Assembly (NCBI GenBank): GCA_029820295.1
Contig: JALGVA010000018.1
Span: 1 to 60,223, forward strand
DNA length: 60,223 nucleotides
Source: Candidatus Zipacnadia bacterium
GTDB taxonomy: Bacteria > Armatimonadota > Zipacnadia > Zipacnadales > UBA5352
Reading direction: 5' to 3'
The notes beneath the pieces were generated by a model. The model saw only the letters and a program-made list of their open reading frames with translations, was not told where the DNA came from and made no database searches. The position numbers and the translations under genes are program-made. This document shows, in pieces, positions 1-60,223 of this stretch. Each line of letters starts with the position of its first letter. The stretch's first letter is position 1.

Positions 1-45
1 CCTGACCGGCTGAGGCCAACGGGCGCGAATGGAGGCAACGACGCC

Positions 46-237
46 TTGCCTGAGGCAACACTGACCATCAGCCAGGAGCTGATGGATCGACTCGACGAGT
101 ACGCCGCGGCCGCCGGCCACGCCAGCGGTGCTGAGTTCGCCGTCGCGATCCTGCAGCGCGAGATCGACAAGCTCGACGACGTGGACGCCAACGAGCAGAT
201 CGAAGACCGCCTGCGCGGCCTGGGCTACATCTCGTAG
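46..237 (+). CDS. small ribbon-helix-helix-like protein, 63 aa
   Basis: The protein opens with a beta-strand-like ATLTIS segment followed by two predicted helices (LMDRLDEYAAAAG and the segment up to LQREID), the general shape of a CopG/ribbon-helix-helix DNA-binding fold. It ends in RLRGLGYIS, a tail I associate with AlkP-superfamily and sulfatase proteins. A TTG start at 46 follows a GGAGG at 31-35 with ordinary spacing. It converges on the phosphohydrolase gene at 321-1706. DNA binding is inferred from fold shape only. It could also be a small partner of that enzyme. The upstream neighbour is outside the window. Confidence 0.55.
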   Translation: MPEATLTISQELMDRLDEYAAAAGHASGAEFAVAILQREIDKLDDVDANEQIEDRLRGLGYIS

Positions 238-272
238 CCACGCGGCAGGCAACACCGCACGCAGAACCTGCG

Positions 273-297
273 CGGTCCCCCGGTCTCCGGGGGACCG
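273..297. terminator. bidirectional hairpin terminator between convergent genes
   Basis: A perfect 11-bp stem (273-283 with 287-297) with a 3-nt TCT loop sits between two convergent genes. There is no clear T run, so termination is inferred from the position and stem strength. Confidence 0.5.
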
Positions 298-320
298 GCG
301 GCGTTCACCGTTCGTGCCCC

Positions 321-1706
321 CTACCGCAGCAGGCTGCGGCCCTCCATGTACTCCGGGACCTCAACGTCCAGCGCCTCGAGCACGGTCGGAGCCATGTCCA
401 TGAGGTGCGCGCCCTCGACGTCCAGCTCCGCGCCCGGCACGCGCCCGGCGATCATGCCGAAGTAGTCGTGCACCGAGTCATCCGGGCCGATCTCGGTGTC
501 GAAGCTGTAGAGCGACGGGTTGCCGATGTCCTGACCCAGGCGCCAGTAGAGATCATCGAGGTAGATCATCAGGTCCGGGGCCTCGTCCACGCGCGGGCCG
601 GTGTATATCTCCTGCGGGCGCAGCACCCGGTTGGCCATGGGCCGGCCGTGATCGTCGGTAATCGCCTCGATGCGCGCGATCAGGTCATCCCGCACCCGCT
701 CGCAGTCCTCCGGCGCCACGATGCCCTGCGGCTCGCGGCCCTCGACGTTCATGAACAGGCGCCCGTAGTACCCACCCCATGCCCAGGCGGTGGTGCGCTC
801 CCAGTCCACCAGGTCCTCGCTGAAGCGCGTCGGCCCGGTGACCGGCTGCTTCAGGACCAGCAGCCCCTGCTCGATCAGCCAGTCATTGATACCGAACGAG
901 CCCTTCATGGCCTTGCCGCCGTGATCGCTGACCACGAACACCGCCGCGTCATCACCCGCCAGCGACACGAACTCGCCGAGCTGGTCGTCGAGATGGCGAT
1001 AGTAGTCCAGCAGCGCGCTCTCGAAGGGGTTACCGGGCTCGTGCTTGGGGTGCTCGGGGTCGCAGTACTTCCAGAAGCCGTGCTCGATGCGGTCCGGGCC
1101 CATCTCCACCATCATGAAGAAGTCCCACTCCTCCACCTGCAGCAGGGCCTTGCACACGCGGAAGCGCTTGTCGGTCATCAGGTAAATCTGGTCGAGCAGC
1201 CACTGCTTGTCGTCGGTGCGGAAGCCGTCCACGTCGATCATGTAGCCGTCGGCGATGGCGTCGATCTGCTTCGCCAGGCCGGCCGGGTAGGTGTACTCGC
1301 AGGTCGTGTCGGGCGTCAAAAACGAAGACACCAGGATGCCGTTGACGGGCGAGACCGGGTAGGTCTGCGGCACATTCACCACGCACACGCGCTTGCCGGC
1401 GTCGCTCAGGATGTCCCAGGCGCGGCCGAACTTGACCGCCGAGGCGTTGGCGATCCACTTGCCGCCGTACTCGCCCGGCCGGCGGTTGCGGAAGCCGTAG
1501 AAGCCGAGCTTACCGGGGTTGACCGACGCCATCATGCAGGTCCACGCGGGCACCGTGATGGGCGGATCGGAACTGCGCAGTCTCCCGGCGGCGCCGCCGT
1601 CCACGATCGCCTTGAGGTTGGGCAGGTCGTCGAGCCACTGGTCGAGCACGAACTGGGGCGGGGCGCAGTCCCAGCCGATGATGATAACGCGACTGGCCTT
1701 TGACAT
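321..1706 (-). CDS. AlkP-superfamily phosphohydrolase/phosphomutase (type I phosphodiesterase fold)
   Basis: The 461-residue protein has the layout of the COG3379 type alkaline phosphatase superfamily. The first metal-binding Asp lies in IIIGWDCAPP (about D13). A probable nucleophilic Thr lies in PAWT (about T56), followed by NPGKLGFYGF. A second metal site is in VVSDHGG at mid-protein. No signal peptide is evident, so it is probably cytoplasmic. The substrate is not predictable; a nucleotide or phosphodiester is likely for the family. The ATG at 1706 is chosen because GAGGAG lies just upstream; an in-frame start nine codons earlier has no such site. A promoter is visible at 1757-1785. Confidence 0.82.
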   Translation of the reverse strand: MSKASRVIIIGWDCAPPQFVLDQWLDDLPNLKAIVDGGAAGRLRSSDPPITVPAWTCMMASVNPGKLGFYGFRNRRPGEYGGKWIANASAVKFGRAWDILSDAGKRVCVVNVPQTYPVSPVNGILVSSFLTPDTTCEYTYPAGLAKQIDAIADGYMIDVDGFRTDDKQWLLDQIYLMTDKRFRVCKALLQVEEWDFFMMVEMGPDRIEHGFWKYCDPEHPKHEPGNPFESALLDYYRHLDDQLGEFVSLAGDDAAVFVVSDHGGKAMKGSFGINDWLIEQGLLVLKQPVTGPTRFSEDLVDWERTTAWAWGGYYGRLFMNVEGREPQGIVAPEDCERVRDDLIARIEAITDDHGRPMANRVLRPQEIYTGPRVDEAPDLMIYLDDLYWRLGQDIGNPSLYSFDTEIGPDDSVHDYFGMIAGRVPGAELDVEGAHLMDMAPTVLEALDVEVPEYMEGRSLLR

Positions 1707-1756
1707 TGCGACTCCTCGCGTTCCTGCGGCCACTGATGGAGTGCTATCGGAGTGTC

Positions 1757-1785
1757 AGTATACACGGCACCTCCACACAGGGCAA
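1757..1785 (-). promoter_or_regulatory. sigma-70-type promoter for the AlkP-family gene
   Basis: On the minus strand TTGCCC (1785-1780) is followed after 17 nt by TATACT (1762-1757). This places transcription start near 1750 and gives a leader of about 44 nt before the ATG at 1706. Confidence 0.55.
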
Positions 1786-2002
1786 CCCCGGGAGCAGGGT
1801 GGGTGTGAATCCGGAATGTCGGTATGAGCGACGGTTGACGCGGGGCGGACGGCAACAGCCTCCTCCTCCGCCCCGATCCCGCAGATTGCGGAGCAGTCTG
1901 ACGTGCGCTCGCATCGTGCGGATACTCGTCGCCCGGGGGTGGGGGGAGCTTGCGTCACGTGGCGCATGACGCCACCGTGCGGAAGGTCGATCAGGCAACG
2001 CT

Positions 2003-2065
2003 GGCCCCCTCTCCCGCCTGCGCACCGCAGGTGCGCCCGGGGAGAGGGGGGGCCGACGCAGTCGG
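2003..2065. repeat. REP-like nested hairpin element, copy 1
   Basis: Outer arms GGCCCCCTCTCCC (2003-2015) and its near complement (2040-2054) enclose an inner hairpin GCGCACC-GCA-GGTGCGC (2020-2036). A small CCGAC-GCA-GTCGG hairpin follows at 2053-2065. The same nested architecture, with closely related inner sequence, recurs at 27372-27416, which suggests an interspersed repeat rather than a gene-specific signal. Confidence 0.5.
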
Positions 2066-2273
2066 AGCGGGGGTGAGGAGGTCGTCCCACCGCGCCCCCG
2101 CGCTGTCTACCCACAATCTCAGGGCGCGCCCAGCAGGTTGTGAGCGCCTCCACACACGCGGAACGCCGAGGTGCGCCCCGCCTGGACATGCCCGCAGAAC
2201 CGGTTGCGCCCCGGTGCTCGGATGTGGTATCCTCACACGAAGGACCAGACGAGCCCCTCTGAGGTGTGACTTG

Positions 2274-3482
2274 ATGGCTCGCGACCGCATGCCTGCCGTC
2301 CTCGCCCTGGCGGACGGCACGGTTTTCCACGGTTGTAACTTCGGGGCGCAGGGCGAGGCCTCCGGCGAGATCTGCTTCAATACCGGCATGGTCGGTTACC
2401 AGGAAGTCCTTACCGACCCCTCCTACCGCGGCCAGATCGTCACCATGACCTACCCCGAGATCGGCAACTACGGCATCAACCCCGTGGACATGGAGTCCTG
2501 GCGCCCGTGGGTTGAGGGCTTCGTGGTGCGCGAGTTCAACGAGTTCGCCAGCAACTGGCGCGCCGACCGCACCCTCGGCGAGTACTTGCGGGAGCACGGC
2601 ATCGTCGGCATCAGCGACATCGACACCCGCAAGCTCACCTCGCACCTGCGTGATCACGGCTGGAAGATGGGCATCATCTCCACCGAGGACCTGGACCCCG
2701 AATCGCTGGTGGCGCGCGCGCAGGAGCTGCCGCCGCTGACCGGCCGCGACCTGGTCAAGGAGGTCATCCACGACTCGCCGCGCCGCTGGGGGCCGGAGGG
2801 CTACATCGATGAGTCCGGCGACGACTACCCACGCGCCTTCCATCCCTACGGTGGCACCAGCGCCATCTCGCCGGTCGGCTATCTGAACGCCGAGGAGATG
2901 TGGTCGGGCTTCCGGGTGGTGGTCATCGATTGCGGCGTCAAGCAGAATATCCTGCGCCACCTGGTGCAGCGCCGCTGTGAGGTCATCGTGACGCCGTGCA
3001 CCACCTCCGCCGAGCGCATCCTGCAGTGGCAGCCCGACGGTGTCGTGGTGTCCAACGGGCCGGGCGATCCGGCGGCGCTGGGCTACGTAATCGACGAAGT
3101 CAAGAAGCTGATCGACACCGGCATACCCATCTTCGGCATCTGCCTGGGCCAGCAGCTTCTCGGCCACGCGCTGGGCGGCACCACCTACAAGCTCAAGTAC
3201 GGTCACCGTGGCTGCAACCACCCGGTCAAGCGACTGGAGACCGGCACGGTGGACATTACAACTCAGAACCACGGCTACAACGTCGATCCCGACCACTTGC
3301 CCGACGACGTCGAGGTGACGCACATCAACCTCAACGACGGCTCGCTTGAGGGGATGCGGCACACCAAGTTGCCTGTCTTCTCGGTGCAGTACCATCCGGA
3401 GGCGGGCCCGGGACCGCACGATTCGCACTACCTGTTCGATATCTTCATCGATCACATGAAAGCAGCCGGCATGGCGCGCTGA
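2274..3482 (+). CDS. carA: carbamoyl-phosphate synthase small subunit
   Basis: Glutamine amidotransferase subunit of carbamoyl-phosphate synthase. It releases ammonia from glutamine for the large subunit, feeding pyrimidine and arginine synthesis. The 402 residues comprise the N-terminal CPSase small-chain domain (starts VLALADGTVFHG) and a class I GATase domain with the nucleophile Cys290 in GICLGQQ and the His374/Glu376 pair in QYHPEAG. The ATG at 2274 is preceded by GAGG. The gene is followed by a hairpin and T-rich run, then carB 205 bp away, a wider gap than a tight carAB operon. Confidence 0.96.
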   Translation: MARDRMPAVLALADGTVFHGCNFGAQGEASGEICFNTGMVGYQEVLTDPSYRGQIVTMTYPEIGNYGINPVDMESWRPWVEGFVVREFNEFASNWRADRTLGEYLREHGIVGISDIDTRKLTSHLRDHGWKMGIISTEDLDPESLVARAQELPPLTGRDLVKEVIHDSPRRWGPEGYIDESGDDYPRAFHPYGGTSAISPVGYLNAEEMWSGFRVVVIDCGVKQNILRHLVQRRCEVIVTPCTTSAERILQWQPDGVVVSNGPGDPAALGYVIDEVKKLIDTGIPIFGICLGQQLLGHALGGTTYKLKYGHRGCNHPVKRLETGTVDITTQNHGYNVDPDHLPDDVEVTHINLNDGSLEGMRHTKLPVFSVQYHPEAGPGPHDSHYLFDIFIDHMKAAGMAR

Positions 3483-3487
3483 TGACC

Positions 3488-3512
3488 GACCCGCCTCCGG
3501 GCGGGTCTTTCT
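3488..3512 (+). terminator. intrinsic terminator or attenuator between carA and carB
   Basis: GACCCGCC (3488-3495) pairs with GGCGGGTC (3500-3507) across a 4-nt loop and is followed by TTTCT. It lies five bases after the carA stop. Either carA transcription ends here, or partial read-through sets carB expression. Confidence 0.65.
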
Positions 3513-3526
3513 CTGGCTGCTCGCCG

Positions 3527-3676
3527 CCAGCTATCAGCTCCCAGCAGACGGCAACGGCGGGAGGACCACGGTCGGCGTCCGGCGGCGCATGGCGGCTGGC
3601 CGGCTGCCATCTGAGCCGTCAGTTGTCATCGATCTGCCGGTTGCTGGTAGCTGATGGCTGGTAGCCGGTAGCTGCA
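3527..3676. repeat. heptanucleotide repeats flanking the carB leader, partly inverted
   Basis: Units at 3635-3676 step by exactly 7 nt (TGCCGGT, TGCTGGT, AGCTGAT, GGCTGGT, AGCCGGT, AGCTGCA). Units at 3527-3547 (CCAGCTA, TCAGCTC, CCAGCAG) are the same family on the opposite strand. The two blocks form an inverted repeat of about 21 nt with four mismatches, roughly 100 nt apart. The carB ribosome-binding site AAAGGAGG follows directly. Confidence 0.7.
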
Positions 3677-3687
3677 AAGGAGGGCCC

Positions 3688-6978
<3,291 letters not shown>

Positions 6979-7040
6979 GCGTTCTCCTGCGTGCACGATG
7001 CCACAAGCAGTCCCCGTGAGCGGCCACCACCCGAGTCGAC

Positions 7041-7060
7041 CTCACGATTTCCTCACGATT
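7041..7060. repeat. direct repeat CTCACGATT x2 upstream of the subtilase gene
   Basis: CTCACGATT occurs at 7041-7049 and 7052-7060, one helical turn apart (11-nt period), about 120 bp before the protease start. The spacing suits a regulator site, but no partner protein is identifiable. Confidence 0.3.
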
Positions 7061-7179
7061 CGCGGAACCACGGGTAACTGAGGCGCAAGTGGAGAATACT
7101 CCTCTTGCCGGCATCGCCATGAGGCATGCCGGCGTGCGCTCCTGTATGCGGGGAGTTCTGGTGGAAGGGAGAGGCGCTC

Positions 7180-8871
7180 GTGCGTTGTCGTACGGTGCGC
7201 GCTGTGCTCATCGGTCTGCTCGCGATCATCGTCTCCGTCTTCGCCGTGGACGCCTGGGAGATACGGCCGCCCAGCCAGACCCGGACCAGCCAGGTGCTCG
7301 TCACCCTCGCCCCCGGCGTCGATGCCGCGGCCGAGGCCGCACGTCTGCAGGCCCGGGGGCTGCGCGCCACCACGCATGCCGCGCGGCCCGACTGGCTGAC
7401 CGTGACCGCGCCGACCGGCTACTCCGCTGAGGGGCTTGCCGATGAGCTGCGTGCGCTGCCCTCGGTGTCAGGCGCCGATCCGCACCTGCGCTGCTACGCG
7501 CTCTACAGCCCCAACGACCCCTACTACCGCCCCTATGATGACCCCGATCCCTACGACGGTGGCCACCAGTACTACCTCTTCGACATGAACGCCGCCCCGG
7601 CGTGGGACATAGAGACCGGCTCATCCAACACCGTCATCGCGGTCATCGACAGCGGGCTGTCGTTCTACCACGAAGACATCGACGGGCTGGTGTGGACGAA
7701 CACCGGTGAGATCGCGGGCGACGGCATCGACAACGACGGCAACGGCTATGTGGATGATGTCCATGGCTGGGACTTCGCGGGCGACAACATCGGCGACCCG
7801 GCCACGGACACGGTCGACAGTTCCGACAGCAATCCCAACGTCTGGGACCCGGCCTGGTGGGATGACTCCTGGGGCGAGCCGCCCCATGAGCTGTTCTGGT
7901 GGGAGGACTCGACCTGGGCGGAGCGCCTCGCGACGCTCGACCCCGCCATCGGCAACACCGCGGACGATAACGGCGATTCCGTTCCCGACACGGGCGTCAA
8001 TCACGGCACGAACGTTGCCGCGCTCACCACCGCGCTCACCGACAACTCCATCGGCATGGCCGGGATGTCATGGGGCTGCTCGATCATGCCGCTGCGCGTG
8101 ATCAATGCCGAGGGCTGGGGGTGGGGGGTAGACGCCGCCGACGCGATCCGCTACGCCGCCGACAACGGGGCCGACATCATCAACATGAGCTTCAGCTTCG
8201 GGCTGGTGGACTTCGACAACCCGCCCGCCCCCGGTGACCCCGGCTACGCCGACTATCTTGAGGCGCTGGAGGTGCGCGACGCCGTGGTCTACGCCGCGGG
8301 CAAGGGCGCCATCATCGTGGCCTCGGCCGGCAACTCCGGCGACACCTACCAGGGCGTGGACTTCCCCGCGGACATGCCCGAGACCATCTCTGTCGGCTCC
8401 ATCGGTCCGACCGGCGATCGGTCCAGCTTCTCCGCGTATGCGCTGCCCGACCAGGTGCTCGACGTGGTCGCGCCGGGTGAGGAGATACTGACCGCGGGCG
8501 TGCTGGACATGTACTCGTGGGCTGCCTTCTGGTCGCTGGGCATGGACTGGCCGCTGGGCGAGGACACGTACACCATGGTGCAGGGCACCTCGTTCTCTGC
8601 GCCGCTGATCAGCGGCCTGGCGGGTCTCTATCGCTCCGCCTACCCGACGCTGACCATGGACGACTTCCGCGAGGCGCTGCACGCCGTGTCCATCGATCTC
8701 GGGCCGGTCGGCTATGACGAATACTACGGCTACGGCATCCCTGACGCCCACGCGGTGCTGGAGTACGGCGGGGGGCAGGTGCCCGAGCCGGTCACGACAG
8801 GGCTCTTCCTCGTCGGGCTGGGCGCGCTGGCCTGGCGGGTGCGCCGCCGCGGGCGCGAGGACGACGAGTAG
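7180..8871 (+). CDS. secreted subtilisin-like serine protease with PEP-CTERM sorting signal
   Basis: S8-family endopeptidase of 563 residues. A hydrophobic signal segment (AVLIGLLAIIVSVFAVDA) is followed by a pro-region and the catalytic domain, with Asp157 (VIAVIDSGL), His275 (NHGTNVAAL), an oxyanion Asn in ASAGNSGD and Ser471 (GTSFSAP). The last 30 residues are a PEP-CTERM module: VPEP at 534-537, a hydrophobic helix, then an Arg cluster. This implies export and exosortase-dependent anchoring; no exosortase lies in the window. The GTG at 7180 is preferred because GGGAGAGG precedes it; an upstream in-frame ATG at 7126 would place 18 non-signal residues in front. Confidence 0.9.
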   Translation: MRCRTVRAVLIGLLAIIVSVFAVDAWEIRPPSQTRTSQVLVTLAPGVDAAAEAARLQARGLRATTHAARPDWLTVTAPTGYSAEGLADELRALPSVSGADPHLRCYALYSPNDPYYRPYDDPDPYDGGHQYYLFDMNAAPAWDIETGSSNTVIAVIDSGLSFYHEDIDGLVWTNTGEIAGDGIDNDGNGYVDDVHGWDFAGDNIGDPATDTVDSSDSNPNVWDPAWWDDSWGEPPHELFWWEDSTWAERLATLDPAIGNTADDNGDSVPDTGVNHGTNVAALTTALTDNSIGMAGMSWGCSIMPLRVINAEGWGWGVDAADAIRYAADNGADIINMSFSFGLVDFDNPPAPGDPGYADYLEALEVRDAVVYAAGKGAIIVASAGNSGDTYQGVDFPADMPETISVGSIGPTGDRSSFSAYALPDQVLDVVAPGEEILTAGVLDMYSWAAFWSLGMDWPLGEDTYTMVQGTSFSAPLISGLAGLYRSAYPTLTMDDFREALHAVSIDLGPVGYDEYYGYGIPDAHAVLEYGGGQVPEPVTTGLFLVGLGALAWRVRRRGREDDE

Positions 8872-8892
8872 ACGCTCGCCATCGGGCTCCCC

Positions 8893-10422
8893 TCAGAGCC
8901 CTATCGCGCGGTAGAACGGCATCACCACGCCCACCAGGCAGTACAGGTTGAACGCCAGCAGGGCCGCGCCGACCACGAAGGGCAGCGCGTTCCTCGCCCG
9001 CTCCGGCGCCACTCTTCCCACGCCCAGCGCCCACACCATCACCATGCCGAACAGCACCGGGAAAAGGTAGCGCCCCTGGCTGCCGCCGCCCAGGTCGATC
9101 GTGAGGATGTAGGCCAGCACCGCGAACTTGAGCAGCGCGATGGTGAGCAGCACCAGCCAGAAGGCCCGCACCTGCAGCAGTGACCACCCCAGCCGTCCCG
9201 TGCACGCGTCCCCGATGAGCAGCAGCAGGCCCGGCAGGGCCGCCAGGCAGGCGATCAGCAGCAGCCAGTAGAGCGCCGGCGCCACCGCGATGTTGGTCCA
9301 CGCGAAGCCCGCCCACAAGTTGCGGAAGGTCATCGGCGCCGCGATGCGCAGCACCCGCCACAGCGCCTCGGGCTGCGCCAGATAGATCTCCCAGCCAACC
9401 TGCTTTTCGACGTTCGCCGGGAAATGCTGCGGAGAGCCGTACAGCAGTGTGTTGCGCACGTACCACCAGCCGCCGACGGCCAGGGCCACCGCCAGGGCCA
9501 GGCCGGCGGCCCGGGCGACCTTGGCCCAGTCCACGGCGGCGACGCGGCGTGCGAGGTCGGTGAGGATGGTGTCCGCGTGCTCGGGCTCGCGCCGCCGGCC
9601 CGCCGCCCAGACCAGCGCCAGCAGCGCCGGCGGCAGGGCGACGTTGGCCGAGTCCTTAGTCAGCATCCCCACGCCCCACGCCAGCCCCAGCAACGCCACG
9701 CGCCGGGGCGTCGGCCCGTTGCGCAGGATCAGCAGCGCCAGCAGCATGGTCAGGCCGATCGCCACGACCGTCGGCGGGTCATTGCCCACGGCGGCGCTGA
9801 TGTGCGTGTACATGGGATGGGTCGCGAGCGCCGCGGCGACGGTCGCCGCCAGCCACGGCCGGTCGGGGAAGATCAGGTACACGATGCGGTAGCCCAGGAA
9901 CAGGCCCAGGGCGCCCAACAGTACGGTCAGCAGGCGCATGGCCAGCCACGCGCGCCGCTGCGCGGGGGTGAAGCGGGCGGCCTGGCGCAGCGCATCGAGC
10001 GCCAGGGCGTGCTGGCCCGTGCGCACGGTGGGGTAGTGGGGCAGGCGCGCGATGATCTCATCGTTGCTCGCCGCCAGTGCCGCGGGAGGCGCCTGTCCGC
10101 CTTCTGCGGGCGCTTCGCCGCCGATCCCGGCCAGCTTGCCAACCGCCGCGGCCAGCGTGTAATATAGGGGCGCCTGGTAGCTCTCATAGCCCGCGCTATC
10201 GGCGTAGTAGTCGGGCAGCCGGCCGTGCTGAGCGAGGAACGCGGCGTAGCGGAAATGCCCCGGCTCGTCGGGGGCCTGACCGAGCGGGACGAGGGTTGCC
10301 CAGGCCGCTCCGAGGACCAGGTAGGCGCCGATGCAGACAGGCAGGAAGCGCCTCGACCAGAGGCTGGAGCGCCACCCGGCCTCTGGCGTGTTATGTTGAG
10401 TGCAGCGGTCACGTTCGCCCAT
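8893..10422 (-). CDS. multi-pass membrane glycosyltransferase (GT39/PMT-like or DUF2142-like)
   Basis: A 509-residue integral membrane protein with an N-terminal membrane segment (VCIGAYLVLGAAWATLV), then the loop APDEPGHFRYA with the acidic pair typical of lipid-phosphate-sugar-dependent transferases, then about ten further hydrophobic segments. It would use a polyprenyl-phosphate sugar to glycosylate a lipid or protein at the outer face of the inner membrane. The DE-P-H loop also fits DUF2142. The ATG at 10422 starts directly before the polar tail leading into the first membrane helix. It lies divergently from the nucleotide-sugar genes starting at 10528. Confidence 0.7.
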   Translation of the reverse strand: MGERDRCTQHNTPEAGWRSSLWSRRFLPVCIGAYLVLGAAWATLVPLGQAPDEPGHFRYAAFLAQHGRLPDYYADSAGYESYQAPLYYTLAAAVGKLAGIGGEAPAEGGQAPPAALAASNDEIIARLPHYPTVRTGQHALALDALRQAARFTPAQRRAWLAMRLLTVLLGALGLFLGYRIVYLIFPDRPWLAATVAAALATHPMYTHISAAVGNDPPTVVAIGLTMLLALLILRNGPTPRRVALLGLAWGVGMLTKDSANVALPPALLALVWAAGRRREPEHADTILTDLARRVAAVDWAKVARAAGLALAVALAVGGWWYVRNTLLYGSPQHFPANVEKQVGWEIYLAQPEALWRVLRIAAPMTFRNLWAGFAWTNIAVAPALYWLLLIACLAALPGLLLLIGDACTGRLGWSLLQVRAFWLVLLTIALLKFAVLAYILTIDLGGGSQGRYLFPVLFGMVMVWALGVGRVAPERARNALPFVVGAALLAFNLYCLVGVVMPFYRAIGL

Positions 10423-10527
10423 AGTCGTCTCACGGCACTGTAGCACACGGCGGCCGGTGAGGCAACGCCGCACGCGGCCATGCCCGTGTGCCACGCGGCG
10501 TCGCCATCGGCCGCCCCGGAGGCCTAC

Positions 10528-11307
10528 ATGAAGGTGGTTCTGCTGGTGGGGGGCAAGGGGATTCGCCTCGTCGGTGAGGACGCGCCCCTGCCCAAGGCCC
10601 TCTTCCAGATCGGCGGCCAGCCGATCGTCTATCACATCATGCGCAAGTTCGCCGCCGGGGGGATCACCGACTTCGTGCTCACCCTGGGCTACCGCGGCGA
10701 GCAGATCGTCGACTACTTCCTGCACCACGCGCCCTTCCTGCAGAGCGACCTGCGCCTGGAGCTGGGCGGCGACGGCGATGTACCCCACATCACGCGCCTG
10801 GGGCAGCACGGCCCGGCGTGGCAGGTCACCCTCGCGCACACGGGCATCGAGTCACTCACCGGCGAGCGCGTGCGGCGCGTGCAGGGCTACGTGGCCGATG
10901 ACGACGACTTCATGGTCACCTACGGGGACGGACTCGCGGACATCAACCTTGACGATCTCATCGACTTCCACCGCGCTCACGGGCGCGTGGCCACGGTGAC
11001 GGTGGTACGGGCGCGGTCGCAGTACGGACACGTGGCCTTCGACGCCGATGGCGTCGTCGAGCAGATCGAGGAGAAGCCGGCGCTGCCGGGCTGGATCAAC
11101 GGCGGCTTCTTCGTCTTCAGCCGCCGCATCTTCGACTACCTGAGGCCGGGAGACAATCTGGAAGGCGACTGCCTGCCACGCGTGGTCGCCGACGGCCAGC
11201 TCGTCGCGCGCCCCCACGAAGGCTTCTGGGCATGCATGGACACCTACAAGGACGGCGTGATGCTCAATGAGCTGTGGGAGTCGGGCAACGCGCCCTGGAC
11301 GCGGTGA
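10528..11307 (+). CDS. rfbF: sugar-1-phosphate nucleotidyltransferase, glucose-1-phosphate cytidylyltransferase type
   Basis: A 259-residue protein with the NTP-transferase start MKVVLLVGGKGIRL and lysine motif LPKALFQIGGQPI. RfbF-like features include ITDFVLTLGYRGEQI, YGDGLADI, EEKP, WINGGFFVFSRRIFDYL and the C-terminal GFWACMDTYKDG...LWESGNAPW. The reaction would be CTP plus glucose-1-phosphate to CDP-glucose, the first step to CDP-deoxyhexoses of surface polysaccharide. CGGAGG lies ahead of the ATG. A dehydratase/epimerase follows, as in O-antigen clusters. Specificity for CTP over UTP or dTTP is inferred from overall similarity. Confidence 0.82.
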   Translation: MKVVLLVGGKGIRLVGEDAPLPKALFQIGGQPIVYHIMRKFAAGGITDFVLTLGYRGEQIVDYFLHHAPFLQSDLRLELGGDGDVPHITRLGQHGPAWQVTLAHTGIESLTGERVRRVQGYVADDDDFMVTYGDGLADINLDDLIDFHRAHGRVATVTVVRARSQYGHVAFDADGVVEQIEEKPALPGWINGGFFVFSRRIFDYLRPGDNLEGDCLPRVVADGQLVARPHEGFWACMDTYKDGVMLNELWESGNAPWTR

Positions 11308-11324
11308 TCGCGCCCTGCGTCGTC

Positions 11325-11406
11325 GCCGTCAGCCGTTCGCCGTCTGCCGTCTGCCGTCTGCCGTCGTCGTTGCCGTATGCTGGTAACTGGTAGCTGGCAG
11401 CCGACA
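11325..11406 (+). repeat. heptanucleotide tandem repeat upstream of the dehydratase gene
   Basis: Six units GCCGTC(A/T/G) or GCCGTTC run in phase from 11325 to 11366. After a 5-nt interruption the phase resumes as GCCGTAT, GCTGGTA, ACTGGTA, GCTGGCA and GCCGACA to 11406. The array fills the gap between the nucleotidyltransferase stop and the Shine-Dalgarno of the next gene. Confidence 0.8.
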
Positions 11407-11417
11407 GGGAGGTCCCC

Positions 11418-12410
11418 ATGGCGCAGCTCGCGGGTCGTAAGGTGCTGGTCACCGGGGCGCATGGCTTCGTCGCCGGGCATCTCATCGAGCGTCTGGCGGA
11501 GGCCGGCGCCGAGGTGATCGGCGTCGATCTGTGGATGATCCGACAGTCCTACCTGAGCATGTCGCCGGCCATCCGCCGCACCGATCTGATCGAGGGCGAC
11601 ATCTCCAACCTGGAGGAGATGCAGGCGCTGTTCGATGAGCATCGCCCGCAGATCGTGGTGCACCTGGCCGCGCAGGCCGATGTTACCCGCGCGCTGAGCA
11701 ACCCGCTGGGGACCTTCGAGGCGAACGTGCGTGGCACGTACATCGTGCTCGAGTGCGCGCGCCGTATCTGGCAGGACGACGGCGACCCGCACGCGCTGGT
11801 CATCGCCGGCTCCGATAAGGCATACGGGCACCACGACTATCTGCCCTATCGTGAGGACGATGCGCTGCTCGGGCTGTTCCCCTACGACGCCTCCAAGGCC
11901 TGTGCCGACATCATCGCGCGCGGCTACCATGCCGCCTGGGGCCTGCCCACGGGCGTGGTGCGCTGCGCCCAGATCTACGGTCCGGGCGACCTGAACTTCA
12001 ACCGCATCGTCCCCGGCACTCTCCGTGCGCTGCTGCGCGGCGAGCGGCCGACGATCCGCTCCGACGGGACGCCGGTGCGCGACTACATCTACGTCGCGGA
12101 CGCGGTGGATGGCTACATGCGTGTGATGGGTGCACTGCTCGCCGGCCGGCACATGGGAGAGGCCTTCAACATCGGCAGTGGCGAGGGAGTGAGCGTGCTG
12201 TCGATCTTCCGCGAGATGGCGGAGATCGCCGGGCGCCCCGACCTGCAGCCGCAGGTGCTGGGCGAGGCCACACGCGAGTTGCAGGACCAGGTCGTCTCAG
12301 CCGAGCGCGCCCGTCGCCTGCTGGGCTGGGAGGTGCAGGTACCGCGCGCCGAGGGCCTGCGCCGGACCTTCACCTGGTATCGCGACAACCTGGCGCACAT
12401 CGAGGTGTAG
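11418..12410 (+). CDS. NAD-dependent epimerase/dehydratase, probably CDP-glucose 4,6-dehydratase-like
   Basis: Extended short-chain dehydrogenase of 330 residues. The Rossmann motif is VTGAHGFVAGHL. The NAD-ribose loop HLAAQADVTRAL, the motif GSDKAYG and the catalytic YDASK at mid-protein follow. The C-terminal half carries the substrate domain (VRCAQIYGPGDLNFNRIVP). The SDK-YG and LGLFPYDASKACAD segments resemble RfbG, and the preceding RfbF-like gene supports conversion of CDP-glucose to CDP-4-keto-6-deoxyglucose. The substrate loop IRSDGTPVRDY is more GDP-mannose or UDP-sugar dehydratase-like, so the exact nucleotide is uncertain. A strong GGGAGG precedes the ATG. Confidence 0.75.
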   Translation: MAQLAGRKVLVTGAHGFVAGHLIERLAEAGAEVIGVDLWMIRQSYLSMSPAIRRTDLIEGDISNLEEMQALFDEHRPQIVVHLAAQADVTRALSNPLGTFEANVRGTYIVLECARRIWQDDGDPHALVIAGSDKAYGHHDYLPYREDDALLGLFPYDASKACADIIARGYHAAWGLPTGVVRCAQIYGPGDLNFNRIVPGTLRALLRGERPTIRSDGTPVRDYIYVADAVDGYMRVMGALLAGRHMGEAFNIGSGEGVSVLSIFREMAEIAGRPDLQPQVLGEATRELQDQVVSAERARRLLGWEVQVPRAEGLRRTFTWYRDNLAHIEV

Positions 12411-12464
12411 CGCGCGGAACGACTGCGCCCCGCGAAGCGTCTGGAGGATGGGGAGGCGGCCGCC

Positions 12465-12767
12465 ATGTCGCTGATGATTGACGTGCCCGCGGAGGAACTC
12501 GCCGAGTTCTGCCGGCGCAACCACATCCGCCGGCTGATGGCCTTCGGCTCGGTGCTGCGCGAGGACTTCCGACCCGATAGTGACATCGACCTGATCGTCG
12601 AGTTCGAGCCCGAAGCGCGGGTGGGGCTGATCACCCTCGCCGGCATCGAAATCGATCTGTCAGAGATCGTCGGGCGCAAGGTGGACCTGAACACGCCGAA
12701 GATGCTGAGCAGGTACTTCCGCGATCGCGTCCTGGCGGAGGCGGAGGTGCTCTATGACGGAGCATGA
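12465..12767 (+). CDS. mntA: MNT-type nucleotidyltransferase antitoxin
   Basis: A minimal nucleotidyltransferase of 100 residues with the GS-x10-DxD motif ([20 protein letters not shown]). This is the hallmark of MntA antitoxins, which inactivate the partner HepT by transferring AMP to a tyrosine. A conserved [13 protein letters not shown] segment follows. The reading frame overlaps the next gene by 14 bp, implying translational coupling. Enzyme activity is family knowledge, not shown by the sequence. Confidence 0.85.
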
Positions 12768-13116
12768 CGCACTCATCAGTCTACGGCACATGCGGGACTT
12801 CGCTGCCGACGCGTTGGAGATGTCTGCCGGCAAGACACGTGCCGACTTCGACGACGACAAGGTGTTCGCCCTGGCCATCACCCGTCTCGTCGAGCTGATC
12901 GGTGAGGCCGCCACCCGTCTTCCCGTGGAGATGCGGCGTTCGCTCCCGGAGATCCCGTGGGACGAGATGATCGGGATGCGCAATCGGCTCATCCATGCGT
13001 ACGATCTGATTGATGCGGACATTCTCTGGGACACGGTTCTTCGCGATCTTCCAGAGCTGCTGACATGCCTTGAGCGAGCCATCTCGGACCTTGGCGGCGA
13101 CCAGGCTCCGCAGTAG
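12754..13116 (+). CDS. hepT: HepT-like HEPN ribonuclease toxin (DUF86)
   Basis: A 120-residue all-helical HEPN protein. The catalytic R-x4-H motif is RNRLIHAY, and the following Tyr is the residue AMPylated by MntA in characterised pairs. The upstream segment [16 protein letters not shown] is typical of DUF86. The gene starts inside mntA. The pair sits between a nucleotide-sugar dehydratase and a GT2 transferase, unrelated in function, as expected for an inserted toxin-antitoxin or defence module. Confidence 0.88.
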
Positions 13117-13141
13117 ACGCCGACCCAACGTGGCTGACCCC

Positions 13142-13852
13142 ATGAAACTAAGCGTCATCATGCCGGTCTACAATGAGCGGGGGACGATCCTCGACATCCT
13201 GGCGCGGGTGCGCGCGGTGGACATCGACAAGGAGATCGTCATCATCGACAACCTGTCCACCGACGGCACCCGCGAGATCGTCGAAGACCTCGACCTGCCC
13301 GAGGTGCGCGTGATCCTGCAGGATCGCAACCGCATGAAGGGCAACTCGGTGAAGAAGGGCATCGCCGCGGCGCGCGGGGAGTACCTGATCATCCAGGACG
13401 CCGACCTGGAGTATGATCCGCAGGACTATCCGGCGCTGCTGGCCGAGATCGAGCGCCCCGACGTGCTGTGCGTGCTGGGCTCGCGCATGCTCGGGGCGGC
13501 GCGGGAGGGCTCGAAGCTGCCGCCGTCATCATTCGACGTGGGGCGCCGGCTGCTCAGCGACTACTTCAACACGCTCTTTGGCACGGACCTGACCGACATC
13601 GCCACCTGCTACAAGCTCGCGCCCACCGCGCTGTTGCAGCGCATGGACCTGGTCAGCGACGGCTTCGATCTGGACGTGGAGCTGGTGGCGCGCTTTGTCA
13701 TCGAGGCACGCGCCCGCGGCCAGGAGATCACTGAAGTGCCCATCCACTACTACCCGCGCAGCGTGGCGGAGGGTAAGAAAATCCGCTGGACCGACGGCCT
13801 GACATCGCTGGCCGCCATCACCAGGTTCCGCTTCGCCGAACCGGTGGGGTGA
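13142..13852 (+). CDS. family 2 glycosyltransferase, polyprenyl-phosphate-sugar synthase type
   Basis: A GT2 enzyme of 236 residues. The fold opens with MKLSVIMPVYNERGTI, and the metal-binding DxD-like acidic residues are in IIQDADLEYDP. The segment GSRMLG and the C-terminal HYYPRSVAEGKKIRWTDG match the dolichyl/undecaprenyl-phosphate mannose or glucose synthase group. No transmembrane tail is present. It probably makes a lipid-linked sugar donor such as the membrane glycosyltransferase at 8893-10422 would use (inference). The Shine-Dalgarno is weak. The ATG at 13142 is chosen for alignment to the family; an in-frame GTG four codons upstream is possible. Confidence 0.85.
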   Translation: MKLSVIMPVYNERGTILDILARVRAVDIDKEIVIIDNLSTDGTREIVEDLDLPEVRVILQDRNRMKGNSVKKGIAAARGEYLIIQDADLEYDPQDYPALLAEIERPDVLCVLGSRMLGAAREGSKLPPSSFDVGRRLLSDYFNTLFGTDLTDIATCYKLAPTALLQRMDLVSDGFDLDVELVARFVIEARARGQEITEVPIHYYPRSVAEGKKIRWTDGLTSLAAITRFRFAEPVG

Positions 13853-13856
13853 GGGG

Positions 13857-14453
13857 ATGAGGGCGCGGCTGGGCCTCGCCATTCTCATCATCGCGGGCGT
13901 CGCACTGGTGGTGACGGTGATCTTCGTCGCCACGCGCGGGCGGCCTACCGCGGTCGAGGACTGGGAGCTGAACAAGGAGGTCCCGCTGATCCGCCAGCCC
14001 GGCGAGCAGGAGCCCACCACCGAGGGCCCCATCCAGGTCTCGGGCACCGAGCTGACCGTCGCCGATGAAGCGGGTGCGGTCATCTGGCGCGCCAGCTTCG
14101 GCGGCGAGATCGAGCTGGACCAGCAGGGGCGCACCGCACGGGCCGAGCAGGTGCACTGGGAGTTCGAGGGCGAGGGCTTCGAGGGCCTGACCATCGATGC
14201 GCCTATCATGACCGCCGACTATGACATGAAGCTGCTGCAGTTTTCCGAGGGCGTGACGATCGAACTCGAGCAGGGCGACTTCAGCTTCTCCGCCGCCAAG
14301 GTTGAATACCAGTTCAACACCCAAAAGCTGATCGCCACCGGAGATGTGCAGTTCCGCGGCGGCTCGTACGCCGCGCACGTCCGGGAGGCGGTCATCGACA
14401 ATCGAGCGATGACCTGCCGTCTGAAGCACGGGGAACTCGTGCGCCGTGAGTAG
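13857..14453 (+). CDS. lptC: LptC-like LPS transport bridge protein
   Basis: A 198-residue protein with one N-terminal membrane segment (LGLAILIIAGVALVVTVIFVA) and a periplasmic beta-jellyroll-like region rich in alternating hydrophobic strands. It ends with a segment about an accumulated 'VEYQFNTQKLIATGDVQFRGG' motif typical of the OstA/LptC family. In the Lpt machine LptC passes lipopolysaccharide from the LptBFG extractor to LptA. It lies 4 bp after the GT2 gene and before lptA and lptB, so it is read as one operon. Confidence 0.75.
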   Translation: MRARLGLAILIIAGVALVVTVIFVATRGRPTAVEDWELNKEVPLIRQPGEQEPTTEGPIQVSGTELTVADEAGAVIWRASFGGEIELDQQGRTARAEQVHWEFEGEGFEGLTIDAPIMTADYDMKLLQFSEGVTIELEQGDFSFSAAKVEYQFNTQKLIATGDVQFRGGSYAAHVREAVIDNRAMTCRLKHGELVRRE

Positions 14454-14496
14454 CCCGCGGCTGGAGACAAGCGATGGATGTGAGGATAGCGCAACC

Positions 14497-15045
14497 ATGA
14501 AGCGGACGGCAGTCGTGTACATGGTCGTGGGTCTGATCGCCCTCGTCGTCGCGGGCGTCACCGCTCAGCAGGTGCGTCAGACGCGGACGGGCAGGCTCGT
14601 CTTCAACGAGCTGCAGTGGGACTTCGCCCACAATACCATCGTAGTCACAGGCAACCCGGCCTCGATGGTCGTTGAGGGTCTGCACAAGGCGCAACTGCGC
14701 TCCCCGCGCATGGAGATCGATGCCGATCAGCGCCTGGAGGAGATTCACGGCGCCACCGCCGCGGGCCCGGTGAGCCTGGACCTGCTCACCGCCCCCGATG
14801 TCGATGGCCGCCGCCGGCGCATCACCGCGTCATGCACGCAACGCGCCACCTATTCCAAGGCTGAGGACACCGTGGTCATGAGCGGCAACGTCGTGGCCGA
14901 CATCGTCACGCTTCCCGAGGGCGAGGCCGAGGCGGCTCACCTCGAGAGCGAGACCATCATCGTCAACCTGCGCACCAGCACCCTGACCGCGCGCCCGGGC
15001 ACCTTCGAGGTCACTACCGAAGTGGACGTTCCCGGGGAGCAGTAG
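14497..15045 (+). CDS. lptA: LptA/OstA-like periplasmic LPS-transport protein
   Basis: A 182-residue exported protein with a membrane or signal segment (VVYMVVGLIALVVAGVTA) and then OstA-type repeats: FAHNTIVVTGNPASMVVEG, KAEDTVVMSGNVVADIV. LptA polymers bridge the periplasm between LptC and LptD. The ATG at 14497 has GAGGA 10 nt upstream. An in-frame GTG at 14446 overlapping lptC is less likely. The hydrophobic segment has no clear cleavage site, so the protein could remain anchored. Confidence 0.72.
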   Translation: MKRTAVVYMVVGLIALVVAGVTAQQVRQTRTGRLVFNELQWDFAHNTIVVTGNPASMVVEGLHKAQLRSPRMEIDADQRLEEIHGATAAGPVSLDLLTAPDVDGRRRRITASCTQRATYSKAEDTVVMSGNVVADIVTLPEGEAEAAHLESETIIVNLRTSTLTARPGTFEVTTEVDVPGEQ

Positions 15046-15048
15046 CAC

Positions 15049-15768
15049 ATGTCGCTTATGGCCGAGGGGCTGGTCAAGAGCTACGGCGGCCGACGCGTCG
15101 TGGATGGCGTGGACCTGCACGTGCAGCGCGGCGAGATCGTCGGCCTGCTGGGCCCCAACGGGGCGGGCAAGACCACCAGCTTCTACATGATCCTGGGCCT
15201 GGTGCGCTCCGACGCCGGCACGGTGCTGCTCGACGACGTGAATCTGGCGCCCTTCCCCATGCACGAGCGCTGCCGTCGCGGGCTGGGCTACCTGGCTCAG
15301 GAGCCCTCGGTCTTCCGCCGCCTGACCGTGCGCGAGAACCTGCTGCTGATCCTGGAGATGCAGGGACTGTCGCGCCAGGCCCAGCGTGCGCGCGCCGACG
15401 AGCTGCTCGAGCGTCTGGGGCTCACCGCACGCGCCGACGACCGCGGCGCGGTGCTCTCCGGCGGCGAGCGCCGGCGCGTCGAGATCGGCCGCACGCTGTG
15501 CACCCAGCCATCGTTCATCCTGCTCGATGAGCCCTTCACCGGCGTGGACCCCATCGCCATCGATGACATCCGCAGCCTGGTCGCGGATCTGGTCTCGGAC
15601 CAGATCGGCATCCTCATCACCGACCACAACGTGCGCGAGACGCTGGGCATCTGCGACCGCGCGTACATCATCTCCGAGGGCAAGATCCGCACGCAGGGCC
15701 CGGCCGCCGAGCTGCCCAACGACCCGATAGCCCGCCGGTACTACCTGGGCGACCGCTTCCAGATGTGA
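15049..15768 (+). CDS. lptB: LPS export ABC transporter ATP-binding protein
   Basis: ABC ATPase of 239 residues powering the LptBFG extractor at the inner membrane. The Walker A is GPNGAGKTT, the Q-loop YLAQEP, the signature LSGGERRRVEI, and the Walker B FILLDEPF followed by GVDPIA. The switch His is in ITDHNVRET. The LptB-specific DHNVRETL and C-terminal ARRYYLGDRF are present. It starts four bases after the lptA stop. Confidence 0.96.
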   Translation: MSLMAEGLVKSYGGRRVVDGVDLHVQRGEIVGLLGPNGAGKTTSFYMILGLVRSDAGTVLLDDVNLAPFPMHERCRRGLGYLAQEPSVFRRLTVRENLLLILEMQGLSRQAQRARADELLERLGLTARADDRGAVLSGGERRRVEIGRTLCTQPSFILLDEPFTGVDPIAIDDIRSLVADLVSDQIGILITDHNVRETLGICDRAYIISEGKIRTQGPAAELPNDPIARRYYLGDRFQM

Positions 15769-15777
15769 GGACGGCCG

Positions 15778-15993
15778 GGCATGGGGGATGGGGGAGGGGG
15801 CATGGGGAACGGCGAACGGCCGGGCATCGGGGATGGGGGATGGGGCATGGGAACGGCGAACGGCCGGGAACCGGGAACGGGCAACCGGCAACCGGGGACG
15901 GCGAACGGCCGGGATGCGTACGCGTTCACCGACGGCTCCCGCCGTTGCCGCTAGCCGGTAGCTGGTAGCTGGTAGCTGATAGCTGGAAGCTCC
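15778..15993 (+). repeat. long heptanucleotide tandem array upstream of lptF/G
   Basis: Twenty successive 7-nt units run without loss of phase from 15778 to 15917, drifting from GG(C/G)ATGG through (C/G)GAACGG to AACCGGG and AACGGCC. After a 34-nt break, six more units (TAGCCGG, TAGCTGG, TAGCTGG, TAGCTGA, TAGCTGG, AAGCTCC) fill 15952-15993, ending two bases before the lptF/G ATG. The TAGCTGG family also occurs before carB and the dehydratase gene. The array separates the permease from the rest of the lpt operon. Confidence 0.85.
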
Positions 15994-15995
15994 CA

Positions 15996-17078
15996 ATGAG
16001 ACGCCTCGACCGCTACGTACTGACCGAGATGCTTCCCCCGTTCCTGTTCGGGATCGGGGCGTTTCTCGCCGTACTGGTCGGCGTCCAACTTCTCTATGAG
16101 ATGCTGCGCCTGATCTACCAGCAGGGCTTCCCGGCGTGGGCGGCGGTGCGCATCTTCTTCCTCGAGCTGCCGGCCGTGATCACCCTCACCTTCCCCATGG
16201 CTACGATTTTCGGCAGCCTGATGGGCATGGCGCGGCTGAGCGGCGATGGCGAACTGGTGGCCATGCGCGCCGGCGGCATCTCGATCATGCGCATCGCCAG
16301 GCCGATCATCGTCGTCGGCTTCGTCGTGTCCATCGCGGGCCTCGCCATCAACGAGAGCGTTGTCCCCGGCGCCAAAGACCGGGCCTTCGAGATCGCGCGT
16401 GAGGTGCACAGCACGGTCGCCACTGACAAGGACCTGGCGCTGGAGATCCGCGACGACGAGGATCACGTCGAGCGCTGGGTGCACGCGCGCGCCTTCGACC
16501 CCGACAGCCTCACGCTCAGCGGCGCCACCGTGGTCGACTTCACCCTCGGCCCGCGGGCGGAGCTGTACGAGGCGGAGGTCGCGCGCTGGCAGGGCCAGTA
16601 CCTCATCCTGGAGAATGTTCGTTACACCAAGTGGATCGACGGCGAGCAGTTCACGGCCGACGTGCCGCGGATGATGGTGCCTATCGGCCGCACGCCCGAG
16701 GAGGTAGAGCGCGTCCGCAAGCTGCCCGACGACATGTCCCTGGCGGAGCTGCAGGAGCAGGCCGGGCTGGCGGACGAGCAGGGCCGACCGGCCTGGGCCA
16801 ACCGCCTGCGCCAGCACTATGCCATCCGCCTTGCGCTGCCGTGGGCCTGCGTGGGCTTCGCGGTGCTGGGCGTGGCGCTGGGCGTCCAGCGCCAGCGCTC
16901 CTCGCGCGGCATCGGCATGGGCCTGTCGCTGCTGGTGATCTTCGTCTACTACGTGGTGCTGCATACCCTGACGCTCGTTGGCGAGAGGGGGGTGGCGGAC
17001 CCGGCGCTGATGGCCTGGACCCCGAACGTGTTGCTGTACCTGGTGGGAGCGGGCCTGCTGCTGCGCGCCTCGCAGTAG
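15996..17078 (+). CDS. LptF/LptG family LPS export permease
   Basis: A 360-residue permease with the family layout: three N-terminal membrane helices (FLFGIGAFLAVLVGVQLL, IFFLELPAVITLTFPMATIFGSLMGM, IIVVGFVVSIAGLAI), a periplasmic beta domain of about 150 residues, then three C-terminal helices. The conserved LTFPMATIFGSLMGMARLSGDGELVAMRAGG is intact. It pairs with LptB to extract LPS from the inner membrane. Only one permease gene is here instead of the usual lptF plus lptG, so it may form a homodimer or have a partner elsewhere. No Shine-Dalgarno is obvious because heptad repeats run to the start. Confidence 0.9.
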   Translation: MRRLDRYVLTEMLPPFLFGIGAFLAVLVGVQLLYEMLRLIYQQGFPAWAAVRIFFLELPAVITLTFPMATIFGSLMGMARLSGDGELVAMRAGGISIMRIARPIIVVGFVVSIAGLAINESVVPGAKDRAFEIAREVHSTVATDKDLALEIRDDEDHVERWVHARAFDPDSLTLSGATVVDFTLGPRAELYEAEVARWQGQYLILENVRYTKWIDGEQFTADVPRMMVPIGRTPEEVERVRKLPDDMSLAELQEQAGLADEQGRPAWANRLRQHYAIRLALPWACVGFAVLGVALGVQRQRSSRGIGMGLSLLVIFVYYVVLHTLTLVGERGVADPALMAWTPNVLLYLVGAGLLLRASQ

Positions 17079-17117
17079 CCGCCCGCCGCCCGGCGCCGTG
17101 CCCTGAGCCGTAACACG

Positions 17118-18596
17118 ATGGCAACCTACACGATCGCGCTATTCGTCGGACTGGCGGTCCTCGGTGCGCTCATCGCGTACCTGGGCGACCTCGTGGGCGC
17201 GGCGCTGGGCAAGCGTCGCATCACCCTCTTCGGTATGCGTCCGCGGGGCTCGGCGCGGCTCATCGCCGCCATCGTGGGCGCCATCCTCCCGCTGCTGGGC
17301 CTCGGCGTCGCCACGCTGGGCTCCCAGTACGCCCGCATCGCGGTCTTCCAGCTCCGCAGCATCATCCAGCAGCGCGAGACGCTGAGCGGTGAAGTCACCA
17401 AACTTCAGGGCCAGGTGGCCGAGTACGAGCACAAGGTTGCCGACGCCGAGGAGCGGGCCGACGCCGCTGAGGACACCGCCGCCAAACTCGAGAGCACCAC
17501 CGCCGAACAGCGCGAACAGATCGCCGAACTCAATGCGCGTCGCGAGGAGCTCGCCGGCCGTGTCGAGAGTCTCACCGCGCGCCGCGAGCAGCTCCAGAAC
17601 GACCTGACTGCCGCCCGGGATGATCTGCGGTCGGCGGAGGCGGAACTGGCGAGCGCCGAGGCCGATCTGGACACGACGCAGGAGGAACTTGACGCCAAGC
17701 GGGCGGAGGTCGACAGGCAAGCGGCCCGCGTCGAGCAACTGCGCCTGCAGATCGAGAATATCAGTCCGCAGATCGAGGACATTCAGGATCAACTTGCCCA
17801 GGCCGAGATGGAACTCAGAAGCCGTATCAGCCGCCTGACGGACGCCGAGCAGAAACTGGCCGACGTTCAGGCGCAGCTCGAGCAGGTCCTGCGCCGCCAC
17901 GAGCTGGTGGCGAGCCGGCAGCCTGCCTTCGAGCCGGGCGACGAGCTGATCCGCGTGGTCATCGCGGCCGACGAGACCCAGGATCAGATGGAGGCCGACC
18001 TCTACGAGCTGCTGCACCTCGCCAGCGTGGTCGCCAAGCGAGGTGGGGCGGTGGAAGGTGGCAACGGGCGCGCGGTCATCGTGGTGGCGCCCATCCCGCG
18101 CTGGGCGGCCGGCAGCGAGGTGCCCGAAGGGATGATCGTGCGCAACGTGGCGTCGGAGCTGCGCACCGGCGGTGCGGACGAGTGGGTCGTGATCGTGCGC
18201 GCCTTTCGGCGCTACTTCCCGGGCGACGGCGGTCAGCTCGCCGTCGAGTTCTGGGCGACCCCCAACCGCCTGGTCTTCCACGCCGGTGAGGTGCTTGACG
18301 AGTTCACCGTCCCCGCCAGCGACACCGCGCTGCAGGCTTTCGAGAAGCTGTGGCTGCACATCGCCAACCGCCCCACCAGCGTGGTGCGCGCCCGCGCGGT
18401 TACCGAGGGCATGCTGCCCCATCCCGACACCGGCAACTACGGGACCATCGACTTCGCGCACCTGTTCTCGGCGGTGGACGAGATCCGCGCGGGCGACGGC
18501 CAGATGCGCGTACGCGTGACCGCGGCGGAGGACGCCTACACGCGGGGTCCGCTGCTGCTCGACATCGAGGTCACCCCCGCCGACGCGTCGCCCTGA
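17118..18596 (+). CDS. DUF3084 membrane-anchored coiled-coil protein
   Basis: A 492-residue protein. Two N-terminal hydrophobic segments (IALFVGLAVLGALIAYLGD and LIAAIVGAILPLLGLGVATL) flank KRRITLFGMRPRGSA, diagnostic of DUF3084. A long coiled coil from about residue 85 to 265 (KLQGQVAEYEHKVADAEER and similar heptads) follows, then a globular C-terminal domain. The family is best known in Cyanobacteria and has no assigned function. A structural or envelope-scaffold role is only a guess. A YqgF-like nuclease and a polynucleotide kinase follow downstream. Confidence 0.85.
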   Translation: MATYTIALFVGLAVLGALIAYLGDLVGAALGKRRITLFGMRPRGSARLIAAIVGAILPLLGLGVATLGSQYARIAVFQLRSIIQQRETLSGEVTKLQGQVAEYEHKVADAEERADAAEDTAAKLESTTAEQREQIAELNARREELAGRVESLTARREQLQNDLTAARDDLRSAEAELASAEADLDTTQEELDAKRAEVDRQAARVEQLRLQIENISPQIEDIQDQLAQAEMELRSRISRLTDAEQKLADVQAQLEQVLRRHELVASRQPAFEPGDELIRVVIAADETQDQMEADLYELLHLASVVAKRGGAVEGGNGRAVIVVAPIPRWAAGSEVPEGMIVRNVASELRTGGADEWVVIVRAFRRYFPGDGGQLAVEFWATPNRLVFHAGEVLDEFTVPASDTALQAFEKLWLHIANRPTSVVRARAVTEGMLPHPDTGNYGTIDFAHLFSAVDEIRAGDGQMRVRVTAAEDAYTRGPLLLDIEVTPADASP

Positions 18597-18700
18597 GTGA
18601 TGGTCGTTGCCGTTCGGGAGGGGCGGGCCTATGCGCGCCCCCGGTCGTTGCCGCCGTTGTGGAGCGGCATCGCCGCCATGTTCAGCCGGGAGGCCCATTC

Positions 18701-19111
18701 GTGCCCGAGGCAGCCGTCGTCGCCATTGACCCGGGACGCGACAAGTGCGGCCTCGCCGCCGTGGCCGCCGACGGCGCCGTGCTCGCCCGCGCCATCGTGC
18801 CCACGCCTGAGATCGGCCCCGCCGTCGTCGCCCTCGCCAGCGAGCATCGCGCCGCCACCGTCATCCTGGGCGAACGCACCGGCGCCCGAGAAGTGCGCGC
18901 CGCCGTCGAGGCCACTGCGCCCGACCTGCCCGTCCATGAGGTCGATGAGCATATGACCACGCTCCTGGCGCGGCGGCGCTACTGGCGCGAGAACCCGCCA
19001 CGCGGCCTGTGGCGGCTGCTCCCCGAGGGCCTGCGCCTCCCGCCCGAGCCCATCGACGACTGGGCCGCGGTCATCCTCGCCGAGCGCTACCTGGGGCTGG
19101 CGGAGCGATGA
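18701..19111 (+). CDS. YqgF/RuvC-like RNase H-fold nuclease
   Basis: A 136-residue protein with the RNase H-fold opening AVVAIDPGRDKCGLA (metal-binding Asp) and a second strand TVILGERTG. The VHEVDEHMTTLLARRRYW segment is like the YqgF catalytic Glu region, and IDDWAAVILAERYL comes near the end. YqgF proteins process pre-16S rRNA or resolve branched nucleic acid; which applies is unknown. The GTG at 18701 gives the family's usual N-terminus. The stop codon overlaps the next start as ATGA, so it is translationally coupled to the kinase gene. Confidence 0.8.
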   Translation: MPEAAVVAIDPGRDKCGLAAVAADGAVLARAIVPTPEIGPAVVALASEHRAATVILGERTGAREVRAAVEATAPDLPVHEVDEHMTTLLARRRYWRENPPRGLWRLLPEGLRLPPEPIDDWAAVILAERYLGLAER

Positions 19112-19992
19112 CGGATCCGGCGATGCCCGCCGCCTGGCTCGACCTGCTCGACGCGCTCTCGGGCGAGACCGGCACGATCATGGTCATCGGCGGCGTGGAC
19201 ACGGGCAAGACCGTCCTCACCCGCTGGCTCGCCGAGCAGCTTGCAGCGCGCGGGCCGGCGGCCATCGCCGACTCCGACCTCGGCCAGTCGGTCCTGGGCC
19301 CGCCCGGGACCGTGGGCTGGCGGATGGTCGGCGCGGACGCCTCGGAGTTCATCTTCGTGGGCGAGATCTCACCCGCCCGCCGGCCGCTGGGCACCGCAAC
19401 CGCCACCTGGCGGGCGTGCGAGCGCGCCCGCGAGGCCGGCGCGGCGTGGCTGGTGCTCGACACCTCCGGCTACGTGGACGGCCTGGGGGCGGTGGCCCTC
19501 AAGCGCGCCAAGATGGACCTCGTGCGGCCCACCGATGTCGTACTGATCGAGGACAGCCCGGATCGGCTGACCGCCATTACTCGCGCCATCCGACCCGATG
19601 AAGCGCGCGTGCATCGTCTGCAGCCGGCCCCGGCGGTGGAGGCGCGCAGCCCCGCGCGCCGGCGGCAGTGGCGCGAGGAGCGCTTTCGCGAGTGCCTGGC
19701 CGGCGCGACCGTCCGGCGCATCCCGCTGGCGGGACGCGCGGTCTACGGGGGCAGGCCGTGGCGCTGGGGCACGGCGTGGCCGAGGCTCGAGGGGCGGCTG
19801 CAGGGGATGCTGGTGGGGCTGAGCGACGCGGAGGGCATCGGGCTTGCGCTGGGCCTGCTCCGCGGGGTGGGGGACGCGGGCAAGACGCTGCTGGTGCTCG
19901 CGCCGCCGGTCGATGACGGGCGCATCGGCGCGGTGAGCTTCGGCAACATCCGCCTGCGCGAGGACGGGACGCAGATCATCGAAGAGATGTGA
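19108..19992 (+). CDS. Clp1/Grc3-like polynucleotide 5'-hydroxyl kinase
   Basis: A 294-residue P-loop protein with a Clp1/Grc3 arrangement. Walker A is GGVDTGKT (28-35), and the substrate motif DSDLGQS (55-61) is followed by PPGTVGW. The clasp-like LDTSGYVDGLGAVALKRAK leads into PTDVVLIE. A C-terminal beta domain contains GLLRGVGDAGKTLLVLAPP and GFG-like strands. In eukaryotes and archaea this family phosphorylates RNA or DNA 5'-OH ends. Bacterial members are uncommon and uncharacterised. Coupling to the nuclease gene by ATGA suggests joint action on nucleic acid ends (inference). Confidence 0.8.
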   Translation: MTDPAMPAAWLDLLDALSGETGTIMVIGGVDTGKTVLTRWLAEQLAARGPAAIADSDLGQSVLGPPGTVGWRMVGADASEFIFVGEISPARRPLGTATATWRACERAREAGAAWLVLDTSGYVDGLGAVALKRAKMDLVRPTDVVLIEDSPDRLTAITRAIRPDEARVHRLQPAPAVEARSPARRRQWREERFRECLAGATVRRIPLAGRAVYGGRPWRWGTAWPRLEGRLQGMLVGLSDAEGIGLALGLLRGVGDAGKTLLVLAPPVDDGRIGAVSFGNIRLREDGTQIIEEM

Positions 19993-20002
19993 CCCGGGGG
20001 CG

Positions 20003-20953
20003 ATGAAGATGCTGAGGAGCAAGCTGACGCGCGCACTGCCGATCGTCGCGCTGCTGGCGCTCGGGACCTGCGCCCTCGCGCAGGAGCAGGCGCCACCGGC
20101 GTGGGAGGACGTGCGCGCGCAGGTCGAGGAGGGCCTGCTGCTGCGCAAGGTCGACGAGGTCATCGACCTGTGCACGCGGGTGCTGGTTGGCGCCCCGGAG
20201 TGCGCCGAGGCGCTGCTGGCCCGCGCGCAGGCCGCCGAGCAGCGCTGGCGCTTCGACATGGCGCTGCGCGATTACACCGCGTCCATCGAGGCGGACCCGA
20301 CGCTGATCGAGGCGTGGCTCGGGCGCGCGCTGGTCTATGATCGCTACGACGACGAGGATGCGCGAGAGGCAGACCTGCAGCGGGCGCTGGAGCTGTGCAC
20401 CGACCGCATCGCCGACGACCCGGAGGATGCGGAGGCGTATCTGTTCCGCGGCCTGGCCATAGTGCGGCGCGGCGACAGCCCGCTGCCGGCCGTGGACGAC
20501 TGGGAGGAGGCGCTGCGCCTCGCGCCTGAGGACTACCGCATGCATCAGTGGATGGCGCGCGTGGCCGAGTTCCGTGATGGGCTGTCGGAAGCCCTGGCCT
20601 GCCTTGACCGGGCGCTCGAGCTGGAGCCGCGGGCGATGCGTGTGCGCGAGCTGCGCGCGATGACCCTCTGGGCGCTGGGCTCGACCGACGAGGCGCTTCA
20701 GGCGTGGGACGAGATGCTCGAGTTGAATCCCGATGACCCCATGATCCACTGGATGCGGGGCCTTCAGTTGTCCAGGGCCGACAGCGAGGCGGCGCTGGCG
20801 GAGTACGTCCGCGCGGTGGAGATCGATCCGGGCTTCTGGCCGCCGCTTGAGTTGCGGGGTCATGCCCGCAGCCGCGCCGGGGACCACGAGGGCGCCATCG
20901 CTGACCTCACGCGCGCAATCGAGATCCAGGAGGAGATGGGGCTCAGCCCATGA
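20003..20953 (+). CDS. exported TPR-repeat protein, C-terminus cut by an in-frame stop
   Basis: A 316-residue protein with a signal peptide (LPIVALLALGTCALAQ) and about six tetratricopeptide repeats (for example ALACLDRALELEPRAMRVREL and GAIADLTRAIEIQEEMG). It probably mediates protein contacts in the periplasm; no specific partner is visible. Translation ends at TGA 20951-20953, but the same frame continues with another TPR up to 21271. The intact ancestral protein would have had about 422 residues. The gene begins 10 bp after the kinase gene. Confidence 0.8.
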   Translation: MKMLRSKLTRALPIVALLALGTCALAQEQAPPAWEDVRAQVEEGLLLRKVDEVIDLCTRVLVGAPECAEALLARAQAAEQRWRFDMALRDYTASIEADPTLIEAWLGRALVYDRYDDEDAREADLQRALELCTDRIADDPEDAEAYLFRGLAIVRRGDSPLPAVDDWEEALRLAPEDYRMHQWMARVAEFRDGLSEALACLDRALELEPRAMRVRELRAMTLWALGSTDEALQAWDEMLELNPDDPMIHWMRGLQLSRADSEAALAEYVRAVEIDPGFWPPLELRGHARSRAGDHEGAIADLTRAIEIQEEMGLSP

Positions 20954-21271
20954 GGATCGTGGGGTACCTTGGCACGCATCCACGAGCAGGCTGGCGACTG
21001 GGAGGCAGCGCTGGAGGCGAGCGAGCAGGGCATCGCCGCCAACTCCGACCAGCCGAACCCGTGGATGAGCCACGTTCGGCTCCTCATGGGCCACGGCGAC
21101 TACGCGGAGGCGTGGCAGGCGCTGCACGCGGCGGAGGCGCGGATGGTGAACGTGCCGGACCACATCGCGCAGGTCATGCAGGATGGCATCGACAATCTAC
21201 GCGCCGAACTCGGGCGGCACATGCCCGAGCCGGAGACCGGGGACGCGCAGACCACCAACGAGGGGAACTGA
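20954..21271 (+). pseudogene. in-frame remainder of the TPR gene downstream of the TGA
   Basis: Directly after the stop the frame reads GSWGTLARIHEQAGDWEAAL, a good TPR, then a second helix pair and a polar tail to TAA-independent stop TGA at 21269-21271. Protein-like composition without further stops argues that it was recently part of the upstream gene. A TTG at 20969 could in principle start a separate 100-residue protein, but no convincing ribosome site is seen. Confidence 0.6.
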
Positions 21272-21275
21272 TGGC

Positions 21276-22334
21276 ATGGCCACGAAGACGATCGGCGAGT
21301 TCGAGGTCGGGGACCGCATCACCGGCACCTACGCCGCGCGCGACAAGTCGCTGGCGAGCTTCAAGAGCAAGCCCGGCCAGTACCTGTCGCTGACGCTGGG
21401 CGACGCCAGCGGGGAGATCCCCGCGCGCATGTGGGACAACGCCGAGGAGGCCGCCGCCCTCTTCGGTGCGGGCGACGCGGTGACCGTGCGCGGCGTGGTC
21501 GAGGAGTACCGCGGCCAGAAGCAGCTCGTGATCGAGCGGCTGAAGAAGGCCGAGCCCGAGGAGATCGCGCGCGCCGAGCTGATGCGCAGCACCACGCACG
21601 ACCTCGACGACCTGCGCGCGCGCGTACTCGAGATCGCCGACAGCGTGCGCGAGCCGCACCTGAGCGCGCTGCTCGAGCAGTTCTTCGGCGACGAGGAGTT
21701 CGTGGACCGCTTCGCGCGCGCGCCCGGCGCCAAGTCGCTGCACCATTCGTACATCGGCGGGCTGATCGAGCACACCGTGGGCGTGGTCGAGGTGCTGGAG
21801 ACGGTCGCGCGCGTGCACCCCGAGCTGGATCGGGATCTGCTCATGGCCGGGGCGCTGCTGCACGACATCGGCAAGGTGACCGAGCTTGAGTGCAGCGCTA
21901 CAATCGAGTACACTGACCAGGGCCGGCTGGTCGGCCACACCGTGCTGACCGACCGCATGGTCAACCAGGCGATCGCCCGCATCGAGGGGTTTCCGCAGGA
22001 GTTGGCGAATCGCCTTACACACCTGCTGCTCTCGCACCACGGGCAGCGGGAGTACGGCGCGCCGGTGCTGCCCATGACCGCCGAGGCGTGCGCGCTGCAC
22101 TACGCCGACAACCTGGACGCACACGTGCAGTACTTCGGCCAGGTGATCCGCGACGGCGCGGCGGCAGGCAACCAGTGGTCGGACTTCCAGCGCCTGTTCG
22201 ACCGCTACATCTTCGTCGGCGCGCGCGGCAACGCACCGGGCGGGCGCCTGGAGCCACCGCCTCCGGCCGAGGGCGCATCGGCCGAAGGTCACGAGCCCGG
22301 CCACGAGTCGCCGGGGAACCTGTTCGACCAGTAG
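21276..22334 (+). CDS. YhaM-type 3'-5' exoribonuclease (OB fold plus HD domain)
   Basis: A 352-residue protein. Residues 1-100 form an OB-fold nucleic-acid-binding domain (GQYLSLTLGDASGEIPARMWDN). Residues 150-310 form an HD phosphohydrolase domain with SLHHSYIGGLIEHT, LLHDIGKVTE, LLLSHHGQREYG and AEACALHYADNLDAH, the same order as YhaM. The family trims RNA or single-stranded DNA from the 3' end. The C-terminal 45 residues are Pro/Gly-rich and not conserved. The ATG at 21276 follows an AGGGG. It is the third nucleic-acid-related gene in this stretch after the nuclease and kinase. Confidence 0.9.
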   Translation: MATKTIGEFEVGDRITGTYAARDKSLASFKSKPGQYLSLTLGDASGEIPARMWDNAEEAAALFGAGDAVTVRGVVEEYRGQKQLVIERLKKAEPEEIARAELMRSTTHDLDDLRARVLEIADSVREPHLSALLEQFFGDEEFVDRFARAPGAKSLHHSYIGGLIEHTVGVVEVLETVARVHPELDRDLLMAGALLHDIGKVTELECSATIEYTDQGRLVGHTVLTDRMVNQAIARIEGFPQELANRLTHLLLSHHGQREYGAPVLPMTAEACALHYADNLDAHVQYFGQVIRDGAAAGNQWSDFQRLFDRYIFVGARGNAPGGRLEPPPPAEGASAEGHEPGHESPGNLFDQ

Positions 22335-22408
22335 GCCTGTTGGGGCGGTTGTGAGCAATGCTTCCCGCAGGCAGTCTGAACAATCGCAGGGGCGTAGCGT
22401 CTACGCGA

Positions 22409-23032
22409 ATGGCCAAGGCCGCAACACTCTCACAGGCGGAGATCGAGCGCTTCGTCGAGCGCGCCAAGCGCGGCGACAGGCGGGCCTTCGGTCGCCTGGT
22501 GGATGAGTACAAGGACAAGATATACAGCTACGTCTCGCGGATGCTCGGCGACCCGTACGAGGCCGAGGACGTGACGCAGGAGGCGTTCGTGCGAGCCTAC
22601 CGCTCGCTGCCGAGGTTCCGCGGCGCGGCCAGCTTCCACACCTGGCTGTATCGCATCGCCGGCAACCTGGCGATCGACGTGGTGCGCCGCCGCAAGCGCA
22701 ATGACGTGTCGGCGTTCTCGCTGGACGAGCCGCTCGAGTCCGACGACGGCGAATACGAACGGGAGATCGCCGACGATACCGGTGGCCCCGAGGATGCGAC
22801 CGGCACGCGCGAGACGCAGCTGGCCGTGCGCCGGGCGATCATGGACCTGCCCGAGAAGCTGCGGGACGTGATGATCCTCTACGAGCTGCAGGGCGAGACC
22901 TACGAGGACATCGCCGAGATCCTGGATGTGCCGCTGGGCACGGTGAAGAGCCGGCTGTTCAACGCGCGCAACCAGCTCAAGGAGCGTCTGCAGTCGCTGG
23001 TCGAGGCGGGCGAGATAGAAGTCGAGCAGTAG
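22409..23032 (+). CDS. ECF-family RNA polymerase sigma factor (RpoE-like)
   Basis: A 207-residue sigma factor. Region 2 (FGRLVDEYKDKIYSYVSRML through EDVTQEAFVRAYRSLPRF and TWLYRIAGNLAIDVVRR) binds core polymerase and the -10 element. A charged linker of about 45 residues follows. Region 4 (YEDIAEILDVPLGTVKSRL) binds the -35 element. An anti-sigma gene and an RseB-like gene follow, so envelope stress is the likely signal. An in-frame ATG at 22358 would add 17 residues; 22409 fits the family's N-terminus, but neither start has a perfect ribosome site. Confidence 0.92.
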   Translation: MAKAATLSQAEIERFVERAKRGDRRAFGRLVDEYKDKIYSYVSRMLGDPYEAEDVTQEAFVRAYRSLPRFRGAASFHTWLYRIAGNLAIDVVRRRKRNDVSAFSLDEPLESDDGEYEREIADDTGGPEDATGTRETQLAVRRAIMDLPEKLRDVMILYELQGETYEDIAEILDVPLGTVKSRLFNARNQLKERLQSLVEAGEIEVEQ

Positions 23033-23102
23033 CGCCGCGCAGCCATGCGCCGCACAGGACGTACTCCCCGGCCCGGATGCGGGGAGCTGGAGGTCGAGAC
23101 CG

Positions 23103-23615
23103 ATGACGTGCGTGGAAGTCCGCGAGAACCTGGTCATTTGCTGGGGCGACGCCGACGAGCTGAGCGCGGAGGTGCTGGCGCACCTGGCCGAGTGCGAGGC
23201 GTGCCGGCTGGAGGCGATGCTGCTGCGTGAGACGCGCATCATGCTGCGCTCGCTGCCCGACGAGCAGGCCCCCGTGGGCCTGACCGAGGGCGTCCTGGCG
23301 CGCCTCGCCGACGAGGAGGCCCAGGTGGGGCTGCCGGGCCGCGTGGCTGCGTGGTTTGTCCCGCAGGATCAGCCCGCATGGGCGCGCGCCGCGGCGGTGG
23401 GCGTGGCGCTGGCCCTCGCCGTGGCGGGGGGGAGCGTCCTCTACCACGGCCAGCAGCCGGCGGGCAACGAGCCGGAGACGGTGGTCGCGACCACGCAGGG
23501 GCAGGTCCCCGGTCAGGCGGAGTATGACGAGCTGCTGCTGCGCCATCGTGCGCTGGAGGCCAGCCAGGCGCTGGCCGATGATCCGGGCGTGACCCTGGTG
23601 ACCTACTACCGCTGA
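23103..23615 (+). CDS. zinc-finger anti-sigma factor (zf-HC2), membrane spanning
   Basis: A 170-residue protein. The N-terminal ZAS domain carries Cys3, His27, Cys31 and Cys34 (HLAECEACR), a zinc set that clamps ECF sigma factors. One membrane helix (AAAVGVALALAVAGGSVLY) is near residue 105, with a short periplasmic tail. It sits 70 bp after the sigma gene and should hold that factor at the inner membrane until the tail is cleaved or sensed. GGAGG lies upstream of the ATG. Confidence 0.85.
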   Translation: MTCVEVRENLVICWGDADELSAEVLAHLAECEACRLEAMLLRETRIMLRSLPDEQAPVGLTEGVLARLADEEAQVGLPGRVAAWFVPQDQPAWARAAAVGVALALAVAGGSVLYHGQQPAGNEPETVVATTQGQVPGQAEYDELLLRHRALEASQALADDPGVTLVTYYR

Positions 23616-23691
23616 GCCGAACCCGACGCGGGCGGCAGGCGTCCGCCGGCGGTGCTGACTGACGCACTACGGTCTCGAAGCATCCAGGAGT

Positions 23692-24696
23692 ATGGCAACG
23701 AGGAAGCGAAGCGCACTCATGAGCAGGCTGGGCAGGCTGGCGGCCATCGCCGGCGTCGCAACGGTCGTGACCGCCTTCGCCCTGGCGCAGATGGACGATC
23801 CCCTGGAGATTCTGCGCCGGTCGATCCTGGCGCGAGGCACGGTTGACTTCGCCGGCATGCGCACCGTGGTGATCTTCGAGGGCGGGGAAAAGGTGCGCGG
23901 CGTCGAGCAGCAGGTGCAGTGCCAGGCTCCCCATCGCACGCGCATCACGGTGACCGCTCCCGACTCCGAGGCGGGAACGATGTGCCTGATCGTGGATCGG
24001 GTGCAATGGGAGTACGACCCGCACACCCAGCGCGTCGTGCGCACCCAGCTCGCACCTGTCGAGCGCGTCGTCCAGCAGCGACTTCGTGACCTCGAGCGCG
24101 TCGCCGAGCATATGCGCCTGCAGTACTGCGGCACGGAGGCCATCGCGGGCCGCACCGCGCATGTGATCAAGGTATACACCCAGCAGGGCGTTCCGGTGAA
24201 GAAGTCGTGGGTGGACGGCCAGTCCTGGGTGACGCTCAAGACCCAGCGCTTTGATCCGCAGGGGCGCGTCAAGTCCTCGGCCTACTTCACGCGCATCAAC
24301 TACGCCCCGAGCTTCCCACCCGGCACCTTCGACTTCCAGCCGCCCGCCGGCGCCACGGTCATCGCCGCCGCGCGCGCTCCCGAGCGCATGCCGCTGTCCC
24401 GGGCGGAGCAGCGCGCCGGCTTCCAGGCAGTGCTGCCCGAGTACCTGCCGCCGGGCTACAGCTTCCAGAACGATCGCGTGGCGGTCATCCAGCTCGGCGG
24501 CCAGGCCGCCCTGTGGCTGCCCTTCAGCAATGGCGCGGAGACCTTCAGCCTCTTCCAGCGCCCCGGCACGGGCCCCAGGGACACGTTGCGGCGCGGCCGC
24601 TCGATCACCTGGCAGGCGGGCGGCTACCGCTTCACGCTGCTGGGGCCGCTGAGCGCGGAAGACATGCAACAGGTCAGGGCGTCGATCCGTCCGTAG
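23692..24696 (+). CDS. RseB/MucB- and LolA-like periplasmic regulator
   Basis: A 334-residue exported protein with signal segment LAAIAGVATVVTAFALA. A LolA-fold domain runs from about residue 35 to 230 (VDFAGMRTVVIFEGG, CLIVDRVQWEYDPHTQRVV, KTQRFDPQGRVKSSAYF). A smaller C-terminal domain begins LPEYLPPGYSF. RseB-type proteins sense envelope lipids or misfolded porins and protect the anti-sigma from proteolysis; the gene order sigma, anti-sigma, this gene supports that role. The start is uncertain: AGGAG is only 2 nt before the ATG at 23692, and an ATG at 23719 is an alternative. Confidence 0.75.
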   Translation: MATRKRSALMSRLGRLAAIAGVATVVTAFALAQMDDPLEILRRSILARGTVDFAGMRTVVIFEGGEKVRGVEQQVQCQAPHRTRITVTAPDSEAGTMCLIVDRVQWEYDPHTQRVVRTQLAPVERVVQQRLRDLERVAEHMRLQYCGTEAIAGRTAHVIKVYTQQGVPVKKSWVDGQSWVTLKTQRFDPQGRVKSSAYFTRINYAPSFPPGTFDFQPPAGATVIAAARAPERMPLSRAEQRAGFQAVLPEYLPPGYSFQNDRVAVIQLGGQAALWLPFSNGAETFSLFQRPGTGPRDTLRRGRSITWQAGGYRFTLLGPLSAEDMQQVRASIRP

Positions 24697-24729
24697 GCGT
24701 GCGGCCGCGAAAAAGGTGCCCCGTCGGGC

Positions 24730-24756
24730 TCAAGTCCTCCCGGCCCCGGCCGATAA
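24730..24756 (+). promoter_or_regulatory. sigma-28 (FliA) type promoter for flgM
   Basis: TCAAG at 24730 and GCCGATAA at 24749-24756 are separated by 15 nt counted from TCAA. The E. coli flagellar sigma consensus is TAAA-N15-GCCGATAA. The -10 element matches 8 of 8 bases and the -35 core 3 of 4. Transcription would start near 24763, about 50 nt before the flgM start. Confidence 0.7.
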
Positions 24757-24811
24757 GGGTACTGATCCATGTCGGGAGGCGGGAGTCAGCCCCGGGGACG
24801 GAGGTAGCGAG

Positions 24812-25114
24812 TTGAAGATAGACCCGAGCAGGCTGCACAGCATCGGTCGCGGCGGCGTGGGTGGCGTGAGGCCCGCCGGCGCGGATGGCGTGTCCCCGGT
24901 GGATGGTTCGGGCGTGGCGGGCGCCGCCGGTGAGGTCGACCGGCCGGCGCTGAGCCACTACGCCGAGGAGATCCGGGCCGCGCGGGCGGCCCTCGCCGAG
25001 GCCCCCGAGGTGCGCGCGGAGCGCGTCGCACAGCTCAAGGCGCAGATCGAGGCGGGCACCTACAGAGTCGATGCAGATACGGTGGCCGAGCGAATACTCA
25101 AGCCGCGCAGCTAA
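24812..25114 (+). CDS. flgM: anti-sigma-28 factor FlgM
   Basis: A 100-residue protein. The C-terminal 60 residues match FlgM: alternating helices ALSHYAEEIRAARAAL, PEVRAERVAQLKAQIEAG and TYRVDADTVAERIL. FlgM binds FliA until the flagellar hook is complete and is then secreted through the hook. A TTG start at 24812 is chosen because GGAGG at 24800-24804 is 7 nt away and the frame upstream is not FlgM-like. The N-terminal half is Gly-rich and disordered, as usual. No other flagellar gene lies in the window. Confidence 0.85.
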   Translation: MKIDPSRLHSIGRGGVGGVRPAGADGVSPVDGSGVAGAAGEVDRPALSHYAEEIRAARAALAEAPEVRAERVAQLKAQIEAGTYRVDADTVAERILKPRS

Positions 25115-25135
25115 GCGCACCTCGGTTCACCCGTC

Positions 25136-25167
25136 GCCGGCCGCGCGCCGCCCCCCGCGCGGCCGGC
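25136..25167 (+). terminator. GC-rich hairpin after flgM
   Basis: A perfect 12-bp stem (25136-25147 with 25156-25167) with an 8-nt C-rich loop begins 22 bp after the flgM stop. It lacks a T tract, so it may be a pause or RNA end-protection structure. Confidence 0.5.
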
Positions 25168-25264
25168 GCACTCGTGTACCGCCCCCTCCCGTCGCGTACG
25201 CCCAACGCAGGAACCATCGCGCCGCGCGGTGAAGTTGAGTACCTCGGGGTAGTGAGGAGGGCGG

Positions 25265-25738
25265 ATGATGTTGCGCAGACTCGTGCCCTGGGTCTTCGTG
25301 GTTGTGGTGATCGGTGCCGGCGGCGCGTGGTACCTGCTCACCCGCCCCGAGCCGCTCAGCGACGAGCAGCAGATCCTGCGCCTGATCGCGGACGTGCAGC
25401 GCGCCGTCGAGCAGCGCAAGACCTCCGACGTGATGCGCTACGTCTCCGAGGACTACCACGACACCCGCGGGCTCGACCGCCGCGCTGTCCAGCGCCTGGT
25501 GATGGCCGGGGCCCGCGACCGCTCGACCATGGACCTGAGCGTGCAGGTCACCAGCGTCGAGGTGCAGGGCGACAGCGCCACCTTCGCCGCCGAGGTGGAC
25601 TACTCCGTCGGCGGCCCCGCCATGCCCGGTCAGTCGAACCACCTGACGGTCCGCGGCGAGCTGCGCCGCGAGCGCGGCGGCTGGAAGGTCGCCAGCGCCG
25701 AGGGCTGGCAGGACGCCGAGAGCGGGTACTTCCAGTGA
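25265..25738 (+). CDS. membrane-anchored NTF2-like domain protein
   Basis: A 157-residue protein with one N-terminal helix (VPWVFVVVVIGAGGAWYLL) and a domain of about 120 residues. Its pattern (IADVQRAVEQRKTSDVMRYVSEDYHD, then strands ending RGGWKVASAEGW) matches the SnoaL/NTF2-like fold. Such domains bind ligands or act as scaffolds; no catalytic residues can be assigned. GAGGAGG precedes the ATG. The next gene starts 31 bp downstream, so the two may be co-transcribed. Confidence 0.75.
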   Translation: MMLRRLVPWVFVVVVIGAGGAWYLLTRPEPLSDEQQILRLIADVQRAVEQRKTSDVMRYVSEDYHDTRGLDRRAVQRLVMAGARDRSTMDLSVQVTSVEVQGDSATFAAEVDYSVGGPAMPGQSNHLTVRGELRRERGGWKVASAEGWQDAESGYFQ

Positions 25739-25769
25739 CCACCAACCGACCCACGAGGACGGTGATTGC

Positions 25770-27320
25770 ATGGCTCTGCCCCGGGCAGTCCTGTGCCTGG
25801 CCGTCGCGCTGATGGTCGCCGCGCCGCTTGCCGCCGAGGACCTGGTCGCCAACGCGGACTTCGCCTCCGGCGGATACACCTACGCCGACCACTGGCGCCC
25901 GCTGCCGGGCTCATTCCGCATGCTGCGCCCGCCCCGCCCGGATGGCGACCACAGCCTTTACCTGCAGCTCCGCGATGACGGTGACGGCGGCGTCATGCAG
26001 ATCGTGGAGCTGCCGCCGGATCGCGCCCTGAGCCTGCGCTTGCTCGCTACCTGCTGGGCCGACGGCAACGACTGCGCAATTGCCAGCTTGGTGCGCGTCG
26101 CCGATGGCGTGGTGCTCGCCGAGGTCACGGTGGACGGCATCGAGCGCGGCGAACTGAGCGCGAACTTCGACACCGGCCCCGGTGGCCCCGCGGAGCTGAT
26201 GGTGCGCCTGGTCGGCGATCGCGGCGCGCGCGCCTCGATCGACCACGTCATCATCGGCCCGCCCGCCGAGGTAAGCGTCGCCGACCGCCCCATCTTCCGC
26301 CCGGGGGATGACCTGGTGCTGGCCTCCGGCGACGGCCTGCGGATTGATGCGGATTTCACGCCACGCCTCCTGCCGGCAGCGGCTGAGATGCTGCAGGAGG
26401 CGATCGAGGACGCGACCGGCCGCCCCACGCAGCGTGTCGCGGCCACCGTGACGGTCTCCGTCGCTCAGCCTGAGGTCACCGACTGGCCCGCGTGCGAGTC
26501 GTACCACCTGAACGTTGGCCCGGCGGCCGTGACTATCGAGGCCCCGGCCGAGCAGGGCGCGTTCTGGGCGATGATGACGCTGATCGACCTGATCCGCCCC
26601 GAGCCCGGCGGCGGCGCCCGCATCCTCGCGGCGGACGTGACCGACCGGCCCGCGCTGCCGTGGCGGATCGGCGTGGACCCGAGCCTGATCGTCGGCAAGG
26701 ACGCCGCCAACGGTGCGCGCCGCCTGGCGCGCCTGAAGCTGAACATGGGGGTGGTGGCCTCTCGCCCCGACCTGGCGTCCGAGGTAGTCGACACCATGCG
26801 CGACCACGGCGTCCAGCCGGTCGCCTATGTGATGGACTTCGGCAGCGACGGGGAGGCGTCGTACGACCCGGCTTCTGCAATGCGAGATGCGGTGGAGCGG
26901 TGGGGAGCGCGGTACATCCTGCTCGACCAGCGCGCTGGCTCCGCTTCGGATGACCGAGCCGCAATGCAGGCGGCCCTGGAGCTGGCTCGGGACAATCCGG
27001 TCGAGGCGATCGTCCGCCCGTACCTGCCCCCCGAGGGCCCCGGGTCGGAAGAGCACCTCGCGGCGCTGCGCGAAGCGTTGGCCAACTTCCCGGCTGAGGC
27101 AATCCCGGTCCTGAAGATCTCGTCATCGCGAGGATCCGGGAGCGGGGAGCTTGAGGTCCAGCCTCCTCCGGGAATCCGGTACCTCGTGGACGGTAGCGCT
27201 GTGTTGGCGCTCCGGGCTCGACAGGAGTCTGATGCCTGCCTGGGCGCGATCTTCATGGACACAGATCTGCCGCGGGCCGCCGACCTCGCCTGGCGCGGGT
27301 TGCCGGAGAACGTGCGGTAG
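25770..27320 (+). CDS. secreted GH20-like protein (N-terminal carbohydrate and 20b domains, partial barrel)
   Basis: A 516-residue exported protein with signal peptide VLCLAVALMVAAPLAAE. Residues 25-165 resemble a carbohydrate-binding jelly roll (LVANADFASGGYTYADHW). Residues 175-290 resemble the GH20b domain that precedes hexosaminidase and related barrels (ESYHLNVGPAAVTIEA, AEQGAFWAMMTLIDLI, VTDRPALPWRIGVD). The remaining 220 residues could be a shortened TIM barrel, but the usual GH20 catalytic Asp-Glu pair is not recognisable. It may be an inactive sugar-binding relative or a divergent glycosidase; no function is claimed. Confidence 0.65.
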   Translation: MALPRAVLCLAVALMVAAPLAAEDLVANADFASGGYTYADHWRPLPGSFRMLRPPRPDGDHSLYLQLRDDGDGGVMQIVELPPDRALSLRLLATCWADGNDCAIASLVRVADGVVLAEVTVDGIERGELSANFDTGPGGPAELMVRLVGDRGARASIDHVIIGPPAEVSVADRPIFRPGDDLVLASGDGLRIDADFTPRLLPAAAEMLQEAIEDATGRPTQRVAATVTVSVAQPEVTDWPACESYHLNVGPAAVTIEAPAEQGAFWAMMTLIDLIRPEPGGGARILAADVTDRPALPWRIGVDPSLIVGKDAANGARRLARLKLNMGVVASRPDLASEVVDTMRDHGVQPVAYVMDFGSDGEASYDPASAMRDAVERWGARYILLDQRAGSASDDRAAMQAALELARDNPVEAIVRPYLPPEGPGSEEHLAALREALANFPAEAIPVLKISSSRGSGSGELEVQPPPGIRYLVDGSAVLALRARQESDACLGAIFMDTDLPRAADLAWRGLPENVR

Positions 27321-27340
27321 GGTAACGACTTCCCTCTACG

Positions 27341-27370
27341 GCCTGATCCCGCTCGGGGGCGGGATCGGGC
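27341..27370 (+). terminator. strong hairpin after the GH20-like gene
   Basis: GCCTGATCCCGC (27341-27352) pairs with GCGGGATCGGGC (27359-27370) over 12 positions with one G-T pair and a 6-nt loop, 20 bp past the stop. No T run follows. Confidence 0.5.
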
Positions 27371-27371
27371 C

Positions 27372-27416
27372 AGCCCCTCCTTGGGTGCACCTGCGGTGCG
27401 CCGGCAGGAGGGGGCT
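27372..27416. repeat. REP-like nested hairpin element, copy 2
   Basis: Outer arms AGCCCCTCCT and AGGAGGGGGCT enclose an inner hairpin GGTGCACC-TGC-GGTGCGCC. The layout and inner sequence correspond to the element at 2003-2054. Confidence 0.5.
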
Positions 27417-27703
27417 TGCACGCCGGCGTGGGTGTGCGCCTCCCCCGCCATACGCGGGCCCCCCGGTGTCTTTGGAGGGGCCGCGTCACTACGCGGCCCG
27501 CCGTTCGCATCAGCCGAACGGCGCCCGGGCAGGAGTGCCCAGACCACGGACCTTCCCGCTCGCAGGTCCCTCGCCTCACCCGCTCGAATATTCCCTCCGC
27601 GCAGGCTGATCCCGGCTCACCGGACTACAGAACGCCCCGAGCCGAACCGTCGTCAAAGATAGTGGAGACAGCAGGCGGGCGGGCGCGGGTGCCTCGTCCG
27701 CAG

Positions 27704-29488
27704 ATGAAGCGGAGGATGTCGCGGGTGCTGCGTTTCCGGGGTGTGAGACGCGAACCTGAGCGGGGACCGGCGCGGCGCCGTCTGGGCCCGGCATGGCTGC
27801 TGGCCGCGTCGGGCCTGCTGGCGCTGATGGCTTCCCCCGCGCCCGCCGCCAACGTCGGCTACCGCGTCGAGTTCGTCAACGGCTTCGGCTGCCACGTGGT
27901 GCAGGTCAACCTGGGCAGCCCGACGGTCAAGGTCACCCCCATCGTCTCCCTGCGCTTCCCCGGCGGCGCGGAGCCCATGATGCGCATGTGCGAGCGCGAG
28001 CGCCCGGTCGCCGCCATCACCGGCACCTTCTTCTCCAAGACCACGCTGCTGCCCGTGGGCGACCTCGTCATCGACGGCCGCCTGGTCTACTTCGGTGGCA
28101 TGGGCTCGGCCATCGCCATCACCGGCGACAACCGCGTGGTCATCGAGCGCCTGCCCTACGGGCGCACCCAGGACTGGTCGCCCTTCGAGTCGGTCATGGC
28201 CTGCGGCCCGCTGCTGCTCGAGACCGGCATGGTGGCGTTGGCGCCGCGCCACGAGCGCTTCCGGGACGCCCACGTGCTGGGGCGTGCCAGCCGCACCGCC
28301 GTCGGCCTGACCGCCGCCAACAAGCTGCTCATGGTGGTCACGCGCGAGCAGGTCAGCCTGTGGGAGCTGGCGGGCATCATGAAGGGTCTGGGCTGCATCG
28401 ACGCCATCAACCTCGACGGTGGCAGCTCCACCGGCATGTACTACCGCGGCAGCGCCATCGTCAGTCCCGGCCGATCGCTGGTCAACATGCTCGCGGTCTA
28501 CAGCGACGTGCCGCCCGAGACCCGCATCGGCAGCCCGTCCGCCCTGAGCCGCGATCGCGAGGCCATCTACCGCTACCGCGCGCGCGAGGCCTACGAGGTG
28601 TACATGCGCGCGCAGACGCCGCTGGCGCAGGGCGACCTCGATGAGGCCATCCGCCTGCTCCAGCAGGCGACCACGCTCGACCATCTCAACGCCTCCTATC
28701 AGGTGCGCCTGGCCGAGACGCTACTACGCCGGGGCGACTCAGAGGCGGCGTCGGTGGCCTTCGCGCACGCCGGGGAGATCCTGCTGTCCAAGGGCCGCGG
28801 CGAGGAGGCGCTGGAGCGCTTCCGCACCGCCCTGGCGCATGACCGCAACAATCCGCTGGCCCAGCGCGGTGTGCCGGCCGCCTACCGCTGCCTGGGCATG
28901 GAGCTGCAGGCGCAGCAGGCGGAGTACGATCTGCTCCTGGCCGACCTTAAACTGAACGTGGTGGCCGCGCACCCGGAGCTGATGACGCAGATGGCGCAGG
29001 CCGCGTACGAACTGGCGGGCGAGGCGCCGCCGCAGAGCCTGCCCGGTCCTGCGCCGGCGGGCGCCATGGGGGAGAGCGCGTGGGTGGACGGGAAGCTGGG
29101 GGCGCGGCTGGCGCTGCCGCTGTCGTGGGAGTTCGTCGAGCGCGACGACCCGTCGGCCGTGCAGGCACGGCACCGCTTCCAGCCGATGCTGGCGCACCTG
29201 CGCGCGGTCTACGTGCCCCGGAGTCTGGGGCTGGAGCGGCTGGTGGGCCTCTACTGGGAGGGCAGCTTCCAGCGCGACCTCTACCAGACGCCCGTGGTGC
29301 GCGGCGCGGGCCTCGAGGCGACCTGGACCACCGAGGCGATCTCGCGCACCGACGGCATCTACTGCGAGACCGTGTTCACGCTGCGCGACGGCGTGCTGTG
29401 GGTGCTCAGCATGACCACCACGGACGCGCACCGCACCGACGCCGTCACCGACTTCGGCTTCATCGCGCGCGAGCTGACCTTCTTCTGA
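27704..29488 (+). CDS. exported phosphodiester glycosidase (NAGPA) domain protein with TPRs
   Basis: A 594-residue protein. After a basic N-terminus and signal segment (AWLLAASGLLALMASPAPA), residues 50-280 form a NAGPA/exopolysaccharide phosphodiester glycosidase domain: AAITGTFFSKTTLLPVGDLV, SRTAVGLTAANKLLMVV and the signature INLDGGSSTGMYY. Residues 300-440 carry about three TPRs (AIRLLQQATTLDHLNASYQV, ALERFRTALAHDRNNPLAQR). The last 170 residues are a separate domain (ARLALPLSWEFVERDD) of unknown role. The enzyme domain may uncover or trim phosphodiester-linked sugars in envelope polymers. The start is uncertain; no clear ribosome site precedes the ATG at 27704. Confidence 0.8.
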   Translation: MKRRMSRVLRFRGVRREPERGPARRRLGPAWLLAASGLLALMASPAPAANVGYRVEFVNGFGCHVVQVNLGSPTVKVTPIVSLRFPGGAEPMMRMCERERPVAAITGTFFSKTTLLPVGDLVIDGRLVYFGGMGSAIAITGDNRVVIERLPYGRTQDWSPFESVMACGPLLLETGMVALAPRHERFRDAHVLGRASRTAVGLTAANKLLMVVTREQVSLWELAGIMKGLGCIDAINLDGGSSTGMYYRGSAIVSPGRSLVNMLAVYSDVPPETRIGSPSALSRDREAIYRYRAREAYEVYMRAQTPLAQGDLDEAIRLLQQATTLDHLNASYQVRLAETLLRRGDSEAASVAFAHAGEILLSKGRGEEALERFRTALAHDRNNPLAQRGVPAAYRCLGMELQAQQAEYDLLLADLKLNVVAAHPELMTQMAQAAYELAGEAPPQSLPGPAPAGAMGESAWVDGKLGARLALPLSWEFVERDDPSAVQARHRFQPMLAHLRAVYVPRSLGLERLVGLYWEGSFQRDLYQTPVVRGAGLEATWTTEAISRTDGIYCETVFTLRDGVLWVLSMTTTDAHRTDAVTDFGFIARELTFF

Positions 29489-29597
29489 TGTCACCGGGCC
29501 GATCCGCGCTCACTCGACCGCGTGCGGGCGCTTCCCGGCGCGTCAGCGCACCCTCTTCGAGCGCCTGATGGTATCCCGGCCGCGCGGGGCCCCCAGC

Positions 29598-29627
29598 TTG
29601 CCTTCGCGGGCGGCTTTGTCGTATAAT
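29598..29627 (+). promoter_or_regulatory. sigma-70-type promoter for the lipoprotein gene and possibly dnaE
   Basis: TTGCCT (29598-29603) and a perfect TATAAT (29622-29627) are 18 nt apart. Transcription would begin near 29634, giving a leader of about 77 nt before the GTG at 29711. Confidence 0.65.
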
Positions 29628-29710
29628 CGCCCGTGCCCCGGCCTGTTGTACTCCACCGGGCGCGGAGCCACTGAGACTATCGCGCATGGTCGCGAAGGGG
29701 CTGATTCACC

Positions 29711-30709
29711 GTGAGGCGTCTGCTGGGGATCGTGTGCGCCGTCGCGCTCGTCTTCCTGCTGGGCTGCCAGCTTAGCCAGACCGGTGGGGCCGGCACGCAA
29801 CTCACCTCAGAGGAGCAAGCCACGACCGACCAGGAAGCCCGTGAGCTGCGCGAGATCAAGCAGCTCCTTGAGCAGACCGGACTCACGGTCAGCACCCTCG
29901 CCGAGGACATCGAGGCGCAGGCCGAGCTGCAGCGGCTCGAGGCCGGCCCGCCCGCGGTGGTGCGCGATCTGTGGCCCGCGCAGCGCGTGCTGGGCGCCGC
30001 CCTGCAGGCCGCACAGCTCAAGAAGGGCCCCGAGACTCTCACGCTCCTGGGCCGACTCAAGGGCCTTGCGCGTGCTCTGTACAGCGACCTGCCCGCCGCA
30101 CAGATCATTACCCACGCCGAGCGCGCGCTGCTGAGTCTGCAGCTCTCTGAGCCCAACTATGAGGACGCGGCCGCCGAAGTGACGGCCGCCTACAACGTGG
30201 CGAGCGACCCCAAGCTGCCCAAGCTGCGGCCCTCAGGCGTTGACAGCCTGCTGCAGACCGGCGCCAAGGCCCACATCACCGCCGGCCAGGCGGAGGCGGC
30301 CATTGACGTGCTGGGATCGGTGGTCAACAAGTGCGCCGACCACTGGAGCCTGCAGATGCTCGACCGCGCGCTCACCGGCGTCGATTCCGCGGCGTTGGCG
30401 GTGGAGCGCGGAGCGTGGCCGGTGGTCGAGGCGGAGTTGATGGAGATCAGTCGTGAGCTGACCGAGCTGGCGGAGCAGGTCCACCTGCAGAGCTACTCGG
30501 CCGCTCCCGCCGAGCCGGGCGCTGAGACCGCGGTCGAGGCCGAGCAGCCTGCCGAGGCCGAGCAGGCCGCCGAGGGTGAGCAGCCCGCAGCGCCCGAGGA
30601 GGGCGCGGCCGGCGCCGCAGGCGAGCAGCCGGGCGCCGAGACCGGCGCGGAGCAGCCTGCGCCCGCCGCCGAGCCCCCTGCCACGACGCCGCAGGCTGAG
30701 CCGGGATAG
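29711..30709 (+). CDS. lipoprotein with helical body and Ala/Glu/Gln/Pro-rich tail
   Basis: A 332-residue protein with a type II signal peptide (LLGIVCAVALVFLLGC; lipobox LLGC, lipidated Cys about residue 19). The middle region is mostly helical. The last 75 residues are low-complexity Ala, Glu, Gln and Pro (PAEAEQAAEGEQ and similar), probably flexible and periplasm-spanning. I do not recognise the family. A GTG start follows GAAGGGG. The strong promoter upstream and the 82-bp gap to dnaE suggest co-transcription with dnaE. Confidence 0.75.
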   Translation: MRRLLGIVCAVALVFLLGCQLSQTGGAGTQLTSEEQATTDQEARELREIKQLLEQTGLTVSTLAEDIEAQAELQRLEAGPPAVVRDLWPAQRVLGAALQAAQLKKGPETLTLLGRLKGLARALYSDLPAAQIITHAERALLSLQLSEPNYEDAAAEVTAAYNVASDPKLPKLRPSGVDSLLQTGAKAHITAGQAEAAIDVLGSVVNKCADHWSLQMLDRALTGVDSAALAVERGAWPVVEAELMEISRELTELAEQVHLQSYSAAPAEPGAETAVEAEQPAEAEQAAEGEQPAAPEEGAAGAAGEQPGAETGAEQPAPAAEPPATTPQAEPG

Positions 30710-30791
30710 TGTGACCGGCGCTGACGGGCGCCATCGAACGCACCACCGATCGCACCAACGGTACAAGAACAGCGGACCCGCGTGAGGCGCC

Positions 30792-33700
30792 ATGAGCGAC
30801 CAGACGCCCCCCTTCGTGCATCTGCACGTGCACAGCGAATACAGCCTGCTCGATGGCGCAATCGCCCTGCACAAGCTCCCACCCCGCGTCGCCGAGCTGG
30901 GCATGCCCGCGGTCGCCCTGACCGACCACGGCGTGATGTACGGGGCCATCGACTTCTACCAGGCCTGCCACGACGCCGGCGTCAAGCCGATCATCGGCTG
31001 CGAGGTGTATGTCGCGCCGAGAACCCGTCATGACCGCGACCCGCAGCGGGACCGCCACGCCTACCACCTGGTGCTGCTGGCGGAGAACCTGCAGGGCTAC
31101 CGCAACCTCGTGGAGCTGACCTCGCGCGCCTCACTTGAGGGCCACTACTACAACCCGCGCGTGGACCTGGAGCTGCTCAGCCGTTGCCACGAGGGCCTGA
31201 TCGCGCTCAGCGCCTGCCCGATGGGCGAAGTCGGCAAGCTCATCGCCGCCGGCGATATGGCGGGAGCGCGCCAGCATGTGAGTCAGTACCGCGACATGTT
31301 CGGGCCGGACAACTACTTCCTGGAGATCCAGGACCACAACCTGGAAATCGAGGCCCAGGTGATGCCGCGGATCGTGGAGATCGCCCGCGACCTCGACGTG
31401 CCGCTGGTGGCGACCAACGACGCGCACTACCTGCGCCGGGAGGACCACCGCTACCACGACGTGCTGCTGTGCATCGGCACCAACGCCAAGGTCAGCGACG
31501 AGAACCGCATGCGCATGGAGACCGAGCAGTTCCACCTGCGCTCGCCGCAGGAGATGGCGGAGCTGTTTCGCGATTACCCGGAGGCGCTGAGCAACACCGT
31601 CGCCATCGCCGAGCGCTGCAACGTCGAGCTGGAGCTGGGGGAGCAGCGGCTGCCGCGCTACGAGGTGCCCGACGGCCACGACCTCGACAGCTTCCTGCGC
31701 GCGCGCTGCGTCGAGGGCGTGCGCGAACGCTACGGCGCCGAGCCGCCTGAGGTGATGGCGCGGCTGGATTACGAGCTGGATGTAATCCGACGCACGAACT
31801 ATTCGGGCTACTTCCTGATCGTGGCCGACCTGTGTCAGGAGGCGCGGCGGCGCGGCATGCTCATCGGCCCGGGGCGCGGCTCGGCCACCGGCTCCATGGT
31901 CGCCTACACGCTGGGCATCACGCAGCTCGACCCGCTCGAGCACGGGCTGATCTTCGAGCGCATGCTCAACCCCGAGCGCAAGAGCCCGCCGGACATCGAT
32001 CTGGACTTCCCGGACGACCGGCGCCAGGAGATCATCGACTACTGCCGCGACCGCTGGGGCGAGGATCACGTCGCGCAGATCATCACCTTTAACACGCTGG
32101 GGCCGCGCGCGGCCATCCGCGACGTGGGGCGGGCGCTGGAGGTGGAGCTGGACAAGGTCGACCGGCTCGCCAAGCTGGTGCCCGGCGGCGCCACCATCCC
32201 CGAAGCGCGGGAGATGGCGCCGGAGCTGCGGGCGGTGACCGAGGAGGACGAGCAGCTCGCCGAGGTGCTGGAGATCGCCGAGCACCTCGAGGGGCTCGCG
32301 CGCCACTGCTCGGTACACGCAGCGGCGGTGGTGGTCTCCGACGAGCCACTGATGACCAAGGTGCCGCTGCGGCGCGACGAGGGCGCCAACATGCCGGTGA
32401 CGCAGTACGCCATGAAGCCGGTGGAGGCCGTGGGGCTGGTCAAGATTGACTTCCTGGGGCTCAAGACCCTGCAGGTGGTCGCCAGCACCATCGAGCTGGT
32501 CAGGCGCCGGCACGGCGTCGAGATCGATCCGCTCAACATGCCGCTGGACGATCCGGCGACCTACGAGCTGCTTGCGCGTGGCGATACCGACGCGGTATTT
32601 CAGGTCGAGAGCGACGGCATGCGCCGGGTGCTGCGCCAGCTCAAACCCGACCGCTTCGAGCACATCATCCAGATGATCGCGCTCTACCGGCCGGGGCCGC
32701 TACAGTTCGCCGACACGTTGTGCGACCGGCGGCACGGGGGCGAGATCAAGTACCCGCACCCGGACCTCGCGCCGATCCTGGAGGAGACCTACGGGGTCAT
32801 CCTGTATCAGGAGCAGGTGATGCGCACCGCCACCGACCTGGCGGGCTTCACCATGCCCCAGGCCGAGCTGATCATGCGCGCGATGGCCAAGAAGCAGCAG
32901 GCGCAGATGGAGCAGATGAAGCCGCTGTTCATCGACGGCTGCGTCGAACGCGGCATTGAGCGGTCCTGCGCCGAGGATATCTTCCGGCGCATGGAGACCT
33001 TCTCGGACTATGGCTTCAACAAGTCGCACTCCACCGGCTACGCGCTGGTGGTGTACTGGACGGCCTACCTGAAGGCCAACTACCCGGCGGAGTACATGGC
33101 CTGCCACCTGACTACGGTCATGGACCACGCCGACGATGTCGCCCGCTACGTGGCCTCATGCCAGCAGTCAGGACTCGAGGTGCTGCCACCCGCGGTCAAC
33201 AGCTCGCGCGCCGAGTTCTCGGTCAACGATGACGGCGCCATCACCTACGGCCTGGCGGCCATCAAGAACCTGGGGCATAACACCGCCGAGGCCATCGAGC
33301 GCGAGCGCGAGGAGAACGGGCCCTTCCGCAGCCTGGCCGACTTCTGCGGGCGCTTCAGCTCGAGGGAGGTGCAGCTCTCGGCGCTGCAACTGCTCATCCA
33401 GGCCGGCGCCTTCGACGAGTTCGGCGATCGCGCGGCGCTGCTGGCGGGCTCCGAGGCGGCCTTCGCCGCCGGCCAGCAGCGGCAGGCCGACGCGGCGGTG
33501 GGCCAGGTCTCGTTGTTCGGCGGCGACGGCCCGGCGGAGATCGAGGAAGTCGCGCTGCCCGACGTGCCGCCCATGCCCGACCAGGAGAAGCTGCGGCTGG
33601 AGAAGGAGCTGCTGGGCGTGTGGGTGTCCGACAACCCGCTGGTGAAGGCGCAGGAGAAGCTGGTGCGCTGCACCAACGCGTCTCTGAGCGAGCTGTCGGA

Positions 33701-34319
33701 GTATGCCGACGGAACGACGCTGAGGGTCGGCGGGATCGTGCGCAATTTCCGCGAGCATCGCGATCGCAACGGCCGACCCATGTGCTTCTTCACGCTCGCA
33801 GCGATGGACGCCGAGGTGGACGTCACCTGCTTCGCGGACCTCTTCGAGGAGCGCGGCGAGCTGATCGCCGATGACAACATCCTGGTGATCGATGGGAAGC
33901 TCGAGCTGCGTACCCGCACCGGCGCCGACGGCGAGCAGATCGAGGAGGCCAGGCTGCTGTGCCGCAAGGTCAGGCTGCTCGAGCACGCGCGCACCATCTC
34001 CGAGCAGCGCATGGAGGAGGCGCGCCAGGGGCGTGAGAAACGCGCGCGCCAGCGGCAGGACCGGCACCTGCGTGAGAACCCGCCGCGCGTCGAGGTGTGC
34101 CTGGGGGCGTGCGGCGACGTCGAGGGCGTGATGGCGCAGCTCAAGCGGGCGATCTACGATCACCCGGGAGCGCTGGACGTCTGCGTGCGCGTGCCCGGCC
34201 CGGAGCGCGAGCGGGTGGTGAAGCTGGGGCCATCCTACCGCGTGGACGGCGTCAACGGCTTCAAGCAGGCCATCGAGCCGCTGCCCTGGGTGCGGCGGGT
34301 GGAGGTGTGCCGCAACTGA
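30792..34319 (+). CDS. dnaE: DNA polymerase III alpha subunit
   Basis: Replicative polymerase of 1175 residues, full length. The PHP domain opens at residue 7 (FVHLHVHSEYSLLDGA, ALTDHGVMYG). The palm has the metal-binding Asp401 and Asp403 in PDIDLDFPDD, the same numbers as in E. coli, and the third-Asp region near KIDFLGLKTL. The fingers (RPGPLQFADTL, YQEQVMRTATDLAGF) are intact. A helix-hairpin-helix and an OB fold (LRVGGIVRNFREHRDRNG) follow, then a C-terminal tail domain. It synthesises both leading and lagging strands with the beta clamp. The his gene cluster follows, 29 bp after its stop. Confidence 0.98.
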   Translation: MSDQTPPFVHLHVHSEYSLLDGAIALHKLPPRVAELGMPAVALTDHGVMYGAIDFYQACHDAGVKPIIGCEVYVAPRTRHDRDPQRDRHAYHLVLLAENLQGYRNLVELTSRASLEGHYYNPRVDLELLSRCHEGLIALSACPMGEVGKLIAAGDMAGARQHVSQYRDMFGPDNYFLEIQDHNLEIEAQVMPRIVEIARDLDVPLVATNDAHYLRREDHRYHDVLLCIGTNAKVSDENRMRMETEQFHLRSPQEMAELFRDYPEALSNTVAIAERCNVELELGEQRLPRYEVPDGHDLDSFLRARCVEGVRERYGAEPPEVMARLDYELDVIRRTNYSGYFLIVADLCQEARRRGMLIGPGRGSATGSMVAYTLGITQLDPLEHGLIFERMLNPERKSPPDIDLDFPDDRRQEIIDYCRDRWGEDHVAQIITFNTLGPRAAIRDVGRALEVELDKVDRLAKLVPGGATIPEAREMAPELRAVTEEDEQLAEVLEIAEHLEGLARHCSVHAAAVVVSDEPLMTKVPLRRDEGANMPVTQYAMKPVEAVGLVKIDFLGLKTLQVVASTIELVRRRHGVEIDPLNMPLDDPATYELLARGDTDAVFQVESDGMRRVLRQLKPDRFEHIIQMIALYRPGPLQFADTLCDRRHGGEIKYPHPDLAPILEETYGVILYQEQVMRTATDLAGFTMPQAELIMRAMAKKQQAQMEQMKPLFIDGCVERGIERSCAEDIFRRMETFSDYGFNKSHSTGYALVVYWTAYLKANYPAEYMACHLTTVMDHADDVARYVASCQQSGLEVLPPAVNSSRAEFSVNDDGAITYGLAAIKNLGHNTAEAIEREREENGPFRSLADFCGRFSSREVQLSALQLLIQAGAFDEFGDRAALLAGSEAAFAAGQQRQADAAVGQVSLFGGDGPAEIEEVALPDVPPMPDQEKLRLEKELLGVWVSDNPLVKAQEKLVRCTNASLSELSEYADGTTLRVGGIVRNFREHRDRNGRPMCFFTLAAMDAEVDVTCFADLFEERGELIADDNILVIDGKLELRTRTGADGEQIEEARLLCRKVRLLEHARTISEQRMEEARQGREKRARQRQDRHLRENPPRVEVCLGACGDVEGVMAQLKRAIYDHPGALDVCVRVPGPERERVVKLGPSYRVDGVNGFKQAIEPLPWVRRVEVCRN

Positions 34320-34348
34320 GCCGACGGCCCCGCGAGGAGGTGCGCGGT

Positions 34349-35683
34349 GTGCCCGATCTCATCGCAGTCGTGGACGGCCGCGCGGACCTCGAGCTGTGTC
34401 TGCGCGAGCTGACCGAGCGCCACCTGCGCCGTACGCCCGCGCACATCGAGCAGGCCGCGCGCGAGATCGTCGAGCGCGTGGTGGCCGAGGGCGATGCGGC
34501 CGTCGTCGAGTATACGCGCCGCTTCGACTGCCCCAGCTTCGACGCGGGCCGGCTCGTGGTCGAGCCTGAGGCCCTGCGGCGCGCCTACGACGCCGCGCCC
34601 GATGACTGGGTGCGCGCCTACCGCCGCGCACGCGAGAACGTGCTGGCCTACCACGAGCGGCAGATGCCACGCTCATGGTTCGAGGACTTCGACGGCATGC
34701 TGCTGGGCGAGCGGGTGCGGCCGGTGGCGTCCGCGGGCGTGCACGTGCCGGGCTTCAGCGCGCCGCTGTTCGCCAGCGTGGCCATGTCGGTCGAGCCCGC
34801 GCGCGCCGCGGGCGTCGATCGCGTCGTGGTCGCCACGCCGCCGCGCAAGGACGGCAGCATCGATCCGCTGGTGCTCGTGGCCTGCGCCGAGTCGGGCGTG
34901 GACACGATCTACCGTATGGCCGGCGCGCAGGCCATCGCGGCGCTGGCCTGGGGCACCGAGACCGTCGATCCGGTCGATGTCGTCGTGGGGCCGGGCAACC
35001 CCTACGTGATGGCCGCCAAGCGCATCGTCTACGGGCAGGTGGGCATCGACAACCTGGCGGGTCCCAGTGAATCGATGATCATCGCCGATGGCCACGCCGA
35101 CCCCGCGTGGGTCGCCGCCGACCTGATCTGCCAGGCCGAGCACACTGGCGACAATACGGTGGTGCTGGCGACCGACTCGTCGGACCTGGCGGCGGCGGTC
35201 GAGGCGTCCGCGGAGGAGCAGGTGCGGGCGCTGGGCCGCGCGGAGCTGATCCGGCAGTCGCTGCTCGAGCACGGCATGATCGCGCTGGTGGCCGACCTGG
35301 CGGCGGCGGCGGAGCTGTGCAACGAGCTGGCGCCCGAGCACCTGCAGCTTGCGGTGCGCGATCCGCTGGCGCTGGTGGAGCAGATCGACAGCGCAGGCGC
35401 GATCTTCCTGGGCGAGCTGGTCACGGTGCCGCTGGGCGACTACGCCGCGGGCCCCAGCCACGTGCTGCCCACCGGCGGCGCCGCGCGGTTCTCATCGGGC
35501 CTGTCGGTGCGCGACTTCCTGAAGCGCTCGTCGCTGATCTACGCCACCGAGCGGGGCTTCGCGCGGCTGGCGCGCGACGTCGAGATGCTGGCCGGGGCGG
35601 AGGGCCTGGATGCGCACGCGGCGGCGGTGCGCCTGCGCCGCATCGCGGGCTTCGGGCCGCCGCCGGATCGGGAGGAGAGATGA
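34349..35683 (+). CDS. hisD: histidinol dehydrogenase
   Basis: A 444-residue zinc enzyme oxidising L-histidinol to histidine with two NAD+. Family motifs are present: PGFSAPLFASVAMSVEPARAAG, GAQAIAALAWGTETV, VVGPGNPYVMAAKRIVYG, GPSESMIIAD, CQAEHTGDN (usually AQAEHDP), APEHLQL, GAIFLGE and GPSHVLPTGGAARFSSGLSV. The GTG at 34349 follows GAGGAGG at 34334-34340. The usual Asp-Pro after the QAEH motif is replaced by Thr-Gly, a mild divergence. It is the first gene of the his cluster and overlaps hisB as ATGA. Confidence 0.96.
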   Translation: MPDLIAVVDGRADLELCLRELTERHLRRTPAHIEQAAREIVERVVAEGDAAVVEYTRRFDCPSFDAGRLVVEPEALRRAYDAAPDDWVRAYRRARENVLAYHERQMPRSWFEDFDGMLLGERVRPVASAGVHVPGFSAPLFASVAMSVEPARAAGVDRVVVATPPRKDGSIDPLVLVACAESGVDTIYRMAGAQAIAALAWGTETVDPVDVVVGPGNPYVMAAKRIVYGQVGIDNLAGPSESMIIADGHADPAWVAADLICQAEHTGDNTVVLATDSSDLAAAVEASAEEQVRALGRAELIRQSLLEHGMIALVADLAAAAELCNELAPEHLQLAVRDPLALVEQIDSAGAIFLGELVTVPLGDYAAGPSHVLPTGGAARFSSGLSVRDFLKRSSLIYATERGFARLARDVEMLAGAEGLDAHAAAVRLRRIAGFGPPPDREER

Positions 35684-36276
35684 CCATGGCCGCGCGCGAG
35701 GCAAGCATCACGCGCGAGACGCGCGAGACGCAGATCGAGCTCGAGCTGGCGCTCGACGGCTGCGGGGAGTACGAGGTGCAGACCGGCGTGGGGTTCTTCG
35801 ACCACATGCTCACGCACATCGCCCGCCACGGGCTCTTCGACCTGAAGGTGCGCGCGACCGGCGACGTGCACATCGACTTCCACCATCTGGTGGAGGACGT
35901 CGGCATCGTGCTGGGCGACGCGATTGCCACCGCGGTCGGCGACAAGCAGGGCCTGGTGCGCTACGGCCTCGCCGCCTGCCCCATGGACGAGGCGCTGGTG
36001 ATGGTCGCGGTGGATGTGGGCGGGCGCGCGCACTGCCGTTGTGAGCTGGACCTGCCGGTCGAGAAGATCGGCGACTTCGACACCCAGCTCGTGAATGAGT
36101 TCTTCGCCGCGGTCGCGGCCAACGCGGCCATGGCCCTGCACGTCGTGCAGCAGTCGGGCGACAACGCCCATCACATCGTCGAGAGCGCATTCAAGTCGTT
36201 CGCGCGCGCCCTCGACCAGGCAACACGACTCGACGAACGCGTGACCGGCGTGCCCTCCACCAAGGGCGTGCTCTGA
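35680..36276 (+). CDS. hisB: imidazoleglycerol-phosphate dehydratase
   Basis: A 198-residue monofunctional enzyme converting imidazole glycerol phosphate to imidazole acetol phosphate. Metal-binding motifs are FFDHMLTHIARHG, DFHHLVEDVGI, and NAHHIVESAFKSFARAL, and the C-terminus ends TGVPSTKGVL as expected. The ATG at 35680 overlaps the hisD stop. A second in-frame ATG at 35686 is better spaced from GGAGG, so the protein may be two residues shorter. There is no fused phosphatase domain. Confidence 0.96.
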   Translation: MTMAAREASITRETRETQIELELALDGCGEYEVQTGVGFFDHMLTHIARHGLFDLKVRATGDVHIDFHHLVEDVGIVLGDAIATAVGDKQGLVRYGLAACPMDEALVMVAVDVGGRAHCRCELDLPVEKIGDFDTQLVNEFFAAVAANAAMALHVVQQSGDNAHHIVESAFKSFARALDQATRLDERVTGVPSTKGVL

Positions 36277-36305
36277 GGCCGCCGGTCACTTGAGGGAGAC
36301 GCCGG

Positions 36306-36923
36306 ATGATCGCACTGATCGACTACGGGATGGGCAACCTGGGCAGCGTGGGCAACGCGCTGCGCTTCATCGACTGCGAGTTTGAGATCACCGGCGACCC
36401 GAAGGCCATCGATGCCGCGGACGGCGCGATCCTGCCGGGCGTCGGGGCCTTCGGCGACTGCATGGCGAACCTGCGCGAGTACGGGCTGGTCGAGGCGATC
36501 CGCGACTACGTCGCCGCCGACCGGCCCTTCCTGGGCATCTGCCTGGGGCTGCAACTGCTCTTCACCGAGAGCGCGGAGATGGGCCGGCACGCGGGTCTGG
36601 ACATCATCGCCGGGCGCGTGATCCGCTTCACGCACTCGCTGAAGATCCCGCAGATCGGCTGGAACCAGATCGCGCGCCGCCAGGACTGCCCGCAGCTCGA
36701 GGGCGTCGAGGACGGCTCCTACGTCTACTTCGTGCACTCGTTCCACGTGGTGCCCGAAGACGAGTCGGTGGTCGCCACTACGACGGACTACGGCTACGAC
36801 TTCGTCTCGGCAATCCGGCGTGGCAACCTGTTCGCGACGCAGTTCCACCCCGAGAAGTCCGCGGGCGTGGGGCTGCGGATGCTGCGCAACTTCGTGCGGA
36901 CGGTCGAGGCGGCGGGCTCATGA
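36306..36923 (+). CDS. hisH: imidazole glycerol phosphate synthase, glutamine amidotransferase subunit
   Basis: A class I glutamine amidotransferase of 205 residues that supplies ammonia to HisF. The nucleophile Cys is in FLGICLGLQLLF. The His-Glu pair is in TQFHPEKSAG. The start MIALIDYGMGNLGSV is typical. It overlaps hisA by four bases (ATGA), so stoichiometric synthesis with the rest of the pathway is likely. Confidence 0.96.
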   Translation: MIALIDYGMGNLGSVGNALRFIDCEFEITGDPKAIDAADGAILPGVGAFGDCMANLREYGLVEAIRDYVAADRPFLGICLGLQLLFTESAEMGRHAGLDIIAGRVIRFTHSLKIPQIGWNQIARRQDCPQLEGVEDGSYVYFVHSFHVVPEDESVVATTTDYGYDFVSAIRRGNLFATQFHPEKSAGVGLRMLRNFVRTVEAAGS

Positions 36924-37651
36924 TCGTCATCCCGGCGATCGACCTGTCCGAGGGCCAGGTGGTGCGGCTCGAGCGCGGTGAGATGTCGCGGCGCACGGTC
37001 TACTCGGATGACCCGGCGGCCACGGCCCTGCGCTGGCAGGGCGAAGGCGCCGAGCGCCTGCACGTGGTCGATCTCGATGGGGCCATCGCCGGCCGGCCGG
37101 CGAACCTGGACGCGCTGGCGACGATCTGCAGCGCCATCGACATCCCGGTGGACATGGGCGGCGGCCTGCGCACGCTCGACGACATCGCGGCCGTGCTCGA
37201 CCTGGGCGTGCGCTGGGTGCTGCTGGGCACCAGCGCGCTGACCAGCCCGGAGGTGCTGGCGGCGGCGCTGGAGCGCTTCGGTGACGCGATCTGCGTGAGC
37301 ATCGACGCCCGCGACGGTCGCGTGGCCATCGAGGGCTGGGTGGAGACCAGCGACCTCCCGGCGCTGGAGCTGGCGCGGCGCGTCGAAGCGATGGGCGTGC
37401 GCGAGATCGTGCACACCGACATCCTGAGCGACGGCATGCTCAGCGGCCCGAACCTGCCGGCACTGCGCGAGATCGCCGGCGGCACGAGCCTGCGCGTCAT
37501 CGCCGCGGGCGGCGTGAAGTCGCTCGACGACATCCGGGCGCTGCGCGAGCTGGAGCCGCTGGGCGTGGTGGGTGCGATCTCCGGCCGCGCGATCTACACC
37601 GGCGACCTGTCGCTGGCTCAGGCCATTCGCATCGGGCGCGGAGAGGCGTAG
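36920..37651 (+). CDS. hisA: ProFAR isomerase (phosphoribosylformimino-5-aminoimidazole carboxamide ribotide isomerase)
   Basis: A TIM-barrel enzyme of 243 residues. The general acid/base Asp8 is in [15 protein letters not shown] and the second Asp region is [15 protein letters not shown]. Half-barrel phosphate loops MGGGLR and AAGGVKS are intact. It performs the Amadori rearrangement ahead of HisF/HisH. The C-terminus [15 protein letters not shown] is standard. Confidence 0.96.
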
Positions 37652-37660
37652 CGACCTCAC

Positions 37661-37755
37661 CCCGTGCCACGGGCGCTTCGTTCGTGGGTCGTTCGGCGAG
37701 GAAGAGGCGCGCGGCACAGGGCAACAGTGCACGGGCGAGACCGCCCGTGCCACGG
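37661..37755. repeat. inverted and direct repeats in the hisA-hisF gap
   Basis: CCCGTGCCACGG occurs at 37661-37672 and again at 37744-37755. The second copy is part of a perfect 9-bp hairpin GCACGGGCG (37729-37737) / CGCCCGTGC (37742-37750). The 128-bp gap interrupts an otherwise tightly packed operon. The hisF Shine-Dalgarno AGGAG at 37767-37771 is clear of it. Confidence 0.55.
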
Positions 37756-37779
37756 AACGGCAGCTCAGGAGACAGAGAT

Positions 37780-38583
37780 ATGCTGGCCAAGCGCATCATT
37801 CCGTGTCTGGACGTGAAGGACGGCCGCGTGGTCAAGGGCGTGCAGTACGTGAACTTCCGCGACGCGGGCGACCCGGTGGAGCAGGCCGCGTGGTACAACG
37901 AGCAGGGCGCCGATGAGCTGACCTTCCTCGACATCACCGCCTCGCTCGAGCACCGCGACACCGTGCTGGACATCGTGCGCCGCACCGCGGAGCAGGTGTT
38001 CATCCCCTTCACCGTCGGCGGTGGTATCCGCACCATCGAGGACATCCGCGACACCCTCAAAGCGGGCGCGGACAAGGTCTCGATCATGACCGCGGCGGTG
38101 CGCAACCCCGACATCATCACCGAGGGCGCGGAGCGCTTCGGCTCGCAGTGCATCGTAGTCGCCATCGACGCCCGCCGCGTGCCTGCCGAGGGCCGCGATG
38201 ACTCAGACCTGGGGCCGGCGCCCGACGCCGAGATCCAGTGGCTGGTGCACACCCACGGGGGCACGCGCGCGACCGACGTGGACGCGCTGGAGTACGCGCG
38301 CCGCGCCGAGGAGCTGGGCGCGGGCGAGCTGCTGGTCACCAGCATGGACGCCGACGGGACCAGGGCCGGCTACGACGTCGAGCTGCTACGCCGCATCTCG
38401 GAGCACGCCGGCATCCCGGTCATCGCCTCGGGCGGCGCCGGGACCATCGAGCACATGTATGACGCGATCGACTATGGCCGGTGCGATGCGGTGCTGGCGG
38501 CGAGCATCTTCCACTTCCGCGAACTGACCGTCCGGGACGTGAAGGAGCAGCTCGCGGCGCGCGGGGTGCCGGTGCGCCTGTGA
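37780..38583 (+). CDS. hisF: imidazole glycerol phosphate synthase, cyclase subunit
   Basis: A 267-residue TIM barrel converting PRFAR plus ammonia to imidazole glycerol phosphate and AICAR. It opens [20 protein letters not shown] (catalytic Asp11). The second Asp lies in VVAIDARRV, and the ammonia-tunnel face and phosphate loops VGGGIRT and ASGGAGT are present. It is about 14-16 residues longer than short HisF proteins because of an acidic insertion after DARRV. Such insertions occur in the same loop in enterobacterial HisF. Confidence 0.96.
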
Positions 38584-38606
38584 CGCGACGGCGGAGGTGA
38601 GCGGGG

Positions 38607-39323
38607 ATGAGCTTCGAGCATGACGCCGATTCGTGGGGGGGCCGCGTGACCGACCTGCCGGAGCTGCGCGACCGCATCCGGGTCTTCGACGACCGCGCGG
38701 ACGCCGGGCGCCGGCTGGCGGGGATGCTGGCGAGCTACCGCGGCGGCGACGCGCTGATCCTGGGCATCCCGGCGGGCGGCGTGCCGGTAGCGGCGGCGGT
38801 GACCGGCGAGCTTGGGCTGCCACTGGACGTGGCGGTGGTCAGCAAGATCACGCCTGCCTGGAACACCGAGGTCGGCTACGGCGCGGTGGCCTTCAGCGGG
38901 ACGGTGCGGCTCAACGAGCCGATGATGGACCGTCTGGGCATCGGCGAGGCCGAGGCCCGCGAGGGCATCGCGCGCACCACCGCCAGAGTGCGCGAACGCG
39001 TCGCCGAGCTGCGCGGCGAGGGGCGGCTCCCGGACGTCTCGGGACGCACGGTCATCCTGATCGACGACGGCCTGGCGTCGGGGTACACGATGCTCGTGGC
39101 GGCGGAGGCGGTGCGGGAGGCGGGCGCCGCGGAGGTCATCGTCGCGCTGCCCACGGCGCACACCGACTCGCTGTGCCGCATCATCCACGCGGTAGACCGT
39201 ATCTTCTGTGCCAACCTGCGCGGCGGTCCGACCTTCGCGGTCGCCGATGCCTACCGCCACTGGTGCGATGTGTCGCTGAAGGAGGCGCAGCGCGGCCTGG
39301 CCGAAGCCGGTGATGTCGTCTGA
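38607..39323 (+). CDS. phosphoribosyltransferase-domain protein (COG1926-like)
   Basis: A 238-residue type I PRTase fold. The PRPP loop is VILIDDGLASGYTM, and the early loop is LGIPAGGVPVAAAV with VVSKITPAWNTEVGYGAV after it. This matches uncharacterised predicted phosphoribosyltransferases. It lies between hisF and hisI. It is not HisG, which belongs to a different fold, so a direct role in histidine synthesis is not implied. It could salvage a base or handle a by-product. Confidence 0.82.
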   Translation: MSFEHDADSWGGRVTDLPELRDRIRVFDDRADAGRRLAGMLASYRGGDALILGIPAGGVPVAAAVTGELGLPLDVAVVSKITPAWNTEVGYGAVAFSGTVRLNEPMMDRLGIGEAEAREGIARTTARVRERVAELRGEGRLPDVSGRTVILIDDGLASGYTMLVAAEAVREAGAAEVIVALPTAHTDSLCRIIHAVDRIFCANLRGGPTFAVADAYRHWCDVSLKEAQRGLAEAGDVV

Positions 39324-39347
39324 TCGCCGTGGGAGGAAGATGGGAGG

Positions 39348-39737
39348 ATGGAGATGTTCGTCGATGAACTGAAGTTCAACGATCAGGGCCTGATCCCGGC
39401 GGTGGTGTGCGACCACGAGACCGGCGAGGTCCTGATGGTGGCGTGGATGAACCGCGAGGCCTTCGAGCAGACGGTGGCGACGGGCCGGGCCACGTACTAC
39501 AGTCGCTCACGGCAGCAGATCTGGGTGAAGGGTGAGACCTCGGGCAACGTGCAGGCAGTGAAATGGGTGCGCCTCGACTGCGACGCCGACGTGGTGATGA
39601 TCGGCGTCGAGCAGACCGGCGGCGCGTGCCACGAGGGTTACCGCTCGTGCTTCTACCGCGAGCTGCGCGATGGCGAGTGGCAGGTCTTCTGCGAGAGGTG
39701 CTTCGACCCGAACGAAGCGTACTCGAAGAGCGAGTAG
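39348..39737 (+). CDS. hisI: phosphoribosyl-AMP cyclohydrolase
   Basis: A 129-residue monofunctional enzyme opening the purine ring of PR-AMP. Motifs are [32 protein letters not shown], the Mg site DCDAD and the zinc cysteines in [14 protein letters not shown]. No HisE pyrophosphohydrolase domain is fused. hisG, hisE and hisC are absent from the window. ATG at 39348 or 39354 is possible, since both fit GGGAGGATGG upstream. Confidence 0.95.
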
Positions 39738-39763
39738 CCGCGCCGTGGTGCACGCGAGGCGCC

Positions 39764-41104
39764 TCAGAACTCGGTTGCGCCGGAGAAGCGGAAGTCGCGC
39801 ACCAGCAGCGGCGGCGCGAAGACGCCCTGGGCCAGCGTGGCATCGCGGCCGACCATCGCCACGCGATCCAGCGCCTCGAGCATGTTCTCGGTGACCCGGA
39901 GGTTGCGCACGCCGACGACGATCTCGCCACCCTCGATCAGGAAGGTCCCGTCGCGGGTCATGGCGGTGAAGATCGCGCGCGCGGGGTCCACCAGGTTCGC
40001 GTAGTGGAAGCGCGTGACCAGAAGCCCGCGCTCCGTCGCCGCGATCATCTCCGCGACGCTCGCCGCGCCGGTGCCCATGAACAGGTTGCCCGGCGTCGGC
40101 CCCGACGAGCTGCCCGGCCCGGAGGCGTGGCCGGTGGAGCGCGCTCCGGACATCGCAGCGGTGCGGCTGTCGTGGACGACGTTCGCGGCCACGCCCTCGA
40201 CCAGCAGCTCCACGCGCCGGCGCGGCACGCCCTCGGAGTCGAAGGCCACCGGCAGCCCGCGCGGGTCGAGGCCGTCGTCGTGGAGCGAGATGTTCTCCCC
40301 GCACACGCGCTCACCCATGCGGCCGCACAGCGGGCTGCGCCCCTCGGCGCAGGCCAGGCCATTGAAGGCGCTCATCGCGAGGAAGCTCAGCAGGTTGGCG
40401 CTCGCGGCGGGCTCGAGGATGACATCCCAGCGGCCGGGTTCCACGGCCGTCGGCGCGGCCGCGCGCGCACACTTGTCGCCGGCGACACTCGCGAGAGACG
40501 CCGCGTCGATCGTGCGGGCGTCGGCGGTGGTCACCTCGGCGAAGCCCGAGCTGTCCGCGCCGGTGAAGACCATGCGCAGGTTCGCGCGGGTGCTCTCCTG
40601 CCAGGCGCGCACGCCCAGCGAGTTGGCGACGGCGTGCGCCGCGACCGAGGCCGAGCAGGCGCCGGACGCGACCTGCCCGCGCTCGCGCGCAACCGCGATG
40701 CATGCGCGCACAGCCCCTGCGCGTTCGGCCGGGCCGAACGCCGCGGTGGCGGGTGAGCCCCTCAACGCCGGCGGCTCCTCGCCTGCCTCGGGCAGGCCGG
40801 GGAAGAGGTCGTCGGGCGTGCTCAGCGACGCCAGCAGCGCCGCCCGGGCGGCGACGTCTGCGAGGCCCGCCTCGGAGGTGTCGTTGGTGGAGGCGACGCC
40901 GACGCGGCTGCCGACGGCGGCGCGCACCATCACTTCGACGTTGGCCTCGGCCACGTTCTGGTGGATGTGGTTGTTCGCGAAGCGCGTGAGCCCGCTGCGC
41001 CCGGCGATCAGGTTGACCTCGGTCTGCTCGGCGGTGGACGCCGCCAGCACGCGCTCGCACATGCCCAGCGCCTCGTCGCGACCCATGATCAGCGCGTCAC
41101 TCAT
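39764..41104 (-). CDS. tldE: TldE/PmbA-family metalloprotease component
   Basis: A 446-residue partner of TldD. The N-terminal domain carries NHIHQNVAEANVEVMVRA. The C-terminal barrel contains VILEPAASANLLSFLAMSAF and a final HYANLVDP with GTFLIEGGEI. TldE lacks the zinc motif and completes the protease complex that degrades unfolded peptides and matures some peptide antibiotics. The ATG at 41104 overlaps the tldD stop by 8 bp. It converges on hisI, with 26 bp between the stops. Confidence 0.93.
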   Translation of the reverse strand: MSDALIMGRDEALGMCERVLAASTAEQTEVNLIAGRSGLTRFANNHIHQNVAEANVEVMVRAAVGSRVGVASTNDTSEAGLADVAARAALLASLSTPDDLFPGLPEAGEEPPALRGSPATAAFGPAERAGAVRACIAVARERGQVASGACSASVAAHAVANSLGVRAWQESTRANLRMVFTGADSSGFAEVTTADARTIDAASLASVAGDKCARAAAPTAVEPGRWDVILEPAASANLLSFLAMSAFNGLACAEGRSPLCGRMGERVCGENISLHDDGLDPRGLPVAFDSEGVPRRRVELLVEGVAANVVHDSRTAAMSGARSTGHASGPGSSSGPTPGNLFMGTGAASVAEMIAATERGLLVTRFHYANLVDPARAIFTAMTRDGTFLIEGGEIVVGVRNLRVTENMLEALDRVAMVGRDATLAQGVFAPPLLVRDFRFSGATEF

Positions 41105-42545
41105 CCTCGACCACCCCCACGCGGACGTTGCGGAAGCGCGCGGCGGAGACGCCGTGCCCGACGTGCGCGGTCTGCCCCGGCTCGCCCTTGCCGCAGTTCG
41201 GGATGCCCCACACGCGCCAGCTCTCGCGGTCGGCGATGGCGTCACACGCGCCCCAGAACTCGGGCGTGATGCCGGTATACGTGGGGTGGCGCACCAGGTG
41301 GGTCAGCTCGCCGTCCTCGATCAGCCGGCCGCACTCGCAGCCGAACTGGAAGTTCAGCCGGCGGTCATCGATGCTCCAGCTCAGGTTGTCCTCCAGGAGT
41401 ATGCCGCGCTCGGTGGTGGCGATGATCTCCTCGCGCGAGGTGTCGCCGGGCTCGAGGTTCACGTTGGTCATGCGGATCAGCGGCAGGCGCGCCCAGCCGT
41501 CGGCGCGCATGCAGCCGTTGCTGGCGGGCAACCCCAGCCGCGCCGCGGTCTCGCGCGAGGTCAGGTAGCCGGTGAAGATGCCCTCGCGCACGATCCACGA
41601 GCGCTGCGCGGGCACGCCCTCGTCGTCGTAGGGGAACGAGCCCAGGCCGCCGGGGAGCGTGGCGTCGGCGGTGATGTTGACGATCTCCGAGCCGTAGCGG
41701 AAGCTCCCGAGCTTCTCCGGAGTCAGGAAGCTCATGCCCGCGTAGGACGCCTCGGTGCCGAGCACGCGGTCCAGCTCGATGGGGTGGCCGCAGGACTCGT
41801 GGAGCTGCAGTGCGAGCTGGCCTCCGGCGAGGATCACGTCCATCGTGCCGCTCGGGCAGCACGGTGCGTCGAGGAGCTGGCGGGCCTCGGCGGCGATGCG
41901 CGCGGCGTGTTCGGGCAGCGCGATCTCGTCGATGACCTCCCAGCCCCGCGTCATGACCTGTCCGCCATGCGAGGATGGCCACGAGCGCCGGCAGGCGCAG
42001 CCGTCGGCGACCGCCATGGCGGCGAGGCCGCCGCCGGTCTCGATGCGCTCGATGAGGATCGCCGCGCCCTCGCTCGACGCGAAGTGCTGGCGGCGGCGCA
42101 GAACGCTGACGTAGCCGGTGGCGATGCCCACGCCCTCGGCGCGCATGAGCCGGTCGCACTCCATGAGCAGCGCCAGCCGGCCCTCGATGGGCACATCGTC
42201 GGGGTCGATGTCGAACCGCGCGGGGACCTCGTCCACGATCGGCTCCACGGGGGCCAGGCGCACCGGCTCATCGACGGTCGTGGCGGCCGCGCGGGCGAGG
42301 TCAACGGCACGGCGCGCCGCGTCGCGGACGGTGTCGTCGCCGGTCTCGGAGGTGCCGGCGAATCCCCAGGCGCCGTCGGCGATCACGCGCACCCCCAGGC
42401 CCCGGTCGGTGTTGGCGACCAGCGCCTCGCCGGCGCCGTTCTTGACGCGCACACGTTCGGTGCGCGTCTCGATGAAGCGCGCGTCGGCATAGGACGCTCC
42501 GGCCGCGACCGCCGCATCGACCGCTGCGCGGGTTACACGGTCCAT
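41097..42545 (-). CDS. tldD: TldD-family zinc metalloprotease
   Basis: A 482-residue catalytic subunit of the TldD/TldE protease. The zinc motif is LHESCGHPIELDRVLG (HExxxH). Flanking regions include the N-terminal YADARFIETRTERVRVKNG, SFPYDDEGVPAQRSWIVREG and the Cys-containing GCECGRLIEDGELTHLV near the end. The ATG at 42545 is preferred with AGGGGTGG upstream; a GTG at 42563 would add six residues. tldE is translationally coupled downstream. Confidence 0.94.
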   Translation of the reverse strand: MDRVTRAAVDAAVAAGASYADARFIETRTERVRVKNGAGEALVANTDRGLGVRVIADGAWGFAGTSETGDDTVRDAARRAVDLARAAATTVDEPVRLAPVEPIVDEVPARFDIDPDDVPIEGRLALLMECDRLMRAEGVGIATGYVSVLRRRQHFASSEGAAILIERIETGGGLAAMAVADGCACRRSWPSSHGGQVMTRGWEVIDEIALPEHAARIAAEARQLLDAPCCPSGTMDVILAGGQLALQLHESCGHPIELDRVLGTEASYAGMSFLTPEKLGSFRYGSEIVNITADATLPGGLGSFPYDDEGVPAQRSWIVREGIFTGYLTSRETAARLGLPASNGCMRADGWARLPLIRMTNVNLEPGDTSREEIIATTERGILLEDNLSWSIDDRRLNFQFGCECGRLIEDGELTHLVRHPTYTGITPEFWGACDAIADRESWRVWGIPNCGKGEPGQTAHVGHGVSAARFRNVRVGVVEDE

Positions 42546-42579
42546 CGGTCCACCCCTTCGCACGCCGGGCTGGGACCGC

Positions 42580-43449
42580 TCACACGATGCCGTCGGCGAA
42601 GTCGCGGGCGGAGAAGCGCACCAGGTCCTCGGGCTTCTCGCCCAGGCCGACCAGCTTGAGCGGAATCTTCATCTCCGCGGTCAGCGACAGCAGCGCGCCG
42701 CCCTTGGCGGTGCTGTCGAGTTTGGTGATGGCGATGCCGGTCACGCCGATCGCCTGGTCGAACTCGCGCGCCTGCACGATGGCGTTCTGCCCGGTGTTGG
42801 CGTCGATGACCAGCAGGCGCTCATCGGCCGGGCGGCCGGTGGCGCGCTCGACGATGCGCGCCATCTTGCGCAGCTCCTCCATGAGGTTCGTCTTGGTGTG
42901 CAGGCGCCCGGCGGTGTCGGCGATGACCACGTCGATGCCCCGCGCCCGCGCGGCGTCGAGCGCATCGAACATCACCGCGCCCGGGTCCGCGCCCATCTTC
43001 TGCGCGATGACCTCGCAGCCAACGCGCTGGCCCCAGACCTCGAGCTGCTCGATGGCGGCGGCGCGGAAGGTGTCGCCCGCGGCGATGAGCACACTCCTGC
43101 CCTCAGACTTGAAGCGGTGCGCGAGCTTGGCGATGGTCGTGGTCTTGCCCACGCCGTTGACGCCCAGCACCATGATGGTCGTCGGCGGCTCAGGCGCGAT
43201 GTTCAGCTCGCCCTCGCAGGGCGCCAGCCGCTCGTAGACGTGATCGCGCAGCAGGTCGAGCAGCCCCTCGTCATCGGTCATGCGCCCGCGCTCGGCGTCG
43301 TCGCGGAGCCGGTCCACGATCTCCATCGCGACCGGCACGCTCACGTCCGCCTGCACCAGCGCGGCCTCGAGGTCCTCGATGGTCTCCTCGTCCAGCGTCG
43401 CGCGCCCGCGCAGCACGTTGCCCACGCGGCGCAGCAGTCCCTTGAGCAC
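42580..43449 (-). CDS. ftsY: signal recognition particle receptor FtsY
   Basis: SRP GTPase of 289 residues, NG domains only. The N domain is helices from residue 5 to 85. G1 is GVNGVGKTTTIAKLA; then AAGDTFRAAAIEQL, the insertion-box motifs, DTAGRLHTKTNLMEEL, TKLDSTAKGG and the closing GLGEKPEDLVRFSARDF. The acidic A domain of E. coli FtsY is absent, which is common in other phyla. It receives SRP-ribosome complexes at the membrane. A GTG start is used. It lies 65 bp after smc in the same direction, as in many bacteria. Confidence 0.97.
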   Translation of the reverse strand: MLKGLLRRVGNVLRGRATLDEETIEDLEAALVQADVSVPVAMEIVDRLRDDAERGRMTDDEGLLDLLRDHVYERLAPCEGELNIAPEPPTTIMVLGVNGVGKTTTIAKLAHRFKSEGRSVLIAAGDTFRAAAIEQLEVWGQRVGCEVIAQKMGADPGAVMFDALDAARARGIDVVIADTAGRLHTKTNLMEELRKMARIVERATGRPADERLLVIDANTGQNAIVQAREFDQAIGVTGIAITKLDSTAKGGALLSLTAEMKIPLKLVGLGEKPEDLVRFSARDFADGIV

Positions 43450-43514
43450 GGTCTCTCGTCCTCTCGGCGTGTGCGACGGCGGGCGCGCCTGCTCGCCCGG
43501 TGATGGCTTCGGCG

Positions 43515-46500
43515 CTACTGGCCGGAGACGCCGGCGGTGGTGTCCTCGCGCGCGGCGGCCCGCTCGCGCCGCTCACGTTCCTGCTCCTGGCGCGCCTGCT
43601 CCTGCGCGTCGCGCAGCTCTACGGAGATGCGCTGGGAGACGCCGGCGCTCTGCTGGGTGATGCCGTGCAGCAGGTCCACGGCCTCCATGGTGCGAGGGTT
43701 GTGCGTGATGATGATGAACTGCGAGCGCTCGGCGAACTGCTTGAGCAGCGTCACGAAGCGGTCGGTGTTGGTGGCGTCGAGCGCTGCGTCGATCTCGTCG
43801 AGCACGCAGAACGGGCTGGGCTTCACCTTGAGCATGGCGAACAGCAGCGCCAGCGCGGTCATCGCGCGCTCGCCGCCGGAGAGCAGGCTCAGGTGTTTCT
43901 GCCGCTTGCCCGGGGGTTGCGCGAACACCTCGACTCCGCTCTCCAGCGGGTTCTCCTCGTCGCTGAGGTAGAGGTCGGTAGTGCCACCGCCGAAGAGCGT
44001 GGTGAAGGTCTCCTCGAAGGCCCTCCCGATCTCCGCGAAGGTCTGCAGGAACTCGTGCTCGGCGGCCGCATCGATCTCCTCGATGATCGCCAGCAGGTCC
44101 TGGCGCGCGCTCTCCAGGTCCCCGCGCTGGGCGCTGAGGAACTGCTCGCGCGCCGTGAGGCGCTCGCACTCGTCGATGGCGCTCAGGTTCACGTGCCCCA
44201 GCGCCCGGATGTCGCGCTTGAGGGCGTTCACCTGGCGCGCGATGCTGTGCCGGCTCAGCTCCTCGTCACCGAGCTGCTCCAGCGCCTGCTTCGGGCTGAC
44301 CTCGTAGACGTCCGCGAGGCGTTCGCGGATACTCTCAAGCTGCGCCTGCTCGCGCGTAAGGGACACTTCGGTCCGCTGCACCTGCTCCTGCTGGGCATCC
44401 AGCACGCGCCGCAGCTTGCGGCCGGCGGCGTCCAGCTCTTCGGCCTTGTCACGCAGCGTGTCCACGGCCCGGGCGCGCTCGCTCACCGTCTCACGCATCT
44501 CCGCCGCCACTGCGCGCTCGCCCTCCAGGCGCTCGCCGGTGGTCTCCAGCTCGGCCTCAAGCTGCGTGATGCGCGCGGCGAGCAGCGCGCGCGTCTCGCC
44601 GACCGCCGCCGCCTCGCCGCGCGCGCGCTCCAGCTCCCCCTGGGCGCGTCGCGCCAGCTCCTGCAGCGAGCGCTGCTTCTCGCGCGCCTCCGCGAGCGCC
44701 ACCTCGGCCTCGACCAGCGCCCGGCGCCGCTCCTCGATGTCGGCGGCGGGCACGACCTGGCCGCGGGCCGCCTCGAGCTGCGTCTCCAACTCGCTTGCGT
44801 CCGCGCGCGCCTGCTCCGCGGTCGCCGCCAGCTCGTCGCGCCGCGCTGCGGTAGATCGCAGCCGCCCGCCCAGCTCCTCCACCTCGGCCGCCATCTCCTC
44901 GGCCGCCGACAGCGCCGCCTGCGCCTGCTCGCGCGTGTGCACCAGGTCGCGCTCGACCTCCGACAGCTCCGCGCGCGCGTCACCCGCGGCGGATGTGGCC
45001 CCCTCGACTTCGTGCGCCAGGCTCTCAGCCTCGCGCTCGTAGCGCTCCTCGAAACGCCACATGTTCGCCAGCGCCCGGGCCATCAGGTCGAGCTGGCCGC
45101 GCACCTGCTCCATCTCGCGCTTGCGCGAGAAGATCCGTGCGCCCTCCTCGGTCTGCGCGCCCCCGCGGATCGCGCCGCCGCGCTCGATGACGTGGCCCTC
45201 CAGCGTCACCGCCCGGCACTGGTAGCCCACGCGCTGCAGGCAGCGTAGCCCCGAGTCCAGATCACGCATGAGCAGGCAGTCGCCGAGCAGGAAGTCCACG
45301 ACCTGGCGCATCTCCGACGCCGAGCGCACGAACCTGGTGGCCGGCCCCAGGCAGCCCTCGCCGGAGGTCATGGTCGCGCGCGGCGCGAGCGCCCCCAGCG
45401 CCGCCACCGGCAGGAAGGTCGCGTAGCCGACGGCGCGTTCCTCGAGGAAGCGCACGCCGGCGACCGCCTGCTCGGGCGTGTCCACCACGATCCACTGCAG
45501 ACGCTCGCCGAGCGCTGCCTCGATCGCCCGCTCGTGCTTCGCCGACACCTCCAGCAGATCGCCGACCACGCCGCGCACGCCGTGCAGCTCGCCGGCGGCG
45601 GCCGCGCCGAGCACCACCCGCACCGCGTCCTCGTAACCCTCATGGCCGCGGTCCAGCTCCTCCAGCAGCGCCAGCCGCGTCTCGGCGGCCGTGGCGGCGC
45701 CGGCCAGGATGTCGCGCTTGGTCCGGTGCTCGCGCAGCGTGCGCGTGACGAACTCATGGCGGGAGCTGAGGGTCGCCAGCCTCGCCCTCGCCTCATCGAC
45801 GCGGCCGGCCACGGCGTCGCGGCGCCGCTGCGCGGCCGCCATGCCCCGGCGCGCCTCTTCCGCCTGCTGCCTCAGCGCCTCCCGCTGGCCCTCCAGCCGC
45901 CGGACGCGCTCGTGCAACTCCTCCTGCAGGCTCCCCATCGCGCCCGCCTCGCGCGCGAGGTTCTCCGCCTGCTGCAGGAGCTTCTGCCGCTCGTCCTCCA
46001 GGGCGCGCACGTGCGCCACGGCCTGCTCGCGGCGCTCCTCGTCGCGCTCCAGGCTCTCGCGCCTGGCGGTGACGCCCGCCATGAGTTCCTCGACCCGCGC
46101 CCGCGTCTCCTGCTGCTCGGCGGCGAGCCCCTCGAGCTGCTCGGTGAGTTCTTCGATGCGTGAGCTGTCCTGCCGGTCGTCCCGGGCCAGCTCCTCGAGC
46201 CGCTCGCGTGCGGCGCGCAGCTTCTCGCCGGTCACCGCGTGCGCGCGCTCGGTCTGCTCGGCGGTGCGCTCGGCCTCGCGTGCCTGCTCGCGGTGCCGCG
46301 CCAGCTCGGCGTCGAGCGTGTGCAGCTCCGCTGAGATGCGCTCCGCCTCCACCTCGATCTCGTTCAGGCGATTGCGCGTGGCCTGGGCGTCGGCCCTTCC
46401 CACCTGCTGGTCGTTGGCCAGCCGGCCCAGGCGCCCGGAGCGCTCGCGGTAGTCGAGCGCCAGCAGCTTCAGCTCGAGCCCGCGCAGTTGGCCGTCGATC

Positions 46501-47150
46501 TCGCGGTAGCGCCGCGCCTTCTCGGCCGCGCGCTCCAGCGGCTCGCGCTGGCTGCTCAGCTCGTAGATGATGTCCGAGATGCGTCGCACGTTGGCCTCGG
46601 TGGCCTCCAGCTTGCGCTGGGCCTCGCGGCGGCGCCGGCGGTACTTGCCGATGCCCGCGACCTCCTCCATCAGCTCGCGCCGATCCTCGGAGCGCACACT
46701 GAGGATGGCCTCGATCTCGCCCTGTCCGACGAGCGAGTACGCCGCCTGGCCCACGCCGGTATCCACGAACAGGTCATGCACGTCGCGCAGGCGGCAGGCG
46801 ACGTTGTTGATGCCGTACTCGCTGTCACCGGTGCGGTAGAGGCGGCGATAGACCTCGACCTCGCTGAAGTCCACGGGGAGCTGCTCGTCGGTGTTGTCCA
46901 GCAGCAGGCGCACCTCGGCCATGCCCAGCGGGCTGCGGCCCTCGGCGCCGGCGAAGATCACGTCCTGCGAGGTCTGCGTGCGGATCGCGCGGTTGCTCTG
47001 CTCGCCCAGCACCCAGAGGATGGCGTCGGCGATGTTGCTCTTGCCGGCGCCGTTAGGCCCCACGATGGCGGTCAGGCCGGGGCCGAACTCAAGCTCGGTG
47101 CGATCCGCGAAGCTCTTGAAGCCCCGCATCTCCAGCTTGCTGAGATACAC
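43515..47150 (-). CDS. smc: chromosome partition protein SMC
   Basis: A 1211-residue condensin ATPase. The N-terminal head has Walker A GPNGAGKSNIADAI near residue 32 and QTSQDVIFAG. Two long coiled-coil arms flank a hinge at about residues 515-640 (AVRVVLGAAAAGELHGVRG to GYATFLPVA). The C-terminal head has the signature LSLLSGGERAMTALALLFA and Walker B FCVLDEIDAALDATN. It closes dimeric rings around DNA with ScpA and ScpB. A charged tail of about 35 residues follows the head. The start is GTG with AGGAG upstream. Confidence 0.97.
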   Translation of the reverse strand: MYLSKLEMRGFKSFADRTELEFGPGLTAIVGPNGAGKSNIADAILWVLGEQSNRAIRTQTSQDVIFAGAEGRSPLGMAEVRLLLDNTDEQLPVDFSEVEVYRRLYRTGDSEYGINNVACRLRDVHDLFVDTGVGQAAYSLVGQGEIEAILSVRSEDRRELMEEVAGIGKYRRRRREAQRKLEATEANVRRISDIIYELSSQREPLERAAEKARRYREIDGQLRGLELKLLALDYRERSGRLGRLANDQQVGRADAQATRNRLNEIEVEAERISAELHTLDAELARHREQAREAERTAEQTERAHAVTGEKLRAARERLEELARDDRQDSSRIEELTEQLEGLAAEQQETRARVEELMAGVTARRESLERDEERREQAVAHVRALEDERQKLLQQAENLAREAGAMGSLQEELHERVRRLEGQREALRQQAEEARRGMAAAQRRRDAVAGRVDEARARLATLSSRHEFVTRTLREHRTKRDILAGAATAAETRLALLEELDRGHEGYEDAVRVVLGAAAAGELHGVRGVVGDLLEVSAKHERAIEAALGERLQWIVVDTPEQAVAGVRFLEERAVGYATFLPVAALGALAPRATMTSGEGCLGPATRFVRSASEMRQVVDFLLGDCLLMRDLDSGLRCLQRVGYQCRAVTLEGHVIERGGAIRGGAQTEEGARIFSRKREMEQVRGQLDLMARALANMWRFEERYEREAESLAHEVEGATSAAGDARAELSEVERDLVHTREQAQAALSAAEEMAAEVEELGGRLRSTAARRDELAATAEQARADASELETQLEAARGQVVPAADIEERRRALVEAEVALAEAREKQRSLQELARRAQGELERARGEAAAVGETRALLAARITQLEAELETTGERLEGERAVAAEMRETVSERARAVDTLRDKAEELDAAGRKLRRVLDAQQEQVQRTEVSLTREQAQLESIRERLADVYEVSPKQALEQLGDEELSRHSIARQVNALKRDIRALGHVNLSAIDECERLTAREQFLSAQRGDLESARQDLLAIIEEIDAAAEHEFLQTFAEIGRAFEETFTTLFGGGTTDLYLSDEENPLESGVEVFAQPPGKRQKHLSLLSGGERAMTALALLFAMLKVKPSPFCVLDEIDAALDATNTDRFVTLLKQFAERSQFIIITHNPRTMEAVDLLHGITQQSAGVSQRISVELRDAQEQARQEQERERRERAAAREDTTAGVSGQ

Positions 47151-47216
47151 GTGGTCAACTCCTGCTGCGGTTCACGCCGGTGCGTTCATTGCTGCCACTC
47201 GCGCGGCCGCGTGCGC

Positions 47217-48323
47217 CTAGCGCACGAGGATGTCCGCGCGCTGGAGTGTCGTGCCCTCGTACGTGACCTCCAGCGTCGGCCAGGCGTCGCCGGGTCCGCT
47301 GAGGAACTCGGGCCCGCCGTCGCGCACGATGATGGTGTCCTCGGACTTGGTGCCGGCGATCGACGGGTTCCACGCGAACGCCTGGTTGGCCAGCACCATC
47401 TCGTTGCAGGTCAGCGTCCCCTTGTAGTCGCGCGCCGCATACCCCGTGGCGCCGCCCTGATGATGAAGCCGCCACTGGTCGGGGTAGCCGGACGCGGCGT
47501 AGGCGTCGATGGCGCGGCGGAACACGTCGGACACGATCGCGCCCGGCCGCGTCTCCAGGTTCAGACAGGCGTCCACCCGGCAGCAGGCCAGGTGCCGGTC
47601 GCGCAGCTCCGCCGCGGGCTCGCCGAAGTGCACCATGCGCGTCGCCGAGATGCCCAGCCCGTGCTTCGACACCCCCAGCACCAGCATCACGTAGCTCTCC
47701 AGGCGTCGATCGGTGGGGATCGGGTGGCGGTAGCGGTAGGCGCGCTCCTCGACGGCGATCAGCGCCACCACCGGCTGCGCGCCCGCGGCCATCGCCTTGC
47801 CCATCAGCAGCCCCGCGATCTCGTGTTCGGTCATGCCCGGCTCGATCTCGTGCCCCGTCTCCGTGATGGCCCGCGTCGCCAGTGCGCCCACCTCACGGTA
47901 GCGCTCGATCTCGGGCTCGAGCAGCACCCAGCGCAGCCGCGCGATGGCATCGCCGACATCCTCGGCGCCGGGCATCGGGGTGTCCGCGCCCAGGCGCCCG
48001 TTGACGATGCGCCGCAGCATCTCCGGCCGGTCCTCGATGTCCCACTGGACCGAGTGCACCTCGAAGGGAAGGTCGTCCAGCTCTTCGTCCTCGAAGCGCC
48101 CGACTTCGATGTTGTTGGTCAGCAGGTGCTGGCCATCGGCGGTGACCACCAGCCAGCACACCCCCCGCTCGCCGCCCAGCCCGACGTGGCTGGAGCCGCC
48201 GGCGGTGAGCCACGCGAAGTTGGCGCGCGTCGCCAGCACCGCCGCGTCCAGCTCGCCCTCGGCGAGGAAGCCGCGCAGTCTGTCGAGCTTGATCTGCACC
48301 TCTTCGAGGCGCGTCACGGCCAT
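47217..48323 (-). CDS. M24-fold (aminopeptidase P/creatinase-like) protein lacking metal ligands
   Basis: A 368-residue protein with the creatinase N-terminal domain (FLAEGELDAAVLATRANFAWLTAGG) and a pita-bread domain. The HHQGGATGYAARDY His region and the closing PSIAGTKSEDTIIV Glu region are recognisable. The two Asp residues that bind metal in active M24 peptidases should sit in the strand that here reads YVMLVLGVSKHGLGISATR, and neither is present. It is therefore likely a non-metal or pseudo-enzyme member, as creatinase is. Substrate unknown. ATG at 48323, or GTG at 48326. Confidence 0.75.
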   Translation of the reverse strand: MAVTRLEEVQIKLDRLRGFLAEGELDAAVLATRANFAWLTAGGSSHVGLGGERGVCWLVVTADGQHLLTNNIEVGRFEDEELDDLPFEVHSVQWDIEDRPEMLRRIVNGRLGADTPMPGAEDVGDAIARLRWVLLEPEIERYREVGALATRAITETGHEIEPGMTEHEIAGLLMGKAMAAGAQPVVALIAVEERAYRYRHPIPTDRRLESYVMLVLGVSKHGLGISATRMVHFGEPAAELRDRHLACCRVDACLNLETRPGAIVSDVFRRAIDAYAASGYPDQWRLHHQGGATGYAARDYKGTLTCNEMVLANQAFAWNPSIAGTKSEDTIIVRDGGPEFLSGPGDAWPTLEVTYEGTTLQRADILVR

Positions 48324-48339
48324 CACTCCCGCGCTGTTG

Positions 48340-49419
48340 TCAGTCGGTGGCGACGATCCCGGCGCCGTCGGCCGCGCCGGTGGCGAAGATCGACGGCTCC
48401 AGCCCCGTCGCCTGCCGGTAGCTGCTCTCGACCTGCGGGACGAACTCCCCCACGCACTCCTCCTCGACCAGCGCCATCACGCAGCCCCCGAAGCCCGCGC
48501 CCACCAGCCGCGCGCCCAGGCAGCCGGGCGCGTCCAGCGCCGCCGCGCGCATGGCCTCCAGTTCCGGGCAGCTCACCTGGTAGTCGTCGCGCAGGCTGAG
48601 GTGGCTGGCATTGATCAGCTCCCCCAACACCACTGCGTCGCCGCGCTCGAGCGCCGCCACGCCCGCCTGCACGCGCTCGTTCTCGCTCACCACGTGGCGC
48701 GCGCGGCGCAGCAGCGTGGCGTCCAGCTCGCCGGCGCGCGCTCGCAGCGTCGCGCTGTCGATCTCGCGCAGCGCCCGCACGCCCAGGACCTGCGCGGCCC
48801 GCTCACACTGCGCGCGCCGCTCGTTGTACGCCGAGCCGACCAGCTCGCGCGGCCGGTTGGTGTCGCACACCACGAAGCGCGCGCTCATGCCCGCCATCGG
48901 TACCAGCCGGTGCTCCCGCGTGCGGCAATCGAGCCACATCACGCGCTCGGGCCGGCCGAAGACCGACGTGAACTGATCGAGGATGCCGCAGCGCATCCCC
49001 ACGTACTCGTTCTCCGCACGCTGGCACAGCAACGCGAGCCGCTCGGGCCCGAGGGTGCAGCCTGCCAGCGAGCTGAGCGCCACCGCGCATGCAACCTCAA
49101 GCGCCGCCGACGAGGACACCCCGCCGCCGACCGGGACGTCGCCGACGATGGCCACGTCCGCGCCGCCCGGCACGCAGCCCTCAGCGGCCAACTCGGCGCA
49201 CACGCCTGCGAGGTAGTCGCGCCAGTCGCCCCATGGGCTCCACGCGCGCACGAGACGATCCGGGCGGCGCGCAGCCACGACCACCGTCGCCCGTTCGATG
49301 GCGATGGCGGTGACAAAGCCCTCGTTGTAATCTGTGTGCGCGCCCAGCACCTCAAGCCGGCCCGGCGCCCGGGCAGCCACGTCGGCGGTTGTGCCGAAGT
49401 GCCGGCGCAGTGCGTCCAC
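48340..49419 (-). CDS. galK: galactokinase-family GHMP sugar kinase
   Basis: A 359-residue GHMP kinase. The family galactokinase signature reads GRLEVLGAHTDYNEG, where the usual Glu of GEHTDYN is Ala27. The ATP loop is VPVGGGVSSSAALEV, the catalytic-base region ENEYVGMRCGILDQF, and the C-terminal GARLVGAGFGGC. It would phosphorylate galactose, or a related sugar given the Glu loss. The GTG at 49419 is chosen because a promoter with its -10 at 49468-49473 lies inside the longer in-frame extension, so a start at 49479 would not be transcribed. The ribosome site is unusually close. Confidence 0.85.
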   Translation of the reverse strand: MDALRRHFGTTADVAARAPGRLEVLGAHTDYNEGFVTAIAIERATVVVAARRPDRLVRAWSPWGDWRDYLAGVCAELAAEGCVPGGADVAIVGDVPVGGGVSSSAALEVACAVALSSLAGCTLGPERLALLCQRAENEYVGMRCGILDQFTSVFGRPERVMWLDCRTREHRLVPMAGMSARFVVCDTNRPRELVGSAYNERRAQCERAAQVLGVRALREIDSATLRARAGELDATLLRRARHVVSENERVQAGVAALERGDAVVLGELINASHLSLRDDYQVSCPELEAMRAAALDAPGCLGARLVGAGFGGCVMALVEEECVGEFVPQVESSYRQATGLEPSIFATGAADGAGIVATD

Positions 49420-49467
49420 CCCCTGACGCGCCAGACGCCGGGTAGGGGCGTCCGGGCGACAGTGATG

Positions 49468-49495
49468 ATTATACACCACGGCCCCCCTCTGTCAA
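49468..49495 (-). promoter_or_regulatory. perfect-hexamer sigma-70 promoter for galK
   Basis: TTGACA (49495-49490) and TATAAT (49473-49468) on the minus strand are both exact consensus and 16 nt apart. Transcription would start near 49461. It lies between galK and the URO-D gene upstream, so galK need not depend on that operon. Confidence 0.8.
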
Positions 49496-49517
49496 CGCGC
49501 TGAAGAGCGACCGGCGG

Positions 49518-50576
49518 TCAGTATTGTCCATATTTCCTCACCAATTCCATGACATACTTATAGCGTTCGAAGCTCACGTTGTCAGGCACCGAGTGGTCCG
49601 AGTGATAGATGTACCCGCCTCCCTGCTTCGCGATCCCGACCTTGGTGCGCACCTCCTCCTCGATGACGCGCGGGTCGGGGTGCGCCATCGCGCGCACGTC
49701 GATGCCGCCCATGAAGGCGAGGCGCTGGCCGAACCGCTCCTTGAGCCCCAGCAGGTCCATCCCGGCCTTGACCTCCAGCGGCTGCAGGCAGTCGAAGCCG
49801 GCCTCGATCAGGTCGGGTACCAGCGCGGTGACATTGCCGCACGAGTGCAGGATCACCTTGAGACCGTAGCGGTGGAAGAACTCGCAGATTACGGTGTGCG
49901 CGGGCTTGCACAGCTCGCGGTACATCTGCGGCGAGAACAGCGGTCCGTTGCGGTAGCCCATGTCGTCGTAGAAGAATGCGCCATCGAACTCGAAGCCACC
50001 GTCGATCATCATCTGCGCGCTCTGCACGATCATCTCCGACCAGGTCATGTACATGTCCGCGGCCCACTCGGGCTCGGTCGCCATGGCGATGAGGAGACGC
50101 TCGGAGCCCACCACGCCCTGAGTCTTGTCATAGCCGGTCGCGGCATTGTACGAGAACCACAGGCCCTGCTCGCGGGCGTGGCGCTGGGCGGTCAGCCCCG
50201 CCTCCCAGTTGATGCGCTCGCGCCCGACCTCCATCTCCTGTTTCCACGCATACCAGTCGGCGGGCGTCTTGATCTTGAAGTCGATGCACTCGGGCGTGGA
50301 GGTGGAGTGCTTGAAGTTCTTGCGCAGCGCCCCGTTGGCGTCCCACGCGATGACGTACTCGTCGGTCTCCTCGACGACCTCGCGCTCCATGCGTAGAGTC
50401 AGGTCGGCGCCGACGCCGGCGAACTCGAAGCCGAAGTACTGATGCGGGCTCATGCCAGGCGGCAGCCCTTCCTCGTGCCAGCGCCGTATCGTCGTCGCCC
50501 ACGGGCTGTCGCTGATGGGCACGCGGTCGGCCTCGCGGTGATGCAGCGCCGCCAGCACGCGCTCTCTACTCGTCAC
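49518..50576 (-). CDS. uroporphyrinogen decarboxylase-family protein, methyltransferase-like branch
   Basis: A 352-residue URO-D-fold protein starting TSRERVLAALHHREADRVPI. The zinc-type motif LHSCGNV and the final GGGYIYHSDHSVP with MGGIDVR point to the corrinoid or cobamide methyltransferase branch rather than heme synthesis. Substrate unknown; such genes are abundant in phyla that degrade methoxylated or methylated compounds. The GTG at 50576 overlaps the preceding methyltransferase gene by 11 bp and has GGGAGG upstream. Confidence 0.82.
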   Translation of the reverse strand: MTSRERVLAALHHREADRVPISDSPWATTIRRWHEEGLPPGMSPHQYFGFEFAGVGADLTLRMEREVVEETDEYVIAWDANGALRKNFKHSTSTPECIDFKIKTPADWYAWKQEMEVGRERINWEAGLTAQRHAREQGLWFSYNAATGYDKTQGVVGSERLLIAMATEPEWAADMYMTWSEMIVQSAQMMIDGGFEFDGAFFYDDMGYRNGPLFSPQMYRELCKPAHTVICEFFHRYGLKVILHSCGNVTALVPDLIEAGFDCLQPLEVKAGMDLLGLKERFGQRLAFMGGIDVRAMAHPDPRVIEEEVRTKVGIAKQGGGYIYHSDHSVPDNVSFERYKYVMELVRKYGQY

Positions 50577-51204
50577 TGTGCTCGACCTCCCTGTTGATGG
50601 GCCCGGCGGCGCGGTAGATGCGAAAGCCCCCGCGCATCGCGACCCGCTCCACGTCCGCGAAACGCGCCTCCAGCTCGCGGCGCAGCGTCTTCGCGCCCTT
50701 GTTCGTTGCGGCCACCATCCAGAACTCCCCGCCCGGGCGCAGCGCCCGCGCGGCATGATCCATCATCGCCAGCACCACCTGGCGTCCGGCGCTGATGGGC
50801 GGATTGCACACGATGGCGTCGAAGCTCCTGCCCGCCAGCGCCGCCTCGGCGTCGCCACACACCACCTCGGCCTCGACCTGGTTGCGGCGCAGGTTCTCGC
50901 GCGCGAGGTCGCACGCGCGCTCATTGATGTCCACCATGGTCACGCGCAGTTCCGGTCGGAGGCGCTTCGCCACGATCCCCAGCAGCCCCCACGCGCAACC
51001 CCAGTCGAGCAGCTCCCCCTCGTCCGGGAGCTTCATCTGCTCGGCCAGCAGCCGGCTGCCCGGGTCCACGCGCCCGTAGGAGAACACGCCGCGATCGGTG
51101 ACGAAGCTCAGGTGCTGCCCGCGCACCTCGGCCTCAATCTCACGCGGCCGCGAGCGCGCCGAGGGCCGCCGCGCGAAGTAATGGCTGTCGCCCGCGTCAG
51201 TCAT
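50566..51204 (-). CDS. RsmC-like class I SAM-dependent methyltransferase
   Basis: A 212-residue enzyme equal to the catalytic half of RsmC/RlmG. It has FSYGRVDPGSRLLAEQM, the SAM loop LLDWGCAWGLLGIVAK (Gly-rich, with Trp variants) and the target-base motif CNPPISAG. It probably methylates a guanine in ribosomal RNA, but the rRNA position cannot be told. It overlaps both neighbours by a few bases, so it is co-translated with the metallophosphoesterase upstream and the URO-D protein downstream. Confidence 0.85.
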   Translation of the reverse strand: MTDAGDSHYFARRPSARSRPREIEAEVRGQHLSFVTDRGVFSYGRVDPGSRLLAEQMKLPDEGELLDWGCAWGLLGIVAKRLRPELRVTMVDINERACDLARENLRRNQVEAEVVCGDAEAALAGRSFDAIVCNPPISAGRQVVLAMMDHAARALRPGGEFWMVAATNKGAKTLRRELEARFADVERVAMRGGFRIYRAAGPINREVEHSDE

Positions 51205-52138
51205 CGCCTGCCTCCGCCTCCCTGCCGGGCCGATCGGGCGCCAACTCGATGATCACCAGCTCGGGCGGGCACAGGAAGCGCACCGGCACGATGCCCACGC
51301 CCACCCCGCGGCTCACGTACATCAGCGGGCCGCGCGCGGCCGAGACCGAGACGGGCCGCCGATGGCTGAGAATCCACCAGTGCCCGGCGACGCGCTGCAT
51401 GATAGGCTGCTGGTCGGGGGCATAGCGGAAGAGGCCGGCCGCCAGCCGGGCCGGGTAGCTCAGGTGCGTGAGCGGCGCCTCGAGCCCGGGTGGGCGGATC
51501 TGCCCGCCATGGGTATGCCCGCACAGCATCAGGTCCGCGCCGATGCGACCCAGCTTGGGCCAGATCGCCGGCGAGTGCGCCAGCGCAATGCGCACCGCGG
51601 CGTTCGCCGATGACTGCGCCAGCGCCGCCTCGACGTCCAGGTGGCCCTTCTCCGGGTCGTCGAGTCCGATCAGCTCGAGCGTCGCACCGCCAAACTCCAC
51701 CTGGCGCGTCTCGTTGACCAGCAGGGCGCCACCGCCGCCGGAGAGCGCCTCGTCGAGCGCGTCGAAGTCGAAGCGGAAGTAATGCTCGGTATTGCCCGGG
51801 ACGCCGAAGGTGGGCCGATCCGCGGCCAGCGCGGCCAGCAGCGCCAGCGCGTCCTCGCGGTTGCGCCCGGCCGCGGCGTAGTCGCCGCCCAGCAGCAGCA
51901 GGTCCGGCTCAGCCGCGTCCACCGCCGACAGCAGCTCCTCGCGCGTGACGTAGAGCATGCCTTCGTGGAGGTCGCAGGCGTAGGCGATGCGGAGCGCGTG
52001 TAGAGGCTCGGGCAGTCCCGGCACCATCATCCGCAGGCGGGTGGTGCGGATGCGGTGCGTGCGCGCACGCGACAGCGCCCAGGCGATCAGCCCGGCCAGC
52101 GCGAGCGCCGCCGCGATGGCGGCCACGACCGGGATCAT
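51197..52138 (-). CDS. membrane-anchored metallophosphoesterase (YkuE/LpxG-like)
   Basis: A 313-residue calcineurin-fold phosphoesterase with one N-terminal helix (VAAIAAALALAGLIAWAL). Metal motifs are ACDLHEG, LLGGDYAA, GNTEHY and GHTHGGQIR. The family includes YkuE/YaeI and LpxG-type UDP-2,3-diacylglucosamine hydrolases. With an LPS export system in the same window, an LpxG role in lipid A synthesis is possible (inference). In the second motif GNHD the Asn-His is replaced by Asn-Thr-Glu-His, as in other members of this branch. Confidence 0.8.
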   Translation of the reverse strand: MIPVVAAIAAALALAGLIAWALSRARTHRIRTTRLRMMVPGLPEPLHALRIAYACDLHEGMLYVTREELLSAVDAAEPDLLLLGGDYAAAGRNREDALALLAALAADRPTFGVPGNTEHYFRFDFDALDEALSGGGGALLVNETRQVEFGGATLELIGLDDPEKGHLDVEAALAQSSANAAVRIALAHSPAIWPKLGRIGADLMLCGHTHGGQIRPPGLEAPLTHLSYPARLAAGLFRYAPDQQPIMQRVAGHWWILSHRRPVSVSAARGPLMYVSRGVGVGIVPVRFLCPPELVIIELAPDRPGREAEAGDD

Positions 52139-52166
52139 CGCCGGCCGCCCCGTGCCATGGCGTCCA

Positions 52167-52787
52167 TCACCGCCCGCCGACCCATCCCCGCAGTGTCATC
52201 ACGCCCGGCGACACGCTCACCGACTCCACGCGGATGCGGTTGCCCCCCGTCAGCTCGCGCACGCCCCGCTGCAGCTCCTGCTGCACGCGCTCGTGCAGGG
52301 CCGCGGGCGCGCCCAGTCGGCCCACGCGCACCTCCAGCACCTGCACCTGCAGCTCGCCGCCGGAGACGACGGGCGTCGCGCGCACCGTGAGCGGGATGTT
52401 CTGCCCGCGCCAGGTGGTCTCGCCGGTCGCCGCGATGGTGCCGCTGCCGAAGTACACGCGCAGGTTGCGCACGTCGGGCGGGGGATTGTGTGCGATCAGC
52501 GCGTTCAGCTCATCCTGGCGGACGGTCAGGCTCACCTGCGCGGTGCCCTGGGAGCGCACGGTCTGTTCGACGCTGCTGATCTGCTGCTCCAGCGGGGGGG
52601 CCGACGTGGCGGGTGCGGCGCCGTTCGACACCGCGGCCTCAGGCGGGGGCGGAGGCGTGGCCTTCGCCATTCCCAGGACGATGAGCACGACGATGATGCC
52701 CAGCGCGAAGGCGCCGCCGCAGCCGATGCCGAACCAGGCGGCGGTGCTGAGCTTGCGTTCCCGCTTCCTGCGTACCTGCCGAGCCAT
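52167..52787 (-). CDS. membrane-anchored protein of unknown function, DUF2140-like
   Basis: A 206-residue protein with a basic N-terminus, one membrane helix (FGIGCGGAFALGIIVVLIVLG), a Pro/Ala linker and an extracytoplasmic domain of about 140 residues. That domain (VSLTVRQDELNALIAH, VYFGSGTIAATGETTWRGQ, LQVQVLEVRVGRLGAP) resembles lipid-binding beta proteins of the YpmS/DUF2140 or LmeA sort. The match is loose, so no function is assigned. It lies 28 bp upstream of the metallophosphoesterase gene in the same direction. Confidence 0.6.
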   Translation of the reverse strand: MARQVRRKRERKLSTAAWFGIGCGGAFALGIIVVLIVLGMAKATPPPPPEAAVSNGAAPATSAPPLEQQISSVEQTVRSQGTAQVSLTVRQDELNALIAHNPPPDVRNLRVYFGSGTIAATGETTWRGQNIPLTVRATPVVSGGELQVQVLEVRVGRLGAPAALHERVQQELQRGVRELTGGNRIRVESVSVSPGVMTLRGWVGGR

Positions 52788-52898
52788 GTCAATCCGGGGT
52801 GGGCGTCTGCGGTGATGTCACTCAGGTGCAGCTTCGACGCGCGCCCCCCTGCGCCCTCCACGCCGGGCGCAGGGGTCGGCGCTCACGCCCGCAGGCAC

Positions 52899-52928
52899 GG
52901 AAAGAGGGCCGCCGGACGGCGACCCTCT
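52899..52928 (-). terminator. rho-independent terminator of the pth operon
   Basis: On the minus strand AGAGGGTCGCC and GGCGGCCCTCT pair over ten of eleven positions across a 4-nt loop, followed by TTTCC. It starts about 25 bp after the pth stop. Confidence 0.7.
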
Positions 52929-52952
52929 CACGTGGGTGCGTTGCGCGGGACG

Positions 52953-53513
52953 TCAGGAGTTGAACTCGTTCATGGCCGCCTCGATGCCCTCGGTGACCGC
53001 CACCTCAACGCACGCGCGCGCGCGGGCGACGGCCTCCTCGGCGGTCTCGCGTTCATCGGCGGAGAAGGGCGACAGCACCCAGTCGCGGGCGCTCATGCCC
53101 CCGGGAGGCGCGCCCACGCCGATACGCAGGCGGGGGTAGTCCCGCGTGCCCAGGCGCTCAGTGATCGACCGCAGCCCCCGATGCCCGCCTTCTGAGCCGC
53201 CGCGGCGCAGGCGCAGTTGCCCGAGGTCGAGGTTGATGTCGTCGATGATCACGATCAGGTCCTCGGGCGCCAGGTCGTGGAGGTGGCACAGGCGCGCCAC
53301 CGCCACGCCGCTGGCGTTCATCATGGTCAGCGGCATGGCCAGCACCACCGGCACGCCGTCGATGGCGCCGGTGCCGGCGAGCGCCGCCGCCCGCGGCCTG
53401 CGCAGGCGTACGCCGTGGGCGCGCGCCAGGGCCTCGATCACGGCGAAGCCCACGTTGTGCCGGGTCTCTTCGTATTCGGCCCCGGGGTTGCCGAGGCCGA
53501 TGATCGCCCGCAT
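52953..53513 (-). CDS. pth: peptidyl-tRNA hydrolase
   Basis: A 186-residue enzyme cleaving peptidyl-tRNA to recycle tRNA. The N-terminus is IIGLGNPGAEYEETRHNVGF with the catalytic His; Asn (MPLTMMNASGVAVA), Asp (IVIIDDINLDLGQLRLR) and the loop GGSEGGHRGLRSI are conserved. It follows rplY by 21 bp and is the last gene before the terminator. rplY-pth is a common bacterial pair. Confidence 0.97.
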   Translation of the reverse strand: MRAIIGLGNPGAEYEETRHNVGFAVIEALARAHGVRLRRPRAAALAGTGAIDGVPVVLAMPLTMMNASGVAVARLCHLHDLAPEDLIVIIDDINLDLGQLRLRRGGSEGGHRGLRSITERLGTRDYPRLRIGVGAPPGGMSARDWVLSPFSADERETAEEAVARARACVEVAVTEGIEAAMNEFNS

Positions 53514-53534
53514 GGATCGCGCTCCAGGGGCCGG

Positions 53535-54296
53535 CTAGGCCGGGCCCTCGGTGAGTTCGCTCTCGTCGATTTCCTGCACGTTGACCTGCGTGCCCTCGGT
53601 GGGCGGAGCGGCCTCCTCTTCTTCCTCCGCCTCCTCCTCGGGGACCAGCTCCTCGGCCTCGCCCACCTCGAGATCAACCAGCGACTCGAGCATCTCCTCG
53701 TCGACGCGCGTCTCCAAGTCCTCTTCGCTGATGGGCGGGGCGATGGTCAGCACGACCTCGTCGGCCTCGGGTACGTAGGTCACGCCCTCAATCTGTGGCA
53801 GGTCGCTGACGAACAGCGCGTCGCCGATGTGCATGCCGTCGATCGTCGCGACTATGTGCTCGGGAATCTGCGTCGGCAGGCAGCTCACGGTGACGGTGTG
53901 AAGCTGCTGCTGCACCACGCCGCCGTCGTCCTCCACGCCCGGGGCGTCGCCGGTGACCTCGATCGGCACCTCGACCTCGATCGCCTCGCGCAGCGACACC
54001 CACTGCAGGTCTACGCTGAGCAGCGCGCGGGTCACCGGGTCGCGCTGGACCTCCTTGATAATCGCCGCGACCGACTCCTCGCGCTTCTCGCCCGGCACCT
54101 CGAGGTCGATGAGCACATTTGCGCCCTCCAAGCCCAGGTAGAGGCGCTCGAAGGTGCGCTGCGGGATGGACAGGGGCACCGTCTTCCGCCCCAGCCCGTA
54201 GACGACTCCGGGAATGAGGCCCTCGAGGCGCATGCGTCGCGCGGGGCCCTTCCCGGTCTGCTCCCTGGTGTCAACCTTCATCGGAACAAGCTCCAT
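53535..54296 (-). CDS. rplY: ribosomal protein bL25, general stress (Ctc) type
   Basis: A 253-residue protein. The N-terminal L25 domain (residues 1-95: RMRLEGLIPGVVYGLG, LLSVDLQWVSL) binds 5S rRNA. The TL5/Ctc domain (95-195: LPTQIPEHIVATIDGMHIGDALFVSDL) follows. An acidic Glu-rich tail (EEEAEEEEEAAPP) extends the C-terminus. The ATG at 54296 follows GGAGG. A longer frame would run into the tRNA gene and is rejected. It lies between tRNA-Gln and pth. Confidence 0.95.
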   Translation of the reverse strand: MELVPMKVDTREQTGKGPARRMRLEGLIPGVVYGLGRKTVPLSIPQRTFERLYLGLEGANVLIDLEVPGEKREESVAAIIKEVQRDPVTRALLSVDLQWVSLREAIEVEVPIEVTGDAPGVEDDGGVVQQQLHTVTVSCLPTQIPEHIVATIDGMHIGDALFVSDLPQIEGVTYVPEADEVVLTIAPPISEEDLETRVDEEMLESLVDLEVGEAEELVPEEEAEEEEEAAPPTEGTQVNVQEIDESELTEGPA

Positions 54297-54364
54297 CTTC
54301 GCATCCTCCTGTCCGCCCGCGATGCGCGGGGGCGGATCGTCTCGACAGTGTGCATGGACGTAGC

Positions 54365-54439
54365 TGGCTGGGGCGGCAGGATTCGAACCTGCGAATACGG
54401 GATCCAAAGTCCCGCGCCTTACCGCTTGGCGACGCCCCA
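54365..54439 (-). tRNA. tRNA-Gln (anticodon TTG) with encoded CCA
   Basis: A complete cloverleaf: acceptor TGGGGCG (54439-54433) pairs with CGCCCCA (54375-54369), the anticodon loop reads CTTTGGA with TTG, and the T arm GGTTCGAATCC is present. The discriminator is G (54368), usual for glutamine, and CCA is encoded at 54367-54365. It is embedded between two minus-strand protein genes. Confidence 0.96.
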
Positions 54440-54455
54440 GCGTGTGACCGTCGGC

Positions 54456-55244
54456 TCAAGCTTCCTCCAGCCTGCGGCGCCGGTACGTGCGCACCAGCTC
54501 GAGGTCGTCGGGATCATCGGCATCAAACGCGATCTCCGGCCATGGCACGGGCACGGCGCGTACGACTGTGCCCAGCATCTCCGAGGCACGGCGCTCAAGG
54601 TCGGCCACCGCCAACAGCCCCAGCGCCAGCCGCAGCACGAAGCCGAAGCCGAAGATCATGGCCATGCCCGCCTTGCTCTTGCGCTCAGCGAAGGTACGGG
54701 CGATGACCGGGCCTTCCTCGAGGATGAATCGGCGCGAGACCATGACGAGGTTGGCGCCGATGAAACGGCCCTCCCGCAGTCGCACCGGAGACTTCGCGCG
54801 ACCGGGGAAGGCGCGGTCGAACTCCTCGAGACGTACTAACGGATATGATACCTCAGCCGCCGGGTCTTGGCAAGAGGCCACGAAGCCGTCCACGGCCTGG
54901 GGCGTGAGCATGGCGAGGTCGCCGGTCGCCAGCAGCAGGCGGTCGGCGTCGGGGTGTGCGTGCGCGGCGGCCGTCATGGTGTCGATGAACGCTGGTCCGG
55001 CGGCGGTGACGATAGGTACCGCGAGCGGCACCCCGCACGCGCTGATGGGCGCGGTCGGCCCCTCCACGACCACGATCGGGCCTGCGCTGCTCGCGGCCAT
55101 GAGCGCCTCGGTCACCCAGGCGACAAAGGGCTTGCCTTCGACCTCCACCAGCGGCTTGCACGGCGCCCCTCCGGCTACCGCGACCCTGTCGGTCGCCGCG
55201 CCTCCGGCCAGAACCGCGGCTGCTACCGGCGCCTGCTCGGCCAT
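54456..55244 (-). CDS. MobA/GlmU-like nucleotidyltransferase
   Basis: A 262-residue protein with the NTP-transferase opening AAVLAGGAATDRVAVAGGAP, then CKPLVEVEGKPFVAWV, and the metal site ATGDLAMLTP. The usual GGxSxRMG loop is degenerate (AGGAATDRV), so the nucleotide is uncertain. It follows ispE, where ispD might be expected, yet it lacks clear IspD motifs; an NTP-dependent activation of a small molecule is all that can be said. ATG at 55244 with GGAG upstream. Confidence 0.65.
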   Translation of the reverse strand: MAEQAPVAAAVLAGGAATDRVAVAGGAPCKPLVEVEGKPFVAWVTEALMAASSAGPIVVVEGPTAPISACGVPLAVPIVTAAGPAFIDTMTAAAHAHPDADRLLLATGDLAMLTPQAVDGFVASCQDPAAEVSYPLVRLEEFDRAFPGRAKSPVRLREGRFIGANLVMVSRRFILEEGPVIARTFAERKSKAGMAMIFGFGFVLRLALGLLAVADLERRASEMLGTVVRAVPVPWPEIAFDADDPDDLELVRTYRRRRLEEA

Positions 55245-55249
55245 GGCAG

Positions 55250-56140
55250 TCACTCCACTATGGTGACGGGATCATCCCACGCGTCCACAGGCTCGACGAC
55301 GCACGCCCACAGGCCGTCGGCGGACAACTCGGCCACGACCGCCTCGGCCTCGCTCTCCGTAGCGAAGATGCCGAAGACCGCCGATCCGGAGCCGGTGATC
55401 TCCGCAGCCAGCGCGCCCGCGTCACGCAGCCGCGCCTTCAGCTCGCCGAAGATCGGCCAGCGCTCGGTCAACGGGCGGGCGAAGGCGTTGTGCACGTACC
55501 GGGCGATCTCCTCGATGTCGCCCTCTCGCTCGATCACGTCAGCCATACTGTCGGCGCGGTCGCCGTCGGTGAAGTCGGAACGCTCGAGCATGTCGTACGC
55601 CTCGGCGGTCGAGACCGACAGCTCGGGCTTGACCAGCGCGATCCAGCAGTGCGGCAGGTCGGGCAGGTAGATCAGCTCGTCCCCGCGCCCGTAGCCGATG
55701 GCGGTGCCGCCCATCATGCAGAAGGGCACATCCGCGCCCAGGCCGGCGGCCAGACGGTGGAAGTCTGGTTGGCTCCGCTCGTCCGGGTCGACCTCGTAGA
55801 GGGCCTTCAGCACCGCCGCCGCATCCGCAGACCCTCCGCCCAGCCCCGCGCCGACCGGAATGCGCTTGCTCAGGCGGATGCTCGCGCCCTCCGGCCAGCC
55901 GCGCATCCGCCGGTAAGCCCGCGCCGCCCGCCAGGCGAGGTTGTCGCGACCGGGCGGGACATCGGCGCCCTGCACGTCGATCCTGATGCCGCGCTCCTCG
56001 CGGATCTCGACGCGCAGGTCGTCGTGCAGGGAGACCACCTGGAAGACCGTCATCAGCTCGTGGTAGCCATCCGGCCTGCGGCCGATCACTTCGAGGCACA
56101 GATTGATCTTCGCGCAGGCGCGCACCTCGACTGCGCTCAT
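55250..56140 (-). CDS. ispE: 4-diphosphocytidyl-2-C-methyl-D-erythritol kinase
   Basis: A GHMP kinase of 296 residues in the non-mevalonate isoprenoid pathway. Motifs are ACAKINLCLEVIGRRPDGYHEL, the ATP loop IPVGAGLGGGSADAAAVL, GADVPFCMMGGTA and the C-terminal EITGSGSAVFGIF. It uses ATP to phosphorylate CDP-ME. It abuts rsmA, with one base between the stop of rsmA and this start, a known rsmA-ispE pairing. Confidence 0.97.
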   Translation of the reverse strand: MSAVEVRACAKINLCLEVIGRRPDGYHELMTVFQVVSLHDDLRVEIREERGIRIDVQGADVPPGRDNLAWRAARAYRRMRGWPEGASIRLSKRIPVGAGLGGGSADAAAVLKALYEVDPDERSQPDFHRLAAGLGADVPFCMMGGTAIGYGRGDELIYLPDLPHCWIALVKPELSVSTAEAYDMLERSDFTDGDRADSMADVIEREGDIEEIARYVHNAFARPLTERWPIFGELKARLRDAGALAAEITGSGSAVFGIFATESEAEAVVAELSADGLWACVVEPVDAWDDPVTIVE

Positions 56141-56141
56141 C

Positions 56142-56990
56142 TCAGGACAGATGCTCCTCGACGGCCTCCGTGAGCGCCACGAATTCCTCCAGCGACAGCG
56201 TCTCGCCGCGGCGCTCCGGCGCGATGCGCACGCTCGTCAGCGCCGCCTGCGCCTGCGGCTTGTCCAGCGCCAGACCCGGCGCGCCCCCCAGCGCGTTGAC
56301 GAGCTGCTTGCGCCGCTGCCCGAAGGCGGCGCGCACGACCGCGAAGAACCACTCGCGCCGCTCCGCGTCCTCGATCGGCGGCGTGCGCGGCGTGAATCGC
56401 AGCACCGCCGAGTGCACCCTGGGCGGCGGGTGGAACGAGCCCGGCGACAGCTCGGCGATGATCTCCGGTCCCCCGGCGTAGAACTGCGCCAGCAGCGTCA
56501 GCGCTCCATACTCGCGCGTGCCCGGCTCCGCCGCCAGCCGCCGCCCGACCTCGCGCTGGACCATGAGCACGATGGCCGCGAACGGTGGCTCGCAGGCCAG
56601 CAGCTTTTCCAGCAGCGGCGAGGTGATCTGGTACGGGATGTTGCCCACCGCTACCGTGCGCCCGCGGGCGGCCAGCTCCGCCAGGTCCGCCGCCAGGACA
56701 TCCTCATAGCGCACCTGCAGATTCGGGTGGTCGCGGGCGATGTGCGCCAGCTCCGGGGCCACGCCCTCGTCCTTCTCAATCGCCACCAGCGGCAGCCCCG
56801 ACGCCGCCAGCCGCCCGGTCAGCACGCCCAAGCCCGGCCCGATCTCCAACAGCGCCTCCGGCTCGGGCTCCAGCGCCGCCGCCACGATCGCGTCGGCTGC
56901 GCCCTCGTTGACCAGGAAGTGCTGGCCCAGGCCCTTGCGCGCCCGGATGCCCAGCCGCCGGAGCTGCTCGCGCGGGCTCTCGCTAGCCAT
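56142..56990 (-). CDS. rsmA: 16S rRNA dimethyladenosine transferase (KsgA)
   Basis: A 282-residue enzyme dimethylating two adjacent adenines in the 3' end of 16S rRNA. Motifs are RKGLGQHFLVNEGAAD, the SAM loop LEIGPGLGVLTGRLA, and the adenine-binding VGNIPYQITSPLLEKLL. The C-terminal helical domain has FFAVVRAAFGQRRKQLVNAL. The ATG at 56990 overlaps hypA by 8 bp. Confidence 0.97.
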   Translation of the reverse strand: MASESPREQLRRLGIRARKGLGQHFLVNEGAADAIVAAALEPEPEALLEIGPGLGVLTGRLAASGLPLVAIEKDEGVAPELAHIARDHPNLQVRYEDVLAADLAELAARGRTVAVGNIPYQITSPLLEKLLACEPPFAAIVLMVQREVGRRLAAEPGTREYGALTLLAQFYAGGPEIIAELSPGSFHPPPRVHSAVLRFTPRTPPIEDAERREWFFAVVRAAFGQRRKQLVNALGGAPGLALDKPQAQAALTSVRIAPERRGETLSLEEFVALTEAVEEHLS

Positions 56991-57381
56991 CGGCCGACCC
57001 CACCTCTGCGCGCTGCACGCGGATGCTCTCGACGATGCACTCGCCGCCACCGAGCACCTCCAGTCCCTGCGCGCCGCACTCGGGGCAGGCGGGCACGAAG
57101 GGCATGAGGTGGTAGATCGGGTCATCGGGCACCGGCGCCTCGCCCTCGAACCCGCAGGCGTTGCAGCGCACCCTCAGCGGCAGCACCTCGATCCGCACCT
57201 GCGCTCCCTCGGCGATGGTGCCGCGCAGGATCTGCTCGAGCCAGAACTCGAGCGACTCGGGGTCGAGCATGGTCATCGCGCCCAGCGCCAGGCTGATGCG
57301 CTCGACTCGCCCCGCGCCCTGCTCCTGCGCGGTGACCAGCACCTGCCGGGCGATCTGCTGCGCCGCGGTCACGTCATGCAT
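56983..57381 (-). CDS. hypA: hydrogenase nickel incorporation protein HypA
   Basis: A 132-residue nickel chaperone. The nickel site His2 is present (MHDVTAAQQI), but residue 3 is Asp where HypA usually has Glu. A zinc site of two CxxC pairs (CNACGF and CPECGA) is separated by a longer spacer than usual. It delivers nickel to hydrogenase or urease with HypB, the next gene upstream. No hydrogenase structural gene lies in the window, and the 8-bp overlap with rsmA places it in a housekeeping operon. Confidence 0.9.
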   Translation of the reverse strand: MHDVTAAQQIARQVLVTAQEQGAGRVERISLALGAMTMLDPESLEFWLEQILRGTIAEGAQVRIEVLPLRVRCNACGFEGEAPVPDDPIYHLMPFVPACPECGAQGLEVLGGGECIVESIRVQRAEVGSADG

Positions 57382-57387
57382 GTGCGC

Positions 57388-58053
57388 TCACAGCCCCAGC
57401 GCGGCGATTACGTCGTCGATGCCCTGTCCCGCGCGCGCGCAGGTGGCGACCACCTCGATCTCGGGGTTGACCGAGCGCACGTCCGCCGCGAGCTGCTCGA
57501 CGCTAACCTCCATAGCCTCGGCGAGGTCAATCTTGTTGATGACCGCGACGTCCGCCTGGCGCACCATCACCGGGTGCTTGATGGCCATGTACGGGCCCTC
57601 GGTCACCGACAGTACCACCAGGCGTTGATGCGCGCCGATGGGGAAGCCGGCCGGGCAGATGAGGTTGCCCACGTTCTCAATGATCAGCAGGTCGATGCTG
57701 TCGAGGTCGAGGCGCCCCAGCGCGGTGCGTACCAGGTTGGCGTCCAGGTGGCAGGCGCCGCCGGTCTGGATCTGCAGCACCGGCACCCCCTCCGCCTCAA
57801 TGCGCCCGGCGTCGATGCGCGTGGTGATGTCGCCGGCGATCACCGCGATACGCCGGCGCTGCTTGAGTGCCGCCACCATCCCCATGATGAGCGTGGTCTT
57901 CCCCGAGCCCACCGAGCCCAGCACGTCGATCGCCGTGACGCCGTGTGCGTCCAGCAGCGCCAGGTTCTCGTCGGCCAGCTCGCTGGTGCGCTTGCTCAGG
58001 TCCACGTCCAGCACGATATCAAGGCTTTCGCCGCCATCCGGTGTATCGGCCAT
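57388..58053 (-). CDS. hypB: hydrogenase nickel incorporation GTPase HypB
   Basis: A 221-residue G3E-family GTPase. P-loop is GSVGSGKTT, the metal site TGGACHLDA (canonical TGGGCHLDA), then IIENVGNLICPAGF, and NKIDLAEA for guanine. The N-terminus has no His-rich nickel store. It loads nickel with HypA. It is the first gene after the promoter at 58096-58125, ahead of hypA, rsmA and ispE. Confidence 0.95.
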   Translation of the reverse strand: MADTPDGGESLDIVLDVDLSKRTSELADENLALLDAHGVTAIDVLGSVGSGKTTLIMGMVAALKQRRRIAVIAGDITTRIDAGRIEAEGVPVLQIQTGGACHLDANLVRTALGRLDLDSIDLLIIENVGNLICPAGFPIGAHQRLVVLSVTEGPYMAIKHPVMVRQADVAVINKIDLAEAMEVSVEQLAADVRSVNPEIEVVATCARAGQGIDDVIAALGL

Positions 58054-58095
58054 CGGCAGGTTCCTCTCTTACACGAACACACGCCTGCGCCGGGC

Positions 58096-58125
58096 ATTGT
58101 ACGCCCTCGCGGCGCGTCAGGTCAA
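58096..58125 (-). promoter_or_regulatory. sigma-70-type promoter of the hypB-hypA-rsmA-ispE operon
   Basis: TTGACC (58125-58120) and TACAAT (58101-58096) on the minus strand are separated by 18 nt, with a leader of about 36 nt before hypB. Gaps below are short as far as pth, so one long transcript is plausible. Confidence 0.6.
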
Positions 58126-58229
58126 CGGCGGCGGCGTGCCGCGCAGGGATTGCCGCCGCGCGCGCCGAACCCATCGCCGTCGCGGCCGGACGTGGCCGCC
58201 ACCCAACCGGACACCGGGGAGTGATCGAC

Positions 58230-59276
58230 GTGAAGCGCTGCATCGTCGTGGGCTGCGGAGGCCGAGGCTCATACTGGACCAACCACGTGCTCGGCGCCAT
58301 GAAGGACCAGGTGCAGGTGGTCGGACTCGTGGACGTCGCCCCCGAGCCACTCGCGCAGGGCGCCGAGACCCACGGGCTGGCCGAGTCGGCCCTCTTCGGC
58401 GATGTGACCGAGGCCTGCGACACCATCGAGGCCGACTTCTGCCTGATCTCCTCGCCGCCGTGGGTGCACGAGGAGGCCGTCCGCGCCGCCTGCGAGCACG
58501 GCATGGCCATCCTCAGCGAGAAGCCGATTGCCGACACGCTCGAGGCCTCGGTGCGCATCAAGCGCATGGTGGAGGCCGCCGGGCTGCCCATGGTGGTCGT
58601 GCAGAACTACCGCTACTCGCCCTTCATGCTGGCCTTCCGCGAGGTGCTGCGCCAGCAGCGCCTCGGGCGGCTGAACTACCTCATCGGGCGCTTCGCCGCC
58701 GACTACAACCCGCCCAAGTCCTGGGGCCGGCGCTTCCGCCACGAGATGGACTACGCGCTGCTCATCGAGGGCTCGGTGCACCACTTCGACATGATCCGCA
58801 ACCTCACCGGCGCCGACTGCGAGGAGATCTTCGGCTACGGCTGGATCCCCGCCTGGGCCGACTTCAAGGGCGACAGCAACGGCCTCTACGTCATGCGCAT
58901 GACCGGCGAGACGTTCGCGTTCTACGAGGGAAGCTGCACCGCCGAGGGGCCGCAGAACCCGTGGCACAAGGAGTACTACCGCGCCGAGTGCGAGGAGGGC
59001 GCGGTGGTCATCGACGCCGACAACGTGGTGCGCATCGTGCGCATCGATGGCGAGGACGAGATCGTCGAGCAACCGACCGATCTGCCCGAGCCCGGCGCGG
59101 CGATCGTGGGCGAGTTCCTCGACTACCTCGCGACCGGCGTGCCCGGCCAGACCGCCATCGCGGACAACATCAAGTCGGTGGGCATGGTCTTCGCCGCCAT
59201 CGAGTGCGACCGCACCGGACAGCCCGTGCGCGTCAACGAGCTGCTCGCGGAGGCGGAGGCGAACGTGGAGATCTGA
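58230..59276 (+). CDS. Gfo/Idh/MocA-family NAD(P)-dependent oxidoreductase
   Basis: A 348-residue protein with an N-terminal Rossmann domain (CIVVGCGGRGSYW, VGLVDVAPEPLAQ, ISSPPWVHEEAVRAACEHG, LSEKPIADTLE) and a C-terminal beta domain (RYSPFMLAFREVL, HHFDMIRNLTGADCEE). The EKP motif for cofactor binding and catalysis is present. It probably oxidises a sugar or inositol; the exact substrate is unknown. The GTG at 58230 is chosen for GGGGAG 8 nt before it; another GTG at 58221 overlaps that site. It diverges from hypB and converges on folD. Confidence 0.88.
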   Translation: MKRCIVVGCGGRGSYWTNHVLGAMKDQVQVVGLVDVAPEPLAQGAETHGLAESALFGDVTEACDTIEADFCLISSPPWVHEEAVRAACEHGMAILSEKPIADTLEASVRIKRMVEAAGLPMVVVQNYRYSPFMLAFREVLRQQRLGRLNYLIGRFAADYNPPKSWGRRFRHEMDYALLIEGSVHHFDMIRNLTGADCEEIFGYGWIPAWADFKGDSNGLYVMRMTGETFAFYEGSCTAEGPQNPWHKEYYRAECEEGAVVIDADNVVRIVRIDGEDEIVEQPTDLPEPGAAIVGEFLDYLATGVPGQTAIADNIKSVGMVFAAIECDRTGQPVRVNELLAEAEANVEI

Positions 59277-59283
59277 GCGCGCC

Positions 59284-60123
59284 TCAGGCCCGCTGCCGCT
59301 TCGCCGCCTCGACGGTGTTGCGCAGGAGCATGGTGACCGTGACCGGGCCGACGCCGCCGGGCACGGGCGTGATCGCGCCCGCGACCTGCACTACCTCGTC
59401 GAAGGCCACGTCGCCCACGTAGCCGCCGTCCATCCAGTTCATGCCCACGTCGATGACCACCGCTCCGGGCCTGATCTGATCGCCGCGGATCATCTTCGCG
59501 CGGCCGATGGCGACCACCAGCACCTCCGCGCGCGACGTGTGGAAGGCCAGGTCGCGCGTGGTCGAGCGGCAGACGGTGACCGTCGCACCGCGGTCGAGCA
59601 GCATCAGCGCCGCGGGCTTGCCCACGATCACCGATCGGCCCACCACCACGACCTCGGCGCCGCGAAGCTGCGCCCCCGATTCCTCGATCAGCGCCACCAC
59701 CGCCTGCGCGGTGCACGGCGCCAGCAGCGGCTCACCCTCGGCCACCAGCCCGAGGTTCACCGGATGCACGCCATCCACGTCCTTCGCCGGGTCGAGCGCG
59801 CGCTGGGCCGCCGCCTCGTCGAGGCCCTCGGGGAGCGGGAGCTGCAGGATGATGCCGTTGACCGCGGGGTCCTCGTTCGCGGCGGCGATCTCCGCCAGCA
59901 GCTCATCCTGACTCAGCGCCGGGTCCAGCTCGCGCAGCTCGTAGTCGATGCCGACGCCCCGGCAGGCCTTCGCCTGCATCTTCGCGTAGGCGCGCGCGGC
60001 GGCGTCCTCGCCGGCCATGAGCGCCACCAGGCGCGGCGGTGCGGACATCTGCGCGACCTCCGCCGCGAGTTCCGCGCGGATGCGGTCGGCCAGCGGTTTG
60101 CCTTCGAGGATGCTTGCGGGCAT
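59284..60123 (-). CDS. folD: FolD-family methylenetetrahydrofolate dehydrogenase, cyclohydrolase Lys replaced
   Basis: A 279-residue bifunctional-family protein. The dehydrogenase NAD(P) region has VVVGRSVIVGKPAALMLL, DVGMNW and ITPVPGGVGPVTVTML. The folate pocket has ILQLPLP and DVDGVHPVN with its Asp. The cyclohydrolase motif is normally YVxxKxK; here it reads YAKMQAK, with Gln50 at the catalytic Lys position. Mutational work on the human enzyme indicates that this Lys is needed for cyclohydrolase but not dehydrogenase activity. It may thus oxidise methylene-THF but need another cyclohydrolase. ATG at 60123 with GAGGAG upstream. Confidence 0.93.
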   Translation of the reverse strand: MPASILEGKPLADRIRAELAAEVAQMSAPPRLVALMAGEDAAARAYAKMQAKACRGVGIDYELRELDPALSQDELLAEIAAANEDPAVNGIILQLPLPEGLDEAAAQRALDPAKDVDGVHPVNLGLVAEGEPLLAPCTAQAVVALIEESGAQLRGAEVVVVGRSVIVGKPAALMLLDRGATVTVCRSTTRDLAFHTSRAEVLVVAIGRAKMIRGDQIRPGAVVIDVGMNWMDGGYVGDVAFDEVVQVAGAITPVPGGVGPVTVTMLLRNTVEAAKRQRA

Positions 60124-60169
60124 GTCGATCGACTCCTCGGCAGGGGGCGCTGCTCCCGTGGTATCGTGT

Positions 60170-60204
60170 TGTTCATGAACAGGCGCGACGTTTGCGCAGC
60201 AAAC
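60170..60204. promoter_or_regulatory. palindromes upstream of folD at the window edge
   Basis: A 12-bp perfect palindrome TGTTCATGAACA (60170-60181) and a GTTTGC-GCA-GCAAAC inverted repeat (60190-60204) lie 47-81 bp ahead of the folD start. Their symmetry suits a regulator site, but the promoter itself is not identifiable and the sequence stops shortly after. Confidence 0.3.
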
Positions 60205-60223
60205 TCCCCAAGAGACTACGCAG

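Follow-up and report, generated by a model that had tools for sequence, protein, structure and literature searches.

The window, a stretch of 60,223 nucleotides from a Zipacnadia (Armatimonadota) genome, contains a gene for a Clp1-like protein, clp1, that has an ATG start and a TGA stop and shares an ATGA overlap with the ORF upstream. An operon resembling those for LPS export (13857-18596; LptC-like, LptB and LptF/G genes followed by that for a DUF3084 protein) runs into this upstream ORF and clp1. The wider surroundings are those of an ordinary chromosome, with the genes for carbamoyl-phosphate synthase large chain (3688-6978), DNA polymerase III alpha (30792-34319) and a tRNA (54368-54439); a tRNA is also all that Rfam finds in the window. 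The features around clp1 are as follows.

17118-18596, + strand: upstream DUF3084 coiled-coil membrane protein (DUF3084, 2.5e-17)
18701-19111, + strand: RuvX/YqgF-like protein, ATGA overlap with clp1, lineage-specific neighbour (RuvX 22.3 bits, sub-threshold)
19108-19992, + strand: clp1, predicted Clp1-family polynucleotide 5'-hydroxyl kinase, 294 aa (CLP1_P 85.2 bits; predicted fold that of Clp1/Grc3/NOL9)
19189-19212, + strand: Walker A GGVDTGKT, residues 28-35, aligning with GPTDVGKS of human Clp1
19270-19290, + strand: DSDLGQS, residues 55-61, the DxDxGQS motif with the presumed catalytic Asp57, aligning with human ELDVGQG
19456-19488, + strand: clasp LDTSGYVDGLG, residues 117-127, aligning with human INTCGWVKGSG, with Tyr instead of the clasp Trp
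19645-19695, + strand: lid helix, residues 180-196, with Arg185 and Arg189, both conserved (helix 182-196 in the model)
19705-19989, + strand: C-terminal domain, residues 200-294, probably a shortened archaeal-type Clp1 C-terminal domain (profile matches)
20003-20953, + strand: TPR protein between clp1 and yhaM (TPR_11, 4.5e-22)
20969-21271, + strand: small ORF, candidate second TPR or accessory gene, with a TTG start and its stop just 5' of yhaM (ORF list and sequence)
21276-22334, + strand: yhaM-like gene, predicted OB-fold and HD 3'-5' exoribonuclease, recurrent partner of clp1 (HD 7e-14, OB 8.4e-9)
22358-23032, + strand: ECF sigma factor, conserved 3' of clp1-yhaM in the order
23103-23615, + strand: anti-sigma-like gene, conserved context (3' of the sigma factor gene in 11 loci)
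23692-24696, + strand: LolA/MucB-RseB-like protein, conserved context (LolA_like, 8e-10)

The sequence-only reading had assigned the product of clp1 to the Clp1/Grc3 kinases from the order of four motifs, GGVDTGKT, DSDLGQS, PPGTVGW (residues 65-71) and LDTSGYVDGLG. All four are present as described and in the order characteristic of the family, of which the window protein is a member because profile match, conserved motifs and predicted fold all indicate it. The Pfam profile CLP1_P aligns with residues 28-195 over nearly its whole length (positions 1-184 of 188; E = 6.7e-24, 85.2 bits against a curated cut-off of 26.6 bits), and this is the sole match to the profile in the 5.63 Mb assembly. 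In alignment with human and worm Clp1, the Walker A, DxDxGQ and clasp motifs and the lid arginines occur in the same order and are conserved across phyla: D57, G59, G64, G121, R185 and R189 are invariant in 42 divergent homologues, G28, D31, G33, K34, D55, Q60 and D118 are each found in 41, and T119 in 40. The lid segment RSPARRRQWREERF (residues 180-193) is also consistent with the family. A phmmer search of the PDB with the window protein matched human Clp1 and worm CLP-1, and a profile of 21 relatives recovered human Clp1 at 1e-25, followed by worm Clp1, NOL9 and GRC3, with RecA and midasin matched over short P-loop stretches only.

Structure prediction points the same way. The AlphaFold2 model, for which the window protein was aligned with 52 relatives, has a pLDDT of 95.5 and a pTM of 0.92, and its best 21 Foldseek matches in the PDB are all Clp1, Grc3 or NOL9, the RNA-bound transition-state form of worm Clp1 among them (best match E 9.6e-17, TM 0.72 by query length). 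Given the chemistry of the family and the residues that are conserved, the protein is very probably an ATP-dependent polynucleotide 5'-hydroxyl kinase that produces 5'-phosphorylated RNA. Such a kinase in a bacterium is already known, and the view that the family is confined to eukaryotes and archaea or undescribed in bacteria is not supported: the catalogue of Saito et al (2019) lists Clp1 from 144 bacterial species, and the Clp1 of Thermus scotoductus phosphorylates the 5' ends of single-stranded RNA (PMC6777427).

The eukaryotic N-terminal domain is absent: CLP1_P begins at residue 28, and the kinase domain has only some 20 residues in front of it. At the other end, a profile of the Armatimonadota C-terminal region matches the C-termini of Bathyarchaeal and Methanomicrobial Clp1 at 1.7e-17 to 1.5e-6 in a search of 7,704 frames. 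When sequences from the order of the window are left out of the profile, it still finds the C-terminus of the window protein at 1.2e-10 and those of archaeal Clp1s at 1.8e-16 to 5e-5. Most Armatimonadota Clp1s are approximately 355-360 aa long, and alignment shows that in the window's order the C-terminal region has been shortened by an internal deletion. The window protein and its phylum thus appear to carry an archaeal-type C-terminal domain, putatively the one defined as Clp1_aC, judged by likeness to archaeal C-termini. The published statement that bacterial Clp1 has no archaeal C-terminal domain (PMC6777427) would accordingly fail as a general rule in Armatimonadota. As the missing domain had served as an argument against transfer of Clp1 from archaea to bacteria (PMC6777427), its occurrence in bacterial Clp1s reopens the question of their origin.

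The Clp1 family is common in Armatimonadota, the phylum to which the Zipacnadia of the window belong. At least 134 of 291 sampled genomes have a CLP1_P match above the cut-off, a lower bound because scoring covered only some of the candidates. Relatives are also found in Poribacteria, Bacillota, Chloroflexota, Thermodesulfobacteriota, Rokubacteria, Nitrospirota, Actinomycetota and archaea. Hence two published generalisations are corrected, the rarity of bacterial Clp1 by this count and the absence of the archaeal C-terminal domain by the likeness described above. A single-sequence search of the genome contig collection with the window protein found no relative. No relative of clp1 was detected by tblastn in phage and plasmid collections, nor was one confirmed in a scan of viral contigs, leaving a phage or plasmid origin without support in these searches. 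Membership of a known defence system was likewise rejected, as PADLOC gave no match for clp1 and only a weak Cas3-HD similarity for the HD domain of YhaM.

Within the window's own family, clp1 can be lost. Four relatives in which the region is readable (L163, L165, L167 and L168) have no clp1 and retain both the yqgF-like gene and yhaM, and a profile search of the yqgF-yhaM regions in clp1-less relatives revealed no diverged copy. In L168, the place of clp1 between these two genes is filled by an unrelated, apparently secreted protein that looks beta-helix-like by eye (G265; 9657-11732). Further members of the family also have no clp1 match, but in their case the contig breaks off early or the region has undergone rearrangement. 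Clp1 is best regarded as an accessory enzyme that a lineage can lose, probably with a role in RNA metabolism.

Across the order, the neighbour most consistently associated with clp1 is yhaM. Its product in the window has an OB fold followed by an HD domain with an HDIGK motif, and scores 191.7 bits with the NCBIfam YhaM profile, of which it covers positions 3-288 out of 314; as this is below the equivalog cut-off of 460 bits, the protein is YhaM-like on sequence grounds and not a certified equivalog. YhaM of S. aureus is a Mn-dependent 3'-5' exoribonuclease (PMC11347170). In the window, yhaM lies 1.3 kb downstream of clp1 with one or two small genes between them. In 18 of the 20 testable loci of the order, the window included, clp1 is followed by yhaM on the same strand, mostly with a gap of approximately 0-250 bp; in L048 and L075 a different gene lies next to clp1, and L040 ends at the contig edge. 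The adjacency is also present in L141, from the same class and outside the order. In a separate clade of Bacillota, the reverse arrangement, yhaM then clp1, is found in all seven members, and this clade (tree support 99/88) sits inside a Bacillota group that otherwise has no YhaM. Because the two clades are separately supported and have the genes in opposite order, the adjacency most likely arose twice, in Armatimonadota and in Bacillota, although the tree test is compatible with a single origin too. On an estimate made here, assuming one yhaM per ~2 Mb, chance alone would place the two genes within 2 kb of each other in far fewer than 1% of genomes. No earlier report of a link between Clp1 and YhaM was found in the papers that could be searched, and the pairing across two phyla seems to be a new element.

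Other neighbours recur in other lineages. Outside the window's order, about 12-13 loci, including other Armatimonadota, have a histidine phosphatase gene (PF00300) immediately 3' of clp1 and in the same orientation (among them L101, L062, L141, L145, L147, L151, L113 and L118); in L025 a single open frame runs from clp1 into the phosphatase, and in four loci CobO is encoded downstream of clp1. These arrangements are suggestive of a kinase-phosphatase pair or of a corrinoid link. The Poribacterial clp1 clusters (L080-L116), which are conserved, have an LptB-like ABC ATPase gene at +1, an SppA-like protease gene (identified by eye) at -1 and exopolysaccharide-type genes upstream. The block of ECF sigma factor, anti-sigma-like and LolA/RseB-like genes (22358-24696 in the window) is conserved with yhaM across the order, and envelope-stress control near clp1-yhaM is possible on this account. 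No HEPN match was found among the scanned neighbours of clp1 in the window.

The explanation that best accommodates the whole, and which is regarded as somewhat probable, is that a Clp1-family kinase acts with YhaM in RNA metabolism. The likeliest pathway, plausible and still rather less than probable, is the clearance of RNA ends. Asp57 would activate the 5'-hydroxyl of single-stranded RNA, while the P-loop and lid arginines would position the gamma-phosphate of ATP, the product being 5'-phosphorylated RNA. The substrates may be the fragments with 5'-hydroxyl and 2',3'-cyclic phosphate ends that are left by toxins, damage or metal-independent RNases. By turning their 5'-hydroxyl into a 5'-phosphate, Clp1 would make them substrates for 5'-phosphate-dependent nucleases such as RNase J and RNase E/G, both of which are encoded in the genome, and YhaM would trim the same fragments from the 3' side. 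The precedent is Grc3, whose phosphorylated RNA is degraded by Rat1-Rai1 (PMC10942766); the bacterial pathway would resemble the way in which Grc3 prepares RNA for Rat1, but with other nucleases.

Gene adjacency by itself is no proof of a shared pathway, and several observations count against the partnership: small genes separate clp1 from yhaM in the window, several members of the window's family keep yhaM without clp1, and many other lineages do not have the link at all, with the LptB-like ATPase and another conserved gene adjacent in Poribacteria and the histidine phosphatase in other Armatimonadota. On balance, YhaM is nonetheless probably the functional partner of Clp1.

RNA repair offers a different use for the same genes. 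Clp1 would heal the 5'-hydroxyl end and YhaM or the histidine phosphatase the 3' end, after which the two would be sealed by a ligase that has escaped recognition. The HD domain of HD-Pnk enzymes is a metallophosphohydrolase that heals 3' ends, and a 5'-kinase beside an HD protein in two phyla, or (in 13 other loci) beside a histidine phosphatase, would fit such a scheme, as would the 2H phosphoesterase-type protein encoded in the genome. Bacterial repair by kinase, phosphatase and ligase is also known, in Pnkp1-Rnl-Hen1 (PMC4411300). However, no RNA ligase of the PF09414 type was found in the genome by a search in which the positive controls matched (in that for PF09511, the controls were silent). 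RtcB is encoded, but it joins 5'-hydroxyl ends, which a 5'-kinase would destroy; the two enzymes would therefore oppose each other, and decay or processing is favoured over RtcB-type sealing. Repair by an unrecognised ligase is possible, and the two-gene healing scheme as a whole is considered unlikely.

The gene overlapping clp1 had been put forward in the sequence-only reading as a coupled nuclease gene and as a clue to function. The overlap is there, and the product, a divergent RuvX-like paralogue, is only probably a nuclease: it scores 22.3 bits against the RuvX profile, below the cut-off of 29.2, three of six relatives also match weakly, and the candidate acidic active-site residues D11, E84 and D121 are conserved in six homologues. 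Together with the adjacency, which recurs in one relative of the same family (G267), this could suggest rRNA processing in which the YqgF-like protein cuts and Clp1 phosphorylates. Such a role is improbable, as elsewhere in the order clp1 does not have this gene as a neighbour, a canonical RuvX (136 bits) is encoded elsewhere in the genome, and clp1 itself is losable. Because the yqgF-like gene is kept in the four relatives without clp1, it is independent of it, and was rejected as the key partner; the clue is limited to the window's family, and the order-wide partner is YhaM.

It is more doubtful still that the Clp1 fold acts here on a nucleotide or a metabolite of the corrinoid pathway instead of a polynucleotide. 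In four loci of the Armatimonadota type, clp1 is followed by genes for the histidine phosphatase and CobO/BtuR, which would favour a cofactor kinase, but CobO is missing from most loci, the window included, all the polynucleotide kinase motifs are conserved, and the sole bacterial member to have been tested phosphorylates RNA (PMC6777427). A P-loop GTPase or MinD-type protein mistaken for Clp1, as generic P-loop similarity and the early annotation of such bacterial proteins as GTPases (PMC6777427) might suggest, is ruled out by fold and by sequence, as the first structure after the Clp1, Grc3 and NOL9 matches is SRP54 with a TM of 0.33 against 0.72, and the 21-relative profile scores SRP-, FtsY- and MinD-type proteins no better than 4e-4, some 20 orders of magnitude behind Clp1. 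A best structural match to a GTPase or MinD-like ATPase, which the sequence-only reading had named as refuting it, was thus looked for and did not appear.

Since 2019 bacterial Clp1 has been an enzyme with a known activity but no pathway, and the pairing with an exoribonuclease, reversed in order between two phyla, provides a concrete partner that can be tested. It is conceivable, if not yet the likelier case, that Clp1 as 5'-kinase and YhaM as 3' OB-HD exonuclease or phosphohydrolase form an undescribed bacterial two-component machine for RNA ends, assembled independently in Armatimonadota and Bacillota. Such a machine would be the bacterial counterpart, in logic, of Grc3-Las1-Rat1 or HD-Pnk, with an archaeal-type Clp1.

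Among known systems, the closest in kind is the Clp1 of T. scotoductus (Ts-Clp1, UniProt E8PQM6), a Clp1_P kinase that is likewise bacterial and likewise lacks the N-terminal domain of the eukaryotic enzymes (PMC6777427). Its RNA kinase activity has been demonstrated, whereas that of the window protein is predicted; at ~27 kDa it reportedly ends without a C-terminal domain (PMC6777427), in contrast to the window protein and its phylum, to which an archaeal-type one is attributed here, and its lid is less well conserved. Archaeal Clp1s (Ph-Clp1 of Pyrococcus and the Bathyarchaeota loci L124, L140 and L149) have a PNK domain and a homologous C-terminal domain, as does the window protein, but retain the internal C-terminal segment lost in the window's order, and those of Bathyarchaeota have approximately 80 additional N-terminal residues. 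The eukaryotic enzymes, worm CLP-1 and human CLP1, have the fold and active-site motifs in common with the window protein, which differs in having no N-terminal domain, a Tyr in place of the clasp Trp, and no TSEN or Pcf11 context. Grc3/NOL9-Las1 (PMC10942766) is a case of the same kinase family working with nucleases, and its priming of RNA by conversion of 5'-hydroxyl to 5'-phosphate is the model adopted for the window protein, for which gene order suggests an exoribonuclease, YhaM, as partner in the place of a HEPN endonuclease. That neighbour has in turn the same combination of OB fold and HD domain as YhaM of S. aureus (PMC11347170).
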